A stretch of 55,179 bases of DNA from Ignavibacteriota bacterium (lineage in GTDB: Bacteria > Bacteroidota > Ignavibacteria > UBA10030 > SZUA-254). The notes beneath the pieces are model-generated. The model ran no database searches. It was not told the DNA's origin and was given only the letters and a program-made list of their open reading frames with translations. The DNA is taken from NCBI GenBank assembly GCA_025358305.1, contig JANYJZ010000031.1:1-55179 (forward strand), given 5' to 3'. The position numbers were made by a program, and so were the translations under genes. Within the stretch, counting starts at the first letter, position 1. Every line of letters begins with the position of its first letter. Positions 1 through 55,179 of this stretch are shown one piece after another.

Positions 1-371
1 TCAGCATCCGCGAACTCCACGCCCGGATCAAGGCGCTCTTGCGCAGACACGGGGAACTCACGAAAGAGCTCGAGGAGTACGCATTCGGGGAGGTCTATCT
101 TGATTTTCGGAAGCAGCTCGCGACGAAGAAGCGCCGTCCCATCGAGATGACCGTGAAGGAGTTCGAGATCCTGAAGTTCATGATCCTCAGAGAAGGGGAG
201 GTCATCACCCGCGACATGCTCCTCGACAACGTCTGGGGGTACGAGAGCATTCCGACGACCAGGACGGTGGACAACTACATCCTTTCCCTGCGGAAGAAGA
301 TCGAACCCGACCCGGCGAAACCGAAGCACCTCCTCACGATCCACACGAAAGGATATCGGTTCGTGAAGTAG
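1..371 (+). CDS. OmpR-family response regulator, C-terminal part (5' end outside window)
   Basis: Reading frame is open from base 3. The visible 122 residues start with the linker typical of the end of a receiver domain (ELHARIKALLRR), followed by a winged-helix DNA-binding domain with the usual RPIEMTVKEFEILKFM helix and the closing YRFVK wing. The receiver domain and phosphoacceptor Asp lie upstream of the window. In this family the domain binds direct repeats near promoters once phosphorylated by a partner histidine kinase; that kinase is not downstream, because the next gene is convergent and a hairpin terminator lies at 441-464. Target genes cannot be told from the fragment. Confidence 0.9.
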   Translation, partial: SIRELHARIKALLRRHGELTKELEEYAFGEVYLDFRKQLATKKRRPIEMTVKEFEILKFMILREGEVITRDMLLDNVWGYESIPTTRTVDNYILSLRKKIEPDPAKPKHLLTIHTKGYRFVK

Positions 372-440
372 CGTCCCCCCGAGGACTGCGCCGCCCCTGT
401 TCATAGGAACCTCGGCTTCGATTTGCACCAAAGAAACGAC

Positions 441-464
441 GCCCCGCCTTTTGAGCGGGGCTTT
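441..464. terminator. Hairpin terminator between convergent genes
   Basis: Perfect 7-bp stem GCCCCGC (441-447) / GCGGGGC (455-461) with a 7-base loop, followed by TTT on the + strand and preceded by a purine-rich run on the other side. It sits 70 bases past the stop of the regulator at 371 and 37 bases past the end of the leftward gene 501-947, so it could serve both. The T tract is short. Confidence 0.6.
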
Positions 465-500
465 GCGCGTGTACGGTGCCGCGGGATCACATCAGGGGGT

Positions 501-947
501 TCAGTCCTTGAACCATTTGGCAAAATCGTCCCGGATGAACTCCTTCGTGCCTTCCCTGCCAGTGAGCTGTACAAGGAGCGGACCGCCGTCTCTGCCGAGA
601 TGCATGCCGATCTCGAAGAACGGGCAGCAGAGACGCTCCTGATTCGCCCACTCGGAGACGAGTTCGAACGTCGTGGGGTCCGGCGGGAACTGGAACTCGT
701 ATCCGTCCTTGAGCTCCCGCATACCGGTCTTGAGCTCGCGCAGGATCGGGCCGAGTTCCCCCAGTCGTTTCCTCTCGCCCGGCGACAGCGCCGAGAGATC
801 GCAGGCGATGGGAGATTCCTTGTGCGCCGCCGGCGTCACCGTGGCCCCTTTGGCCGCGGAATGCTTGTGCGGAGTGCCCGTCTGCGCCGCCCCGGTGAGA
901 GGGCACAGGAGCACCATGGAAAGAGGGATCATTGATAGGTTCTTCAT
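501..947 (-). CDS. Exported protein of a CCPF-motif family, function unknown
   Basis: 148 residues. Start chosen at 947 because AAGGAA lies seven bases upstream and the protein then opens with a signal peptide (MKNLSMIPLSMVLLCPLTGAA). After a His/Ala-rich linker, the C-terminal ~100 residues contain a conserved-looking block: LSPGERKRLGELG, DGYEFQFPPD and RLCCPFFEIGMHL, then GPLLVQLTGREGTKEFI. Proteins with this CCPF block are familiar to me as uncharacterised proteins often found near metal-resistance genes; this is memory of a family pattern, not a search. The vicinal Cys pair could bind soft metal ions (inference). A perfect 26-bp palindrome lies 41 bases upstream of the start. Confidence 0.65.
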   Translation of the reverse strand: MKNLSMIPLSMVLLCPLTGAAQTGTPHKHSAAKGATVTPAAHKESPIACDLSALSPGERKRLGELGPILRELKTGMRELKDGYEFQFPPDPTTFELVSEWANQERLCCPFFEIGMHLGRDGGPLLVQLTGREGTKEFIRDDFAKWFKD

Positions 948-987
948 GACAACGTTCCTTTCAGTAGGAAGTGAATACGATGATTGG

Positions 988-1013
988 GATGGGATTCCCA
1001 TGGGAATCCCATC
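988..1013. promoter_or_regulatory. Perfect 26-bp palindrome, candidate operator
   Basis: Each half is GATGGGATTCCCA and its exact reverse complement, meeting at 1000/1001 with no spacer and no mismatch. It is 41-66 bases upstream of the ATG of the leftward gene 501-947. A weak promoter on the minus strand (TGGGAA-N17-TATTCA) would place its -35 inside the palindrome. Binding protein unknown. Confidence 0.55.
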
Positions 1014-1020
1014 TTTGGCG

Positions 1021-1074
1021 ACGGCAAGAGGGCGGCCTCGTTCGACCCACAAACCTGAGAGGCCGCACTGCCGT
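1021..1074. other. Long imperfect hairpin in intergenic region
   Basis: Outer arms ACGGCA (1021-1026) / TGCCGT (1069-1074) enclose inner arms GCGGCCTC (1032-1039) / GAGGCCGC (1059-1066) around a 19-base loop. It lies between two leftward genes and could be an attenuator, a processing site or a terminator without a T run. Confidence 0.35.
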
Positions 1075-1110
1075 TCGTACACTACCGAGTGAGAGAAGAA
1101 CGGGTGTGGT

Positions 1111-1524
1111 CTAAATGCGCAGATTGAGGATGAGGATCTCCTTGCCCACGTCAGTGGGAGGAGGAACCTCTCTCCACGTAGCGGCGAGGGACGGGTGGAA
1201 CGGAAAGCGGATCTCGGGAACGACCGTCACACACTGTACGGGATCCCGAACAACGATCCGGTGATGCTCAGAAACCGACGTATTCGGAATGACCGAGCCG
1301 CAGCAGGGAAGCTCTTTATGGGCGTTCATCGACGCCCCGACAAACGGTTCGTGCCGGGGAGCGGGACTTTTCTCATCCGCGCAGCAGAGGTCTTTCGGTG
1401 CTTCGGGCGCCGCGGCGTTGGAACGCCAGACCGTGCAGGCGAGAAAATTGGGAGATGGCTGCGCGCTGCTGACGAGGAGGAAGAAGAGGATCAAGAGACG
1501 CGCGTATTTCGTCGGTTGCAGCAT
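1111..1524 (-). CDS. Small Cys-rich exported protein
   Basis: 137 residues. Start at 1524 gives an N-terminal hydrophobic signal (YARLLILFFLLVSSA). The mature part carries two vicinal Cys pairs (DLCCADE and LPCCGS), one further Cys near the signal cleavage region and one near residue 108 (VQCVTV), with several His. No Shine-Dalgarno is evident. I do not recognise a named family; the CC pairs suggest metal binding or disulfide formation in the periplasm (inference). It is upstream of, and reads toward, the CCPF-motif gene 501-947, so the two may be functionally linked, although the structured 163-base gap may separate the transcripts. Confidence 0.55.
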   Translation of the reverse strand: MLQPTKYARLLILFFLLVSSAQPSPNFLACTVWRSNAAAPEAPKDLCCADEKSPAPRHEPFVGASMNAHKELPCCGSVIPNTSVSEHHRIVVRDPVQCVTVVPEIRFPFHPSLAATWREVPPPTDVGKEILILNLRI

Positions 1525-1638
1525 ACTAAATGGAACGTACGCGCCAATACGATGTTTCAATTCCTGCCGGCGACGAGGGTGTATCCGGTCAAATAGCACC
1601 AGATGGGGACCAAACGCAGAACTGAGATATAATACAAA

Positions 1639-1671
1639 GCGGAGGGAAAGTGTTGACCACTTCCCCTCCGC
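1639..1671 (-). terminator. Terminator of the small conserved gene 1723-2052
   Basis: 14-bp stem with one A-C mismatch (GCGGAGGGAAAGTG against CACTTCCCCTCCGC) and a 5-base loop. Read on the minus strand it is followed by TTTGTATTAT. It is 52 bases past the stop of the leftward gene. Confidence 0.65.
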
Positions 1672-1722
1672 CTGTTGCTTCGCCTCACCACTTGTGTTTC
1701 CATGCCGCCCGGATCGGGTCGG

Positions 1723-2052
1723 CTACAGCCCCAGCTCCAATGATTTATCACAGATCGGCGGACAGAGCGGCCCCTCCTCGATCAACATTCCCATGAGGAG
1801 ACATCCGTTTCGATCTTCTCCCACCAGGACGATCGTGGGCTGCTTCTTTGCGTTGACCGCATGGAAATACCGCAATCCGGCACAGTTCCGCTGGCTGAGG
1901 ATCTTCAGCACCGTCTGCTTTCCGTAGAATCCGCCGTGCGTGCCGGGTGATCCGGCAGAAGCGCGCACCGCCTTTTTCTTTCGATGCCCGCCGATCATCG
2001 TGCGAGCCTTCCCTATCGAGATCTTCTTGCCTTCTGTTCCTTTGAACGGCAT
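1723..2052 (-). CDS. Small conserved protein, function unknown
   Basis: 109 residues. AGGAG lies six bases before the ATG at 2052. The N-terminus is basic (GHRKKKAVRASAG); the centre reads ILSQRNCAGLRYFHAVNAKKQP followed by IVLVGED, a pattern I associate with small uncharacterised proteins in Bacteroidota that share ILSQ-C-G-R and an LVGVD-like strand. The C-terminus has CPPIC. No membrane segment is seen. It has its own promoter (2132-2160) preceded by one copy of the 45-bp element that is also found before the membrane-protein/kinase operon, so it probably belongs to the same regulon. Confidence 0.6.
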   Translation of the reverse strand: MPFKGTEGKKISIGKARTMIGGHRKKKAVRASAGSPGTHGGFYGKQTVLKILSQRNCAGLRYFHAVNAKKQPTIVLVGEDRNGCLLMGMLIEEGPLCPPICDKSLELGL

Positions 2053-2131
2053 GACATGCTCCTAGGTTGAAAGTGAGGGAAACATTCGCTCAGACACGCG
2101 GGACAGATCCGGCAGCCCCCTGCCGTATATA

Positions 2132-2160
2132 ATACTACAAATGCCTGCGCGCAGAGTCAA
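2132..2160 (-). promoter_or_regulatory. Promoter for gene 1723-2052
   Basis: On the minus strand TTGACT (2160-2155), a 17-base spacer, then TAGTAT (2137-2132). The expected start site is near 2125, leaving a leader of about 73 bases. The 45-bp repeat 2157-2201 abuts and includes the first bases of the -35. Confidence 0.6.
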
Positions 2161-2201
2161 TACGCTCAAGTACGTAAAGAGGGGTTCGCAAATGTGAAGG
2201 G
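2157..2201. repeat. 45-bp upstream element, copy 1
   Basis: 37 of 45 bases match copy 2 at 3874-3918. Conserved parts are TCAATACGCT, TACGTAAA and TTCGCAAATGTGAAGGG. The last contains a dyad, TTCGCA-AA-TGTGAA (2185-2198), whose half-site is TTCRCA. The dyad is centred about 66 bases upstream of the predicted start of gene 1723-2052, a usual place for an activator. Confidence 0.6.
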
Positions 2202-2220
2202 GGGGTTCGCCCTGCCGAAT

Positions 2221-3036
2221 CTACTCGGATTTGGAGGGTATCGTGAGTGTGATCGTCGTACCCTTCCCGGGGACGGATTGAATTTCAAGGACCGCGGACA
2301 TGAGGATCGCGCGCTCCCGCATCGTGGTGAGTCCCAGTCCCGATCTGCGATTGCCGCTCCGGTCTGCGTCCGCGGGGTCGAAGCCGGCGCCGTCATCCTT
2401 GATCGAGAGGCACAGGGAAGAAGCGATGCGGCGCACCTCGACGCTCACGGAACGGGCGGCCGCATGCTTCTCGATGTTGTGAAGCGACTCCTGTATGATG
2501 CGGAAGACGCCGAGCTCGATGTCATGCGGCAGATGTGCAGGCAGGTCATCGAAGTTCTCCTCGATCCGGAGCCCGCTCCGCAGCCGGCATTCTTCCAGGA
2601 GGTTCCTCACGGCCGAGAGAAAACCGAGGTCATCGAGGACCTTGGGGTGCAACGCGTGGGAGATCCGCTTTACCTCGTCGATCGTCTTGTCCAGGTCGGC
2701 GGAGATCGCGTCCGCGGACCGGCCGATCCCCTGGGCGTCCGGCGGTGTCAGCGACCGAAGGGCATGGATCCTATATTTGGTCGCAGCGAGCATCTGATTG
2801 ATGCCATCGTGCAGCTCCTTGGAGACCCTCTTGCGCTCCTCTTCCTGGGCCTCCACCATCTTCTGCGGGATGAGACGCAGCGCGTCTTCCAGCTTCTTGC
2901 TCTCGGCAAGCTTTTCCTTCTGCACGCCGATGAACCGGCGCTGATTGAGGAGGATCGTCGCGATGAATACCCCGATGATGAGGAGAAATATCCCCGTGAC
3001 GACGAAGACGTAATAGAGGATGTCTACCGGCGGCAT
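2221..3036 (-). CDS. Sensor histidine kinase, NarX/LiaS type
   Basis: 271 residues. One membrane segment (residues 6-30), a coiled-coil linker (31-65), a HisKA_3 dimerisation domain with the phosphoacceptor His76 in ERKRVSKELHDG, and a HATPase domain with N-box ESLHNIEKHA, DDGAGFD and GLGLTTMRERA. There is no extracellular sensor loop, so sensing probably depends on the membrane protein encoded just upstream: its stop and this ATG overlap as TAATG. The likely partner is the NarL-type regulator at 3939-4598, upstream on the same strand. Confidence 0.9.
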   Translation of the reverse strand: MPPVDILYYVFVVTGIFLLIIGVFIATILLNQRRFIGVQKEKLAESKKLEDALRLIPQKMVEAQEEERKRVSKELHDGINQMLAATKYRIHALRSLTPPDAQGIGRSADAISADLDKTIDEVKRISHALHPKVLDDLGFLSAVRNLLEECRLRSGLRIEENFDDLPAHLPHDIELGVFRIIQESLHNIEKHAAARSVSVEVRRIASSLCLSIKDDGAGFDPADADRSGNRRSGLGLTTMRERAILMSAVLEIQSVPGKGTTITLTIPSKSE

Positions 3037-3662
3037 TAGGTCCGATACCCCCCGACGTACATGAGATGGGCGATGAGATTCAGGGCCGGTTGTATCATGA
3101 AGGCCGCGAACAGGCCGTCCTGGGAGTTCCTCAGGAGCGATTCGCTCGCGAGGTTGATCGCGATCATCCCGCCGTAATACAAGAGTATCCCGGCGCTGAT
3201 CCAAAATTGCGGCTGGTCCAGGAGCGTGCGCTCCGTGTCCTTGTTCCCCTGGTAGAGCGCGCGGCACGATGCGGCGATGAAGAGGGCGCCCAAGAGCGGC
3301 CGGGCGTAGGTGGTGAACTCGAACATGACCCCCGTGAGCACGATCTCGAGGCCCCATACTGCCGCGAAGACCGGTATGGCGAACCACATCGCCCGCCGTA
3401 TGGTCACGTTCTTCTCCCAGAGCGAGAACATCGACAGGAGCCAGAACGCGTAGAGGGGGAGCGAGAGGTTCATGAGCCAGACCGTATTGTGCCCGTGCTT
3501 CGCCAGGTACGTCATGATGATCGTCAGGATAATGGAGGTCAAAAGGTACCCGCGGAAAAAGAGACGGGGCCTGTCAAGCTTCGTCGCATGACGGAACGCA
3601 AAATAGAGCGGGATGAGCGGACTGAATTGGAAGAGGTAGTAGTAGAGGTTCCAAAGGCGCAT
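3036..3662 (-). CDS. Multi-pass membrane protein coupled to the kinase
   Basis: 208 residues from the ATG at 3662; the upstream in-frame extension to 3809 is rejected because it looks non-coding. About seven hydrophobic segments are visible, beginning LWNLYYYLFQFSPLIPLYF and ending near the C-terminus. No catalytic motif is seen. Its stop overlaps the kinase start (TAATG), implying translational coupling and a shared role, probably as the sensing half of a split two-component sensor (inference). A copy of the 45-bp element lies about 210 bases upstream. Confidence 0.7.
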   Translation of the reverse strand: MRLWNLYYYLFQFSPLIPLYFAFRHATKLDRPRLFFRGYLLTSIILTIIMTYLAKHGHNTVWLMNLSLPLYAFWLLSMFSLWEKNVTIRRAMWFAIPVFAAVWGLEIVLTGVMFEFTTYARPLLGALFIAASCRALYQGNKDTERTLLDQPQFWISAGILLYYGGMIAINLASESLLRNSQDGLFAAFMIQPALNLIAHLMYVGGYRT

Positions 3663-3873
3663 GTTCTCAGCCGGAGATCGTAAGGAATAGGACGATGGTA
3701 CGTACTGGTTGCGGTCAATGACATCGCGCCGCGCCGGACGAATAACCCCGGGAGCCTCCCTGTTCCCGGTGGTCCTCCCATCCTTACGAAACCGGGCCGA
3801 CATGAACACCCGCCCCCGAGGGGGAAGTCCACGCGGACCGGTACTTTCAAGGAACGAAAGACGCAGCCGGAAA

Positions 3874-3918
3874 TCAATACGCTATCATACGTAAAATGGC
3901 CTTCGCAAATGTGAAGGG
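3874..3918. repeat. 45-bp upstream element, copy 2
   Basis: Second copy of the element at 2157-2201, same orientation, with the same TTCGCA-AA-TGTGAA dyad (3902-3915) and TACGTAAA block. On the minus strand it ends in a TTGATT that could be a -35, but the -10 at the right distance (TTCCTT) is poor, as expected for an activator-dependent promoter. It precedes the membrane-protein/kinase operon. Confidence 0.6.
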
Positions 3919-3938
3919 TGCCCAAAAAACAGCCGGAA

Positions 3939-4598
3939 TCAGTGCTTGTCCAACGGAATAAGCTTGTGGGAGATCGCGTAGCGCGTCAAATCCGCGACCG
4001 TGTGCAGCCCGAGCTTGGCCATGATATTCTCCCGATACTTCTGGATCGTCCTGGAGCTCAGGCAGAGTTTTGCGGCGATCTCCCTCGAGAGCATGCCCTC
4101 GGCGAGGAGCGTCAGCACCTCGCGTTCCCGATCGTTCAGGACCGGGAGGGCTTCCTTCAGCTGGCCTTGGCGCTCCTTGAGGAGCTTCCCGGAGATGGAC
4201 GGACTGAAATAGGCCTGGCCCTTCTCCACGGCATCGAGCGCGACCAAGAGCTCTTGGGGGGAATTGTTCTTCAGGACGTACGCGGAAGCCCCCGAACGGA
4301 TGAACGACATGACGTACTCGTGCTCCTCGTACATCGAGAGGATGACCACCTTCACGCTCGGCATGTCGCGCCGGAGGAGGCCGGCCGCCTCAAGCCCGTT
4401 CATGCCGGGAAGACTGATGTCCATCACCACGATATTTGGCGCGAGACGCTTCGCCATCGCGATGGCGTCCTCCGCGTTCGTCGCCTCGCCCACGATCTCG
4501 TAGCGCGGCTCGGTGGAGAGGAGGGCGCGCACACCCATGAGCATCATCGGGTGGTCGTCAGCGATCACGATACTTACTTTTTGCGGCGCGGCATTCAT
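3939..4598 (-). CDS. NarL/FixJ-type response regulator
   Basis: 219 residues. The receiver domain has acidic pair DD14-15, phosphoacceptor Asp60 (IVVMDISLPG) and the conserved Lys near residue 112 (YVLKNNSP). The C-terminal LuxR helix-turn-helix reads LNDREREVLTLLAEG then SSRTIQKYRENIMAKLG. Start at 4598 has AAGAGAG five bases upstream; the promoter at 4631-4659 gives a leader of about 25 bases. It precedes the membrane protein/kinase pair on the same strand and is their likely cognate regulator. It may act on the 45-bp elements (inference). Confidence 0.93.
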   Translation of the reverse strand: MNAAPQKVSIVIADDHPMMLMGVRALLSTEPRYEIVGEATNAEDAIAMAKRLAPNIVVMDISLPGMNGLEAAGLLRRDMPSVKVVILSMYEEHEYVMSFIRSGASAYVLKNNSPQELLVALDAVEKGQAYFSPSISGKLLKERQGQLKEALPVLNDREREVLTLLAEGMLSREIAAKLCLSSRTIQKYRENIMAKLGLHTVADLTRYAISHKLIPLDKH

Positions 4599-4630
4599 AT
4601 TTGCTCTCTTAGGGTCCTGTTGTTCGCCCG

Positions 4631-4659
4631 AATATAGCGATTGGCCCACGGCTTGTCAA
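4631..4659 (-). promoter_or_regulatory. Strong consensus promoter of the regulator gene
   Basis: On the minus strand TTGACA (4659-4654), 17 bases, TATATT (4636-4631). Predicted start near 4624, 26 bases before the ATG at 4598. Confidence 0.75.
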
Positions 4660-4690
4660 ACGGGGCTGGCCGACATGCCAGGGAGGCGGG

Positions 4691-4900
4691 AGACACACGT
4701 ACGCTCAATACGCCATTCCGCAAAGACTCAAGCAGACGGAGAACGACATCTACACCTGTACGACAACGAACCGGAGGGCGTTCTTCGTCGGCACCGACCC
4801 CACGGATCCCGGCAACACAGTGACCGTCACGCTCCGCCGGAACGGCACGAGCGCCGAGGACCTCCTCACCAATTGGAGCTACACAGGAAAATTTCAGTAG
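4691..4900 (+). pseudogene. 3' remnant of an unidentified gene
   Basis: An open frame ending in TAG at 4898-4900 has the strongly GC-rich third positions of real genes here from about 4727 onward. Its product would read LKQTENDIYTC, NRRAFFVGTDPTDPGN, VTVTLRRNG and end NWSYTGKFQ. There is no in-frame ATG and no ribosome-binding site; the 5' half has been lost. The fragment resembles the end of a beta-rich secreted protein, but I cannot name it. It could also be a displaced C-terminus left by a deletion. Confidence 0.5.
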
Positions 4901-4923
4901 TGGAGGGCCGTGTCCGCGGAGGC

Positions 4924-7563
4924 TCAGGGAAAGAGGTTCTCGATCAGGACGAGTTTTCCCGCAAGTTTTCCTGCGATATAGACAATTTCTTCGTCGTCAG
5001 CGCTCAGTTTCACCTGCGAGTTGCCCTGCAGCCCCGGGAACGAGACGCTCACACGATCGCGTTTCTCGGTCAGATAGTGATACTTCCACCACACATGCTG
5101 TTTGTCTTCGTAGAGAAAAGAGGTGAATCCCTCGTACCCGCCAAAATAGTCATCGTTCTTTGCAATGCTCTTTGGCTTCTTATGTAAAGGATTCTGCAGA
5201 TAGTCCGACGGGATGACCCACTCGCCTTCCATTGCCTTTCGAAGATCGTAAAAGCTCAACAACTTCCCCGACGCGACGGGGAACGCGTACGTGGAATCCT
5301 CATAGATCATCTGGGGCACGGGGTGCTCGAGCGACACCGAATCGATATGCGTCTTGCCGGGCTGAATGATCGCGAGGGACGAATTCGAGATCCATGCGAT
5401 GTTGATTCCCGATGCGAAGACCTTCGCCGATCCCGGCTGATCAGGATCGACGACCATCACTTTCGTCGACTCCTGCGGCTGCGAAAATATTTGAGAACTA
5501 TAGGAGATCCGCTTCCCGTCGGGAGACCAGGCAATGTTGAACTTCAGCGCTTCGTCGCTGGTGATCGTCCGTCGATTGCTGCCGTCCCGGTCGAGGACAT
5601 AGATCTGGACGGAGTTCTTTAGGGGGTCGGGATCTCCCATGATGATCGCGATCCGTTTCTTGTCGGGCGACAAACAGACGTCGCGGATGTCCCGGTCATC
5701 GAAGGTCACCTGCTGGGCGTTCGGATGCTCGGTGCTGGCGATCCAGACATAGCCGACGGGCTGCTGCTGCAGATAGAGGACCTTCCTGGCATCGGCCGAA
5801 GCTGTGATCCCCATGTCCGGGCCGCTGCCTTTGGTCACCTGCTGGGCGGCGCCGCCGAGGACCGGGACGGCCCAGAGGTTCGTGTTGCCGCTCCGATTCG
5901 AGGAAAAGAGGATCATGCCGTTTCTCAGCCAGCAGACGTCGTCGACGTGCTTCTTGTCGAATGTGAGCTGGAGCTCCTTTCCGGTGGCGAGCTCATGGGT
6001 GAAGACCTCCTCGTACCGGCCTGGATAGGAACGGATCCACACGACCGACTTGCCGTCCGGGGACCAGGCGAAGGAATAGCGGCCGGACGTTCCGAGGGTA
6101 TCATTGAACTCCAAGCGGCGGTCGGATCCGTCCGGCGCGGAGGTCCAGAGTTCGTAATGCGGGTTCGGGGGCCGGATGATGCGCTCGTATCCGATCCGCT
6201 GCGCGTCGGGACGCCACCGAACGTTCCCAACGGTGTCGACGATCCGGCGGCTTGCGCCTCCCAAGGAGGAGGCGACATAGAGGCCGAAGCGCGAGCCGGT
6301 ATACGCGACCTGGCTTCCGTCCGGCGATATATCCGCGACCTGCTGGTTGTAGAACATCGAGTCATTCGTGATCCGCTTCGGTTCTGTGCTCGAGATATGC
6401 ATATAGTAGATGTCCCACTTCCCTTCCCGGTCCCCGCCGGGGAACGACACCCAGTTCCCATCGGCAGAAAGCCCGGGATAGGAGACCTGCGAGAGGGGGA
6501 TCTGGAGCACGCGAAGCGTCATGTTGGGATTGAGCGTTGCGGCCGACGACACGGTGGCGCCCTGCTGGGACAGGCGCATCAGAAAGAAGTATGCACCGCC
6601 GGCGATGACAAGCACAAGAACGGCGAGGCCGATCCAGAGCCCGTTCCGCGAAGGGGTTCGCTGAAGAGGAGCCGGGGTGTCGTGGGAAACGAACGAGGGC
6701 TGCGCGCCCGCCGCCGACGGCTGGACCGGGATCGCGCGTGAGACGCGGGTGGATTCTTTCTTCAGGCGCCTGAGGTCGATCACCATGTCGTGCACCGACT
6801 GGTAGCGCTCCTCCGGGTTCTTTTCGAGTGCGCGCCCGAGGATATGGAGAAGCTCCGACGACGCTCCGGGAACATATTTCGTGAGCGGCTCGGGCTCCTC
6901 GTTGATGATGGAATACATCATCGCCGCCTCGTGTTCGCCCCGGAACGGCGTGTGGCCCGTGAGCATCTCGAACAGGACGACGCCGAAGGAGAAGATGTCG
7001 GACCGTCCGTCCACCTCGGCCCCTTGGATCTGCTCGGGCGCCATATAGGCGAGCGTGCCGACGGTGCTCGACGTTTTCGTCAGTTTGAGAGACCCCTTGA
7101 GCTTCGCCAGTCCGAAGTCCATGACCTTGATCATGTTCTTCGCGTTGATCATGATGTTCTCGCACTTCACGTCCCGGTGGACGATGCCTTTGGCGTGTGC
7201 GTCTTCCAAGGCCTCGCCGATCTGGATGGCGTAGGGGATGGCGATCTCGACGGGAAGGCCGCCCGCGGCGAGGCGTTTCCGCAAGGTCACGCCGTCGACG
7301 AATTCCATGTCGATGAACTGCTGCCCTTCGTGCTCGCCGACGGCGTGGATGCCGCAGACGTTCGGATGGTTCAGCGCGGATGCCGCCCGCGCCTCCTGGA
7401 GGAAGCGCGCCTGCTCTGCTTCGTTCGCCGTGAGGTGGTGTGGAAGAAACTTCAGCGCCACGGGTCGGTCAAGCGTGGTGTCGAGCGCCTTATAGACGAT
7501 CCCCATGCCGCCCTGGCCGAGCTTCTCGAGTATCTTATAATGCGAAATCGTCTGTCCGATCAC
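4924..7563 (-). CDS. Membrane Ser/Thr protein kinase with beta-propeller sensor
   Basis: 879 residues, GTG start at 7563. Kinase domain 8-270: glycine loop LGQGGMG, Lys38, catalytic HRDVKCEN (Asp131), DFG at 149-151, APEQ. A Pro-rich linker and one membrane segment (about 309-328) follow, then a C-terminal ~530-residue PD40/TolB-like propeller with repeated SPDGK/WSPDG blades. PknB-type kinases of this shape phosphorylate cytoplasmic targets in response to an envelope signal; the substrate is unknown. No ribosome-binding site is visible, but the opening MIGQTISHYKILEKLG is standard for the family, and a promoter lies at 7603-7631. Confidence 0.93.
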   Translation of the reverse strand: MIGQTISHYKILEKLGQGGMGIVYKALDTTLDRPVALKFLPHHLTANEAEQARFLQEARAASALNHPNVCGIHAVGEHEGQQFIDMEFVDGVTLRKRLAAGGLPVEIAIPYAIQIGEALEDAHAKGIVHRDVKCENIMINAKNMIKVMDFGLAKLKGSLKLTKTSSTVGTLAYMAPEQIQGAEVDGRSDIFSFGVVLFEMLTGHTPFRGEHEAAMMYSIINEEPEPLTKYVPGASSELLHILGRALEKNPEERYQSVHDMVIDLRRLKKESTRVSRAIPVQPSAAGAQPSFVSHDTPAPLQRTPSRNGLWIGLAVLVLVIAGGAYFFLMRLSQQGATVSSAATLNPNMTLRVLQIPLSQVSYPGLSADGNWVSFPGGDREGKWDIYYMHISSTEPKRITNDSMFYNQQVADISPDGSQVAYTGSRFGLYVASSLGGASRRIVDTVGNVRWRPDAQRIGYERIIRPPNPHYELWTSAPDGSDRRLEFNDTLGTSGRYSFAWSPDGKSVVWIRSYPGRYEEVFTHELATGKELQLTFDKKHVDDVCWLRNGMILFSSNRSGNTNLWAVPVLGGAAQQVTKGSGPDMGITASADARKVLYLQQQPVGYVWIASTEHPNAQQVTFDDRDIRDVCLSPDKKRIAIIMGDPDPLKNSVQIYVLDRDGSNRRTITSDEALKFNIAWSPDGKRISYSSQIFSQPQESTKVMVVDPDQPGSAKVFASGINIAWISNSSLAIIQPGKTHIDSVSLEHPVPQMIYEDSTYAFPVASGKLLSFYDLRKAMEGEWVIPSDYLQNPLHKKPKSIAKNDDYFGGYEGFTSFLYEDKQHVWWKYHYLTEKRDRVSVSFPGLQGNSQVKLSADDEEIVYIAGKLAGKLVLIENLFP

Positions 7564-7892
7564 GTTTGGGACGCCAAGTGATGTGGAAAAAATGTGTTGG
7601 CTAAAGTAATGAAATTATTCCGAGGTATCAACTGCAGATACCCAATCCAGCAAAAAGTGGACCATTTGAAGCGGTTCTTCTCGTCGCAGGGGGCCGGGCG
7701 AGGGGGGTTCGCGCGCGTCCGATTCATCGTTACGTCGAGCCAGGGCGGATGAGGCTCGCCGATCCGAACCTCTTCCCCTCGGCCCCCCTGAAACCTTTAC
7801 GCGTTCGAGCGCGTACCTACACTCGGGCCGCATGGTTGTCGCGATCGGCCACCATAAGCACCATACTCGAAACTCTACGAAAGTGACAGGCT
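7564..7892. other. Divergent intergenic region
   Basis: 329 bases between divergent genes. The left end carries the kinase promoter. The rest (7660-7860) is very GC-rich and holds no convincing gene; an open minus-strand frame at 7615-7833 has random codon use and was rejected. No clear promoter was seen for the rightward hydrolase. Confidence 0.4.
7603..7631 (-). promoter_or_regulatory. Promoter of the Ser/Thr kinase gene
   Basis: Minus strand TTGATA (7631-7626), 17 bases, TACTTT (7608-7603). Predicted start near 7596, about 33 bases before the GTG. Confidence 0.6.
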
Positions 7893-8924
7893 ATGAAGAT
7901 CGCGAAGAGGTCGTCGTTGACAGGCTCCTACGTTCTCGGTGCAATGTTACTCCTCTGCGGACGCATCTCTGCCCAGGTCCCGCAGTTCACCGAAACGGCA
8001 GTCGTGTTCCGCAATGACACCGTTCAACTCTCCGGCACATTCATCGCTCCGCGACAGAGTGAGCGCTCTCCAGCGGTGATCTTCCTTCACGGTTCCGGAC
8101 CTGCGACGCGCGCAGGCGCGCGTCCCTATGCGGAGGAGTTCGCCAAGCTGGGGATCGCCAGTCTGATCTTCGACAAGAGAGGCACCGGCTCTTCCGGCGG
8201 CTCCTGGCTCACCTCATCACTCTCCGATCTCTCGAATGACGCGATCGCCGCCGTCCGGTTTCTTAAGACCCTCGATAGTGTCGACTCGACCCGGATCGGC
8301 GTGTGGGGCGTGAGTCAAGCCGGCTGGGTCGCCACGCTCGCCGCTTCCCGGTCGACCGACATCGCGTTCATGGTCCTCATCTCCGGCGGCGGTGCAACGC
8401 CACACGAGTCCGAATTATACGCGTACCGATCGGCCATGGAAAACGCGAAGCTCCCGAAGAGCGAGATCGACGATGCGGAGCGTGTGATCAACATGTATTT
8501 CGGCTATCTCGCCACCGGAAAGGATCGCCCGGCGCTTGTTGCGGAACTCGGGAAAGATACAGGCAAGCCGTGGTACCAATATGCCACGCTCGACCGCATC
8601 CTTCCTTCCGAAGCGAACAGAACGAACTGGAGCTGGGTCGCGACGTGGGACCCCGCCCCCTCGATCGAGAAGATCACGTGCCCGGTGCTCTTAATGTTCG
8701 GCGACAGGGACATGGATATCCCGACAGAGATCGCGGTGCGGAAATGGCGCGAAGGACTGAAGAAGGCTGGAAATTCAGACAAGGCCATCGTGGTGTTTCC
8801 GGGGGCCGGACACGGCATCAGAATGCGGGAGGGCTTTACGGGAACCGGAAGGCCGCCCTTTGCGGACGGCTATGCCGAAGTGATGCTCGGCTGGCTCTGG
8901 CAGCATGTGGTGAAGAAGAAGTGA
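7893..8924 (+). CDS. Exported alpha/beta hydrolase
   Basis: 343 residues with an N-terminal signal (YVLGAMLLLCGRISAQ). Alpha/beta-hydrolase fold: oxyanion strand VIFLHGSGP, FDKRGTGSSGG, nucleophile elbow GVSQAG (Ser141), acid in MFGDRDMD and the catalytic His in FPGAGHGIRM. The arrangement fits the S9-like/dienelactone-hydrolase-like acyl hydrolases exported to the periplasm; the substrate cannot be predicted. It appears to be monocistronic: the next gene is convergent. Confidence 0.88.
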   Translation: MKIAKRSSLTGSYVLGAMLLLCGRISAQVPQFTETAVVFRNDTVQLSGTFIAPRQSERSPAVIFLHGSGPATRAGARPYAEEFAKLGIASLIFDKRGTGSSGGSWLTSSLSDLSNDAIAAVRFLKTLDSVDSTRIGVWGVSQAGWVATLAASRSTDIAFMVLISGGGATPHESELYAYRSAMENAKLPKSEIDDAERVINMYFGYLATGKDRPALVAELGKDTGKPWYQYATLDRILPSEANRTNWSWVATWDPAPSIEKITCPVLLMFGDRDMDIPTEIAVRKWREGLKKAGNSDKAIVVFPGAGHGIRMREGFTGTGRPPFADGYAEVMLGWLWQHVVKKK

Positions 8925-8969
8925 TCGAAGCATGGTGGTGCGGTCCCTCTCCCCCTCCCCTGCCGAGCG

Positions 8970-9137
8970 TTACTTCCATCCTCGTTTTTTCTTTTCGATC
9001 AGTACCTGGGCATCGACGGGCGCCGCGCAGATCGGGCAGGCGTAGCGGCGCGTCGTTTCGTTGAAGTCGGGCTCCCGAACCTGTTTGCAGTTCGGGCAAC
9101 GGATCGTAATGGGCTGTTCCTCTTTCGGCTTGGGCAT
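8970..9137 (-). CDS. Small zinc-ribbon protein
   Basis: 55 residues from the ATG at 9137 (an adjacent ATG at 9140 is equally possible; AGAGAG lies just upstream). Two knuckles, IRCPNCKQ and YACPICAAP, about 20 residues apart, form a classic four-Cys zinc ribbon. The tail is basic (EKKKRGWK). Such minimal ribbons bind nucleic acid or partner proteins; the role is unknown. It lies between two hydrolase genes and reads leftward. Confidence 0.7.
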   Translation of the reverse strand: MPKPKEEQPITIRCPNCKQVREPDFNETTRRYACPICAAPVDAQVLIEKKKRGWK

Positions 9138-9297
9138 CATCTCTCTAGCTATGTGTGAAACTGATCTTGGGTGAACACAACCGCCGCGCACCGGGCCAGA
9201 GTCAGCCCGGAAATCAGGGGAAGGTCAGGGATTCCAGCGTTCAAAGTACTGAAAATCCGCCCATGGTTCAAATATCCGAAGCTGTCGCTCTGCCTTT

Positions 9298-9325
9298 TTG
9301 CGCGGTAACTTATTTTCCCTACATT
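9298..9325 (+). promoter_or_regulatory. Candidate promoter of hydrolase 9375-10304
   Basis: TTGCGC (9298-9303), 16 bases, TACATT (9320-9325), about 43 bases before the predicted leader end. Weaker -35 than the other promoters in the window. Confidence 0.4.
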
Positions 9326-9374
9326 AGAGCGCAGCTCCCTGAGCAATAATCGCATTCACAACCCCCTGACTCCC

Positions 9375-10304
9375 ATGAACAGATACGCTCTCGTCGCGAT
9401 TGCCTTCTTCCTCCCCCTTCTCGTCGTCGGGAGAACCGCCCCTGCGGCCAAAGAGGGATTCGTCAAGGTCAACGGCACGGAACTTTACTATCACGTCATC
9501 GGAGAGGGGGCCCCGATCCTCGTCCTCCACGGCGGACCGGGTCTGAACCACACCTACTTCCTGCCACAGATGGAAGGGCTTGCGAAACACTGCAAACTCA
9601 TTTTCTTCGACCAGCGCGCGACGGGACGCTCCTCGATGGACGTCGACACGGGCTCGGTGAACCTCGCGAACGCCGTCGAGGACATCGAGGGAATGCGCAA
9701 GGCATTCGACCTCGGCGAGATGAACCTCCTCGGGCACTCGACCGGCGGCCTCCTTGCGATGGAGTATGCCATCAAGCATCCGGATCACCTGCGCTCGCTC
9801 ATCCTCGTCACCACGACGGCCGCCAGTTCGGAGCTGCGGATGAAGGCGTTCTACAACATGCAGGAGCGAACAACACGCGAAGACAGCATCGGCCAGGAGG
9901 AGATGCAGCAGTCAGAAGGGTTCAAGAAGCGTGAGCCCGCAGCAATGTCGAAGTTCTTCCGGTATCTCTTCGGCTCAAATTTCTACGATCACAAGTTCGC
10001 CGACAGCCTCACGCTCCAGTTCGACACGAACTACGCCAGGAGCGCCAAGCTCTCACGGGGATTGAACCGGGACCTGAACCATTACGACATCCACGACTCA
10101 CTGAAGAACATCACCTGTCCGACCTTGATCGTGGAGACGGACTACGACCGCAATCTGCCCGAATCGATGGACAAGATCCACGCGCACATCGCGAACTCGA
10201 AGATCGCACTGATCAAGCACAGCGGGCACTTTCCGTTCATCGAAGCGCCGGCGGAGTTCTTCAAGATCGTGACGGATTTTGTGGAGCACCCCTCGACGAA
10301 GTAG
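9375..10304 (+). CDS. Exported proline-iminopeptidase-like alpha/beta hydrolase
   Basis: 309 residues. N-terminal signal (ALVAIAFFLPLLVVGR). Features of the family: LHGGPGLNHTYFLPQ, FFDQRATGRSS, nucleophile GHSTGG (Ser122), acid in ETDYDRN and His in HSGHFPFIEAP. The HGGPG box and DQR-GRS strand are the hallmark of prolyl-iminopeptidase-type S33 enzymes, which release N-terminal Pro or related residues from peptides; many relatives act on other esters or amides. Export to the periplasm is inferred from the signal. Confidence 0.88.
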   Translation: MNRYALVAIAFFLPLLVVGRTAPAAKEGFVKVNGTELYYHVIGEGAPILVLHGGPGLNHTYFLPQMEGLAKHCKLIFFDQRATGRSSMDVDTGSVNLANAVEDIEGMRKAFDLGEMNLLGHSTGGLLAMEYAIKHPDHLRSLILVTTTAASSELRMKAFYNMQERTTREDSIGQEEMQQSEGFKKREPAAMSKFFRYLFGSNFYDHKFADSLTLQFDTNYARSAKLSRGLNRDLNHYDIHDSLKNITCPTLIVETDYDRNLPESMDKIHAHIANSKIALIKHSGHFPFIEAPAEFFKIVTDFVEHPSTK

Positions 10305-10305
10305 G

Positions 10306-10917
10306 TCAGCTGCGCTGACCTGCGGCCTTGCTGATCTGCCGGTCATGGATGTGCGACAAGAGAATCACCATGACACTCGCGCCGATGATCGCACAGAGCA
10401 TGTCCGACTGCGTGTCCCAGACATCCCCCTGCGTCCCGAGGAACGCCTCCGCCGACTGGCCCGACGTGACCGCGACGAACCATTCAAGGAGCTCGTAGAG
10501 CACGGAGATCGTCGCGCAGACGGTGACCGTGAGGAACGCGAGCCACGCTCCCCGCTTCACGACCTCCAGTCGAATGAAGAGCTCCCGCGCGATCATCGCG
10601 GGCACGAACCCCTGCACGAAATGCCCCACCTTGTCGTAGTTGTTGCGCGACTGATGGAAGGTGTCCCTCACCCAGTTGAAGAGCGGCACCTGCGCGTAGG
10701 TGTAGTGCCCTCCGACGAACAGGATGTAACAGTGGAGAAGAATGAAGACGTACGTCATGTCGGAGAACCGGAACCGCCGGTAGGTGACGGTGAGCGCGAT
10801 GAGGCCGAGCATTGCCGGAAAGGTCTCGAGGATCCAGGTGAAGTAATCGTGCGGGTTGATCCCGGACCAGGCGAGGCCGAGGAAGAAGAGGCCGACGAGA
10901 ACGAGATGCTTTTTCAT
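10306..10917 (-). CDS. YjdF-like (DUF2238) inner-membrane protein
   Basis: 203 residues from ATG 10917, which has GGGGGAG upstream; a GTG at 10947 overlapping the previous stop (GTGA) is an alternative start. Six or so membrane segments. The DUF2238 signature is clear: GGHYTYAQVP, RNNYDKVGHFVQGFVPA, YELLEWFVA and GTQGDVWDTQSDM. The family is widespread and its function is not established. Last gene of a three-gene leftward operon with a methyltransferase and a small membrane protein. Confidence 0.85.
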   Translation of the reverse strand: MKKHLVLVGLFFLGLAWSGINPHDYFTWILETFPAMLGLIALTVTYRRFRFSDMTYVFILLHCYILFVGGHYTYAQVPLFNWVRDTFHQSRNNYDKVGHFVQGFVPAMIARELFIRLEVVKRGAWLAFLTVTVCATISVLYELLEWFVAVTSGQSAEAFLGTQGDVWDTQSDMLCAIIGASVMVILLSHIHDRQISKAAGQRS

Positions 10918-10943
10918 GGGCCGAAGAGCTCCCCCTGTGCGCG

Positions 10944-11273
10944 TCACGATCCCCCTCCGTCAAGAAGTTTCCTGATGCCGGCCCCGGCATATGCTCCCGC
11001 CATTCCCGCCGCCAGTGCGATGAGCGTCGCGGGCTCGCGCCTGAGGATGAGCCCGAAGAGTGGGACCCAGCCGCCCACGGCGAGTCCCCACACCCAGGGA
11101 CGGCGCGGCACGGCGGTCCCAAGCATCGCGGAGAATGTGAAAATAAGCCCCGCCGTGATCCCGGTGTCGTCCCAGTTGGGCCGCGAGTCGATCCAGGTGA
11201 TGAAGAGGCCCGCTCCAATGGCGACCGCCAAGAGGACGAGCGATACACTCGTCCACCCTTTCACTGGTGTCAT
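10944..11273 (-). CDS. Small membrane protein
   Basis: 109 residues. Its ATG overlaps the stop of the methyltransferase gene (ATGA), so translation is coupled. Three hydrophobic segments (VSLVLLAVAIGAGLFITWI, an Ile/Thr/Gly-rich one, and LIALAAGMAGAYAGAGI). No family recognised; shape resembles small uncharacterised membrane proteins with no catalytic motif. It shares an operon with the methyltransferase and the YjdF-like protein. Confidence 0.7.
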   Translation of the reverse strand: MTPVKGWTSVSLVLLAVAIGAGLFITWIDSRPNWDDTGITAGLIFTFSAMLGTAVPRRPWVWGLAVGGWVPLFGLILRREPATLIALAAGMAGAYAGAGIRKLLDGGGS

Positions 11274-12010
11274 GAGTGTTCTCCGAGGTAGAAGTTCGTT
11301 TCGAGCTGGTGCTTCACAGGATGGTCGAGGAATTCCGACGCATACGGGCGGCACTTTTCCAAGAGCAGAAATATCCCCCAGGCCATATTCGGGAGGAGCG
11401 CGCTCAACGGCCGTGCGACCAAGGGCGGAAAGGGATAGAAGTTGCTCCCGCTGAATTTCCGGAGTCCGTACCCGCCGGGGAACGGTCCGTCCACCAAGGC
11501 GAGGAGATCGCTCTTCGTATATCCCCGGACATGTGCGGACTGATTCTGGAGGCAGGTCGGCTGTTTCCCGAGCGCGAGGAGGCACCGGTTGTGAAAGGCG
11601 GCGAGGTTCGGAACGCCGATGATGAGCGACCCGTCGACGCGCAGGATACGGCTCGCTTCGTGGAGGACCCAGAAGATCTCCTTCACATGCTCGAGGATCT
11701 GGTTTGCCATGACGACGTCCACGGAGCCGTCAGCGAACGGGAAACGGTCGCGTTCGATGTTGAGCGCATGGACCTCGATCCCGCGGGCCCGGAGTTCCTT
11801 CTGGTAGGGAGGGTAGACCTCGATCGCGTGAAGGGCCGCTTTCGGGTTCGCGTCGAGAGCCAAGAGCAGGTCATCCCCTCTTCCCGCGCCGATATCGAGG
11901 ACGACGTCCATTTTCCCGGCCGACGCAAGGCGAAGGTATTTCCCCATGTTCCGCCGGCCGTAATTCAAAGAGCGGTCGATCACCCCTTTCAAGGGCTCGT
12001 TCCGGATCAT
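11270..12010 (-). CDS. SAM-dependent methyltransferase (class I)
   Basis: 246 residues. Motif I is LDIGAGRGDDLL, followed by the acidic end of strand 2 (HAIEVYP), ADGSVDVVMANQILEHV (motif II region) and LRVDGSLIIGVPN (post II). This is the Methyltransf_11 layout seen in enzymes for lipids, quinones and cell-surface sugars. The C-terminus has an extra domain (NFYPFPPLVARPLSALLPN). First gene of the operon; promoter at 12058-12086. The substrate is unknown, but the company of two membrane proteins hints at a lipid or envelope substrate (inference). Confidence 0.85.
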   Translation of the reverse strand: MIRNEPLKGVIDRSLNYGRRNMGKYLRLASAGKMDVVLDIGAGRGDDLLLALDANPKAALHAIEVYPPYQKELRARGIEVHALNIERDRFPFADGSVDVVMANQILEHVKEIFWVLHEASRILRVDGSLIIGVPNLAAFHNRCLLALGKQPTCLQNQSAHVRGYTKSDLLALVDGPFPGGYGLRKFSGSNFYPFPPLVARPLSALLPNMAWGIFLLLEKCRPYASEFLDHPVKHQLETNFYLGEHS

Positions 12011-12057
12011 GTTCGTACCCTCAGGCCTGTGCTGCCAATTCTCTTCATCGTGTGATG

Positions 12058-12086
12058 AATATACCGGTCATGCCTCACAGAAGCAA
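12058..12086 (-). promoter_or_regulatory. Promoter of the methyltransferase operon
   Basis: Minus strand TTGCTT (12086-12081), 17 bases, TATATT (12063-12058); predicted start near 12051, leader of about 41 bases. Confidence 0.6.
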
Positions 12087-12256
12087 GGAACGCCTCTGAC
12101 AATGCGGGATCATCACTTGAACGGAAACCGCTTTCTTCGTATCGTGATGGATGAGCGTGGTCGACACGACCTTTTCTGGGTGCCTCCCTTACACGATGAG
12201 TGTGTTTGCCCCTTCGGTCGATCTTGCTGGAGATGATCATAACGCACAGAGAACCT

Positions 12257-12331
12257 ATGAGCACACGCATCGGCATCCTCGATATCCCGCAATACGACCG
12301 GGTGCACGCACGGAAAGCCCTCCGGCCGTGA
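12257..12331 (+). CDS. 24-residue frame overlapping the Old Yellow Enzyme start
   Basis: ATG at 12257 opens a 24-codon frame (MSTRIGILDIPQYDRV, then HARKALRP) whose TGA at 12329-12331 overlaps the GTG start of the next gene as GTGA. Third positions are GC-rich (19 of 24), like genuine genes here, and AGAGAA precedes the ATG. It may be a leader peptide that couples translation, or the 5' remnant of a lost gene. No family recognised. Confidence 0.4.
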   Translation: MSTRIGILDIPQYDRVHARKALRP

Positions 12332-13419
12332 GCAACCCAACGGCACCCATCCTCTTCACGCCCCTTGCGTTCGGACCGCGGATGCTCCGCAATCGCCTCG
12401 TCATGGCGCCGATGACGCGGAACCGCGCGCCGGGAAACGTGCCGAACTCCCTCATGGCCCGCTACTACCGCCAGCGCGCCTCGGCCGGTCTCATCATCAC
12501 TGAAGGGACCTCCCCCTCGCCGAACGGCCTCGGCTATGTGCGTATCCCGGGGATCTTCTCCCGGGAACAGGTCGAGGGCTGGAAGGAGATCGCGCGCGCG
12601 GTCCATGACGAGGGAGGGACGATCTTCCTCCAGCTCATGCACACCGGCCGGATCGGCCATCAGAACAACCTCCCTCCTGGAGCCCGGGTCCTCGCCCCTT
12701 CTGCTGTCGCCGCCAAGGGAACGATCCACGCCGCAGGCGAAGGCCGCGTTCCCTTTCCGGTACCGTCAGCGATGAGCGTCGAGGAGATCGCGGCCGCGAC
12801 GGCCGAATACGCCGCGGCCGCCCGGAACGCGGTCGAAGCGGGCTTCGACGGCGTAGAACTCCACGGCGCGAACGGTTACCTCATCGAAGAGTTCATCCGG
12901 CCGACCACGAACGTCAGAGCCGACGGGTACGGCGGTTCGGTCGAGGGCCGGGCGCGATTCGCCCTCGAGGTCGCCGCAGCTGCCGCCGACGCGATCGGGA
13001 AGGACCGCGTTGGCATCCGGCTCTCGCCGTTCGGCATCACGAACGACATGCACGACCACGGGGGCATGGAAGAGGACTATCGGTTCATTGTGGAGGAACT
13101 CGGCAGGATCGGGCTCCTCTATGTGCACCTTGTCGATCCCGGAGCGATGGGAGGTTCTCCTCTCGCCGACGAAGTGAAGCGGACGATGCGCGAGGCGTTT
13201 CCGGGACTGCTAATGTTGTGCGGGGGATACGACGCGGTGCGTGCCGAGGAGGATCTCGCGGCGGGCCGCGCCGACCTCATCGCGGTGGGACGGCCGTTCC
13301 TTGCCAATCCCGACCTCCCGGAGCGCTGGAGGCGCGCTCTCCCCCTCAATACGCCCGACAGGGCGACCTTCTACACCGACGGCGAACAGGGATACATCGA
13401 CTATCCCGCCGCGACGTAG
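12328..13419 (+). CDS. NADH:flavin oxidoreductase, Old Yellow Enzyme family
   Basis: 363 residues from GTG 12328, which puts the conserved ILFTPLAFGPRMLRNRLVM opening near the N-terminus; no other start fits. Landmarks: MAPMTRNRA (FMN site), the substrate pair in VELHGANGYLIEEFIRP, ADGYGGSVEGRARF, and the FMN-phosphate site GRPFLANPDLPERW. The family uses NAD(P)H and FMN to reduce activated alkenes, nitro compounds or nitrate esters; it is cytosolic. Translationally coupled to the short frame upstream; convergent with the MOSC gene. Confidence 0.93.
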   Translation: MSNPTAPILFTPLAFGPRMLRNRLVMAPMTRNRAPGNVPNSLMARYYRQRASAGLIITEGTSPSPNGLGYVRIPGIFSREQVEGWKEIARAVHDEGGTIFLQLMHTGRIGHQNNLPPGARVLAPSAVAAKGTIHAAGEGRVPFPVPSAMSVEEIAAATAEYAAAARNAVEAGFDGVELHGANGYLIEEFIRPTTNVRADGYGGSVEGRARFALEVAAAAADAIGKDRVGIRLSPFGITNDMHDHGGMEEDYRFIVEELGRIGLLYVHLVDPGAMGGSPLADEVKRTMREAFPGLLMLCGGYDAVRAEEDLAAGRADLIAVGRPFLANPDLPERWRRALPLNTPDRATFYTDGEQGYIDYPAAT

Positions 13420-13435
13420 CGCGCAATGCGTGCGA

Positions 13436-14083
13436 TCACTCCTCTTCTTCGAGGAGCGACTGGAAGTGGTCCCGAAGCCTTTCCGGGAGGAACTCCGCCC
13501 CGGCCGCCCGGGCGATGAGCGCCGCGTCGTCCGATCCTTCCAAGAGCATCCGTCCGACGTCGCGGATGGAGATCCTGTTGTCGGTCTCCCCCGTCTTCAC
13601 GAACGGACCGTCCGGAGTCACCAACCCCTCCTTCACCACTCGGAAATAGACACCGTAGCGTCTGGCGACGGCGAACTTCTTGATGATCCGCTGTGTGCCG
13701 AAGCGTATCCCGAGTTTGTAGCACGGGAGCCGCGGCTGAACGGCGACGAGTTCCGCTGTCCCGGCCGAGAACCGGTCGCCGACGCAGACATCGTCCTCGA
13801 AGAGCCCACCCTCGATCGTCAGGTTCTCGCCGAACATGCCGAACGGAAGATCGTCGCGGAAGAGTTCCTCCTTCCAGAGGGCGTAGTATTCCGCGGCATA
13901 GGCGTAGACCGCCTTGTCGGGACCTCCGTGGACGCTGAGGTCGGCCTGCGCGTCCCCTTCGAGATTGAGCATGCCGAGCCGGAGGGGCCGGACGGCCGGC
14001 TCCTTATAGATTCCTGTGGAAACAGATTCCCCCCGCCACCGGATGGTGCGGGGAAGGCTGACGTTGAGCGAAACGATCTTCAT
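13436..14083 (-). CDS. MOSC-domain protein, YiiM-like
   Basis: 215 residues. Starts MKIVSLNVSLP and carries the MOSC blocks: DLSVHGGPDKAVYAYAAEYY, FGENLTIEGG, VCVGDRFSAG and the conserved Cys in QPRLPCYKLGIRFG. C-terminal 3-alpha extension as in YiiM. MOSC proteins bind molybdenum cofactor; YiiM relatives reduce N-hydroxylated compounds such as 6-hydroxylaminopurine. Promoter at 14112-14140 is near consensus. The gene converges on the oxidoreductase with only 16 bases between stops. Confidence 0.9.
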   Translation of the reverse strand: MKIVSLNVSLPRTIRWRGESVSTGIYKEPAVRPLRLGMLNLEGDAQADLSVHGGPDKAVYAYAAEYYALWKEELFRDDLPFGMFGENLTIEGGLFEDDVCVGDRFSAGTAELVAVQPRLPCYKLGIRFGTQRIIKKFAVARRYGVYFRVVKEGLVTPDGPFVKTGETDNRISIRDVGRMLLEGSDDAALIARAAGAEFLPERLRDHFQSLLEEEE

Positions 14084-14111
14084 TTTGGGTGATGGCTGGT
14101 TGCGCGGGCAA

Positions 14112-14140
14112 AATATAGGGAGAATTCACCGGAGTGTCAA
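14112..14140 (-). promoter_or_regulatory. Promoter of the MOSC gene
   Basis: Minus strand TTGACA (14140-14135), 17 bases, TATATT (14117-14112); start predicted near 14105, about 22 bases before the ATG. Confidence 0.75.
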
Positions 14141-14281
14141 TATTGGACGAAAAGCGATATGCCGGGCTCTGAAATCAAGACTCCCATAAATCGAGCCGTT
14201 TTGTCAGCGAATTCGCCGCCGGCGAAGGCATGATGTGAACGGGTAAAATGCGCATCCGCGTTGAATTTCACGGCTTCCGCC

Positions 14282-14310
14282 TTGACTTTGAAGCGATTTC
14301 TTAGTAAAAT
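14282..14310 (+). promoter_or_regulatory. Promoter A of the exported-protein/matrixin locus
   Basis: TTGACT (14282-14287), 17 bases, TAAAAT (14305-14310). The -10 lies inside a perfect 14-bp palindrome AGTAAAATTTTACT (14303-14316). The spacer shares CGATTTCTT with promoter B at 15154-15182. Leader to the ATG at 14500 is about 183 bases. Confidence 0.7.
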
Positions 14311-14499
14311 TTTACTGACCATTTCGTGGCCTTCCGGTCACGTCTCAGTTTCGAACGGTTCTGCGGGTGGAACTGCGCGCTGGGAGGATGCACGAAGCGC
14401 ATTGCCATCTATTTCCAGAGTGGTGCTGGCTACTTCCGGTACGTCGCACCAGGGCGGCGGCGTCACTCTCACCTTACACTTTCTGCGGGAATTCAGACC

Positions 14500-15027
14500 A
14501 TGACTCCGCGATCAGCGTTCGGCGTCCTCTGCGCTCTCCTTCTTGGCGTCGGTTCGATCGCCGCGCAGGCGCCGGCGACAAAACTCGGTCCGCGTCCCAT
14601 CGTTCCTCCCCCCTCTGCCCTTGCGTCGCGGATCGGGCTGCAGGAACTCACGAGACAGTCCGACGTCATCGCGATCGGCAAGATCACCGAGTTCCGTTCC
14701 GACTGGAACTCCACCAGGACGCGCGTCTTCCCGCGCGCGATCCTGACGACGAGCGAGTACCTCAAGGCAGCCCAGACCTCGCCGACGATCGGGATCATCG
14801 TGCAGGAATCGGGTCCGGACGCCGTTCGCTTCCAGAAGGATGAAGAAGTGTTCGTGTTCCTCCGGAAGGACCTTGACGGCAACCTTGAGGTCTTGGGCGG
14901 GATCCAGGGAAAGTTCGCCATCACCAAGGACATCCGGACGGCGAAGAAGATGGTCTCGACCTACACGACGCTCGATGATATGAAAACGCAGGTCACGGGC
15001 TACCTCCGGACCGGCACTGCGAAGTAA
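14500..15027 (+). CDS. Exported protein, first of two paralogues beside a matrixin-type protease
   Basis: 175 residues. Signal peptide (FGVLCALLLGVGSIAAQ). The body aligns with the next gene product: LTRQSDVIAIGKITEF against LAQQSDVVAVGRVDHM, DWNSTRTRVF against EWNADRSRIQ, QKDEEVFVFLRKDLDGNLEV against NEDVLLFASKDTKGNLRV, then a GKF/GKY strand. From memory, proteins with this S-D-V-x-V-G-x-V, T-R-V, GEE-VLF plan are common next to secreted matrixin-type zinc proteases and remain uncharacterised. An accessory or inhibitory role for the downstream protease is a guess. Confidence 0.7.
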   Translation: MTPRSAFGVLCALLLGVGSIAAQAPATKLGPRPIVPPPSALASRIGLQELTRQSDVIAIGKITEFRSDWNSTRTRVFPRAILTTSEYLKAAQTSPTIGIIVQESGPDAVRFQKDEEVFVFLRKDLDGNLEVLGGIQGKFAITKDIRTAKKMVSTYTTLDDMKTQVTGYLRTGTAK

Positions 15028-15412
15028 CGCCGTTCCCCGCGACCCCCGGACGTCTCAGGCGAGTCGTGAGGGGTCATTACCGCTTGTTTGGCTTTTCAAC
15101 GCTTCCGAACCTGAGGTACGGGGAGGAAAACGAGAAAGCCAGAGTTCGAAATCTTGACTTTTATACGATTTCTTGGTAGTTTTGGCCGTAGGTTTTCCCA
15201 CGGAGCGCAACGGCCGCGCAAGCGGTCACGACCCAAACTGATGCACCGATTTTTCTATCCCCCGGATATTTCGTTGTCCCTCGATCCGCGGGGAACATCA
15301 CGGAGGCGACATCAGAATGTCGGAAAATAAGACTCTTTAGTGCGAGATCTCCGATCGGAGACGAACTCTCGACGCGCAAATTTCTTTTTCATCATACACA
15401 AGGAACACCACC
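15028..15412. other. Intergenic region with promoter B
   Basis: 385 bases: promoter at 15154-15182, then a leader of about 224 bases that contains a perfect 14-bp palindrome TCTCCGATCGGAGA (15348-15361) about 50 bases before the ATG. No gene was seen. Confidence 0.5.
15154..15182 (+). promoter_or_regulatory. Promoter B, near-duplicate of promoter A
   Basis: TTGACT (15154-15159), 17 bases, TAGTTT (15177-15182). Shares CTTGACTTT, CGATTTCTT and GTA at identical spacing with promoter A, so the promoter was duplicated along with the gene. Confidence 0.65.
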
Positions 15413-16009
15413 ATGTCAATCGCTTCCCGACCTTCCGCACGCCGCCCGCAAGGGATGGCGGGAGTGCTTCGCCTCTGCGCAGCCCTCCTCCTCATCGCCG
15501 CGTTCGCTCTCGGCACGCTCGATGCGCAGACGAGCGCTGCAAAGAAGTTGCCCGGCAGCTCGAAGCCGGCACCCGCGATCATGATCGACCAGCTTGCCCA
15601 GCAATCAGACGTCGTTGCGGTCGGCAGGGTCGACCACATGGTGTCGGAATGGAACGCCGACAGGTCCCGCATCCAGACGCGGGTGACGCTTGCAGTCGAA
15701 CAGACGATCAAAGGCGAAACGCCCGACGCGTCCATGACCGTCATCATCCCCGGCGGCGAGGTGGACGGTGTCGGCGAGCTCTACACCCACATGGTCACCT
15801 TCCAACAGAACGAGGACGTCCTTCTCTTCGCGAGCAAGGACACGAAGGGCAACCTTCGCGTCACCTCCGGGACGGACGGGAAGTACCTCATTCAAAAGGA
15901 CGCCAAGACAGGCTTCCGGCATATCCCGAACCTCGGAAGCGTCGACGAATTGAGCGCCAGGATCAAGAGCAATATCAAGGCGCAGCAGACCGGATCCAAG
16001 AGCAACTAA
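15413..16009 (+). CDS. Exported protein, second paralogue
   Basis: 198 residues with a signal peptide (LRLCAALLLIAAFALGTLDAQ); AAGGAA precedes the ATG. Same fold plan as the product of 14500-15027, plus the block VIIPGGEVDGVGELYTHMV that I associate with proteins paired with matrixins. The gene is 41 bases upstream of the giant protease gene, very likely in the same transcript. Role unknown; a periplasmic partner, chaperone or inhibitor of the protease is possible. Confidence 0.72.
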   Translation: MSIASRPSARRPQGMAGVLRLCAALLLIAAFALGTLDAQTSAAKKLPGSSKPAPAIMIDQLAQQSDVVAVGRVDHMVSEWNADRSRIQTRVTLAVEQTIKGETPDASMTVIIPGGEVDGVGELYTHMVTFQQNEDVLLFASKDTKGNLRVTSGTDGKYLIQKDAKTGFRHIPNLGSVDELSARIKSNIKAQQTGSKSN

Positions 16010-16050
16010 ACAGCGACCATCACACGTAGCGTATCACAAAGGATCTCCCC

Positions 16051-19000
16051 ATGAAGAAGCTGACCTCGTTGTTTATCCTCCTGTTCTCGCTGGCCACATC
16101 CACTCTTTTCGGCCAGCCGGGACAGACGCTCCTCCCCTTCAAGTCGTCGGGGTATCTCTACAAGTTCGTCGGTACGACAGCCACGGAGTACACGACGCTG
16201 AGTTTCAAGAACCCGGCCTCATCCGAGAGCGGATATTCCTCGGGGAGCGCGGCGTTCGGCACGCTAAACCCTCCTTCCGGGCCCAATTGCGCGCTGAACA
16301 CCACGACGAACGTAAAGACGACCTGGAGCTCCTCTCAGGCGGTCCTGGTTCGGAAGCATCTTTCGCTCCCCTACGGCGCGAAGAATCTCAAGATCACCCT
16401 TTCGCTCGACAATTCGGCGCGGGTATTCCTCAACGGCACAGAGGTCACCGCCGGACTCCAGTCGCACACGACCTGCGCGACGTCCACGGGGGATATTACG
16501 CTGAGCGTCCCGGACGCCCTGGTCAACAAGGGGGACAATCTTCTGGCGATCCTCGGCAACTGGAACAGCGCGAACAACTATCTCGACGCGATGGTGAAGG
16601 GCGATCTTGCCTACACGATCACGTCGAGACTGACCGGCAACGGTTCGATCACACCCTCAGGAGCCGTCACGGTGAATGCCGGAGGAAACCAATCGGTGAA
16701 CCTGACGCCTGCGGCGGGATACGAGGCCGACAGCCTGATCGTTGACGGAGTGAACAAGCCCACTGCGACAAGCTACACATTCTCCGGCGTGGACCGGGAC
16801 CATGACATACGCTACACCTGCAGACCCACAACGTACACCATCACCGCATCGTCGGGCCTCAACGGATCGATCTCGCCGAGCGGAGCTGTCAAGGTGAATA
16901 AGAACTCGACGCCCACGTTCACGTTCACACCCGCGGCGGGATACCATCTGGTGACCCTTACTGTCGACGGTACGAGCAAGCCCGTTGCAGCGAGCTACAC
17001 ATTCCCTTCCGTCACGGCGAACCATACCATCAGCGTCACCTGGGCGATCAACTCCTATACCATCACCGCCAGCTCCGGCCTCAACGGTTCGATCTCGCCG
17101 AGCGGATCGGTGAGCGCCAACTACGGCACGACCCCGATGTTCACCTTCACGCCCTCGACCGGCTACCACCTGTCGACGCTCACCGTTGACGGAGTGAGCC
17201 AGAGCTCGGCCGGAAGCTACACGTTCCCGGCCATCGCGGCGAACCATTCCATCAGCGTCACCTGGGCGATCAACTCCTACACCATCACCGCCAGCTCCGG
17301 CCTCAACGGTTCGATCTCGCCGAGCGGGAATGTCTCCGCGGACTACGGCACGACCCCGATGTTCACCTTCACGCCGGCCACCGGCTACCACCTTGCGACA
17401 TTCACCGTCGACGGCGTGAGCCAGACCTTGGCCGCGAGTTACACGTTCCCGGCCGTGTCGGCCGACCATGCGATCAGCGTCACGTGGGCGATCAACACCT
17501 ACAACATCGCGGCCTCCTCCGGCCCCAACGGATCGATCTCCCCGAGCGGATCGGTGAGCGCCGACTACGGCACGACCCCGATGTTCACCTTCACCCCGGC
17601 CACCGGCTACCACCTGGCGACACTCACCGTCGACGGCGCGAGCCAGACCCTGGCCGCGAGTTACACGTTCCCGGCCGTGTCGGCCGACCATGCGATCAGC
17701 GTCACATGGGCCATCAACACCTATGTTATCACCGCTTCGTCCGGCCTGAACGGCTCGATCGCCCCATCCGGCGCCGACACCACGAATTACGGCACCACTC
17801 CCACCTTCGGCTTTACACCGGCGACCGGATACCACATCGACAGCCTCTTCGTTGACGGGGCGAGCCAGCCCGTCGACACGGCGTACACGTTCGTGGCCGT
17901 CACCGCCGATCACACGATCCGCGTGACCTTCGCCATCAACACCTACATCATCGCCGCATCCGCGGGCCCGAACGGCTCCATCGCCCCCAGCGGAAATGTC
18001 TCCGCCAACTACGGCAGCACGCCAGCCTTCACCGCGCAGGCGAACGCGGATTACCACGTCGATTCGCTGCAGATCGACGGGGGCGGGCCGGGTTCCGTCG
18101 CGACGTCCGTCACCGCGCCGTCCCAGAAGGTGTATACGTTCGCTGCCGTGACCCAAGGCCACACCATTAATGCGACCTTCGCGCAGAACAGCTACGCGCT
18201 CCACGCCGCGTCGGATACCGACCCAGCGACCGGCGACACGACGGTCGGCTCCGCACTGGTCCAACCGGCCAAGCCGAAGTACACTCCCGGAGATGTCGTG
18301 ACGCTCACGGCGTTCGCAGCTCCCGGATACCACTTCGTCGCCTGGATCATGCCGGACGGCTCGCGGCCGTTCATCAACCCGATCACCATCGCGATGCACA
18401 GCGATACGGCGGTGACGGCGGCCTTCATGCCGAACGTTTCCCAAACGATCATCGTCAATACGATCAACGACGTCGTTGACTCGACCGACGGCCTCACTTC
18501 GCTGCGGGAAGCGATCACGGCGTCCAATACGAACCCCGGCGGCGACTCGGTCGCGTTCGATATCATCACCGGATCGACCCCCGGATCCAAGATCATCGTC
18601 CTCAACCAGCCGCTCCCGATCTTCACCAATCCGATCGTGATCGATTTCAGCAATCTCACCGACGGCACCGGAGCGCCGCTCATCACGCTCCAACCGGGCT
18701 ACGACACCTCCGCGCATCCCCAGAGCGATGGCATCGAACTGGGCGGGGATTTCCTGCCGTGGGGTTATACGCCCCAGGGCAGCATCATCCGCGGATTGAA
18801 TATCACCGGCTTCCCCGGTTCGGGGATCTGCATCCACAGCAACAATAACGTCATCCAGAAGAACGTCATTTTCGGCAACGGCGCGAACGGCGTTTGCATC
18901 CATGACGGCAACGGCAATACGGTCGGCAATGCCCTCGCTACCCCGAACGCGGGGAAGGGCAACACCATCCGAAACAACGGGTTCGATGGCATCTCCGTCG

Positions 19001-22000
19001 CGGAGATGAGCACCATCGATCTGATCCCGCCGCCCGCCGGCAACACGTTCCTCGGCAACTCGATCTTCACGAACGGGAAACTCGGCATCGACCTCGGCGG
19101 GGACGGCAAGGTTACGCCGAACAAGTATCCCGGAGGCCCGACGACGCCGCTCATTCGGCCGCCTGTCGCCGACGCGGTGAACTTCCGGGTGAACTTCCCG
19201 ACGATCAACATTGCCACCACCGCGGATGCCGGCCCGTCCGTCATCCAGGGGTATCTCCTGAGCTGGAGGAGCACGAGTTTTCGGATCGAGGTCTACCGCA
19301 ATGACGTCGGCGATGCATCAGGCTTCGGCGAGGGGAAGACGCTTCTCGGATCCACCACTGTCATGACCGATGACGACTCCGCGTATGCCTGGTTCGTCAT
19401 TCCGTCGAGCCTCCCGCTCGCCGCGGGCGACCTCATCTGCGCGACCGCGACAGACCAATACGGCAATACGTCGGAGTTCTCCGACGATTTCCCGGCCGGC
19501 CTCGACACGCGCATTTTCCAGAGCAGCCAATACGTCATCAACAAGACCCTTTCCGGCATCCCGCTCCACTGGCCCGACGGCAAGGGTTTATACAACTTTG
19601 CGGGAAGCGTCGGATCGAGCGGCTTCGCCGCGGCGGTCGAAAGCTCCTTCTCAGCGTGGAATCAGCAGGCCGTCAAGACCGATCTGAGCCCGAACCTGTT
19701 CTACAAGAAGGTCCTCCCTGGCAATCCCACGGAACAGTGGGGCGGCTACCCCGACGGCATCAACAACGTCATCTGGGTGAGCAGCAACTGGTCCGGAATA
19801 ACCGGCGGCGCTCCTGCGGCTGCGATCGCCGTCACGAGGGTCCGCTACAACGCCTATAACGGGGAGATGACCGACGTCGACGTCGCTTTCGATGCGGAGA
19901 ACTTCACCTTCGGCGACGCCACCGCTCCGGGTGCGCCCACGGGCATCAAGGATATCGGCGATGTCGCGGTCCACGAAGCGGGTCACTTCGGCGGGCTCGG
20001 CGACATTTATAACCCCGGGTACCCGGGCTGGGATATCCGGATGGGGTCGAACAATGAGCATGTCACGATGTACGGCATCGTGAAGGACGACGAGACAGAG
20101 AAGCGCACGCTCGACGCCGGCGACATCAACGCCATCAATTTCATGTACTCTCACGTCCAGAAGAGCGCGCTCGACATCGTCCTGCTCTTTGACGGCTCCA
20201 ACCCGTACAACGCGTTCTCACCGTCGAAGACGAGCGCGACGGAGCTCATCCGAAGGATGCGCCCCGATGACCGCGTCGCGGTCATCAAGCTCCCCGACAC
20301 CCTCGTCGTGCCGCTCACGAAGATCGATTCGACCAACCTGACGAGCGTGACGAACGCCATCGACGGCATGACTGTCGGCGGCTCCAGCAGCATCGGCAGC
20401 GGCCTCCTGAAGGGGCTCGACGTCCTCTCGGTCGCGGTGCCGAACCGCAGGGCGATGATCCTCTACAGTTCCGGCGAAGAGACCGGCGCCCCCGGCGCGC
20501 TCACCGCGATCCCGAACCTCATTACGGCGCAGACGAGTGTCTACACCATGGGCTTTTCGGGCAGCACGGGACAGGCGCTCAACAGCACGCTCGCCGACAC
20601 GACCGGCGGAAACTATTTCCTCGCCGCCGATACGACCGTCAGCCTCGTCGTCCACGAGATCTGGGACGAGCTTACCGGCTTCCAGCTCGTTTCCGACACC
20701 GGCGTGTTCGCCGGAACGGCGACCGCCCTGAAGTACCAAGGCGCGCTCAAGTACCAGGGAGCCCTGAAGTACCAGGGAGCGCTCAAGTACCAGGGCGCGC
20801 TTGACTGGGACAACGGCGTCAACTTTGAAGGGAACGTCGATCCCGGCGCGACCGAGATCTCCCCGGGCCTCAACTGGCAGGGAAGCGTGTTCACGCTGTT
20901 CCTCATTCCCCCGGGCTATCCCATCCCGACGGGCTTCACCGATTCGGCGCATATTCCGAGCTACGTCATCCGGCCGGAGAATCCGCCGCCCGGAATCACC
21001 TACGTCCAGGGTCCGACCTTCGCGTTCTATAAGATCAAGAACCCGGCCCCAGGGACCTGGACCCTGCACCCCGAGGGAGCGAACTTCGGCGACCCGATAC
21101 CACCGAAGCCGGAACCGGTGAACATCAATCTCATCTCCACGACCGACGTTATCCTCAAGACCGTGTTCGCCCACGACACCTACAAGCCGAACCAGTCGAT
21201 CGAGTTCGATGTCGCCCTCTCTGAGGGAGGGTCACTCGTCGGCGGCGAGCATCTCTCGGGCGGCAGGCCGATCGACGACGCTACCGTCGTCGCGCATGTG
21301 ACAACACCCGGCAGCGCCCTTGCGCTCCTGTTGACGCTCGCGAACACCGGCAACGGCAATTATCACGGCAGCTTCGGCTCGACGGCCCTCAATGGCACGT
21401 ACACGTTCGAGATCAATGCGAGTGGCACGACGCCGACGATCCCCGAAGGGTTCCTCCGTCAGAGCAAGCAGTCGGTCTTCGTCACGCCCACACTCCTCAA
21501 TGCGGTCATCTTCGCCGCGGACAGCGTGATCATGGGAAACAATGCGCGCATCTCATCGGGGAGCGTCCTGGTGAACCGCAACGGACTTCCTACCGATCCC
21601 GGCGCGGAAATGAAGATCGGCACCGGCGTCCGCACTGCGGCCGGCTACGATCTCAAGGCTGCGAGGATCAAGATCGGCTCGGGATCGGTCATCCCGAGCG
21701 GTGTGTACTACAATCAGCTCACGAACGCGGGGACGATCACCGGCACTCTCCACACGCCGCTCTCGCTCCCGGTCGGCACATTCCCCGCCTTTCTCACAGC
21801 GAACGCCTCGGCGGAGACCGCCCCCGCGTACACGCTCAAGAGCGGCAAGACCGCGACACTCGCTCCGGGCACGTATGGCGATGTCACAGTGCAGGGCGCA
21901 GCAATCCTCACGCTCACGCCCGGGGTCTACCATATGAGGACCCTCCAGGTGAAGTCTGCGGGATTCGTCGTGTTCTCTGGGACCGGCCAGATCCAGATCC

Positions 22001-22629
22001 GCGTCCGGCGCGGCGTCCTGGGTGAATCCGCAACGTACATTGGTCCGAAGCTCGGAAGCTCCATCCGGCCCCAGGACGTGAAGATGTACATCGGCGGCAC
22101 GGATGCGAACTGCCTGACGACGTACGCGCTCAACGTGGGACCGCTCTCGGCGATCCTTGCGAATGCGTACGCGCCGAACGGAACGATCTCGCTCAATGAC
22201 TACACGCTTGCCTCCGGCGCATTCTACGCGAGGGTGGTCCGGCTCGGTCAGTCGGCGAACATCTGTATGGCATCGGCGTTCGAGGGCGCGCCCTCTATTG
22301 CCAAACCCACCGCGGAGATCCCTGCAGAAGACCTGTCGGCCGACCTGCCGACGAAGTACGCGCTCATGCAGAACTTCCCGAACCCGTTCAATCCGACGAC
22401 GATGATCCGGTTCTCTCTCCCGAAGGACAGCCGCGTCACGCTCTCCGTCTTCAACATCCTCGGCCAGGAAGTGACCCGTCTCGTCGATGAGATGAGGTCG
22501 CAGGGGAACTACGAGGTGGAATGGAACGGCCGCAACGCAAGCGGGATGGAACTCGGCACCGGCGTCTACTTCTACCGCATCAGCGCGGGAGAATTTGTGG
22601 ACATCAAGAAGATGCTCTTCATCAAGTAA
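16051..22629 (+). CDS. Giant T9SS-secreted protein with repeats, matrixin-type protease and VWA-like domain
   Basis: 2192 residues; AAGGA precedes the ATG. Order: signal peptide 1-21; beta-sandwich-like domain to ~187; seven to eight ~74-residue InlB-type repeats (188-795) with the core ITASSGLNGSISPSG; a CSLREAI-type beta-helix region (TSLREAI, ~797-1090); a matrixin-type zinc protease (~1153-1367) with HEAGHFGGLGD (His1308, His1312, Asp1318) and Met-turn MYG followed by KRTLDAGDINAINFMY; a VWA-like domain (~1370-1555); four ALKYQG repeats (1559-1582); a polymer-forming beta region; and a C-terminal type A sorting domain from NFPNPFNP to the end. Probably cell-surface or released. The VWA MIDAS is incomplete (DGSNP). 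Confidence 0.93.
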   Translation: MKKLTSLFILLFSLATSTLFGQPGQTLLPFKSSGYLYKFVGTTATEYTTLSFKNPASSESGYSSGSAAFGTLNPPSGPNCALNTTTNVKTTWSSSQAVLVRKHLSLPYGAKNLKITLSLDNSARVFLNGTEVTAGLQSHTTCATSTGDITLSVPDALVNKGDNLLAILGNWNSANNYLDAMVKGDLAYTITSRLTGNGSITPSGAVTVNAGGNQSVNLTPAAGYEADSLIVDGVNKPTATSYTFSGVDRDHDIRYTCRPTTYTITASSGLNGSISPSGAVKVNKNSTPTFTFTPAAGYHLVTLTVDGTSKPVAASYTFPSVTANHTISVTWAINSYTITASSGLNGSISPSGSVSANYGTTPMFTFTPSTGYHLSTLTVDGVSQSSAGSYTFPAIAANHSISVTWAINSYTITASSGLNGSISPSGNVSADYGTTPMFTFTPATGYHLATFTVDGVSQTLAASYTFPAVSADHAISVTWAINTYNIAASSGPNGSISPSGSVSADYGTTPMFTFTPATGYHLATLTVDGASQTLAASYTFPAVSADHAISVTWAINTYVITASSGLNGSIAPSGADTTNYGTTPTFGFTPATGYHIDSLFVDGASQPVDTAYTFVAVTADHTIRVTFAINTYIIAASAGPNGSIAPSGNVSANYGSTPAFTAQANADYHVDSLQIDGGGPGSVATSVTAPSQKVYTFAAVTQGHTINATFAQNSYALHAASDTDPATGDTTVGSALVQPAKPKYTPGDVVTLTAFAAPGYHFVAWIMPDGSRPFINPITIAMHSDTAVTAAFMPNVSQTIIVNTINDVVDSTDGLTSLREAITASNTNPGGDSVAFDIITGSTPGSKIIVLNQPLPIFTNPIVIDFSNLTDGTGAPLITLQPGYDTSAHPQSDGIELGGDFLPWGYTPQGSIIRGLNITGFPGSGICIHSNNNVIQKNVIFGNGANGVCIHDGNGNTVGNALATPNAGKGNTIRNNGFDGISVAEMSTIDLIPPPAGNTFLGNSIFTNGKLGIDLGGDGKVTPNKYPGGPTTPLIRPPVADAVNFRVNFPTINIATTADAGPSVIQGYLLSWRSTSFRIEVYRNDVGDASGFGEGKTLLGSTTVMTDDDSAYAWFVIPSSLPLAAGDLICATATDQYGNTSEFSDDFPAGLDTRIFQSSQYVINKTLSGIPLHWPDGKGLYNFAGSVGSSGFAAAVESSFSAWNQQAVKTDLSPNLFYKKVLPGNPTEQWGGYPDGINNVIWVSSNWSGITGGAPAAAIAVTRVRYNAYNGEMTDVDVAFDAENFTFGDATAPGAPTGIKDIGDVAVHEAGHFGGLGDIYNPGYPGWDIRMGSNNEHVTMYGIVKDDETEKRTLDAGDINAINFMYSHVQKSALDIVLLFDGSNPYNAFSPSKTSATELIRRMRPDDRVAVIKLPDTLVVPLTKIDSTNLTSVTNAIDGMTVGGSSSIGSGLLKGLDVLSVAVPNRRAMILYSSGEETGAPGALTAIPNLITAQTSVYTMGFSGSTGQALNSTLADTTGGNYFLAADTTVSLVVHEIWDELTGFQLVSDTGVFAGTATALKYQGALKYQGALKYQGALKYQGALDWDNGVNFEGNVDPGATEISPGLNWQGSVFTLFLIPPGYPIPTGFTDSAHIPSYVIRPENPPPGITYVQGPTFAFYKIKNPAPGTWTLHPEGANFGDPIPPKPEPVNINLISTTDVILKTVFAHDTYKPNQSIEFDVALSEGGSLVGGEHLSGGRPIDDATVVAHVTTPGSALALLLTLANTGNGNYHGSFGSTALNGTYTFEINASGTTPTIPEGFLRQSKQSVFVTPTLLNAVIFAADSVIMGNNARISSGSVLVNRNGLPTDPGAEMKIGTGVRTAAGYDLKAARIKIGSGSVIPSGVYYNQLTNAGTITGTLHTPLSLPVGTFPAFLTANASAETAPAYTLKSGKTATLAPGTYGDVTVQGAAILTLTPGVYHMRTLQVKSAGFVVFSGTGQIQIRVRRGVLGESATYIGPKLGSSIRPQDVKMYIGGTDANCLTTYALNVGPLSAILANAYAPNGTISLNDYTLASGAFYARVVRLGQSANICMASAFEGAPSIAKPTAEIPAEDLSADLPTKYALMQNFPNPFNPTTMIRFSLPKDSRVTLSVFNILGQEVTRLVDEMRSQGNYEVEWNGRNASGMELGTGVYFYRISAGEFVDIKKMLFIK
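16612..18434 (+). repeat. Tandem ~222-bp (74-residue) coding repeats
   Basis: Seven clear units and one degenerate unit, each built as YTITASSGLNGSISPSG, a short Gly/Thr turn, FTFTPATGYH, LTVDG, YTFPAV and H-x-I-x-V-T-W-A-I-N. Units 3-5 (about 17056-17720) are almost identical in DNA, indicating recent duplication or conversion; the outer ones have diverged. Matches the bacterial repeat of InlB type found in surface proteins. Confidence 0.85.
20725..20796 (+). repeat. Four perfect ALKYQG hexapeptide repeats
   Basis: Four 18-bp units encode ALKYQG exactly, then ALDWDNG. Codons alternate (GCC CTG / GCG CTC), so at DNA level the period is 36 bp. Located between the VWA-like domain and the following domain of the giant protein. 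Confidence 0.9.
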
Positions 22630-22664
22630 CGCCGCGGGGGGGGGGATTCCGCCGCGCTCCAACG

Positions 22665-22703
22665 AAAAAAGCCATCACGGGCGCCTCCGTGATGGCTTTT
22701 TTT
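22665..22703. terminator. Strong bidirectional terminator
   Basis: Perfect 10-bp stem GCCATCACGG (22671-22680) / CCGTGATGGC (22687-22696), 6-base loop, with A6 before and T7 after. It ends the giant-protein transcript and isolates the regulatory island. A run of ten G lies just before it (22636-22645). Confidence 0.93.
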
Positions 22704-22758
22704 CGTTTCCCCGGACGGCCGCGCTATGACAGAAATCAAAAAAAATGTACATTGTGCC

Positions 22759-25700
22759 ATGAGATCCCACCCGCACGCCTCGGCCACCTCGGCGCCCCGG
22801 ACGTTGTTCCTCCTGGCGCTCCTCCTTTTCGCATCCTGCCTCCCCGCGGCGGCGCAGCAGGACATCTTCTTCCAGCACCTCACCGTCAAAGAGGGGCTTT
22901 CCCAGGGGAGCGTCATGTGCATGCTCCAGGACAGCAAAGGGTTCATGTGGTTCGGCACCCAGGACGGTCTCAACCGCTATGACGGATATGAATTCCGGGT
23001 GTACAAGCACGACCCGGCCGATCCCGCCTCGATCAACGACAACTTCATTCTCTTCATCGCGGAAGACAAGGCCGGCGCGCTCTGGTTCGGTACGCTCGCG
23101 GACCCTGACATCCTCAACCGGTTCGATCCAAAGACCGAGACGTTCACACCCGTGTCGCGCAAGGACGTCGACCTCAAGGGTGCGAAGATCGGCCAGTCAA
23201 AGAACACCTGCACCGACCCGTCGGGCGTCGAGTGGTCGCCGAACCCCGGCGGAGGCCTCGCGAGCGTGGACACGAAGACGGGGGCCAAGAAGGTCTTTAT
23301 GCACGACCCGAAGGACCCCGGCAGCCTTACCGACAACAAGGTCTACTCGATCGTGAGCGACCACACCGGAAAACTCTGGATCACGACAAAGGGAGGCCTC
23401 GACCGGTTCGATCAGCGGACCGGGACTTTCATCCACTACCGTCACGACGACAAGAACCCACGGAGCCTCTCGGACAACTTCGTCTGGCCGCTCCTCGAGG
23501 ACCGTTCCGGCGCCCTCTGGGTGGGGTCGTTCATCGGCGGCCTTGACCGGTACGACCGCGAGAGCGACAGCTTCACTCGGTACCGCCACGACGAATCGAA
23601 CCCGCGGAGCCTTTCCAGCGACGCCCTGTACTCCCTCGCCCAGGACGCCTCCGGCATCATCTGGGTCGGCACCGGAGACCACGGAGTCGACCGGTTCCAT
23701 CCGGAGCTCTCGAGCTTCACCCATTACATGAAGGCCGCATCGGGAACGAATACGCTCTCGGACAACGTTATTCTCTCCATGCACGTCGATCATACCGGAA
23801 CGGTCTGGCTCGGAACGAACAGCGGCCTGAACCGTTTCGACCGGAAGACAGGGACCTTTACCATCTACCGGCACAACCCGGCCGACGCCCGGAGCATCGC
23901 CGAGGACGGAGTGCAGACGATCCTCGAGGACCGCTCCGGCGCCCTCTGGGTCGGCACTCTCACGAGCGGTCTCGACCGCTTTGACCGGTCGACCGGCGTG
24001 TTCACGCACTTTAAGAACTCCCTTGCGGATCCGAAGAGCCTCAGCGACAATCGCGTCTATTCACTCTGCGAGGACCGCCGCGGTGACCTCTGGGTCGGCA
24101 CGATCGGAGGCGGGCTCTGCCGGCTTGACAAGACGTCGGGGACGTTCACGACGTATCGGCACAGCGACGCGGATCCGAAGAGCCTCGGCGCGGATGACGT
24201 CTGGTCGCTCCTCGAGGACAAGAACGGCGCCCTGTGGGCCGGGACGTTCGGTGGCGGGCTCGACCGCTTCGAACGCGCCTCCCGGACGTTCACCCATTTT
24301 GTGCACAGCGACTCCGTGGCATCGAGCTTGAGCGACAATGTGGTCCTCACGCTTTGTGAGGACCGTTCCGGCACCCTCTGGGTCGGAACGAACAATGGCT
24401 TGAGCAAGTTCCTCCCGGAGTCCGGCACCTTTGCGCATTACCGCGAGAAGGAGGGCCTCCCGAACGTCGTTATCGTCGGCATCGTAGAGGACGACGCGAG
24501 CAACCTCTGGATCAGCACGAACAAGGGGATCTCGCGATTCACGCCGGGCGAAGGAAAGTTCCGGAACTACACCTACAGCGACGGCCTCCAGGCCGACGAG
24601 TTCAACCCGGCATCTGCGAAGGACCTCGTCACTGGAGAGATCTTCTTCGGCGGTCCGAACGGCTTCAACGTCTTCCATCCCGATCGGATGAAGGACAACC
24701 CGTACGTCCCCCCGGTCGTCTTCAGCTCGTTCGTGCGGTACAACTCCGACGACGCCGAAGGCAAGCCGATCGAAGACCCGGGCATCGACACGAAGCCGGA
24801 GATCACGCTCTCCTACAAGGACAACGTCGCGAACTTCCGTTTTGCGGCGCTCAACTACTATAATACGAGCCACAACCGGTATGCCTACCGGCTGGAAGGG
24901 TACAGCGAGAACTGGATCCAGCTCGGGACGGACCGCCTCGCGACGTTCACGAACCTCGACGCGGGCACCTACACGCTCCGGGTGAGAGGCTCGAACAACA
25001 ACAACGTGTGGAACAACGAGGGCGCCTCCTTGCAGATCGTCGTCACTCCGCCCTGGTGGCGGACGACATGGGCGTACGGAGCGTACGCCGTCATGATCCT
25101 CGCGTTCCTCTACACCGCACGCCGTATCGAGATCAACCGCAGGGACCAGAAGGCGAAGATCCGGGAATCGCAGCTCCACGCGAAGGCGATCGAGGCCGAA
25201 AAGCGCGCCCTCGAGGCGGAGAACGAGCGGCAGACGAAGGAACTCGACGACGCGCGCAACCTGCAGCTCTCGATGCTCCCGAAGGAGGTCCCGAAACTCC
25301 CCGAATACGACATCTCTGTCTTCATGAAGACCGCGACCGAGGTCGGCGGCGACTATTACGACTTCCGCATGACCCCCGAAGGGGTCTTGAGCATCGCATT
25401 CGGCGACGCGACAGGCCACGGGATGCAGGCCGGCACGATCGTGACGCTCATGAAGGGGCTCTTCATCTCCGACGGCTCCAGGACCGACATCCAGAGCTTT
25501 TTCAACCACTGCAGCCGCGCCATCAAGGAGATCAAACTCGGCCGATTATACATGGCCCTCACACTTGCGCGGATCAACGGAAAAGCCGTATCTTTATCAA
25601 GCGCGGGGATGCCGCCGGCGTACATCTTTCGGGACGCGGACGGAGCGGTCGAGGAGATCCTCCTCAAGGCCGTTCCCCTGGGCTCCATGAAGAACTTCCC

Positions 25701-25950
25701 CTATTCGCTTTACGAGACGACGATGGAGAAGGGGGACACTCTCCTTCTCCTCACCGACGGCCTTCCGGAGCAGAAGAATGCGAGCGAGGAGATGTTCGAC
25801 TACGCGAGGATCATCGACTCGTTTAAGGAGAGCGCCCGGAGCGCCCCCGCGGACGTCATCGCGCGGCTCGTGAAGGACGGCGACGAGTGGATGCAAGAGG
25901 CGGTCCAAGACGACGACATCACGCTCATGGTCATCAAAAAGACATCATAA
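22759..25950 (+). CDS. Propeller/Y_Y_Y sensor fused to PP2C-type phosphatase
   Basis: 1063 residues from ATG 22759, which begins just ahead of a signal peptide (TLFLLALLLFASCLPAAAQ); an in-frame ATG at 22726 is the alternative. Residues ~30-645 hold about twelve two-component-regulator propeller blades (repeats of LEDRSGALWVGT and GGLDRFDR). Then Y_Y_Y domain (~650-760), one membrane helix (~772-788), coiled coil, and a SpoIIE-type phosphatase (835-1063) with GGDYYDF, GDATGHGM, TDGLPE and DDITLMV metal ligands. Hybrid sensors of this shape usually end in a histidine kinase; here the output is Ser/Thr dephosphorylation of a STAS partner (inference from the next genes). Stop overlaps the next ATG (TAATG). 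Confidence 0.93.
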   Translation: MRSHPHASATSAPRTLFLLALLLFASCLPAAAQQDIFFQHLTVKEGLSQGSVMCMLQDSKGFMWFGTQDGLNRYDGYEFRVYKHDPADPASINDNFILFIAEDKAGALWFGTLADPDILNRFDPKTETFTPVSRKDVDLKGAKIGQSKNTCTDPSGVEWSPNPGGGLASVDTKTGAKKVFMHDPKDPGSLTDNKVYSIVSDHTGKLWITTKGGLDRFDQRTGTFIHYRHDDKNPRSLSDNFVWPLLEDRSGALWVGSFIGGLDRYDRESDSFTRYRHDESNPRSLSSDALYSLAQDASGIIWVGTGDHGVDRFHPELSSFTHYMKAASGTNTLSDNVILSMHVDHTGTVWLGTNSGLNRFDRKTGTFTIYRHNPADARSIAEDGVQTILEDRSGALWVGTLTSGLDRFDRSTGVFTHFKNSLADPKSLSDNRVYSLCEDRRGDLWVGTIGGGLCRLDKTSGTFTTYRHSDADPKSLGADDVWSLLEDKNGALWAGTFGGGLDRFERASRTFTHFVHSDSVASSLSDNVVLTLCEDRSGTLWVGTNNGLSKFLPESGTFAHYREKEGLPNVVIVGIVEDDASNLWISTNKGISRFTPGEGKFRNYTYSDGLQADEFNPASAKDLVTGEIFFGGPNGFNVFHPDRMKDNPYVPPVVFSSFVRYNSDDAEGKPIEDPGIDTKPEITLSYKDNVANFRFAALNYYNTSHNRYAYRLEGYSENWIQLGTDRLATFTNLDAGTYTLRVRGSNNNNVWNNEGASLQIVVTPPWWRTTWAYGAYAVMILAFLYTARRIEINRRDQKAKIRESQLHAKAIEAEKRALEAENERQTKELDDARNLQLSMLPKEVPKLPEYDISVFMKTATEVGGDYYDFRMTPEGVLSIAFGDATGHGMQAGTIVTLMKGLFISDGSRTDIQSFFNHCSRAIKEIKLGRLYMALTLARINGKAVSLSSAGMPPAYIFRDADGAVEEILLKAVPLGSMKNFPYSLYETTMEKGDTLLLLTDGLPEQKNASEEMFDYARIIDSFKESARSAPADVIARLVKDGDEWMQEAVQDDDITLMVIKKTS

Positions 25951-26381
25951 TGCAGGAACCCCCGATGCAGAAAGTGGTAACAATGAAGATCGAACTTCCG
26001 AGGATCCCCGACATCGAGCTCGTGGCCCTCGAGGGGCTTGACCGCCTCTCCCGGCACATGGGCATTTCCGAGGAGAAGGTGGGGGAAGCACGGCTCATCG
26101 TGACGGAGGCGATCATCAACGGCCTGGAGCATGGGGGGGACGTCAGCCCAAAGGTCGACGTCGAGTTCACCATGACGAAGAAGGAACTCACGATCTTCGT
26201 CCGGGACTACGGCAAGGGGTTCGAACCCTCGACCGTCGAACGGCCCGACATCAACAAGAAGTTCGGCACCGGCCACAAGCGGGGCTGGGGCCTCCAGATC
26301 ATGAAGTCAATGTCGGACGATTTCCGGATCGACTCGAACCACGGCGGGACGAGGATCACCATCAAAAAGCTCTTGAGTTAA
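25950..26381 (+). CDS. RsbW-like anti-sigma/switch kinase
   Basis: 143 residues. ATG shares a base with the previous stop (TAATG); further in-frame ATGs at residues 6 and 11 are possible. HATPase_c_2 domain with N-box LIVTEAIINGLEHG, G1 box VRDYGKGFEP and G2 GHKRGWGLQIMKSM. The family phosphorylates a STAS antagonist and sequesters a partner such as a sigma factor. With the STAS gene ten bases downstream and a phosphatase on each side, this is a complete partner-switch cassette. Confidence 0.9.
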   Translation: MQEPPMQKVVTMKIELPRIPDIELVALEGLDRLSRHMGISEEKVGEARLIVTEAIINGLEHGGDVSPKVDVEFTMTKKELTIFVRDYGKGFEPSTVERPDINKKFGTGHKRGWGLQIMKSMSDDFRIDSNHGGTRITIKKLLS

Positions 26382-26390
26382 GGGGGGACC

Positions 26391-26738
26391 ATGGAACAGT
26401 CATTTTCACTCACGTCGGAACTGCGGCAGAACCGCCTCGTCATCGTCACGTCGGGCTACATCAACAACATCGGCGGGGAAGCGATCGCGAAGGAGTTCGA
26501 CAAGCACTTCGCCAACAACGTCAAGGAGATCGTCATTAACCTCGAGCAGTCGAAGGTCGTGAACTCCATCGGCATGTCGTTCCTCCTGGAGATCATCGAG
26601 CAGCTTCATGACGTGCAGGGGAAGGTCGTCTTCACGAATATGGACCCCGCGGTCGAAAAGATGCTCACCATCATGGGGCTCTTCGAGTTCGCCGGCAAGG
26701 CCGCGAACGTCGACGACGCCATGAGATCATTCTCCTGA
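26391..26738 (+). CDS. STAS anti-sigma factor antagonist
   Basis: 115 residues with a strong GGGGGGA before the ATG. STAS fold: VIVTSGYINNIGGEAI, EIVINLEQSKVVNSIGMSFLL and a C-terminal helix. Ser59 in VNSIGM sits where SpoIIAA-type proteins are phosphorylated. Probably phosphorylated by the upstream kinase and dephosphorylated by the PP2C proteins at either side. Confidence 0.9.
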   Translation: MEQSFSLTSELRQNRLVIVTSGYINNIGGEAIAKEFDKHFANNVKEIVINLEQSKVVNSIGMSFLLEIIEQLHDVQGKVVFTNMDPAVEKMLTIMGLFEFAGKAANVDDAMRSFS

Positions 26739-26752
26739 ACCGCCCCGGACCC

Positions 26753-28363
26753 GTGGCAGGCACGTCGCAGATATCGCGCGAGGCGCTCCTCGACCGGCTC
26801 TCCGTCCAGAGCGCCGCCGTCCAGGAAAGCCTGCGGAAGCTCCCGAAGACCCCCACCCTTAAGGACCTTGCCGGCCAGTTCGCCGCAGGATTCCGACCGC
26901 TCTTCCCCGGGGCGGGCGTGGACATCGCCCACCGCCTTTCCGGCGCGCCCACCTGGGAGTTCATCGTCAAGAGCGGCGCACCGGACGCCGAACGGCGGTT
27001 CTCGTTCGGCGAGACGGAAGCGTCGCACGGCTCGCATGAGACCCCGGGCTGCCTCGCGTTCGTCCACCCGCTCTCTGACGGCTCGCGCGTCGGCCTCGCG
27101 CTTTTGATGAACGCCCCCGCGGGAGGCTACACGGAGTTCGATCTCGCCTCGTTCCGACTCTTTCTCCATCTCTATGATCAGGCTTATCAAGAGATGCTCT
27201 CGCGGAAGAACGAGAAAGGACTCGTCTTCTCGATGAACCACCGAATATTGCAGCTCAACAGCCTCATCGATACGGGCATCGAGGTGGCGAGCCTCGACTT
27301 CGGAGATTCCCCGCACAAGCTCGCGCTCGTCCGGGCCGCATCGCTCGCGAACGCCTCGCGCGGCATCGTCCGCCTCACCAGCGGCGGCGAGGTCCGGGAA
27401 ACCCACACGTTCCCCGAAGGCGCCGCGGTCACCGTCTCGGCGAACAGGATCACGAGCAGCTTCTCGTTCTCGGGCGACACCTATGCCTTCGAGCTCTTCG
27501 ACAAGGAGAGCCGTTCGGGGCCCGGGCCGTTCGAAGAGACGGACCAGCTCCTCCTCGACGCCCTCGCGCGCCAGGTCCACGCGGCCATCGAGAACCGGCA
27601 CCTCCATCAGCAGGCCCTCCAGAACGAGCTCCTCGAGCAGGAGATGAACGTCGCCGCGGCGATCCAGAAGAAGATCATCCCGGTGTCGCTCCCGAAGATC
27701 GCCGGATACGACATCGCGGGCGTGAACATCCCCTCGAAGTCGATCGGCGGGGATTACTACGACTGCATTCCCCTGCGCGACGGCAGGTATGCGCTCGTCG
27801 TCGCCGACGTCACGGGCAAGGGCATCCCGGCGGCGCTCCTCGTCAGCAGCCTTCACGCCTATCTTTCCGCCTATCTCGAGGGCGAGCAGCTGCTTGCCGA
27901 TCTCGTCTCGCGGCTCAACAAGGTGCTCTTTCGCGCCTCCACGCCGGACAAGTTCGTCACCGCGTTCATCGCACTCCTCGACCCCGCGACGGGGGAACTC
28001 GAATGCGTCAATGCCGGCCACAACCCGAGCTACGTCCTCGCCACTGACAGGACCATCCGCGAGCTCCGCTTCGGCGGCCTTCCTCTCGCCTCGTTCGACC
28101 TCGACATCCCCTATACGAGCGAGCAGGCCAGGCTCGCGAAGGGGGAGCGGCTCTTCCTCTACACGGACGGCGTCACCGAGGCGGAGAACGAACGACACAA
28201 GCTCTACGAGGAGGAGGTCTCCATCACCGAGTTTCTCGCGAAGCACGCGACGGGCACCGGGGAGGAGTTCATCGCTCGCCTGATCGCCGACGTCCGCCGG
28301 TTCACCGGATCCGCGCCTCAAAGCGACGACATCACCGCCCTCTATCTCCACCGGCTGCCGTAG
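26753..28363 (+). CDS. Cytosolic PP2C (SpoIIE/RsbU-type) phosphatase with N-terminal sensor region
   Basis: 536 residues, GTG start at 26753, 14 bases after the STAS gene. Residues 1-~290 form an unrecognised, GAF-like alpha/beta region; a coiled coil (about 285-305) leads to the phosphatase with AAIQKKIIPVSLP, SKSIGGDYYD, VVADVTGKGIPAALL, NAGHNPSYV, LYTDGVTEA and SDDITALYL. All metal-ligand Asp positions are kept. No membrane segment, so it probably senses a cytosolic signal and feeds the same switch as the membrane sensor upstream (inference). Confidence 0.9.
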   Translation: MAGTSQISREALLDRLSVQSAAVQESLRKLPKTPTLKDLAGQFAAGFRPLFPGAGVDIAHRLSGAPTWEFIVKSGAPDAERRFSFGETEASHGSHETPGCLAFVHPLSDGSRVGLALLMNAPAGGYTEFDLASFRLFLHLYDQAYQEMLSRKNEKGLVFSMNHRILQLNSLIDTGIEVASLDFGDSPHKLALVRAASLANASRGIVRLTSGGEVRETHTFPEGAAVTVSANRITSSFSFSGDTYAFELFDKESRSGPGPFEETDQLLLDALARQVHAAIENRHLHQQALQNELLEQEMNVAAAIQKKIIPVSLPKIAGYDIAGVNIPSKSIGGDYYDCIPLRDGRYALVVADVTGKGIPAALLVSSLHAYLSAYLEGEQLLADLVSRLNKVLFRASTPDKFVTAFIALLDPATGELECVNAGHNPSYVLATDRTIRELRFGGLPLASFDLDIPYTSEQARLAKGERLFLYTDGVTEAENERHKLYEEEVSITEFLAKHATGTGEEFIARLIADVRRFTGSAPQSDDITALYLHRLP

Positions 28364-28411
28364 ACAGCCCAAGCGGGCGCATTTCGCGGGCGGAAGGGGC
28401 GAAAACCATAG

Positions 28412-28440
28412 TTGACATTTGTTCCCCATATTCATACACT
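28412..28440 (+). promoter_or_regulatory. Promoter of the second kinase/STAS/sigma group
   Basis: TTGACA (28412-28417), 17 bases, TACACT (28435-28440). Start predicted near 28447; leader of about 135 bases to the ATG at 28584. This shows that the second half of the island can be transcribed on its own. Confidence 0.72.
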
Positions 28441-28583
28441 ATTTTGTTCGGAATGATCCTCTGGGGAGGCGTTCATCCGCATTCCGGGCGCACAGGGACG
28501 CCGCCAAACGATCCGACACGAGCGTCCTTCCCACACGAGCGGGAACACACGACCAAGAACCATCACGATCCTCTTGACGACCG

Positions 28584-28988
28584 ATGGAGAGACGCTTTTC
28601 ACGGAGCATTCACGCGCTCGGCGAGATCTTTGAGTTCGCCGACGAATACTCCATCGCACACGGCATCCGCCCTCCGGTGCTCTTTGCGATGAAGTTCGTC
28701 ATTGAGGAGCTCTTCACGAACATGGTGAAGTACAGCGTCAGCGACACCGGCAGCGACATCGGCATCGATCTGGAGAAGGACGATCACCGGGTCACGGTGC
28801 GGCTCATCGATTCGGGCGTCGACGCGTTCGACGTGACGCGCGCCGACGACGCCGACGTGACCTTGAGTCTGGAGGACCGGAAGGTGGGCGGACTGGGCCT
28901 CCATCTCGTCAAGCGCATGGTGGATTCGATTGAGTATGAATACGGCGGGAGGAAAAGCGTCATCACGTTCTCAAAGAAACTGGAGTAA
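28584..28988 (+). CDS. Second RsbW-like switch kinase
   Basis: 134 residues. HATPase_c_2: N-box VIEELFTNMVKYS, G1 region LIDSGVDAFD, then LSLEDRKVGGLGLHLVKRMVD and a closing strand KSVITFSK. The G1 box has DSGVDAFD instead of DxGxGF, a form common in stand-alone SpoIIE-family kinases. Ends five bases before the second STAS gene. Likely to act on that STAS protein and on a sigma or other client; whether the ECF factor downstream is the client is unknown. Confidence 0.88.
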   Translation: MERRFSRSIHALGEIFEFADEYSIAHGIRPPVLFAMKFVIEELFTNMVKYSVSDTGSDIGIDLEKDDHRVTVRLIDSGVDAFDVTRADDADVTLSLEDRKVGGLGLHLVKRMVDSIEYEYGGRKSVITFSKKLE

Positions 28989-28993
28989 CCCCT

Positions 28994-29278
28994 ATGTTCG
29001 ACACGAAGTCAGCAGAAAACGGCGACATCCAGCTCATCGGACGCCTCGATGCGTCGCAGACGGAAAAGGCGAATGTCGTCCTCAACCAGATCATGACCTC
29101 CCGGACGCTCGACTGCAAGGACCTGGAGTACATCTCCAGCGCCGGGCTGGGGGTCCTCCTGGCGACCCAGCAGCGCCTCAAAGCCGCCGGACACGGCCTC
29201 CGTTTGACGAATTTGAACAAACATATACGCGATATCTTCATGTTTACCGGTTTTGAGAAGATATTTACGATAGATTAG
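28994..29278 (+). CDS. Second STAS antagonist protein
   Basis: 94 residues; GGAG overlaps the stop of the kinase gene. Short STAS domain: IQLIGRLDASQTEKANVVL, LDCKDLEYISSAGLGVLLATQQ. Ser49 in SSAGLG is the expected phosphorylation site. Partner of the kinase at 28584-28988 by adjacency. Confidence 0.9.
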   Translation: MFDTKSAENGDIQLIGRLDASQTEKANVVLNQIMTSRTLDCKDLEYISSAGLGVLLATQQRLKAAGHGLRLTNLNKHIRDIFMFTGFEKIFTID

Positions 29279-29319
29279 CCTCCCCTTACCACCAACTTTT
29301 GGGACGTTGCATTGTACTT

Positions 29320-29859
29320 ATGAAAGAGGGCAACGACACGCAACTTGTCAGCGAGTGCCTGAACGGCGACCGAAAGGCGTTCGAAGCGGTTGTGGACAAA
29401 TACCAAAAACCCCTATTTAATGCGGCATTTCGGATCCTCGGAAGCGCCGCCGATGCCGAAGAGGTCACGCAGATCGCATTCATCAAGGCATTCGAGGGTT
29501 TGCGGAGCTTCAATCGGGGAAGCAAGTTCTTCAGCTGGCTCTACCGGATCGCAGTGAATGAATCGTTGAATTTCCGCCAAGCGCGGCGCAGACACGAACC
29601 GGTCGACGAGCAGACCCCCTCGAAACACGATATGCCCGACACGGTCTACGGGCACCAAGAGCTTCAGGCGACCATCGAAGAAGCCCTCGGCAGAATGAAG
29701 GACGAATACCGGGTCGTCATCGTGTTGAGACACTTCCAGGACTGCTCGTACGATGAGATGAGCGAGATCCTCGGCATACCGGCGAACAGGGTAAAATCAC
29801 GTTTGTTTTCCGCCCGGCAGCAGCTCCGGGAACTTCTACCAGAACATGGAATCGTATGA
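29320..29859 (+). CDS. ECF-type RNA polymerase sigma factor
   Basis: 179 residues from ATG 29320 (TTG at 29299 rejected). Sigma-2: KPLFNAAFRILGSAADAEEV, FIKAFEGLRSF and FFSWLYRIAVNESLN. Sigma-4: YRVVIVLRHFQDCSYDEMSE then IPANRVKSRLFSARQQL. No Shine-Dalgarno is seen; the sequence AACTT, 15 bases, GTAC just before the ATG (about 29296-29319) resembles an ECF promoter and could mean a nearly leaderless autoregulated transcript (weak). The stop overlaps the anti-sigma start (ATGA). Confidence 0.93.
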   Translation: MKEGNDTQLVSECLNGDRKAFEAVVDKYQKPLFNAAFRILGSAADAEEVTQIAFIKAFEGLRSFNRGSKFFSWLYRIAVNESLNFRQARRRHEPVDEQTPSKHDMPDTVYGHQELQATIEEALGRMKDEYRVVIVLRHFQDCSYDEMSEILGIPANRVKSRLFSARQQLRELLPEHGIV

Positions 29860-30917
29860 CACACGAACAGATCACTGAACTCATGCACCGCGACATCGAC
29901 GGCGAGAATTCTCCTGTGGAGAGCGCATCGCTTCGCCAGCACCTTGCGGCGCACCCGGACGAGCAGAAGCAGTTCGCCGAGCTTCAGGAGCTTTCCCGGA
30001 TGCTCGCGTCGGTCCCGGCGCTGGAACCCTCGCAGAATCTAAAGAAGCACGTCATGAACAGCGACGCGGTCCGATCGTACCAGCCCGGACGCAAGGGCGC
30101 CCGCAGCTTTCTCTCGATATTCCAAACCACACCACACACTTCATTTCATCACAATCCACAAGAGGGTCACATGAAACAACAGCACAAACTCATCTTCGGC
30201 GGCATCGCAGCCGTTGTTGCCGTGGTTGTCTACGCTTCGCTCATCTATCCCTGGCCCGCGACTCCCGATGCGGTCGGAACGATCGGCGGCGTGAAGAAGT
30301 ACCACGCTGACCAGATCACGGACAATGACGTAAAGGTCAACAACGGACAGAATGCAACGATCGAACCCGGCACCGCGAACGACAATTCCGTCGTCGAGCA
30401 CCAGGCGTCCCTGTTCCGGAACGCTCCGGTCGACCGGCAGATCCAGTTTTTCCGGGCCGCTCCGATCGACATGCAGGCGTCGCTCCTGAAGTCCGCTCCG
30501 CTCGACATGCAGGCACGGTATTTCCGTCTCGCGTCGATCGACATGCAGGCGAAATTCTATCAGTCCGCTCCTCTGGACATGCAGGCGTCGCTTCTGAAGT
30601 CCGCTCCTCTGGACATGCAGGCGCGCTTCTACCGGTCGGCCCCCATCGACATGCAGGCATCGCTCCTGAGGTCCGCTCCGCTTGACATGCAGGCGAAGTT
30701 CCTCAAGGCGGCGTCGCTCAATATGTCGGCCGCGGCTTTCAAATCCGCACCGATCGCGAAGCAGGCAGAGCTCTTCCGTTCCGCTCCGCTGGACATGCAG
30801 GCATCGCTCCTGAAGTCGGCCCCACTCGACATGCAGGCGTCGCTCTACCGCTCCGCACCGCTCGATATGCAGCAGCAGCTCGAGCGCACGGTGAGCCTGG
30901 ACGCAAAGCAGCGTTAA
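29856..30917 (+). CDS. Transmembrane anti-sigma factor with dodecapeptide-repeat ectodomain
   Basis: 353 residues; ATG overlaps the sigma stop (ATGA), the usual arrangement for a cognate anti-sigma factor. Residues 1-75 look like an anti-sigma domain (MHRDIDGENSPVESASL, AAHPDEQKQFAELQELSRML) without the zinc HxxxCxxC. Membrane helix ~112-130. Residues 182-349 are fourteen 12-residue repeats, consensus MQASLLKSAPLD. A low-GC stretch and GAGGG before an internal ATG at 30171 suggest a second start just ahead of the membrane helix. The repeat domain is predicted to be outside the cytoplasmic membrane and to sense the signal (inference). Confidence 0.88.
   Translation: MTHEQITELMHRDIDGENSPVESASLRQHLAAHPDEQKQFAELQELSRMLASVPALEPSQNLKKHVMNSDAVRSYQPGRKGARSFLSIFQTTPHTSFHHNPQEGHMKQQHKLIFGGIAAVVAVVVYASLIYPWPATPDAVGTIGGVKKYHADQITDNDVKVNNGQNATIEPGTANDNSVVEHQASLFRNAPVDRQIQFFRAAPIDMQASLLKSAPLDMQARYFRLASIDMQAKFYQSAPLDMQASLLKSAPLDMQARFYRSAPIDMQASLLRSAPLDMQAKFLKAASLNMSAAAFKSAPIAKQAELFRSAPLDMQASLLKSAPLDMQASLYRSAPLDMQQQLERTVSLDAKQR
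30399..30902 (+). repeat. Fourteen tandem 36-bp repeats coding a dodecapeptide
   Basis: Exactly 14 units of 12 codons with no gap. Most units read M-Q-A-[SRK]-[LYF]-[LYF]-[KR]-S-A-P-[LI]-D. Units 2, 5 and 11 are identical in protein. Variants: unit 9 MSAAAFKSAPIA, unit 10 KQAELFRSAPLD and unit 14 MQQQLERTVSLD. Asp/Met caps and an Ala-Pro break every 12 residues suggest short amphipathic helices stacked in a solenoid. Confidence 0.95.
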
Positions 30918-30964
30918 GCGTCTGAACGACCGGCGGCGCGCCGCCATCAGAGTGAGTGTAGAAG

Positions 30965-31002
30965 GCAAGAGGGGACAAAATTTGTTCCCTCTTGCTTTTT
31001 TT
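30965..31002 (+). terminator. Terminator of the sigma/anti-sigma transcript
   Basis: 15-bp stem with one G-U pair (GCAAGAGGGGACAAA against TTTGTTCCCTCTTGC), one unpaired base in between, then T7 at 30996-31002. Confidence 0.92.
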
Positions 31003-31031
31003 ATGTCGTTCTTTTACGTATACTGTGAAAC

Positions 31032-34019
31032 ATGTTCTCACCCAGCGAACATCGGCATCCCCCCCACACGCGCCACCGGAGGCCCCACGTACGCCGCCCG
31101 GCAACGCTCGTTCTCGCGCTCCTCTGGCTTGCCGCAGCGGGCAGCGCACAGCTCTCCACATACCAAACAAAGGACATGCGCCTCGTATGGTTCGGGAGCG
31201 AGAGTGCGTACCTCATGCCGCACGTCGGCCGATGCTTCGAGAACTCCCTGCGGTTCCACCGGAAGCTCTTCGACTACACGCCGAGCGAAGAGATCACCGT
31301 ATTCCTCCACGACATGAACGACTACGGCTCCGGCGGCACGAACTCCATCCCCTGGAACTACCTCAACGTCGGCATCGAGCCGTTCGATTACGTCTACGAG
31401 ACCTGTCCGACGAACGAGCGGATGAACTGGATGATGAACCACGAGCTCGCGCACGTCGTCGACCTCGACAAGGCCGCCCCGAGCGACCGCTTCTTCCGCT
31501 CCATCTTTTTCGGGAAGGTCGCCCCCACGTCGGAGAATCCTGTCTCCATGATGTACAGCTACCTCACGAGCCCCCGCTACTACTCCTCGCGTTGGTTCCA
31601 CGAGGGCATCGCGGTATTTCTCGAGACGTGGATGGCGGGCGGCATCGGCCGGACTCTCGGCGGCTATGATGAGATGGTCTTCCGCGCCATGGTTCGTGAC
31701 AGCACGTACTTCTATGACTTTGTCGGACTGGAGTCCGAGGGAAAGACCATTGATTTTCAGGTGGGGGCAAACTCCTACCTCTACGGCACGCGCTTCGTGA
31801 GCTACCTTGCCATCCACGACGGCCCCGAGAAGATCCTCCAGTGGTTCAACCGTTCCGATTCGAGCAGCGCCTACTTCGCGACGCAGTTCGAGCGCCTTTA
31901 CGGCCTCCCCCTCGACGAGGCCTGGACGCGCTGGATCGCGTCGGAGCACGAGTGGCAGCGTGCGAACCTCGATTCGATACGGAAATATCCGCTCACGCCC
32001 GAGCGCCCGATCGTCGACCGGGCACTCGGCTCGGTGTCACGCGCATTCTACGACTCTTCGGCCGGGAAGGTCTTCCTCGCAGTCAACTACCCGGGTGCGA
32101 TCGCGCACGCCACCGCCATTGACCTCCGGACGGGGGCCGCGAACGACCTCTGCGACATCCCGACCCCCACGCTCTACTACGTCGCGTCGCTCGCGTACGA
32201 CGATTCCGCGAAGTCGCTCTTCTACACGACGCACAACAGCAACCTCTGGCGGGATCTCAATGTCGTGGACGTCCGGACTGGAGAATCGAAGCTCCTCATC
32301 AAGTATGCCAGGGCGGGCGACCTCGCCTTCAACAAGGCCGACCATTCCCTCTGGGGCGTCCGCCACCACAACGGATACTCATCTCTCGTCCGGATACCGC
32401 CGCCGTACGCGAACGTCTACGAGATCCAGCAGCTCGAGTATGGCAAGGACATCTACGACCTGGACATTTCGCCGGACGGCACGACGATGATCGCCTCGTA
32501 CATCCAGATCAACGGCCGGCAGCAGCTCGTCACGATCGACCTGACGAAGCTCCTCCAGGGCGCGCCGAACGTGGCGGTCCTCTACGAGTTCGAGAACAAC
32601 GCGCCGGAGAACTTCACCTTTTCGCCCGACGGCCGGTATCTCTACGGCACGTCGTACTTTACCGGCGTGTCGAACGTCTTCCGGTGGGATTTCGCAACGA
32701 AGAAGATGGAGGCGGTGTCGAACTGCGAGACCGGGTATTTTCGTCCGCTGTGCGTCGGCCGCGATTCGCTCCTCGTCTTTCGGTACACCGGCAGCGGGTT
32801 CCGTCCGGTCGTCATCCCCGTGGCGGTCCGTGAGGACCTGAGCGCCATCAAGTACCTCGGCCAGGAGATCGTCGAACGGTACCCGGTCGTCAAGTCGTGG
32901 AACGTCGGCTCCCCCCTCTCGGTGAACATTGATTCGCTCAAGACCTACGCGGGGGACTACCAGGGGTTCGGGGCGGTCGGCCTCGCGTCGATCTACCCAG
33001 TCGTTCAGGGATATAAGAATGTCGCCTCGTACGGCTTCCACATGAGCCTCGCCGACCGGATCGGGCTCCACGGCATCGACGCGACGGCGACCTACTCGCC
33101 GAACCGGGACCTATCCCAGGACGAGCGCGTCCATCTCGCGCTCGAATACCGCTACTGGAACTGGAAGTTCGGCGCCACATACAATGCCTCCGATTTTTAC
33201 GACCTCTTCGGTCCCACCAAGACGAGCCGCAAGGGATATTCCCTCTCGTCGAGCTATACGAACTCTCTCCTCAACGACAAGCCCGCAACGCTCGACTACA
33301 CGGTCTCAGCGACGGGCTATGGCGGGCTCGAAGTGCTCCCCGATTTTCAGAACGTGAGCGCAAGCTACGACAAATTCGGCATCGTGAGCGGCGCCCTCCG
33401 GTACAAGTATCTCCTCCGGACGATCGGTGCCGTGGATTACGAACGGGGGTTCCAGTGGAGCCTCGACGAGACGAACACGCTCGTCCGGTCGACGCTCTAC
33501 GCGCGCGCGCGCGCGTCCTTCGACGTCGGCGTGCCGCTCCCCGTCGACCACGCCACGCTCTGGCTCCGGAGCTCCGCCGGCTATTCGCCCGGGGACCGGA
33601 ATAATTCGTTCGCGAACTTCTATTTCGGCGGATTCGGCAACAACTGGGTGGACTACCAGGAGGTAAAGCGGTACCGGTCGTACTACAGCTTCCCCGGGAC
33701 CGATCTCAACGAGGTCGGTGGAACGAACTTCGGCAAGCTCATGCTCGAGCTCTCGCTGCCGCCGGCGCGGTTCAAGCGCTTCGGCATCCCGAACTTCTAC
33801 TGCACCTGGTCGCAGCTCACGCTCTTCACCGCGGGCCTCGCGGTGAACGTGGACGACGAGGCGCTCCGCCAGAAGCTCCTGAGCGTCGGGGCCCAGGCGG
33901 ACTTCCGGTTCGTTCTCTTCACGAGCCTCGAGTCGACGCTCTCCCTCGGGTGCGCCGCCGCGTTCGAGCGGGGCATCCCGGCGAGGAACGAACTCATGAT
34001 CTCTCTCAAGATCCTCTGA
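31032..34019 (+). CDS. Gluzincin-type peptidase, beta-propeller and outer-membrane barrel in one chain
   Basis: 995 residues. Signal-like segment (TLVLALLWLAAAGSAQ) after a His/Arg-rich start. Residues ~40-300: metallopeptidase with NHELAHVVDLDK and, about 50 residues later, FHEGIAVFLE supplying the third ligand. Residues ~320-620: TolB/PD40-like propeller (DISPDGTTMIAS, TFSPDGRYLYG). Residues ~690-995: alternating aromatic strands typical of an outer-membrane barrel (LALEYRYWNWKFGATYNASD, SLGCAAAFERGI). Barrel-tethered peptidases of this kind are known in Bacteroidota, with unknown substrates. TATACT at 31019-31024 could be its -10. Seventeen bases before the PrsW-like gene. Confidence 0.85.
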   Translation: MFSPSEHRHPPHTRHRRPHVRRPATLVLALLWLAAAGSAQLSTYQTKDMRLVWFGSESAYLMPHVGRCFENSLRFHRKLFDYTPSEEITVFLHDMNDYGSGGTNSIPWNYLNVGIEPFDYVYETCPTNERMNWMMNHELAHVVDLDKAAPSDRFFRSIFFGKVAPTSENPVSMMYSYLTSPRYYSSRWFHEGIAVFLETWMAGGIGRTLGGYDEMVFRAMVRDSTYFYDFVGLESEGKTIDFQVGANSYLYGTRFVSYLAIHDGPEKILQWFNRSDSSSAYFATQFERLYGLPLDEAWTRWIASEHEWQRANLDSIRKYPLTPERPIVDRALGSVSRAFYDSSAGKVFLAVNYPGAIAHATAIDLRTGAANDLCDIPTPTLYYVASLAYDDSAKSLFYTTHNSNLWRDLNVVDVRTGESKLLIKYARAGDLAFNKADHSLWGVRHHNGYSSLVRIPPPYANVYEIQQLEYGKDIYDLDISPDGTTMIASYIQINGRQQLVTIDLTKLLQGAPNVAVLYEFENNAPENFTFSPDGRYLYGTSYFTGVSNVFRWDFATKKMEAVSNCETGYFRPLCVGRDSLLVFRYTGSGFRPVVIPVAVREDLSAIKYLGQEIVERYPVVKSWNVGSPLSVNIDSLKTYAGDYQGFGAVGLASIYPVVQGYKNVASYGFHMSLADRIGLHGIDATATYSPNRDLSQDERVHLALEYRYWNWKFGATYNASDFYDLFGPTKTSRKGYSLSSSYTNSLLNDKPATLDYTVSATGYGGLEVLPDFQNVSASYDKFGIVSGALRYKYLLRTIGAVDYERGFQWSLDETNTLVRSTLYARARASFDVGVPLPVDHATLWLRSSAGYSPGDRNNSFANFYFGGFGNNWVDYQEVKRYRSYYSFPGTDLNEVGGTNFGKLMLELSLPPARFKRFGIPNFYCTWSQLTLFTAGLAVNVDDEALRQKLLSVGAQADFRFVLFTSLESTLSLGCAAAFERGIPARNELMISLKIL

Positions 34020-34035
34020 CGAAGGCCCCGCCCCC

Positions 34036-35037
34036 ATGACGATCCAGATCCTCATCAGCGTCCTGCCGGTTCTCCTCTTCCTCGGGGCGCTCATCATCCT
34101 CGACAGCTTCAAGCTCCTCGCGCTCCGGTCCGTCATCATCATGATCCTCGCTGGCTGCGCCGCCGCGTGGACAAGCCTCGCCATCACGACAGCGATCCTT
34201 TCTCGGACCTCCGCGAATGAGGTGCTCTACTCGCACTACGCCGCCCCGGCCATCGAAGAGACGCTCAAGGCCGCATTCGTCGTCTACCTCATCCGATCGA
34301 AACGGGTCGGCTTCATGGTGGACGCCGCGATCTGCGGGTTCGCGGTCGGCGCTGGGTTCTCGCTCATCGAGAACGTCTACTACCTCCAGGCGGTGGTGGG
34401 ATCAAGCATCCTTCTCTGGGTCGTTCGGGGGTTCGGGACGGCGGTCATGCACGGAGGCACGACCGCGATGTTCGGGATCCTCGCGAAGAACCTCTCGGAC
34501 CGCTACCCCGACCACGCCGCGGCCGTCCTCGTTCCGCCGCTTCTCATGGGCATCGTCATCCACGCCCTCTTCAACCACTTTTTTCTGCCGCCGATCCTCG
34601 AGACGGTCCTCCTCGTCACGGTCCTTCCCGCGCTCCTGTTCGTCATCTTCCGGCAGAGTGAGGAGTCGACGCGGACATGGCTCGGCATCGGGCTCGACGC
34701 CGACATGGAACTTCTCGGGCTCATTACCACCGGCGGGCTCTCGGAGTCGCCCATCGGGTCGTACCTCCACTCCTTGCGAGAACGGTTCCCGGTAGAGATT
34801 ATCGTCGACATGCTCTGCCTCCTGCGCCTCCACACGGAGCTCGCCATCCGCGCGAAGGGGATCCTCATGATGCGCGAACTCGGGTTCAAGACCGAATCCG
34901 GGCCGGAGGTCATGGAGAAGTTCACCGAGCTCCGGTTCCTCGAGAAGAGCATCGGCCCGACCGGTAAACTCGCCATCGCACCGTTCCTCAGAACGACGAG
35001 CAGGGACCTCTGGCAGATTTACATGCTTCAAACATGA
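34036..35037 (+). CDS. PrsW-type intramembrane metalloprotease
   Basis: 333 residues. Eight or so membrane segments in the first 215 residues. Family motifs: APAIEETLKAAFV (Glu-Glu pair), GFAVGAGFSLIENVYY and VMHGGTTAMFGI, with a further His in IHALFNHFF. A C-terminal ~115-residue soluble domain (SYLHSLRERFPVEIIVDMLC onward) is unusual. PrsW in Bacillus makes the first cut in anti-sigma RsiW. Lying three genes after a sigma/anti-sigma pair, this enzyme is a good candidate to cut the repeat-bearing anti-sigma factor (inference). Confidence 0.88.
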   Translation: MTIQILISVLPVLLFLGALIILDSFKLLALRSVIIMILAGCAAAWTSLAITTAILSRTSANEVLYSHYAAPAIEETLKAAFVVYLIRSKRVGFMVDAAICGFAVGAGFSLIENVYYLQAVVGSSILLWVVRGFGTAVMHGGTTAMFGILAKNLSDRYPDHAAAVLVPPLLMGIVIHALFNHFFLPPILETVLLVTVLPALLFVIFRQSEESTRTWLGIGLDADMELLGLITTGGLSESPIGSYLHSLRERFPVEIIVDMLCLLRLHTELAIRAKGILMMRELGFKTESGPEVMEKFTELRFLEKSIGPTGKLAIAPFLRTTSRDLWQIYMLQT

Positions 35038-35046
35038 ACGTATCAT
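35018..35046 (+). promoter_or_regulatory. Promoter of the Tat-exported DsrE-like gene
   Basis: TTTACA (35018-35023), 17 bases, TATCAT (35041-35046). It begins inside the last codons of the PrsW-like gene; predicted start near 35053, leader of about 57 bases. Confidence 0.6.
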
Positions 35047-35109
35047 CGGACTGAACACCACCACAACTCAACTATCAGCGTTCACATCACTTTACAGGAG
35101 GTACGACGT

Positions 35110-35781
35110 ATGGATAATCTGAAGAGCACCACGCATCGACGGGGTTTCTTGGGAACGGTCGCAGCAGGAGCCGCGGCGATCGGACTGTCGGCACTCGCAA
35201 GCCCCCTTAGCCTCACGGCTGCGATGAAGAACCCTCCCTACCGGGACGACCTCAGCGGGTTCGAGGGCTGGCTCGGCAAGATCAAGGGCAACCACAAGCA
35301 GCTGTTCGATTCCCCCAATCCCCACGGCGGGCTCACACTCGCCTGGACGCGCGTCTTCCTCATGACGAACCCTCCGAACGACGCCTGCGCCGTCCTCGTG
35401 CTCCGTCACGAGTCGATCCCGCTTGCGTTCCCGGACAGCATCTGGGCGAAATACTCTTTTGGAGAGATGTTCAAGGTCACCGATGATGCGACGAAGGCTG
35501 CCGCCGTGCGGAACCCCTATTTCAACGCGAAGCCGGGCGAGCTCATGCTGCCCGACATGGGGATCGACGGATTATTGAAGAGCGGCGTACTCATCGGCGT
35601 CTGCGACATGGCCATAACCGTCTACAGCGGCCAGGCGGCGAAGAAGATGAACCTTGATCCGGCGGTGGTGAAGAAAGAGTGGGAGGACGCGGTCCTTCCG
35701 GGCATCCAGCTCGTCCCGTCAGGGGTCATGGCGGTCAACCGGGTCCAGGAACACGGCTGCAGCTACTGCTTCGCTGGGTAG
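35110..35781 (+). CDS. Tat-exported DsrE-like protein
   Basis: 223 residues; a perfect AGGAGG lies eight bases before the ATG. Twin-arginine signal THRRGFLGTVAAGAA. The mature part has an alpha/beta DsrE/F-like layout: AVLVLRHESIPLAF, a GVLIGVCDMAITVYSG segment, and the conserved ending VPSGVMAVNRVQEHGCSYCF with a CxxC. Proteins ending in this motif are exported sulfur-relay-like proteins of unknown reaction. The convergent neighbour is a di-haem cytochrome of the thiosulfate-dehydrogenase type, which strengthens a link to sulfur chemistry (inference). Confidence 0.8.
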   Translation: MDNLKSTTHRRGFLGTVAAGAAAIGLSALASPLSLTAAMKNPPYRDDLSGFEGWLGKIKGNHKQLFDSPNPHGGLTLAWTRVFLMTNPPNDACAVLVLRHESIPLAFPDSIWAKYSFGEMFKVTDDATKAAAVRNPYFNAKPGELMLPDMGIDGLLKSGVLIGVCDMAITVYSGQAAKKMNLDPAVVKKEWEDAVLPGIQLVPSGVMAVNRVQEHGCSYCFAG

Positions 35782-35802
35782 ACGGCAAGAAAGAGTGGTC
35801 CC

Positions 35803-35830
35803 AAAGGACAAGCCATCCGGCTTGTCCTTT
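35803..35830. terminator. Hairpin between convergent genes
   Basis: Perfect 12-bp stem AAAGGACAAGCC / GGCTTGTCCTTT with a 4-base loop, one base before the stop of the leftward cytochrome gene. T tracts are short on both sides. Confidence 0.75.
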
Positions 35831-35831
35831 G

Positions 35832-36767
35832 TCATTTACGGCGGTGGCTCGTGTAATAGATAGCGTCGGCCGGGATCGCTTCCGTCGCGAAATCCTTCGC
35901 CTTGTATGGGAACACAGGGCGCGGCATCGTGTTGATGAAGAAGGAGATCTGCTGCGCTTCCTCGTCGGAGAGGCTTCCCGGGTCGATGTACGGCATGTCG
36001 TGCCGGATCATGCCCGCGAGCGTGTACACCCGGGCGGCTCCTGCCCCGTCGTTCCAGGAACGCGGCCCCCACAAGGGGCCGGCCTTCTTGTCTCCGATAG
36101 CGACACCCTGCCCGTCCTCGCCGTGGCAGTTGGCGCAGCGGTCAAGATAGAGCGCTTTCCCCGTGCCGGCGTCGAGCGATGCGACCGGGAGGAGCTTGCC
36201 GCGGGGGATGACGTTCCGCCCCCGCCACTCTACATCCCTGCCGAGAGGATATCCGGCTGAAAGCCACGTGATGTACGCGGAGAGGGCGAGGACCTCGGAC
36301 GACGCGGGAGTGGGGAGCTGCGCGCCGCCACGGCGGCGCGTCCCCGTTGCGTTGAGGCTCCGGAGAAAGCAACCCACGATGCGATCCTCCAGGCTGAGGA
36401 TGCGCCCCTGGCGCTTATTGTACTCCGGGAACGCCGTGGCCGCGGCGACGAGGGGGAGCCCGCGTTCTCGCTGGCCGGCGTTGAGGTGGCAGTTCCCGCA
36501 TGTAAGGGCGTTGCCGGTGTACCGCGGGGCCTTTCCCGCCGGATCGATGAAGATCTCAAAGCCCCTGCGAATCTCCGCGGCAAGCGGAGACGAACCGAGT
36601 GTCGTGTCGGTGAGGGGGTTCCTCGGGATGTCCCACGCGGTCTCCATCGTCGTCGTCGCCGGTATGAGGCCGCCGGGCGCGAGCGTGTCGGGTTCCTGCG
36701 CCGTGAGCGCCGTCGGAACCATGATCGCCGCAAAGACCGCGGCGGTAAAGAAACTCCTCTGTCTCAT
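35832..36767 (-). CDS. Di-haem cytochrome c, TsdA-like
   Basis: 311 residues; GGAGGGG precedes the ATG at 36767. Signal peptide (FFTAAVFAAIMVPTALTAQ). Two haem-c sites, LTCGNCHLNAGQ and DRCANCHGEDGQG, about 130 residues apart, with intervening blocks (GCFLRSLNATG, ALSAYITWLSAGYPLG) that match the thiosulfate-dehydrogenase/SoxA-like family. Such proteins oxidise thiosulfate to tetrathionate or pass electrons in the periplasm. It is the last gene of the glycogen operon, 16 bases after glgA, an unexpected position. Confidence 0.87.
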   Translation of the reverse strand: MRQRSFFTAAVFAAIMVPTALTAQEPDTLAPGGLIPATTTMETAWDIPRNPLTDTTLGSSPLAAEIRRGFEIFIDPAGKAPRYTGNALTCGNCHLNAGQRERGLPLVAAATAFPEYNKRQGRILSLEDRIVGCFLRSLNATGTRRRGGAQLPTPASSEVLALSAYITWLSAGYPLGRDVEWRGRNVIPRGKLLPVASLDAGTGKALYLDRCANCHGEDGQGVAIGDKKAGPLWGPRSWNDGAGAARVYTLAGMIRHDMPYIDPGSLSDEEAQQISFFINTMPRPVFPYKAKDFATEAIPADAIYYTSHRRK

Positions 36768-36783
36768 TGCATCCCCTCCATCG

Positions 36784-38346
36784 TTAACGATAGACCCGTT
36801 CAATGTATTGGCGCGCGGCTTTTTCCCAGGTGAACCGGGCGGCGCCGGCCGCGGCTTGGACCTCGTTCCATCTCTCAGGCGCGTCGAAGAAGAGTGCGAG
36901 CGCACGGCCCACCGCCGCAGCGAAGGCGTCCGCCTGGCGGGGGAGCGTTTCGCCCGCGAATGTGAACCCGTTGACACCGTCGAGGACGGTGTCCTTGAGT
37001 CCCCCGACGGCGTGCACGACGCAGGGCTGGTGCTCGCGCATGGCGACCATCTGGCCAATGCCGCACGGCTCGAAGGAACTCGGCATGAGGAACAGGTTGC
37101 CGCTCCGGAAGAGTTGCCGAGCCAGCCGCTCGGAGTACCCTTTGAGAAAGAGGATCCGTCCGGTCTTCCGGACGAGCGCCTCGAGGACCGACTCGTACTC
37201 GGGCGTGCCGGAGCCCTGGATGACATAGAGACCGTCGCGCGCTTCCAGGAGACCGGCGATCTCCTCGATGGCCGCCGTCCCTCCGGTTCCGCGCTCGAAG
37301 AGCAGCATCATCTTCTGTTCCACGATCCGTGTGATGCTCGCTAGGACGATGCGCGGCGGACGCGAACGGAGTGCTCCGATGCGTTCCAGGGCGAGCGCAT
37401 GCACCGGATCGGTGCGCCGTGCGTTCCAGGCGGCGGCCTCTTCCACCATCAAGGTGCAGAGGCCGTCGAATGAAAGAGGCGCTTCCCCTGGGGGCGGGGG
37501 ATATTCCGTCCCGTTGAGGATCCCCGAAAGCCGGTCGGCGCTCTGCGCCGCCCGGAGCAGGCTTTCGAGCCCCTCGCCGCCGTAAAATCCCTTGGCGTGA
37601 TCGCTCGGCAGGAGTATCTCCGCGGCGTACCCCGGCGACACGGTGTTCACCTGGTCGGCGCAGCGGATGCCTGCGGCCATCGGCGTGAAACAGATCTCAT
37701 CGTAGCGCGGGTCTTTCCATGACGACATCCAGGCCATCCCGGGAAAGAGTTCGGGGAACCACTGTTCCACCGACGAGCCTGGGCCTGTGAGCGGCCGTGT
37801 CCCTTGGATCGCGAGATTGTGGATCGTGAACGCCGTTCTCACGCGTTTGAGGTGCGCGAACCTCGGGTGAAGCTCCCGGAGGAGGAAGAGAATGCCCGTA
37901 TGCCAGTCGTGGAGATGGAGCCGGTACTCCCCGGCGATCCCGCGGCAGTACTCCCCGGCGGCGGAACAGAAGAGCGCGTACTTCGCGGCGTCGCGGGAGA
38001 ACGCTTCTTTCGGCGGGTCGTTGAAATAGATCGGTTCTCCGCTGATGGCGGCGTGGTGAAGGGCGAGGATCGTCACCCCCTGCTGCTCATTCCGGGGGGT
38101 CACATCCCAGGTCTCCGCCAGTTCCTCCTTCCCCGCGAACGGAAACGACACCGTGCCGGTCAGTTTTCCCGCATTCTCTCTGTGGAGAAACCCGTACGAC
38201 GGGACGATGACCGTCGTGCGCCAGCCGTGCCGGGCAAGCGCGCGCGGGAGGTCCCGGAGGACGTCCCCGACCCCGCCGACCTTGCCTCCCCGGAGCGCGT
38301 CGTTTTCCGAGGCGAGCATGACGATATGTGGCTGCGGACCGCTCAC
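36784..38346 (-). CDS. glgA: Glycogen synthase (ADP-glucose type)
   Basis: 520 residues. GT5 layout: N-terminal KVGGVGDVLRDLPRAL (usual form is KxGGL-DV), LHLHDWHTGILFLL, FTIHNLAIQG, VNTVSPGYAAEIL, and the C-terminal nucleotide-sugar site IQGSGTPEYE, FLKGYSERLARQLF and MPSSFEPCGIGQMVAMREH. It extends alpha-1,4-glucan from ADP-glucose. Seven bases after glgC, as expected. The changed GGVGD loop and some 40 extra residues suggest a divergent branch, but key residues are present. Confidence 0.9.
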   Translation of the reverse strand: MSGPQPHIVMLASENDALRGGKVGGVGDVLRDLPRALARHGWRTTVIVPSYGFLHRENAGKLTGTVSFPFAGKEELAETWDVTPRNEQQGVTILALHHAAISGEPIYFNDPPKEAFSRDAAKYALFCSAAGEYCRGIAGEYRLHLHDWHTGILFLLRELHPRFAHLKRVRTAFTIHNLAIQGTRPLTGPGSSVEQWFPELFPGMAWMSSWKDPRYDEICFTPMAAGIRCADQVNTVSPGYAAEILLPSDHAKGFYGGEGLESLLRAAQSADRLSGILNGTEYPPPPGEAPLSFDGLCTLMVEEAAAWNARRTDPVHALALERIGALRSRPPRIVLASITRIVEQKMMLLFERGTGGTAAIEEIAGLLEARDGLYVIQGSGTPEYESVLEALVRKTGRILFLKGYSERLARQLFRSGNLFLMPSSFEPCGIGQMVAMREHQPCVVHAVGGLKDTVLDGVNGFTFAGETLPRQADAFAAAVGRALALFFDAPERWNEVQAAAGAARFTWEKAARQYIERVYR

Positions 38347-38353
38347 CGGCCGG

Positions 38354-39643
38354 TCAGATGATGGTATTGTTCGGTATGACGGCGCCCTTCATGACGATGA
38401 CGATGCCGTTCCGGATCCAGTACCCTTCGGTCTCGCGCTCTACGTTCACGATGTTGTCCTTGTTCACGATCTGCACGTTGCGTCCGATCCGGACGTTCTT
38501 GTCGATGATGGCGTTGCGGATCGTCGTGTTCGCGCCGATCCCGATCGGAGGCACCCCCTGCAAGAGGTCCGACGCACGTTCCGACTCCGATTGGTTGAAG
38601 TCCGCCCCCATGACGAGCGTGTTCTCGATCGAGGACTCGTCCTCCATCCTCGAGCGGATGCCGACGAGGGAGTTGATGATCCGGGAGCCTCTGAGGATGC
38701 AGCCGTCGCAGACCATCGACTCCTTCATGACGGAATCAAGGATCTTGCTCGGCGGCAGAAAGCGAGGACGGGAGTAGATCGGAAAATCAGAGTCGTAGAA
38801 GCTGAAGTCCGGCCGCGGCTGCTTCACGAGGTCGAGGTTCGCCTTGTAGAACGTCTCGATCGTGCCGATGTCCTCCCAATACCCCCGGAACGGGTAAGCC
38901 TGGACGTTCAGATCGGTGATCGCCGAAGGAATGATGTGCCGGCCGAAGTCCGTGTGCTTCGGGTGTTCCAGGAGGAGCTTGATGAGCGCCTTGCGGTTGA
39001 AGAGATAGATGCCCATAGAGGCGAGGTACGGCGTCCGGGCGGCGGTGGCGGCGTCGATGCCGAACTGCGCCATGTCCACCTTCATGCCATGGAGGGTGTC
39101 TCCTGTCGGCTTTTCCTTGAACTCGACGACCCTTCCGTGCGCATCGGTCTTCATGAGCCCGAACCCGGCCGCCTTCTCTTCCGCGACCGGAAGGACGGCG
39201 ATGGAAATATCGGCATTCGTCTTGACGTGGTGCTGGATGAACTCCCGGTAATCCATACGGTAGAGATGGTCACCGGCGAGCACGAGGTAGTGTTCCGCCT
39301 TCCACGGCTCCATGACCCAGAGCGTCTTGCGCACGGCGTCGGCGGTCCCTTGGAACCAGTCGGGGCTTTCCGGGGTCTGCTGCGCAGCAAGCACGTCGAC
39401 GAACCCCCGCATGAACGGGGAGAACCGGTAGGTGTTCGAGATGTGCTGGTTGAGCGACGCGGAGTTGAACTGCGTCAGGATGTAGATCTTGAGCACGTCG
39501 GAATTGATGCAGTTGCTCACCGGAATGTCGATGAGCCGGTACTTTCCGGCGAGCGGGAGCGCGGGCTTTGCCCGGTGCTTCGTCAGCGGGTAGAGCCTCT
39601 CCCCCCTGCCGCCTCCGAGAATGATCGCAACGACATTTTCCAT
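38354..39643 (-). CDS. glgC: Glucose-1-phosphate adenylyltransferase
   Basis: 429 residues. Nucleotidyltransferase signature ILGGGRGERLYPLTKHRAKP, IDIPVSNCINSD, VLAGDHLYRMDYREF, FKEKP and GYWEDIGTIETFYKANL, followed by the left-handed beta-helix (GSRIINSLVGIRSRM, IGIGANTTIRNAIIDKNVRI). Makes ADP-glucose from glucose-1-phosphate and ATP for glgA. Located 30 bases downstream of the GH13 gene in the same operon. Confidence 0.96.
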   Translation of the reverse strand: MENVVAIILGGGRGERLYPLTKHRAKPALPLAGKYRLIDIPVSNCINSDVLKIYILTQFNSASLNQHISNTYRFSPFMRGFVDVLAAQQTPESPDWFQGTADAVRKTLWVMEPWKAEHYLVLAGDHLYRMDYREFIQHHVKTNADISIAVLPVAEEKAAGFGLMKTDAHGRVVEFKEKPTGDTLHGMKVDMAQFGIDAATAARTPYLASMGIYLFNRKALIKLLLEHPKHTDFGRHIIPSAITDLNVQAYPFRGYWEDIGTIETFYKANLDLVKQPRPDFSFYDSDFPIYSRPRFLPPSKILDSVMKESMVCDGCILRGSRIINSLVGIRSRMEDESSIENTLVMGADFNQSESERASDLLQGVPPIGIGANTTIRNAIIDKNVRIGRNVQIVNKDNIVNVERETEGYWIRNGIVIVMKGAVIPNNTII

Positions 39644-39673
39644 GGACTTCCTCCTGTCAAACCGGGTTATGCC

Positions 39674-42600
39674 TCAGAGCCGGGACGACGCTCCCAAGAG
39701 CCGCAGAAGCTGATCAAAGTTGTATTCCGCCTCCTCCGAGAGCGCGTCGAGATCGAGCGCGCATCGGGCGAGCCGGCGGCAGTCGTCGGCCAGACGCTGC
39801 TCCGTGAATGGACCGGCACTCACTGCTGCAACGACACTCATAGTATAGAACCATTTCAGCACTTTTTCAAACCCTTCCTTGCGGTAATATCGGACCCCCT
39901 GGAACTCATTCACGCCGATGAGCGCCTTCCCCGCCTCTCCCTGTAGAAACCGGACGAATGCGGCCGTGAATGCCTTCGCATCGGCAACGTCCGAAGGTCC
40001 GGCCGCCAGAGCGAAGAGGCTCGACATGTGCAAGATCTCGTCCTCTCGGACGCCGGCGTGCCGGAAGCCTTCGGCAAAGGTCTGTTCGAGTCTCAGCCTG
40101 CGCCTGACGACGTCGAGCGTATCGTCACCGAGCGCCGCGGAGGCGTGGAGCCCGCGCCAGGCGGCCCACGCGAAGAGGAGCATCTCACGGTGATCGCGGC
40201 TGATGGCCGGAGACGGACGTTCGGGCGCCGCCTCGATCGTGCGGAGTGCGATGTCCGCAGCGCGGAGGTCCGACGCGAACGCCAGCGCCGCGGCCTCATC
40301 CGGTCCGACATTCCCGGAGATCTTCCGCGCTTCCGCCGCGGCCGCGGCGAACAATTTCTCCGCACGCGCGGTGAGGCCGGTCTTCCCTGCGGCCCGGAGG
40401 ACTTCCGCGGGCATCCCGGCATCCGTGAGCAATGCGGCGGCGGCGGCGTGAAGCGGGATGAGGGCCATGTCGCGCAGCGCATCATGGACGCTCGGGACGC
40501 CGCGGCCGCCGAGCATCCTCGCGAGCGTCTCGTACGCGCCGGTCGCATCCTGCTCCTCGCGGAAATCGAGGAACACCTGGTACTGGAACGCCCGAAGCTC
40601 GACGTACATGCCGTCGGCGCAGAGTTCGCGGCCCGGCCGGAGGTACTCGAGCCCGCTGACATGCTCGCGGAAGATATACCAAACGCCGTCGCCGCCGGAG
40701 AGTCCGAGAGCCTCCCCGAGCGTGCGTGTTCTGATCGCCCCGCCCTCGACGCCCGCGGAGACCGTCTTGCCGGCGGAGCGTCTGACCCATCCCCGGCACT
40801 CCTGGAACGTGTTATGGAAGAAGACGAGGGCGCGTTCGTTTCCCGAACGGTTGCTGTAGGCGAAGACGTTCTCGTTGCACGCGCCGGAGCCGTCGAGGAG
40901 GTCGTAGAGTTCGAACTCCGCCACCTGGCTGAAGAGATGCCGCTTGCGCATGAGGGGAAACACTTCGCGTTCGTGCCGCGCGACGAGATGCTCGTCCGGC
41001 CACTCGTCGTAGTAGGCCCGCTGGTATTCCATGCCGTACTTCTCCACCAGGCCTTCCACCTGGCCGTGCGCGAACATCGGAAGTCCGGGAAGCGTCACCA
41101 TCATGACCGCGACGCCGAAATACTTGTCGTCCTTGCCGAACTGCCCGATCGCGGTTTGCTCGTCGGGATTGCTCATGAAGTTCACGTACCGTTTCAGGAT
41201 CTCGGGGTTGTAGTGAAGGGTGTTCCGGATCGCCTCGCGGTAGTGGGCGTTGTCCTCCTTCATGAGCATGTGCATGAAAGCGCTGTTGTAGACCCGGTGC
41301 ATGCCGAGCGTCCGGACGAAGTACCCCTCAAGGAGCCAGAAGGCTTCCGCGAGGAGGAGCGTCTCCGGCATCTCGCGGTTGATGCGGTCGACCACTTCGC
41401 GCCAGAACTCCGCGGGGAAGACGCCGTCGAACGCATCCCGGGACATCGCGTGGTCGGCGCGGGACGGGATGTCCCCGCCCGTGCCCGGCTGGGGGAACCA
41501 GAGCCGCTGGAAGTGTTTCTTCGTCAGCGTCATGGCGGCGTCGAATCGGATGATGGGGCATTGCCGGGCGACATGGAGGATCGTCTGCATCACCGCTTCG
41601 CGCACTTCGGGTATGAGGTAGTTGAGCTGGGCCGTGTCGTTCCACGGCATGTTCGTCCCGTCGTTGCCGTGGTAGACGTAGGCCACCGCGCCCGTGCGGT
41701 TGTCGATCCGCTGGAACACCACGGCCGCGTCCGTCTTCGACCAGTATCCATCCTCGATCCGGAGCTGCACGCCCGGGTCCTCCGAGAGGTTCGGTCCGGT
41801 GAACCGGTAGTTCGGGAAGGGGCTGTGGGCCGACTGTATAAAGTACTCCGGGTGCTCGATGACCCACTTGGAGAAGATCCCCATGTGGTTCGGGACCATG
41901 TCCCCCGCAAGCCGGATCCCCCGGTGCCAGGCCCGCTGCTTGAGGTTGGCGAACGCCTCGTCTCCGCCGAGATCGTAGGCGATCGCGTAGTCGTAGAGCG
42001 AGTACGCCGAGGAGACCGCGTCGGGGTTGCCGGTGAGCTGCTTGATGCGCCGGGAGGCATGGCTCCGTTCCCAGATGCCGATGAGCCAGAGGCCCGTGTA
42101 GTTCCACCGTGCGAGCGCGTCAAGTTCCTCGTCGGGGACCTGGTCGAGGCGCGTGATCGGGCGGTGATACCGCTTCGAGAGCTGGTCGAGCCAAACGAAC
42201 GCGTTCTTCGCGAACAGGACGACGTTCGGCATCCAGTCGATGTCCTGCGTGAAACGTTCGACGTCGGGGACGAGGTTCTTTCCCGCGTCCGCGCCGCCCG
42301 GCGGAGGGTAAGTCGGCACGGCGGGCGGGGCCGGGGCGCCGCTCCCGAGGACGATCTTCGTATCCTCGCGGATGAGGTCCCCGGCGCCGACGATCCGGTC
42401 AAGGAAGATCTGCGAGAGCATGAGGCCCCACCGCTCCTTCATGAACGCGAGCTGTCCCTCGAGGCTGTGGGGGGACGCCAGGATCGGCGCGCGGAGGAGG
42501 TCGAACAGGGGCTGGTTCTCCGGTCCGAAGGTCTTCTCATTCCAGAAGAAATCTTCGAGCCCGGCGAGCGCTTCCACGTAGGGCGAGCCGTTCTTCAGCT

Positions 42601-43174
42601 CGGTGTCGTCAAAGAGGTCCCTGAAGAGGTGGAGGGCGGGGTTGATGTTGGCAAGCGAGAGAAGGATGAGCTCCTCGACGGCGACCTCGGTGTGCGGTTT
42701 GCCGGCCGTCGTCCCCTCCAGGAACGCGTCGGGCGAGAGGGCTCCGCGGAACACGCCCGTGGGCGGCACGAGTTGCGTGAACCGGACAAGCGTCGCATCC
42801 GTGCGCTGGGCCCGCATGGCGGAGAGCGCCCGAGCGAAAACGCCGGGGTTCACACTTTCCTCGTACATGCGGATGACATAGTGGTTGATCTCATCGAGGA
42901 GACCCATGGCGTTCACCTGGCCGGCGCGGACGGCGAGTTCGGGTGCGCGGCGCACGTCCCTCCCGTCGTTGAGCTTCTTTGCGAACCTGCGCGCGGCGCC
43001 GAAGTCGGCGATGATAAGGTTGCCGGTGAACGTGAAGAGCGCATCCTCCACGTCGTATTTCGTGCGGGCTGATGCGAGCATGTGGAACTCGAACGGCAAT
43101 ACGCGTTCAGCGCGCGAGGAAAGTCCGGACGGGAACATGCGCAGGCGGGGAAGGATCGCACAGATTCGGGTCAT
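39674..43174 (-). CDS. Large GH13 (alpha-amylase family) enzyme
   Basis: 1166 residues; ATG overlaps the ATP-grasp stop (ATGA). Residues 1-~330: helical N-terminal region of unknown function. Residues ~345-760: GH13 barrel with DMVPNHMGI (region I), nucleophile Asp545 in IRFDAAM, acid/base Glu610 in LLAEAFW, and Asp671 in SNPDEQTA (normally NHD). Residues ~850-960 form a beta domain; ~960-1166 is helical. Length is about twice that of a usual amylase. Beside glgC/glgA, with no glgB or glgP in view, it may cut, transfer or branch glucan; the reaction is not assigned. Confidence 0.88.
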   Translation of the reverse strand: MTRICAILPRLRMFPSGLSSRAERVLPFEFHMLASARTKYDVEDALFTFTGNLIIADFGAARRFAKKLNDGRDVRRAPELAVRAGQVNAMGLLDEINHYVIRMYEESVNPGVFARALSAMRAQRTDATLVRFTQLVPPTGVFRGALSPDAFLEGTTAGKPHTEVAVEELILLSLANINPALHLFRDLFDDTELKNGSPYVEALAGLEDFFWNEKTFGPENQPLFDLLRAPILASPHSLEGQLAFMKERWGLMLSQIFLDRIVGAGDLIREDTKIVLGSGAPAPPAVPTYPPPGGADAGKNLVPDVERFTQDIDWMPNVVLFAKNAFVWLDQLSKRYHRPITRLDQVPDEELDALARWNYTGLWLIGIWERSHASRRIKQLTGNPDAVSSAYSLYDYAIAYDLGGDEAFANLKQRAWHRGIRLAGDMVPNHMGIFSKWVIEHPEYFIQSAHSPFPNYRFTGPNLSEDPGVQLRIEDGYWSKTDAAVVFQRIDNRTGAVAYVYHGNDGTNMPWNDTAQLNYLIPEVREAVMQTILHVARQCPIIRFDAAMTLTKKHFQRLWFPQPGTGGDIPSRADHAMSRDAFDGVFPAEFWREVVDRINREMPETLLLAEAFWLLEGYFVRTLGMHRVYNSAFMHMLMKEDNAHYREAIRNTLHYNPEILKRYVNFMSNPDEQTAIGQFGKDDKYFGVAVMMVTLPGLPMFAHGQVEGLVEKYGMEYQRAYYDEWPDEHLVARHEREVFPLMRKRHLFSQVAEFELYDLLDGSGACNENVFAYSNRSGNERALVFFHNTFQECRGWVRRSAGKTVSAGVEGGAIRTRTLGEALGLSGGDGVWYIFREHVSGLEYLRPGRELCADGMYVELRAFQYQVFLDFREEQDATGAYETLARMLGGRGVPSVHDALRDMALIPLHAAAAALLTDAGMPAEVLRAAGKTGLTARAEKLFAAAAAEARKISGNVGPDEAAALAFASDLRAADIALRTIEAAPERPSPAISRDHREMLLFAWAAWRGLHASAALGDDTLDVVRRRLRLEQTFAEGFRHAGVREDEILHMSSLFALAAGPSDVADAKAFTAAFVRFLQGEAGKALIGVNEFQGVRYYRKEGFEKVLKWFYTMSVVAAVSAGPFTEQRLADDCRRLARCALDLDALSEEAEYNFDQLLRLLGASSRL

Positions 43175-44100
43175 GCCCGCGCTCCCGCCTGCTCGCTGCG
43201 GACCACGTTCGCCGCTTCCTGGGCGATGAGTTCCTCGATGCGTCGGACGACGTCGTCCGGGGCCCCATTGCCGTACTTCGACTGGAGGCGCATGTCGCAC
43301 ACCTCATTGACGTAGTCGACAACGATGAATGCCCGCTCCTTCGTCATGGCGATCTCCGACGAGAAGAAGTCGAGCCGGCAGGCGCGCTGTATCGTCTCCA
43401 TGATCGGCCGGAGGCGGGCGAGGCCGTGAAGCGACTCATCCCCGTCGTGCAGCTCGCTGTAGCGGTGCGTCTGGTCGTCCCACCAGCAGAGGAGCACATG
43501 TCCGAGGATCCAGTAGGCGCGGAACCAGGCCCGCTTCCCCTCGAGCATCCTGGGGTGGACCGTCTCCTGGAGAAGGTACGTGTCGGCCGGGTGTTCCTTC
43601 CGGGCATGAAGGATGTCGTGGAGGGTCCGGGCGTTCATGACAACGCCCGTTCCTCCGCCGGTCGTATTCGCCGGCTTGATGACGAAGGGGATCCCGATCC
43701 GCTCCAGGTCTTCCTCTGTAAGGTTGACCTGTTCGTTCGAGGAGTACGGCGCGACGATGATCGAGTTCGGCACATAGATGCCGTGCGAGATGAGGACGTA
43801 ATGCATGATAGACTTGTCGATCGCGGCAAGGACGAGCTCGTGGGGGTTGATGAAGCGGCGGCACTTCGTCCGGAGCTCCGCGACGAGGGGAAAGAAGCGC
43901 GGGTCGGCGTCGGACGCCCTGTCGAAGAAGACGTCGAACCCGAGCCCTCCGGATGTGAGGTCTCCCATGACGCGGTCCAGATTGTGAGGGTCGATACGGA
44001 ATGTCGACACGCCGCGGCGGGCGCAGGCGTGTTCGATTCCGGCGACGAAATCCGCATCGAACTCCCAGTTCCATGCAATGGCTAGTCCGTATTTCGTCAT
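43171..44100 (-). CDS. ATP-grasp enzyme coupled to the GH13 enzyme
   Basis: 309 residues. RimK/glutathione-synthetase-like ATP-grasp fold: HELVLAAIDKSIMHYVL, IPFVIKPANTTGGGTGVV (Lys and Gly-rich loop), YLLQETVHP and metal/phosphate region FFSSEIAMTKE, VVDYVNEVCDM. These enzymes join an acyl phosphate to an amine or similar. First gene of the operon; stop overlaps the GH13 start. The tie to glucan metabolism is by context only; its substrate is unknown. Confidence 0.85.
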   Translation of the reverse strand: MTKYGLAIAWNWEFDADFVAGIEHACARRGVSTFRIDPHNLDRVMGDLTSGGLGFDVFFDRASDADPRFFPLVAELRTKCRRFINPHELVLAAIDKSIMHYVLISHGIYVPNSIIVAPYSSNEQVNLTEEDLERIGIPFVIKPANTTGGGTGVVMNARTLHDILHARKEHPADTYLLQETVHPRMLEGKRAWFRAYWILGHVLLCWWDDQTHRYSELHDGDESLHGLARLRPIMETIQRACRLDFFSSEIAMTKERAFIVVDYVNEVCDMRLQSKYGNGAPDDVVRRIEELIAQEAANVVRSEQAGARA

Positions 44101-44156
44101 CGTACCCAGCGTTGCAATAAGTGGAAGAGGTGAGCCGCAGGCGATCTGCCGCTGTC

Positions 44157-44185
44157 AATATACGTCTTTGATGAGGAAAACTCAA
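44157..44185 (-). promoter_or_regulatory. Promoter of the glycogen operon
   Basis: Minus strand TTGAGT (44185-44180), 17 bases, TATATT (44162-44157). Start predicted near 44150, 50 bases before the ATG at 44100. A run of eleven G (44196-44206) lies just upstream. Confidence 0.68.
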
Positions 44186-44213
44186 TACTGCGGGAGGGGG
44201 GGGGGGAAACGAA

Positions 44214-44237
44214 GGGTACCGCGGTGAAGCGGTACCC
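44214..44237 (-). terminator. Terminator of the P-loop ATPase gene
   Basis: Perfect 9-bp stem GGGTACCGC / GCGGTACCC with a 6-base loop, 30 bases after the stop of the leftward gene 44267-45874; on the minus strand it is followed by TTCGTTT. Confidence 0.7.
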
Positions 44238-44266
44238 TGTTCGTATCGTACCGTGATGAACGAGGC

Positions 44267-45874
44267 TTACGACGAGAGTTCTTCGAGCATGGTGTCGTGA
44301 TACTCCTGCGTCATGTGCTTCGGCACGGCGTGGACCTTGCTGCCTCGCTGGGTGATCCCGAGTCCGATCCTGTAGAGGAGCGGCACCTTGAACTCGAGGC
44401 TCGCATCGACCGTGCGGCCCATTGGCGTGATAAGCCCGGCATCGTAGATCGATCGGATGGCCTCGTCGCCGTTGGGTGTAAGACGTTCGAAGAGCGCATT
44501 GAGCTCGTCGCGGGTGAAGGTCGCCTTCTGGCTGCCGCGGAAGTGGTCGAAGTGCTTCGCGAGATGCGGGAACTCCGAATAGAGGTACGTGTCGCACCGG
44601 TAGACCGAGACGGATGCGAACGCCTCCTTCAGGGCTCGCGCGCTGATGAGACGAGCCGAGCCGTGCTTGCCCTCGAGCCGGTCCAGTTCCTTCTGCTTCT
44701 CCACCGCCATGTTCCCGAGATGGATGACTTCGCGGGGGTAGATGTTGCCCGCGCCGTCCGTGAGATGGCGCATGACCCAGACGTGGGTGAACGGCACGGC
44801 ATCCTCGGTGACCGTCCCCCCCGTGCTGAGGGTCGGCTCAAAGATCGCGTAGAAGACCTTCTGGACGTAGGCGTCGGTGCCGGCGATGACGTCAGCAACC
44901 TCGACCGGCTCACCCGTCATCTGCGCGCAGTATTCTTTCACCTGCGGGTCCGCAATGGCGCGCGAAACGAGAAGCTTCAGGAGGAGGCCCTCACGCCACT
45001 TCATTTCGCTCGTGTAGCTGATGAGATGGGACTTGTTGACGATGCGCAGCTGACGGTAGATGTCGTTCCGGAGAAAGATCTTGAAATGGATGTTCTGGAA
45101 CCGGTTGCTGTGTTCCACGAGGATCAGCACGAGGCCGGTGATCGCCGCCTTGAGCTTTTCGAAGTCGTCGATGAACAGGAGATCGAGCTTATCGAGCATG
45201 ACCCAGGCGAGACAGTTCGTTTCAGTGAGGATCGTATCGACGTTGTCGAGCATCGCCTTGACGCTCATCCCCGTGCGGTGCCGAAAGTCGGCGGAGAGGA
45301 GCCGGTTCACTTCGTCAGTCTGGACGAGGTCCGTCCTCACTGCCGGCCGGACGACCTGCCGCAGCCGAAGCTTGAACTTTGAGAATGTGCTCGGCTCCGA
45401 GGAGAGCCCGAGCTCGTCCATGACACCGAGGATGGTCTTATACGCCGCCTTGAGTTTCGGATTCTTGCTCGCCTCGACGAGCGCGCTGATCTTCTCGTCC
45501 TGGGCCAGCGTGGAGACGGTCTTCAGGCCGATGTAGAGCATCCAGAAGTATCGGAAATCGTCGACGGTGCTGATCTTGAGCTCGTTGAATTCAAGGCCGG
45601 GGAGGTACTCCTCGTTCTGCAGCCCGTACGCCGGGACGGCGAGGATCGCCTCGTACCCCTTCGGCATGAGCCCCTTGATCTTGTCCCGGTCATCGCAGAG
45701 AAGCCGGAATGCCGCGCTCTTGCCCGATCCTTTGCTCCCGAGGATAAGCGAATGCTGCGGTTGAAGCACCTGTCGGAGCATCTCCGTGCCGATGAAGCAG
45801 GAATCGAACTTGGAGTCCGTTTCTGCGTCGACGCGGCCGAAGTTCAGCCCCTGCAATACCTCCTGCTGTTCCAT
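44267..45874 (-). CDS. P-loop ATPase, Sll1717-like family
   Basis: 535 residues. Opens NFGRVDAETDSKFDSCFI, the start typical of Sll1717-like ATPases, then Walker A GSKGSGKSA (46-54), and a Walker B-like strand LAWVMLDKLDLLFID. The middle has LKIFLRNDIYRQLRIVNKS-like arginine-finger region (here HFKIFLRNDIYRQL) and the C-terminus a winged-helix-like segment. Relatives occur singly or next to defence genes; function not established. Own promoter (45956-45983) and terminator, so monocistronic. GGAAGG precedes the ATG. Confidence 0.78.
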   Translation of the reverse strand: MEQQEVLQGLNFGRVDAETDSKFDSCFIGTEMLRQVLQPQHSLILGSKGSGKSAAFRLLCDDRDKIKGLMPKGYEAILAVPAYGLQNEEYLPGLEFNELKISTVDDFRYFWMLYIGLKTVSTLAQDEKISALVEASKNPKLKAAYKTILGVMDELGLSSEPSTFSKFKLRLRQVVRPAVRTDLVQTDEVNRLLSADFRHRTGMSVKAMLDNVDTILTETNCLAWVMLDKLDLLFIDDFEKLKAAITGLVLILVEHSNRFQNIHFKIFLRNDIYRQLRIVNKSHLISYTSEMKWREGLLLKLLVSRAIADPQVKEYCAQMTGEPVEVADVIAGTDAYVQKVFYAIFEPTLSTGGTVTEDAVPFTHVWVMRHLTDGAGNIYPREVIHLGNMAVEKQKELDRLEGKHGSARLISARALKEAFASVSVYRCDTYLYSEFPHLAKHFDHFRGSQKATFTRDELNALFERLTPNGDEAIRSIYDAGLITPMGRTVDASLEFKVPLLYRIGLGITQRGSKVHAVPKHMTQEYHDTMLEELSS

Positions 45875-45955
45875 GGTACGCCATCCTTCCTATCTCAATG
45901 TGTCGAACGGCGACGGAGACCGGACCCCTTCCGGCCATTCCGCGCCTGCGTCAAA

Positions 45956-45983
45956 AGTATAGCGAATCAGCCAGGGAACTCAA
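45956..45983 (-). promoter_or_regulatory. Promoter of the P-loop ATPase gene
   Basis: Minus strand TTGAGT (45983-45978), 16 bases, TATACT (45961-45956); leader of about 75 bases. Confidence 0.6.
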
Positions 45984-46120
45984 ATCCTCATGTGGCTGAA
46001 ATCACACGCCTGGGCACCCAAGGCGACGCAGAAACGCCGATTCGGGCGGAAGCGCGGATGGAGTTCCGCGCTGAATTTGCTATATTACCGCATACGGTCC
46101 TCCAACGCGAACAACATCCG

Positions 46121-46735
46121 ATGACACCACTCGACACTTGCGATGAGCGCTCCCTCGATCCCGACCCGATTCGGCAGTTCTCCGCGTGGTACGCGGCGGC
46201 TGAACGCTCCGGCATCGACAAACCAATGGCCATGACCCTCGCTACTGCGACCAGGGACGGCGCCCCCTCGGCGCGCATCGTCCTGATGAAGCAGGCGGAC
46301 GAGCGGGGGTTCATCTTCTTTACGAACTACCGGAGCAGGAAGGCGAAGGAACTCACGGACAACCCGCACGCGGCGATCCTGTTCCATTGGGACGCGCTCG
46401 ACCGTCAGGTCCGGGCGGAAGGAACGATCACCCGGATCTCCGCCGAAGAATCCGACCTGTACTTCGCGACCCGGCCCAGGGAAAGCCAGATCGGAGCGCA
46501 CGCCTCAGCGCAAAGCGAGCCGATCGCGGGACGCTCCGCCCTGGAAGAGTCCGCACGCCGCATCGAGGCTGCCTTTGCGGGAAAGGAGATCCCGCGTCCC
46601 GACCACTGGGGGGGATTTTGTCTCCGACCGTCGATGGTGGAATTCTGGCAGGGCAGAGAGGGGCGCCTCCATGACCGCATCGTCTACAGCCGCAGCGCTG
46701 GGGCCGTCTGGACGATGAGACGCCTCGCGCCGTAG
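46121..46735 (+). CDS. pdxH: Pyridoxamine 5'-phosphate oxidase
   Basis: 204 residues from ATG 46121; the open frame further upstream overlaps the divergent ATPase gene and is not used. Family blocks: MAMTLATATRDGAPSARIVL, FFTNYRSRKAKEL, ILFHWDALDRQVRAEG, DHWGGFCLRPSMVEFWQGR and a final RLAP. FMN enzyme making pyridoxal 5'-phosphate from PNP or PMP. The convergent neighbour is a PLP-dependent aminotransferase. TATATT at 46081-46086 may be its -10. Confidence 0.95.
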   Translation: MTPLDTCDERSLDPDPIRQFSAWYAAAERSGIDKPMAMTLATATRDGAPSARIVLMKQADERGFIFFTNYRSRKAKELTDNPHAAILFHWDALDRQVRAEGTITRISAEESDLYFATRPRESQIGAHASAQSEPIAGRSALEESARRIEAAFAGKEIPRPDHWGGFCLRPSMVEFWQGREGRLHDRIVYSRSAGAVWTMRRLAP

Positions 46736-46775
46736 GTTCACGAGAGGATTCGACAGGAACCCCTGGAAAAACACG

Positions 46776-46805
46776 CGAGCCCGGCCGCACACGCGACCGG
46801 GCTCG
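46776..46805. terminator. Bidirectional hairpin between pdxH and the aminotransferase
   Basis: 9-bp stem CGAGCCCGG / CCGGGCTCG extended by CGC/GCG across one mismatch, loop ACAC. It lies 40 bases after pdxH and 30 bases after the convergent aminotransferase gene. Confidence 0.75.
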
Positions 46806-46835
46806 TTCATGTTCACCATGCCGGAGCGAGTGTCG

Positions 46836-48020
46836 TTACGCGACGCTCACCGGACGCCGTTCAAGCGTCTTCGCGATCCGTTTCAGTGCCGTTTCGATGT
46901 TCGGAATGGAGTTCGCGTACGAGAAGCGCAGGTATCCCTCGCCGAACTTGCCGAATGCCGTCCCGGAGAGGCAGGCAACGCCCCCGTCGTTCAGGAGGAG
47001 CTCGGCGAGCTCACGGGACCGCATGCCGGTGCCGGTGATGTTCGGGAATGCGTAGAAGGCCCCGCGAGGACGAAGGCAGCGGATGCCGGGAATGGCGTTC
47101 AGGCCGTCGACGATGATGTCGCGCCGGCGCTTGAACTCCGTGACCATGCGCTCGACGTCGTCCTGCGGCCCGGTAAGCGCCTCCACGCCCGCCATCTGCG
47201 TGAAGCTCGAGGTGCACGACGTGACGTTGACCTGGAGCTTACCGACGAGCTTCGCAAGTTCCGCCGGCATGACTCCGTATCCGAGGCGCCAGCCGGTCAT
47301 CGCATAGGTCTTCGAGTATCCGTCGAGGATCACGGTGCGCTCCTTCATGCCGGGAATCGACGCGATGCTGAAATGCTTGCAGCCGTCATACATGATCCGG
47401 CCGTAGATCTCGTCCGAGAGGACGATGAGATCGTGCGCGCGGGCGATCTCCGCGATCTTGCGGATGTCGGATTCCGGCAGGACCCCGCCGGTGGGGTTCT
47501 GCGGCGTATTGAGGATGAGCATCCTCGTCCTTGGCGTGATGAGGCGTTCGAGATCGGCGATGTCGAAGCCGAACTCCTTCTCCTCCTTCAACTCGAGAGG
47601 AACGGCCTTCCCGCCGACGAATTCGATCGCGGATTCATAGATCGGAAATCCCGGGTTCGGATAGATCACCTCGTCCCCTTCGTCGACGCAGGCGGTGATG
47701 ACGAAATACATGATCGGTTTCCCGCCGGGCGTGATGACGACCTCGTCGGGAGAGACCTCGATCCCGCGCGTGCGGGAGACGTAGCTTGCGATCGCGCTGC
47801 GCGCCGACGGTAGTCCCGCGGCGGGGCCATAATGCGTGTACCCGTCATCGAGCGCCTTTTTGGCGGCCTGGCGGATGTTCGCCGGAGTGTCGAAATCCGG
47901 TTCGCCGATCTCAAGGTGGATGATGTTCTTGCCCTGCGCCTCCAGGGCGCGGGCTTTGGCGAGGACCTCAAATGCCGTTTCGGTACCGAGGCGGCTCATG
48001 CGTTGAGCGATGTGCATCAT
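46836..48020 (-). CDS. PLP-dependent aminotransferase, class I (aspartate aminotransferase-like)
   Basis: 394 residues. Blocks: LEIGEPDFDTP, YGPAAGLPSARSAI, NPGFPIYES, LNTPQNPTGGVLPESDI, LSDEIYGRI, PLP-lysine Lys237 in DGYSKTYAMTGWRLGY and the C-terminal Arg in GYLRFSYANS. This is the subgroup I-gamma-like layout seen in bacterial aspartate/aromatic aminotransferases. Two ATG codons in tandem at the start. Promoter 48061-48089. Confidence 0.93.
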   Translation of the reverse strand: MMHIAQRMSRLGTETAFEVLAKARALEAQGKNIIHLEIGEPDFDTPANIRQAAKKALDDGYTHYGPAAGLPSARSAIASYVSRTRGIEVSPDEVVITPGGKPIMYFVITACVDEGDEVIYPNPGFPIYESAIEFVGGKAVPLELKEEKEFGFDIADLERLITPRTRMLILNTPQNPTGGVLPESDIRKIAEIARAHDLIVLSDEIYGRIMYDGCKHFSIASIPGMKERTVILDGYSKTYAMTGWRLGYGVMPAELAKLVGKLQVNVTSCTSSFTQMAGVEALTGPQDDVERMVTEFKRRRDIIVDGLNAIPGIRCLRPRGAFYAFPNITGTGMRSRELAELLLNDGGVACLSGTAFGKFGEGYLRFSYANSIPNIETALKRIAKTLERRPVSVA

Positions 48021-48060
48021 GGAGACTCCGGGGATGTCAATGGGAATAGAGGACAGCTGG

Positions 48061-48089
48061 AATATACGAGAACCGGGCGAGAATCACAA
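48061..48089 (-). promoter_or_regulatory. Promoter of the aminotransferase gene
   Basis: Minus strand TTGTGA (48089-48084), 17 bases, TATATT (48066-48061); leader of about 34 bases. Confidence 0.6.
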
Positions 48090-48110
48090 GAACGTCCCTC
48101 CCTCATTTAC

Positions 48111-48707
48111 CTACTTCAGCGCCTCTTCGATCAGCGGCTGGAGCGCCTCCTCCCTCGTTAATCCGACGAACCGCTTGATCAGACCGCCCTGCGCATTGAA
48201 GAGGAAATTGTCCGGTAATCCGTACGTCCCGTAGACCCGGGCGACGCTGTCGGCGATCGCGACCGGCCAGGGGAGCGCGTATTTCTGGATGAAGCTCCGG
48301 ACATCGGACTCGTTGGTCTGCACGGCCACGCCGATCACCTCGAACCCCCGCTTATGGTACCGCTGATAGAGGGAGACGAACCCGGGAGCCTCGGTCTTGC
48401 ACGGACCGCACCATGGGGCCCAGATGTTCACGAGCACGACCTTCCCTGCGTAGTCCGAGAGCTGCATGCTCTTGCCGTCGAGGGCCCGCACGCCGAAATT
48501 GTACTTCCCGTAGTTCGCGGAGACCTTCGGGCGTTCGGACTTCTTCGCAGAAGCGGAGGCATGCTGCCGCTTCTTCGGCTTGACTGCGTGCTTCTTCGTG
48601 GCGTTGTCCTGCTCTGCCGCGGGCTTCTTCTTCTGGCTCGCATCGGCCGAAGACACGAGGAAGAGGCAGAAGCCGAGAAGAACGCACAAGGAGAGAATCT
48701 GTTTCAT
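48111..48707 (-). CDS. TlpA/ResA-like thioredoxin-fold protein
   Basis: 198 residues; tandem ATGs at 48710 and 48707, GGAG upstream. Signal peptide or anchor (LSLCVLLGFCLFLVSSADA), a Lys-rich linker (35-75), then a thioredoxin fold: VLVNIWAPWCGPCKTEAPGF with the CGPC active site, and a cis-Pro region YGLPDNFLFNAQG. Periplasmic thiol reductase, for example for cytochrome c assembly; possible link with the cytochromes of this organism is only general. The outer-membrane barrel gene is 53 bases upstream on the same strand. Confidence 0.92.
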   Translation of the reverse strand: MKQILSLCVLLGFCLFLVSSADASQKKKPAAEQDNATKKHAVKPKKRQHASASAKKSERPKVSANYGKYNFGVRALDGKSMQLSDYAGKVVLVNIWAPWCGPCKTEAPGFVSLYQRYHKRGFEVIGVAVQTNESDVRSFIQKYALPWPVAIADSVARVYGTYGLPDNFLFNAQGGLIKRFVGLTREEALQPLIEEALK

Positions 48708-48760
48708 CATCGCAGCTCCGTAAGAGTATGAGAATGAACGGCGCGCAGCATCTTGCGGCC

Positions 48761-49561
48761 TCAAAGCGAGAACACTTTCGAGCAGGAGAGACCGGCGCTC
48801 CACGATTCGCTCGCGGCGAACGCCGTCCCGAAGTCCTTGTTCGTACCGGCCGCGCGCACGCCGCCGTAGAGGTCGACATGCCAGGAGTCGAACTGCGAAA
48901 GGACGCCGGAGCGCAGGAGGAGCTTGTCATCGTCCGGTTTATAGCCGGTCATGCCGTACCCCTCGAGGAAGATCTTAACGCGCTCCCCCGCCGGAATGAG
49001 AAGCGCGGCGCTCGCGAAGTAGATGTCATCCTGCGAACCGAGTTCGCGGGGATTGCCGACGATGTCGAGCCCGAGGTCGAGAAGCATCTCGGCGCAGCCG
49101 GCATGCCGCGATCCGACGAGCGCGAAACCGAAGTCCGTCTGGTCGCTCCCCAGATAGTAAGGAAGGAACGAGGTACTCGGAAGCTTCACGAAGGTCCGCA
49201 GGCCGAGCGCTGGGACGCCGTCGTGCTCGTCGATCGCCCGGAAGACCGCGCCGACGACCGGATCGCCCCAATCGGAGCCGCGCGAACCGTCCGCATAGCT
49301 TCCGAGAAGCTTCCCCGACCATGCGAATTCGAAGTCGACGTTCGAGGCCGCGCCCCAACGCGCGATGAATGACGGGACCTTCCAGAGGGAGGTCGGGGCT
49401 CCCGGGAACGGCTCCCCCGATTTGGAGGCGTACTCCGTGCCGACGGCGATCTCCAGGAGACCGCTCCCGAGCGTACCGGGGCCGTAGGTCCTGAGCGCAG
49501 GATGCTGCGCGTACGACGCCGCGGAACAGAGAACGAGCAGAACGATCGAAGCACGGCTCAC
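48761..49561 (-). CDS. Outer-membrane beta-barrel protein
   Basis: 266 residues. Signal peptide (ASIVLLVLCSAASYAQ). Alternating strands with repeated G-x-G/aromatic patterns: GLLEIAVGTEYASK, DFEFAWSGKLLGSY, DWGDPVVGAVFRA, TDFGFALVGSR. The layout matches transporter-like barrels related to MetA-pathway/DUF3187 proteins. No substrate can be named. Probably co-transcribed with the thioredoxin-fold gene. Confidence 0.75.
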   Translation of the reverse strand: MSRASIVLLVLCSAASYAQHPALRTYGPGTLGSGLLEIAVGTEYASKSGEPFPGAPTSLWKVPSFIARWGAASNVDFEFAWSGKLLGSYADGSRGSDWGDPVVGAVFRAIDEHDGVPALGLRTFVKLPSTSFLPYYLGSDQTDFGFALVGSRHAGCAEMLLDLGLDIVGNPRELGSQDDIYFASAALLIPAGERVKIFLEGYGMTGYKPDDDKLLLRSGVLSQFDSWHVDLYGGVRAAGTNKDFGTAFAASESWSAGLSCSKVFSL

Positions 49562-49682
49562 GCGGCTACCAATCCCCGAATGCCTTCGAGACCGCCAGGT
49601 GCGCGACTGTTGTCATGCGGCAAGCGAGATGTCATATGGGATACGATTGTGTAATGGAAAAATAGATAAAAAGGGGGGAATA

Positions 49683-50927
49683 TCAAAGAGCCGCCGGCCG
49701 CCGGAAGAGGCCCGCGACGATCATCCCCGAAAGGAACGTCATGGCCGCGACGATGATCACCGACGCGTGAATGCCCGCCATGTCGGCGACAAAACCGGCG
49801 AGGACGGCGCCGGCCGCGTAGCCCAGGTCGCGCCAAAAGCGGTAGACGCCGACCGCGGTGGCGCGCCAGTCCGGGTGCGCTCCGTCCCCCACCGCGGCAA
49901 GAAGCGTCGGATAGACCATCGCCGTTCCGATCCCGAGGAGGACCGCTGCCGCGATCTCGGTTCTCAGATCCGCCGTGAGGACCGCGAGCCAGAGTGCTCC
50001 TGCCTGGACCGCCATGCCGAGGACGATCATCGGCTTGCGTCCGACCCTGTCGCTCAGCGGCCCGGTGACGAGCTGCGTGACGCCCCACGCCGCGGGATAG
50101 ATGCCCGCGACGAGTCCGATCTGTTCGAGCGAGTAGCCGAACGATGCGAACAGGAGCGGGAAGAGGCCCCAGACGAGCGCGTCATTGAGGTTATTGACGA
50201 ACCCCGCCTGGCAGCAGGAGAAGAGCGAGCGGTCCTTCCAGGAGACCTGTGGGAAGATCTGTTCGATCGTCCGCAAGGGGGACCGAAGGACGCCGCTCAG
50301 TGCGGCCTCGTGGCGCGCGAGGCCCAGCGTCTCCTTCACGAAGAAGTACGAGAGCAGGAGCCCCGCGACGGCGCAGACACATCCTAGAAGGAATGGATAG
50401 GGCTGAAGCCCGTAGGCGGAGGCGATCGCCGCGCTGGCGTACGCCACCGCTGCGACCGCAAGATAGCCGGAGAACTCGTTGAGTCCCATCGCCAACCCGC
50501 GTCGGCGAGGCCCAGCGAGGTCGATCTTCATGATGACCGCCGCCGACCAGCAGAGACCCTGGTTGGCGCCGAGAAACAGGTTCGCCGCGATGACCCAACC
50601 CCAGGAGGGGGCCCACATAAGCATGAGGGGGACCGGCAGGCCGAAGAGCCATCCGGCGACGAGGAGCTTCTTCCTCCCGATCTCCTCCGAGAGGCTTCCC
50701 GTGGCAAGATTGCAGAAGGCCTTGACGACCCCGAAACTGATGAGAAAGGCGACGACCGCGGAGTGGTAGGTGATGCCGAACTGCGATTCCGCCATGAGAG
50801 GCAATATGGAGCGCTCCATGCCCACCATGGCTCCGACGAACGCGTTGATGACGAGGAGGAGCGCGAACTGCGGCAGATTGGCCCGGAGGCCGAGTACGGG
50901 ACCTGTACCTTCGCGCGCGCGCGTCAC
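49683..50927 (-). CDS. MFS transporter
   Basis: 414 residues from GTG 50927 (GGTGA upstream), four bases after the phosphohexomutase stop. Twelve hydrophobic segments; loop motif GSLSEEIGRKKLLVAG between TM2 and TM3 and a matching GPLSDRVGRKPMIVLG in the second half. Drug- or metabolite-proton antiporter type; substrate unknown. Third gene of the enolase operon, so it may move a glycolytic product or sugar (inference). Confidence 0.92.
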   Translation of the reverse strand: MTRAREGTGPVLGLRANLPQFALLLVINAFVGAMVGMERSILPLMAESQFGITYHSAVVAFLISFGVVKAFCNLATGSLSEEIGRKKLLVAGWLFGLPVPLMLMWAPSWGWVIAANLFLGANQGLCWSAAVIMKIDLAGPRRRGLAMGLNEFSGYLAVAAVAYASAAIASAYGLQPYPFLLGCVCAVAGLLLSYFFVKETLGLARHEAALSGVLRSPLRTIEQIFPQVSWKDRSLFSCCQAGFVNNLNDALVWGLFPLLFASFGYSLEQIGLVAGIYPAAWGVTQLVTGPLSDRVGRKPMIVLGMAVQAGALWLAVLTADLRTEIAAAVLLGIGTAMVYPTLLAAVGDGAHPDWRATAVGVYRFWRDLGYAAGAVLAGFVADMAGIHASVIIVAAMTFLSGMIVAGLFRRPAAL

Positions 50928-50931
50928 CAGA

Positions 50932-52412
50932 TCACCGGACGATCCGCTTTCCGTCCTTGAGGATCGCGAGCACACGCTTACGGCTCGGCGCCTCCGAGTA
51001 GATCCGTACGAGCGGTTCGGTCCCGGAGAACCGGATGAGGAGCCAGCTGCCGTCGGCGAGCGTGAACTTGAATCCGTCCGTGAGGTTCGTCCGGACCACC
51101 TTGAGACCGGCGACGCTCTTCGGGAGGTTCGCCTTGAGCTGCTTCAGGATCCGATTCTTCTGGCTCGCTTCGATGACGGTGTCGATCCGGTCGTAGAAGT
51201 GGGGGCCGACCTTCGCGAAGAGCTTCGCAAGGAGCTGGGACGGCTTGAGCCCCGTCTTGCACATAAAGTCGAGGAAAAAGAGGTTCGCGAGTATCCCGTC
51301 GCGCTCCGGCACATGATGACGGAAGGCGTACCCGCCGCTCTCCTCGCCGCCGATGATCGCGTCGGTCTCCATCATCTTCGGGGCGACATACTTGAATCCG
51401 ACGCCCGTCTCATAGACGGGGACCTTGTAGATCTTTCCGAGCGCGTCGAGCATGGAGGTCGTCGAGAGCGTCTTCACGATCGGACCCCGCTGGCGCCGGA
51501 TCTCGAGGAGGTACATCGCGAGGAGTGCGTAGACCCGAAGCTGGTCGAGGAACACGCCGTTCTCGTCGGCGATCCCGCAGCGGTCGGCGTCGCCGTCGGT
51601 GATGAGAATGACGTCCGCGCCGATCTCCTTCCCCTTCTTGAGCCCCGCGTCGATGTTCGGATGGATCGGTTCGGGTCGGCTCATCTCCGGGAACGACGGG
51701 TTGCGCACCGCGTGGATCTCGGTGATCGTCGTGCGGCCACCGCCGATGAGGCGCGTGAACCATCCCGCGCCGTTGCCCCACATCGGGTCGACGAGAATCC
51801 GAAACCCCGCACGGCGGATCGGCTCCAGATCGACAAGCTTCTTGATCTGGGCGATGTACTCCTTGTCCGCGTTGAAGTTCCTGATCATGCCGGACGAGAT
51901 GCCTTCGGCGAACTTCACCCTCTTGACAGCGGCGAGGGAATCGGGGATGAGCTTTTCGATTTTCACGAGCCCGTCGGGATCGATCGCCCCGCCGTTCTCG
52001 TCGCGCACCTTGAATCCGTTGTCGGTCGGGGGGTTGTGGCTCGCGGTGATGTTGATGGCGGCGAGCGCCTTGCGGGCCTTCACGCTGAAGGAGATCACGG
52101 GGGTTGGGACCCCTCCCCCGCAGAAATGGACGGGGATGCCGTTGCCGGCAAGCACCTCGGCGGCGGCGGACGCAAAATGTTCGGAATTGAACCGGAGGTC
52201 GCCGCCGACGACAACGCCGCGCTTAAGTTCACTCTTCCGGTAGACTGACTTGAGATACTCGGCGAAGCCCTGCGTGCAGCGCCGGACGTTGTCGAACGTG
52301 TACTCCTCGGCGATCTTCCCTCTCCAGCCGTCGGTGCCGAACCGGATCGACGCGAGGGCCGCCGGCGCCTTTGGTCTCCGAACGGACGTTTTCTTCGTTG
52401 CCGCCTTCCCCA

Positions 52413-52413
<1 letters not shown>
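50932..52413 (-). CDS. Phosphoglucomutase/phosphomannomutase family protein
   Basis: 493 residues. Alpha-D-phosphohexomutase: FGTDGWRG, active Ser125 in [13 protein letters not shown], metal loop TDGDADRCG, sugar loop GGEESGGY and phosphate loop [12 protein letters not shown]. Interconverts hexose 1- and 6-phosphates, supplying glucose-1-phosphate for glgC elsewhere in the window. The basic N-terminal tail ([13 protein letters not shown]) is extra. ATG shares a base with the enolase stop (TGATG). Confidence 0.93.
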
Positions 52414-53950
<1,537 letters not shown>

Positions 53951-54043
53951 CCGACGCCCTTATTCGGCGTGGATGCTATCCGTTGTCAGTTGACCATTTG
54001 AATCGCCCCCCCCACTCGGGGAGGTCCATGAAGGACTGGTCGT

Positions 54044-54072
54044 AATGTAGAAAGAGGAAGGGCTGGGTTCAA
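54044..54072 (-). promoter_or_regulatory. Promoter of the small unit
   Basis: Minus strand TTGAAC (54072-54067), 17 bases, TACATT (54049-54044). Start predicted near 54037, giving a transcript of about 245 bases to the terminator. Confidence 0.6.
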
Positions 54073-54088
54073 TCGAACAAATGTTCGA
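54073..54088. promoter_or_regulatory. LexA-box-like dyad
   Basis: TCGAACAAATGTTCGA: perfect seven-base arms around AA. It matches CGAAC-N4-GTTCG, the SOS box of Gram-positive bacteria. It touches the -35 of the leftward promoter. Whether LexA of this organism uses this site type is unknown. Confidence 0.45.
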
Positions 54089-54193
54089 TATTTGGCAGGC
54101 ACGGGCAGGGATGCGTGCTCCGCAGTGGGAGAGAACAACCCCTAGATCGAAGAAATCACGGGATTTTTGAGGTACGGGGAGCCTTCAGCAGGT

Positions 54194-54856
54194 TCACCTT
54201 CGAAGGACCTTCAGTATCGCTTCGCTCTTGGAGCGGACATGGAGTTTTTCGTACACCTTATGGATGTGCGTCCGCACGGTTGAGGCGGAGATGAACAGCT
54301 TCTCCGCGATCTCCTTGTACCGAAGGCCTTTGGCGAGGTATCCGAGAATCTCGCGCTCCCGTTTCGTGAGCGTTTCCGTCTCTTGGGCAGACACCGCCTG
54401 CTGGTCGTGGAACGTCTGGACGATCTTCCGCGCGATCTCCGCCGACATCGGGGAGCCGCCCTCCCGCAGCTCGGTGATCGCGGCGAGGAGCTTGTCCGGT
54501 GTTGTCCGTTTGACGAGGTATCCCGTCGCTCCCGCCTTCAAGGCGGAGAAGACATGTTCATCATTCTCGTAGACCGTCAGCATCATGATCTGTACATGCG
54601 GAAGCAGGCTTTTCATCCGCCTCGTGCACTCGATCCCCGACATCCCGGGCATGTTGATGTCCATCAGGATGACGTCCGGACGCTTCCCGGCGATCTCCGC
54701 AAGTGCCGCTTCGGCGGAACGGTACGCTCCAATGCACGAATAGCCGTCCGAGGCGTTGATGAGTTCCACCAATCCCTCCCGGATGGTATCGTTGTCGTCG
54801 ACGATGGCGATGTGCACGTTTCCGGCGGCTTCCGTCAATTGATCCTTCTCCAACAT
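54194..54856 (-). CDS. NarL/FixJ-type response regulator
   Basis: 220 residues from ATG 54856 (GGAAGAG upstream). Receiver with DD20-21, Asp66 (VILMDINMPG) and YLVKRTTP Lys; LuxR domain LTKREREILGYLAKG, KEIAEKLFISASTVRTHIHK. Follows its likely partner kinase by 59 bases. About 60 residues of linker are rich in Glu/Gln. Confidence 0.93.
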   Translation of the reverse strand: MLEKDQLTEAAGNVHIAIVDDNDTIREGLVELINASDGYSCIGAYRSAEAALAEIAGKRPDVILMDINMPGMSGIECTRRMKSLLPHVQIMMLTVYENDEHVFSALKAGATGYLVKRTTPDKLLAAITELREGGSPMSAEIARKIVQTFHDQQAVSAQETETLTKREREILGYLAKGLRYKEIAEKLFISASTVRTHIHKVYEKLHVRSKSEAILKVLRR

Positions 54857-54915
54857 AGATACTCTTCCTGATGCGAACAATGAAACAAATGGTCTATTCT
54901 CTCGCGGTCCCCGCG

Positions 54916-55179
54916 CTACCGGCGGACGTCCGCCCGTACCGTGACGACCGTTCCGCCCCCCGTGGAGGCCCCGATCTCGCACGTCCCGCCGATATTTCCC
55001 ATCCGACGGCGCATGTTCTCGAGTCCGTTGCCGAACGCGGAACGCTGCTCCTCGCTCATCCCTTTGCCGTTATCCTCGATCCTGAGTTCGACGGCACCCG
55101 CGTCGACCCGCACCCGGACATGCACCGACGTGGCCCCGGCATGCTTGACGACGTTCGTCGCGGCTTCCTTGACAGCCAT
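54916..55179 (-). CDS. Sensor histidine kinase, C-terminal ATPase part (5' end outside window)
   Basis: Last 87 residues only. HATPase domain: N-box VKEAATNVVKHAGA, G1 IEDNGKGM and G2 GNGLENMRRRMGNIGG. This is the NarX/DegS-like class, in keeping with the NarL-type regulator next to it. The dimerisation and sensor domains lie beyond the window. Confidence 0.9.
   Translation of the reverse strand: MAVKEAATNVVKHAGATSVHVRVRVDAGAVELRIEDNGKGMSEEQRSAFGNGLENMRRRMGNIGGTCEIGASTGGGTVVTVRADVRR

Follow-up and report, generated by a model that had tools for sequence, protein, structure and literature searches.

An RsiW-like anti-sigma factor fused in frame to a membrane-anchored repeat protein that is a separate gene in about half of its relatives

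Introduction

The DNA analysed here, 55,179 nucleotides of an Ignavibacteriota bacterium (the window), contains an open reading frame of 353 amino acids with an ATG start (29856-30917), in which two genes that stand apart in about half of the relatives are joined in frame. One part is an RsiW-type anti-sigma domain, and the other is a membrane-anchored protein that ends in a tandem array of short repeats. The initial annotation had taken the array to form the ectodomain, and thereby the sensing part, of an anti-sigma factor. The homologous loci speak against this: in 22 of the 41 that could be scored the array has a gene of its own, and the anti-sigma factor lacks it and carries its own membrane helix and another ectodomain, an outcome that the annotation had itself listed as refuting its view. 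The array is therefore not a private part of the anti-sigma factor. The explanation that we propose, and to which we give about an even chance, is that the anchored repeat protein is a periplasmic partner of the 995-aa protein encoded in the same cluster, and that in this genome it has been adopted by the RsiW-like anti-sigma factor.

The gene cluster

The features of the cluster are collected in Table 1. Identical gene order was found in other genomes, and for this reason a sequencing or assembly artefact was ruled out. Matches to the neighbouring genes were counted in 39 loci with contig ends not discounted; RsbW was matched in 34, STAS in 37 (three of them short or weak), the sigma factor in 36, the 995-aa protein in 33 and the PrsW-family protease in 29. 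Relatives of the SpoIIE domain upstream were found in 13 of 38 loci. PADLOC gave 0 matches. A scan for sigma-70 promoters and terminators did not list the terminator behind the repeat gene, though local folding shows it. Membrane helices and signal peptides were called by eye throughout.

Table 1. Positions of the cluster features in the window
Feature	Position	Strand	Evidence
Reg_prop + Y_Y_Y + SpoIIE phosphatase (RsbU-like), near the cluster	22726..25950	+	Pfam
RsbW-like anti-sigma/serine kinase (HATPase_c_2)	28584..28988	+	Pfam E 6.3e-18; blast match in 34/39 loci
STAS anti-anti-sigma (RsbV-like)	28994..29278	+	Pfam; TIGR00377 56.3 bits over 53.45
ECF sigma factor (SigW/RpoE-like)	29320..29859	+	Pfam region 2 E 1e-15, region 4 E 9.3e-14; TIGR02937 103.2 bits over 42.9
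Cytoplasmic anti-sigma domain, RsiW-like, without cysteines	29856..30065	+	family HMM E 1.7e-28; RsiW chain E 0.019
Internal in-frame ATG, at the start position of the repeat gene in relatives; upstream AAGAGGGTCAC, a weak ribosome-binding site	30171..30173	+	
Single membrane helix	30189..30251	+	by eye (hydrophobicity); kept in family alignment; AF2 helix, low confidence
Conserved juxtamembrane motif GTIGGVKKYHADQITDNDV	30276..30332	+	alignments; helix-plus-motif profile in 28/98 genomes of the order
14 x 12-residue units; predicted single-helix stack, probably extracytoplasmic	30399..30902	+	
Intrinsic terminator directly behind the repeat gene	30956..31004	+	-28 kcal/mol, z -8.1; counterparts in 22/35 loci
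995-aa protein with a gluzincin-like part, a TolB-like propeller and an Omp85-like C-terminal part; signal peptide called by eye	31032..34019	+	
PrsW-family intramembrane protease	34036..35037	+	PF13367 E 1.3e-18, 67.7 bits over 23.5

As had been proposed, the N-terminus of the frame is an anti-sigma domain. It is of the RsiW type, recognized by the family HMM and, more weakly, by general models: zf-HC2 matched weakly, NCBIfam stayed below its cut-off (NF052375, E 7.4e-6), and the match to the RsiW chain is given in Table 1. The HxxxCxxC zinc motif is absent, with no cysteine in residues 1-70 of the frame; members of class I without HxxxCxxC exist (excerpt of PMC7406223). The overlap with the ECF sigma gene noted initially is an ATGA, in which the sigma frame ends at 29859. 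The listed sigma frame starts from a TTG at 29299, and an ATG lies at 29320. An RsiW-like domain that adjoins and overlaps an ECF sigma gene is a putative cognate inhibitor of that sigma factor. Class I anti-sigma groups are described as keeping strikingly conserved fused domains (excerpt of PMC7406223); in the present family, in contrast, the fused part changes.

Both proteases of the cluster look intact from their conserved residues. The residues EExxK, E, H and H of the PrsW family, which we take to be catalytic, are kept in 32 of 32 aligned sequences, and the HExxH of the 995-aa protein (at about 31440-31454) is kept in 37 of 37 aligned orthologues.

The anchored repeat-protein family

The family to which the second part of the frame belongs is recognized by a conserved membrane helix followed by the motif GTIGG..KKY...Q..DKDV, with the array at the C-terminal end. 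It was studied at 43 loci, 39 of the class and four of a second class. The anchor profile, made of the helix and the motif, occurs as one copy each in 28 of 98 genomes of the order, in 37 of 391 genomes of a draw from the class (26 of the 37 belong to the order), and in 11 of 395 of a draw from the phylum, four of them outside the class. A literature search, made largely without subscription journals, found nothing on this repeat-protein family.

At the 39 class loci an HMM placed the anti-sigma domain in the repeat-protein frame in 15 cases, in another frame in 22, and nowhere in two (G231 and G284), which are the unscorable loci. All four second-class loci are fused, which brings the count to 19 in-frame fusions and 22 separate genes. 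In G041, G119, G145 and some other loci the domain had escaped plain blast, and the HMM detected it. Alignment showed that the separate anti-sigma factors have their own membrane helix and a different ectodomain. By hhalign (probability 83, P 8.7e-6) these factors have in common with the repeat protein a 'GT' motif after the membrane helix, which perhaps reflects membrane-helix composition only.

Fusion state differs between sisters. G013 has separate genes and G014, of the same genus, a fused one; further contrasts are G054/G041, G075/G070 and G067/(G000, G012). Fitch parsimony gave seven switches on a concatenated tree of 39 taxa (label shuffles: mean 11.5, minimum 7), six on a concatenated tree of 43 taxa, nine with sigma alone (40 taxa) and seven with the 995-aa protein alone (37 taxa). 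These contrasts and switches make the window frame one of several apparently independent fusions of neighbouring genes. Once formed, fused clades persist, as in five species of one genus and the four genomes of the second class.

Internal start and terminator

A strict Shine-Dalgarno (SD) core, GGAGG or AGGAG, was found at the start of the repeat protein in 32 of 39 loci, with the start codons for this count chosen by hand from candidates. For comparison, the same core stands before 32 (1.5%) of the 2133 remaining in-frame ATGs inside genes, and before the first ATG of 34 of 285 long frames. In a second, looser comparison, which allowed any candidate start and took in all cluster genes, the repeat gene again stood at 32/39, with RsbW at 0/33, STAS 5/37, sigma 0/35, anti-sigma 1/31, the 995-aa gene 1/22 and PrsW 1/29. 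Within fused frames the strict core is kept in 14 of 15 of the main class and 0 of 4 of the second class, 14 of 19 in total; in the second class the fusion may thus be the only product. The one main-class exception is the window itself. Its AAGAGGGTCAC has a duplex energy of -6.3 kcal/mol, a value equalled or passed at 18% of the 282 ATGs that lie inside genes of the window, and the other 14 fused main-class frames range from -7.4 to -13.8 kcal/mol. The anti-SD of the genome is the standard sequence (one match).

A strong terminator separates the repeat gene from the 995-aa gene. Of the 35 loci with sufficient DNA, 22 have behind the repeat gene a hairpin followed by T residues and stronger than -15 kcal/mol, as compared with 8 of 175 shuffles and 2/33, 1/34, 1/36, 0/29 and 1/28 for five other genes. 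The strong SD and the strong terminator together suggest that in most main-class species the repeat protein would be made alone and in quantity. For the window genome this is doubtful; given its weak SD, the free repeat protein may not be made there.

The 995-aa protein and its repeat neighbour

In 33 orthologues of the 995-aa protein, Pfam matches at E up to 0.01 were to PD40 in seven (best 1.5e-8), Omp85_2 in five (best 0.0013) and Peptidase_MA_2 in three (best 8.9e-5). The best PDB match of the family profile was TolB (E 0.028). The protein would lie in the outer membrane.

A strong orthologue (E < 1e-90) occurs in 31 of 98 genomes of the order, including all 28 of the 28 that carry the anchor. 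In the class draw the 995-aa protein was found at E up to 1e-60 in 65 of 391 genomes, and the anchor in 36 of these 65. In the other 29 the protein belongs mostly to a diverged subfamily (31-36% identity). Nineteen of these genomes were looked at, the remaining ten being cut by contig ends or left out. A tandem-repeat gene stands directly upstream of the distant orthologue in 16 of the 19. These genes have, where fetched, a signal-peptide-like start in place of the anchor, and mostly 16-residue units of the ELGSRYG type, such as SQLDELGARYMFVRSG; the 16-residue unit is conserved between genera, and the array of G201 is mostly N. By eye, a V-E-x-A-x-R-Y-R stretch seems to be common to the secreted distant repeat proteins and the anchor motif.

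Three of the 19 (G289, G300 and G306) have a 995-aa gene with readable upstream DNA and no repeat gene there, and G360, which has a weak anchor match and no detectable repeats, gave no 995-aa protein genome-wide at E up to 1e-10. With support in 16 of 19 and these exceptions, the association of the repeat protein with the 995-aa protein is strong but not strict. In G056 and G057 no match to sigma, anti-sigma, RsbW or PrsW was found in the 12 and 5.6 kb fetched, so that the pair of repeat gene and 995-aa gene exists without the sigma system. The association is our reason for ranking the link of the repeat protein to the 995-aa protein above its link to sigma control.

The repeat array of the window

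Residues 182-349 consist of exactly 14 contiguous units of 12 residues (12 codons), uninterrupted as first described, and they follow the sole hydrophobic segment of the frame (about residues 112-132), which by eye has positive charge on its N-terminal side. The commonest residue in each column gives the consensus MQASL[FL]RSAPLD; the consensus given initially, MQASLLKSAPLD, has three literal occurrences in the array. The lag-12 autocorrelation has a z of 21.4, as compared with a maximum of 4.5 among 300 shuffles.

The units are 62% identical as DNA and 54% as amino acids, with a dS of 1.09 and a dN of 0.41. Codons of the same residue are near random (z 1.2 for adjacent units, 2.8 for all lags), and the longest exact DNA repeat is 26 bases, permuted arrays giving 17-26. 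Since the codons are near random and the units are still alike as protein, the array is for the most part old and maintained as protein sequence, and it is no fresh product of slippage. This does not extend to the family in a simple form. Among 22 arrays, 12 exceed permuted codons by 2 standard deviations when all lags are taken (G128 11.0, G008 5.4 and the window as above), and 13, not including the window, contain an exact DNA repeat above the 95th percentile of permutations. These two results speak against the simple statement that all arrays are old; local re-duplication occurs in many of them. NG86 pS values above 0.75 had suggested an active scrambling of codons against recombination; this was rejected, as adjacent-unit codons lie within 2 standard deviations of permuted ones in 18 of the 22 arrays.

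An AlphaFold2 model of the anchored part, made from the single sequence, consists of 14 short helices joined by two-residue turns, with a pLDDT mostly of 68-84 in the array and below 50 before it, and a pTM of 0.39. The model agrees with the earlier suggestion of stacked short helices. The top eight VIA matches were MgtE cytosolic-domain chains (Z 12.1-9.5; best: rmsd 2.7, 120 aligned), followed by FliG (9.1 and 8.3) and remaining rows at 7.4 or less, and repeats with Z below about 13 may share arrangement only. The best Foldseek E was 0.014, and a PDB sequence search with the array reached E 0.1 at best.

MgtE_N (PF03448) matches at 41.2 bits against a gathering cut-off of 25.9 (E 2.6e-10 for the frame and 2.1e-11 for the array), and decoys match it too. 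Nine decoys were made by reordering the 12 columns of the unit, in the same way for every unit of a decoy; five of them matched MgtE_N at E < 0.02, one at 1.6e-17, better than the real array, one at 2.6e-10, nearly as well, and three at 0.004-0.014. The Pfam match is thus no proof of kinship, and may follow from the 12-residue helical periodicity. The initial statement that this is no named repeat must be qualified to the extent that predicted fold and profile resemble the MgtE_N and FliG stacks; it stands in so far as the profile match may reflect periodicity and not kinship. Pfam E-values of the arrays were set aside as evidence in general, as 77 Pfam families (45 NCBIfam) match the 39 members and decoys match as well. 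Matches to STI1/HOP DP (PF17830), in 8 of 39 members and not in the window protein, have repeat-driven E-values of the same unreliable kind.

The likeness to the ARM-like stacks of MgtE N and FliG would lie in the short helices at 12-residue spacing. The window protein differs from MgtE in its 14 helices, and no CBS pair or MgtE channel domain was matched in the frame. Magnesium sensing as in the MgtE cytosolic domain was rejected: the array lies behind a membrane helix whose N-terminal side is positively charged, and the channel domain is missing. FlgY of Campylobacter is described as a periplasmic helix stack that forms dimers and higher oligomers (excerpt of PMC11870540), and is thus an example of a stack of this type that lies outside the cytoplasm and is able to oligomerize. 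A helix stack is not universal in the family, in that the protein of L018, an uncultured Bacteroidetes MAG identical to G067, is predicted to have long helices and then a disordered 6-mer tail. By eye, the last 45 residues of the 39 members contain no conserved domain after the array, and the arrays run nearly to the C-terminus.

Turnover of the arrays between lineages

Among members of the family the period of the array is 6, 9, 12, 16, 22/23, 25 or 26, while the anchor persists. Of the 39 class members, 18 have period 9 and six period 12 (G000, G012, G041, G049, G068 and G119; in G119 the top lag is 37 and 12 is second). Longer periods are 22/23 in G013 and G014, 25 in G007, G009 and G010, and 26 in G070 and G075; 16 and 6 have one member each (G008 and G067). 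All four second-class members have period 9. The scan detected no period in G231, G167, G360 and G243, and G284 is doubtful. The arrays of G050, G119 and G128 end at contig edges, and G050 was left out of the scan. Arrays not cut by contig ends have 186-419 residues.

The extent of replacement is seen in G008 and G010, which are 94% identical in sigma, 82% in the anchor and 66% in the 995-aa protein, with arrays (periods 16 and 25) only 24% identical; in G008 a recent DNA duplication is still visible (adjacent-lag codon z 6.0). In one genus the sigma factors share 72-77% identity, and the arrays, which comprise several kinds of 9-mer and a 12-mer, share 22-55%. Other pairs have retained their arrays: those of G034 and G035 are 98% identical and of equal length, and those of G009 and G010 are 66% identical with sigma at 62%. 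The arrays thus hold steady between close relatives and are exchanged over longer spans of time, at rates that vary. It had been suggested that unit number may tune binding. Relatives with sigma factors 87-94% identical keep array length (191/191; 293, 293 and 296 aa in G062, G063 and G064; G065, the fourth of this group, contains an N and is then out of frame), which lends no support to such tuning.

Discussion

The primary work of the repeat protein would be in the periplasm, together with the 995-aa protein, as an extended helical partner, a tether or a substrate. The anti-sigma factor of the window would have lost its own anchor and ectodomain and would use the repeat protein in their place. 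Whether the array is bound, assembled or cut would then decide the exposure of the anti-sigma factor to the PrsW-family protease, and cleavage by PrsW followed by site-2 proteolysis would destroy the anti-sigma factor and free the ECF sigma factor. This account is favoured by the co-occurrence of anchor and 995-aa protein, the repeat gene upstream of most distant orthologues, the separate genes of the relatives with their switches, the SD and terminator of the repeat gene, the intact protease motifs and the predicted helix stack. Against it stand the exceptions G289, G300, G306 and G360, the weak internal SD of the window, the strong terminator between the repeat gene and the 995-aa gene, the lack (by eye) of a conserved domain behind the array by which it might dock to the outer membrane, the low pTM of a single-sequence model and the predicted disordered tail of L018.

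A switch by regulated proteolysis belongs to a known type, and PrsW acts on RsiW as its site-1 protease (excerpt of PMC3482391). The SigW-RsiW-PrsW system of Bacillus subtilis resembles the present one in its ECF sigma factor, its RsiW-like domain before one membrane helix and its PrsW-family protease. The window cluster adds the repeat protein, the 995-aa metallopeptidase-propeller-barrel-like protein, and RsbW, STAS and SpoIIE-type genes, and in its anti-sigma factor the ectodomain of RsiW is replaced by a predicted helix stack. The ectodomains of RsgI proteins are diverse. Clostridium thermocellum has several such membrane anti-sigma factors, which sense different substrates and undergo intramembrane cleavage by RseP (excerpt of PMC12203970). 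In the present family, by contrast, an entire membrane protein from the neighbouring gene has taken the place of the anti-sigma factor's own ectodomain, and its repeat is in turn replaced from one species to another. No description of either, the exchange of an ectodomain for a neighbouring repeat protein or the replacement of repeats on a fixed anchor, was found in openly licensed papers.

TolA begins with a membrane helix at its N-terminus and has a long periplasmic domain of variable sequence, its domain II being 110-335 residues (excerpt of PMC12204202), and the number of tolA repeats varies among strains of E. coli and alters stress tolerance (excerpt of PMC3477136). The family resembles TolA and TonB in the N-terminal helix and the long variable stretch, and the 995-aa partner has a TolB-like propeller by weak matches. 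It differs from them in the lack of a conserved C-terminal domain and in being fused to, or standing beside, an anti-sigma domain. The SHLS motif of TolA and TonB, as given in an excerpt of PMC12204202, was not seen by eye in any of the 39 rows of the anchor alignment.

An unlikely alternative to adoption of a neighbour is that the array is a dedicated ectodomain of the anti-sigma factor, which senses a ligand or stress and whose unit number tunes the response. The fusion is real in the window and in 19 of 41 scorable loci, and the second class, all fused, has no strict internal SD in its four genomes; against a dedicated sensor, 22 of 41 loci keep the array in another protein, 14 of 15 main-class fused frames have retained a strong internal SD from which the repeat protein could be made by itself, and array length is stable in close relatives. 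Still less probable is that the fusion is an accidental read-through after loss of the 3' part of the anti-sigma gene, the internal start giving the only functional product. In its favour is the strong internal SD of those same 14 frames, rare at other internal ATGs, but the anti-sigma domain would in that case be left without another membrane anchor, the fused clades persist, and the SD is weak in the window and by the strict rule absent in the second class.

The array may also be a pure spacer, a long, soluble and mostly helical stretch of free sequence that holds the anchor apart from the outer-membrane side. We think this improbable. Periods and sequences do change while the length remains within a range similar to that of TolA domain II (excerpt of PMC12204202). 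On the other hand, units are alike as protein though their synonymous positions are largely randomized, which points to selection on the unit sequence; no terminal docking domain was seen by eye, and the 16-residue unit of the distant subfamily is conserved between genera. A chaperone-like or peptide-binding array, whose amphipathic helices and hydrophobic grooves hold envelope clients for the metallopeptidase/barrel protein or are processed by it, is to our mind very unlikely. Short helices of STI1 or ARM repeats form hydrophobic grooves, and besides the eight members matched by STI1-HOP_DP in the class, so were three of the three second-class frames scanned (of four), at E down to 5.4e-19; yet such profile matches are unreliable, with nonsense among the 77 families and decoys matching, and the window protein has none.

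With adoption of the neighbouring protein as the preferred explanation, a wider and more tentative proposal, which we regard as possible but rather unlikely, is that of a hitherto undescribed envelope module in which an anchored repeat protein works with an outer-membrane partner and its arrays are repeatedly replaced by units of other periods, with anchor and partner kept. In many species one gene would give two products: the internal start would yield a plentiful plain subunit, and the upstream start a less frequent one that bears the anti-sigma domain. Both would enter shared assemblies, and the ECF sigma factor would by this means read the envelope scaffold.

If adoption is the correct explanation, a signalling protein has taken over a neighbouring membrane protein as its sensor, and this has happened repeatedly, through loss of the 3' part of its gene together with the stop codon, and a PrsW-type cassette gains a new outer-membrane-type partner. 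The roughly 40 genomes form a natural series in which one anchored protein carries different repeat units, and from which it may be learned what a periplasmic array must keep (length, helicity, groove or self-assembly) and what it may change. For the bacteria that carry it, the fusion may let stress control read the state of the envelope.

Neighbourhood of the repeat gene

The terminator hairpin that follows the repeat gene in the window (Table) has counterparts 3' of this gene in 22 of 35 loci, and the hairpin sequences differ. Among the components of the partner-switching set, STAS and RsbW recur in 37 and 34 of the 39 main-class loci, respectively, and the SpoIIE domain in 13/38.

Table. 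Positions of features in the window and in related loci
Feature	Location	Strand	Remarks
2192-aa protein	window 16051-22629		Eight InlB B-like repeat stretches, VWA domain, type IX secretion tail (weak)
222-bp tandem units	window 16834-18016		In the InlB B-like repeat stretches of the 2192-aa protein
Short 18/36-bp tandem repeat (AAGTACCAGGGAGCGCTC)	window 20725-20801		Inside the same large surface protein
Partner-switching set	window 22726-29278		SpoIIE-type phosphatase with sensor propeller, RsbW, STAS; adjoins the ECF sigma/anti-sigma pair
Terminator hairpin	window 30956-31004		Very strong; directly 3' of the repeat gene
Separate anti-sigma gene	L061 from 8090		Example with GT[MIL] motif
Second 995-aa protein copy	G352:C19:957-3743
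Small tandem-repeat protein	L104:5032-5760	-	Upstream of distant 995-aa orthologue
Small tandem-repeat proteins	L103 contig end, L108-L124		Upstream of distant 995-aa orthologues (16 of 19 examined in all)

Repeats and motifs in relatives

Where the anti-sigma factor is encoded separately, the membrane helix is followed by a GT[MIL] motif at the start of the ectodomain, similar to the GTIG of the repeat protein; the likeness perhaps reflects a common protease or partner site, or chance. In the second-class members L099-L101 the arrays are long and consist of 9-mers of the SPDFSRLMA type; they match STI1/ubiquilin profiles, for which repetition alone may account. A small, secreted-looking tandem-repeat protein is encoded upstream of the distant 995-aa orthologues in 16 of the 19 examined. 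Its units are 16-residue and ELGSRYG-type, and some of these arrays are almost identical in their DNA.

Distribution of the module

The surveyed genome G352 has two copies of the 995-aa protein, the second, 33% identical, beside its own 49% identical one. In G011, a 99% complete genome of genus g9, neither the anchor (membrane helix plus motif of the repeat protein) nor the 995-aa gene was found at the thresholds used; comparison with G010, of the same genus, indicates that the module is lost or gained inside a genus.
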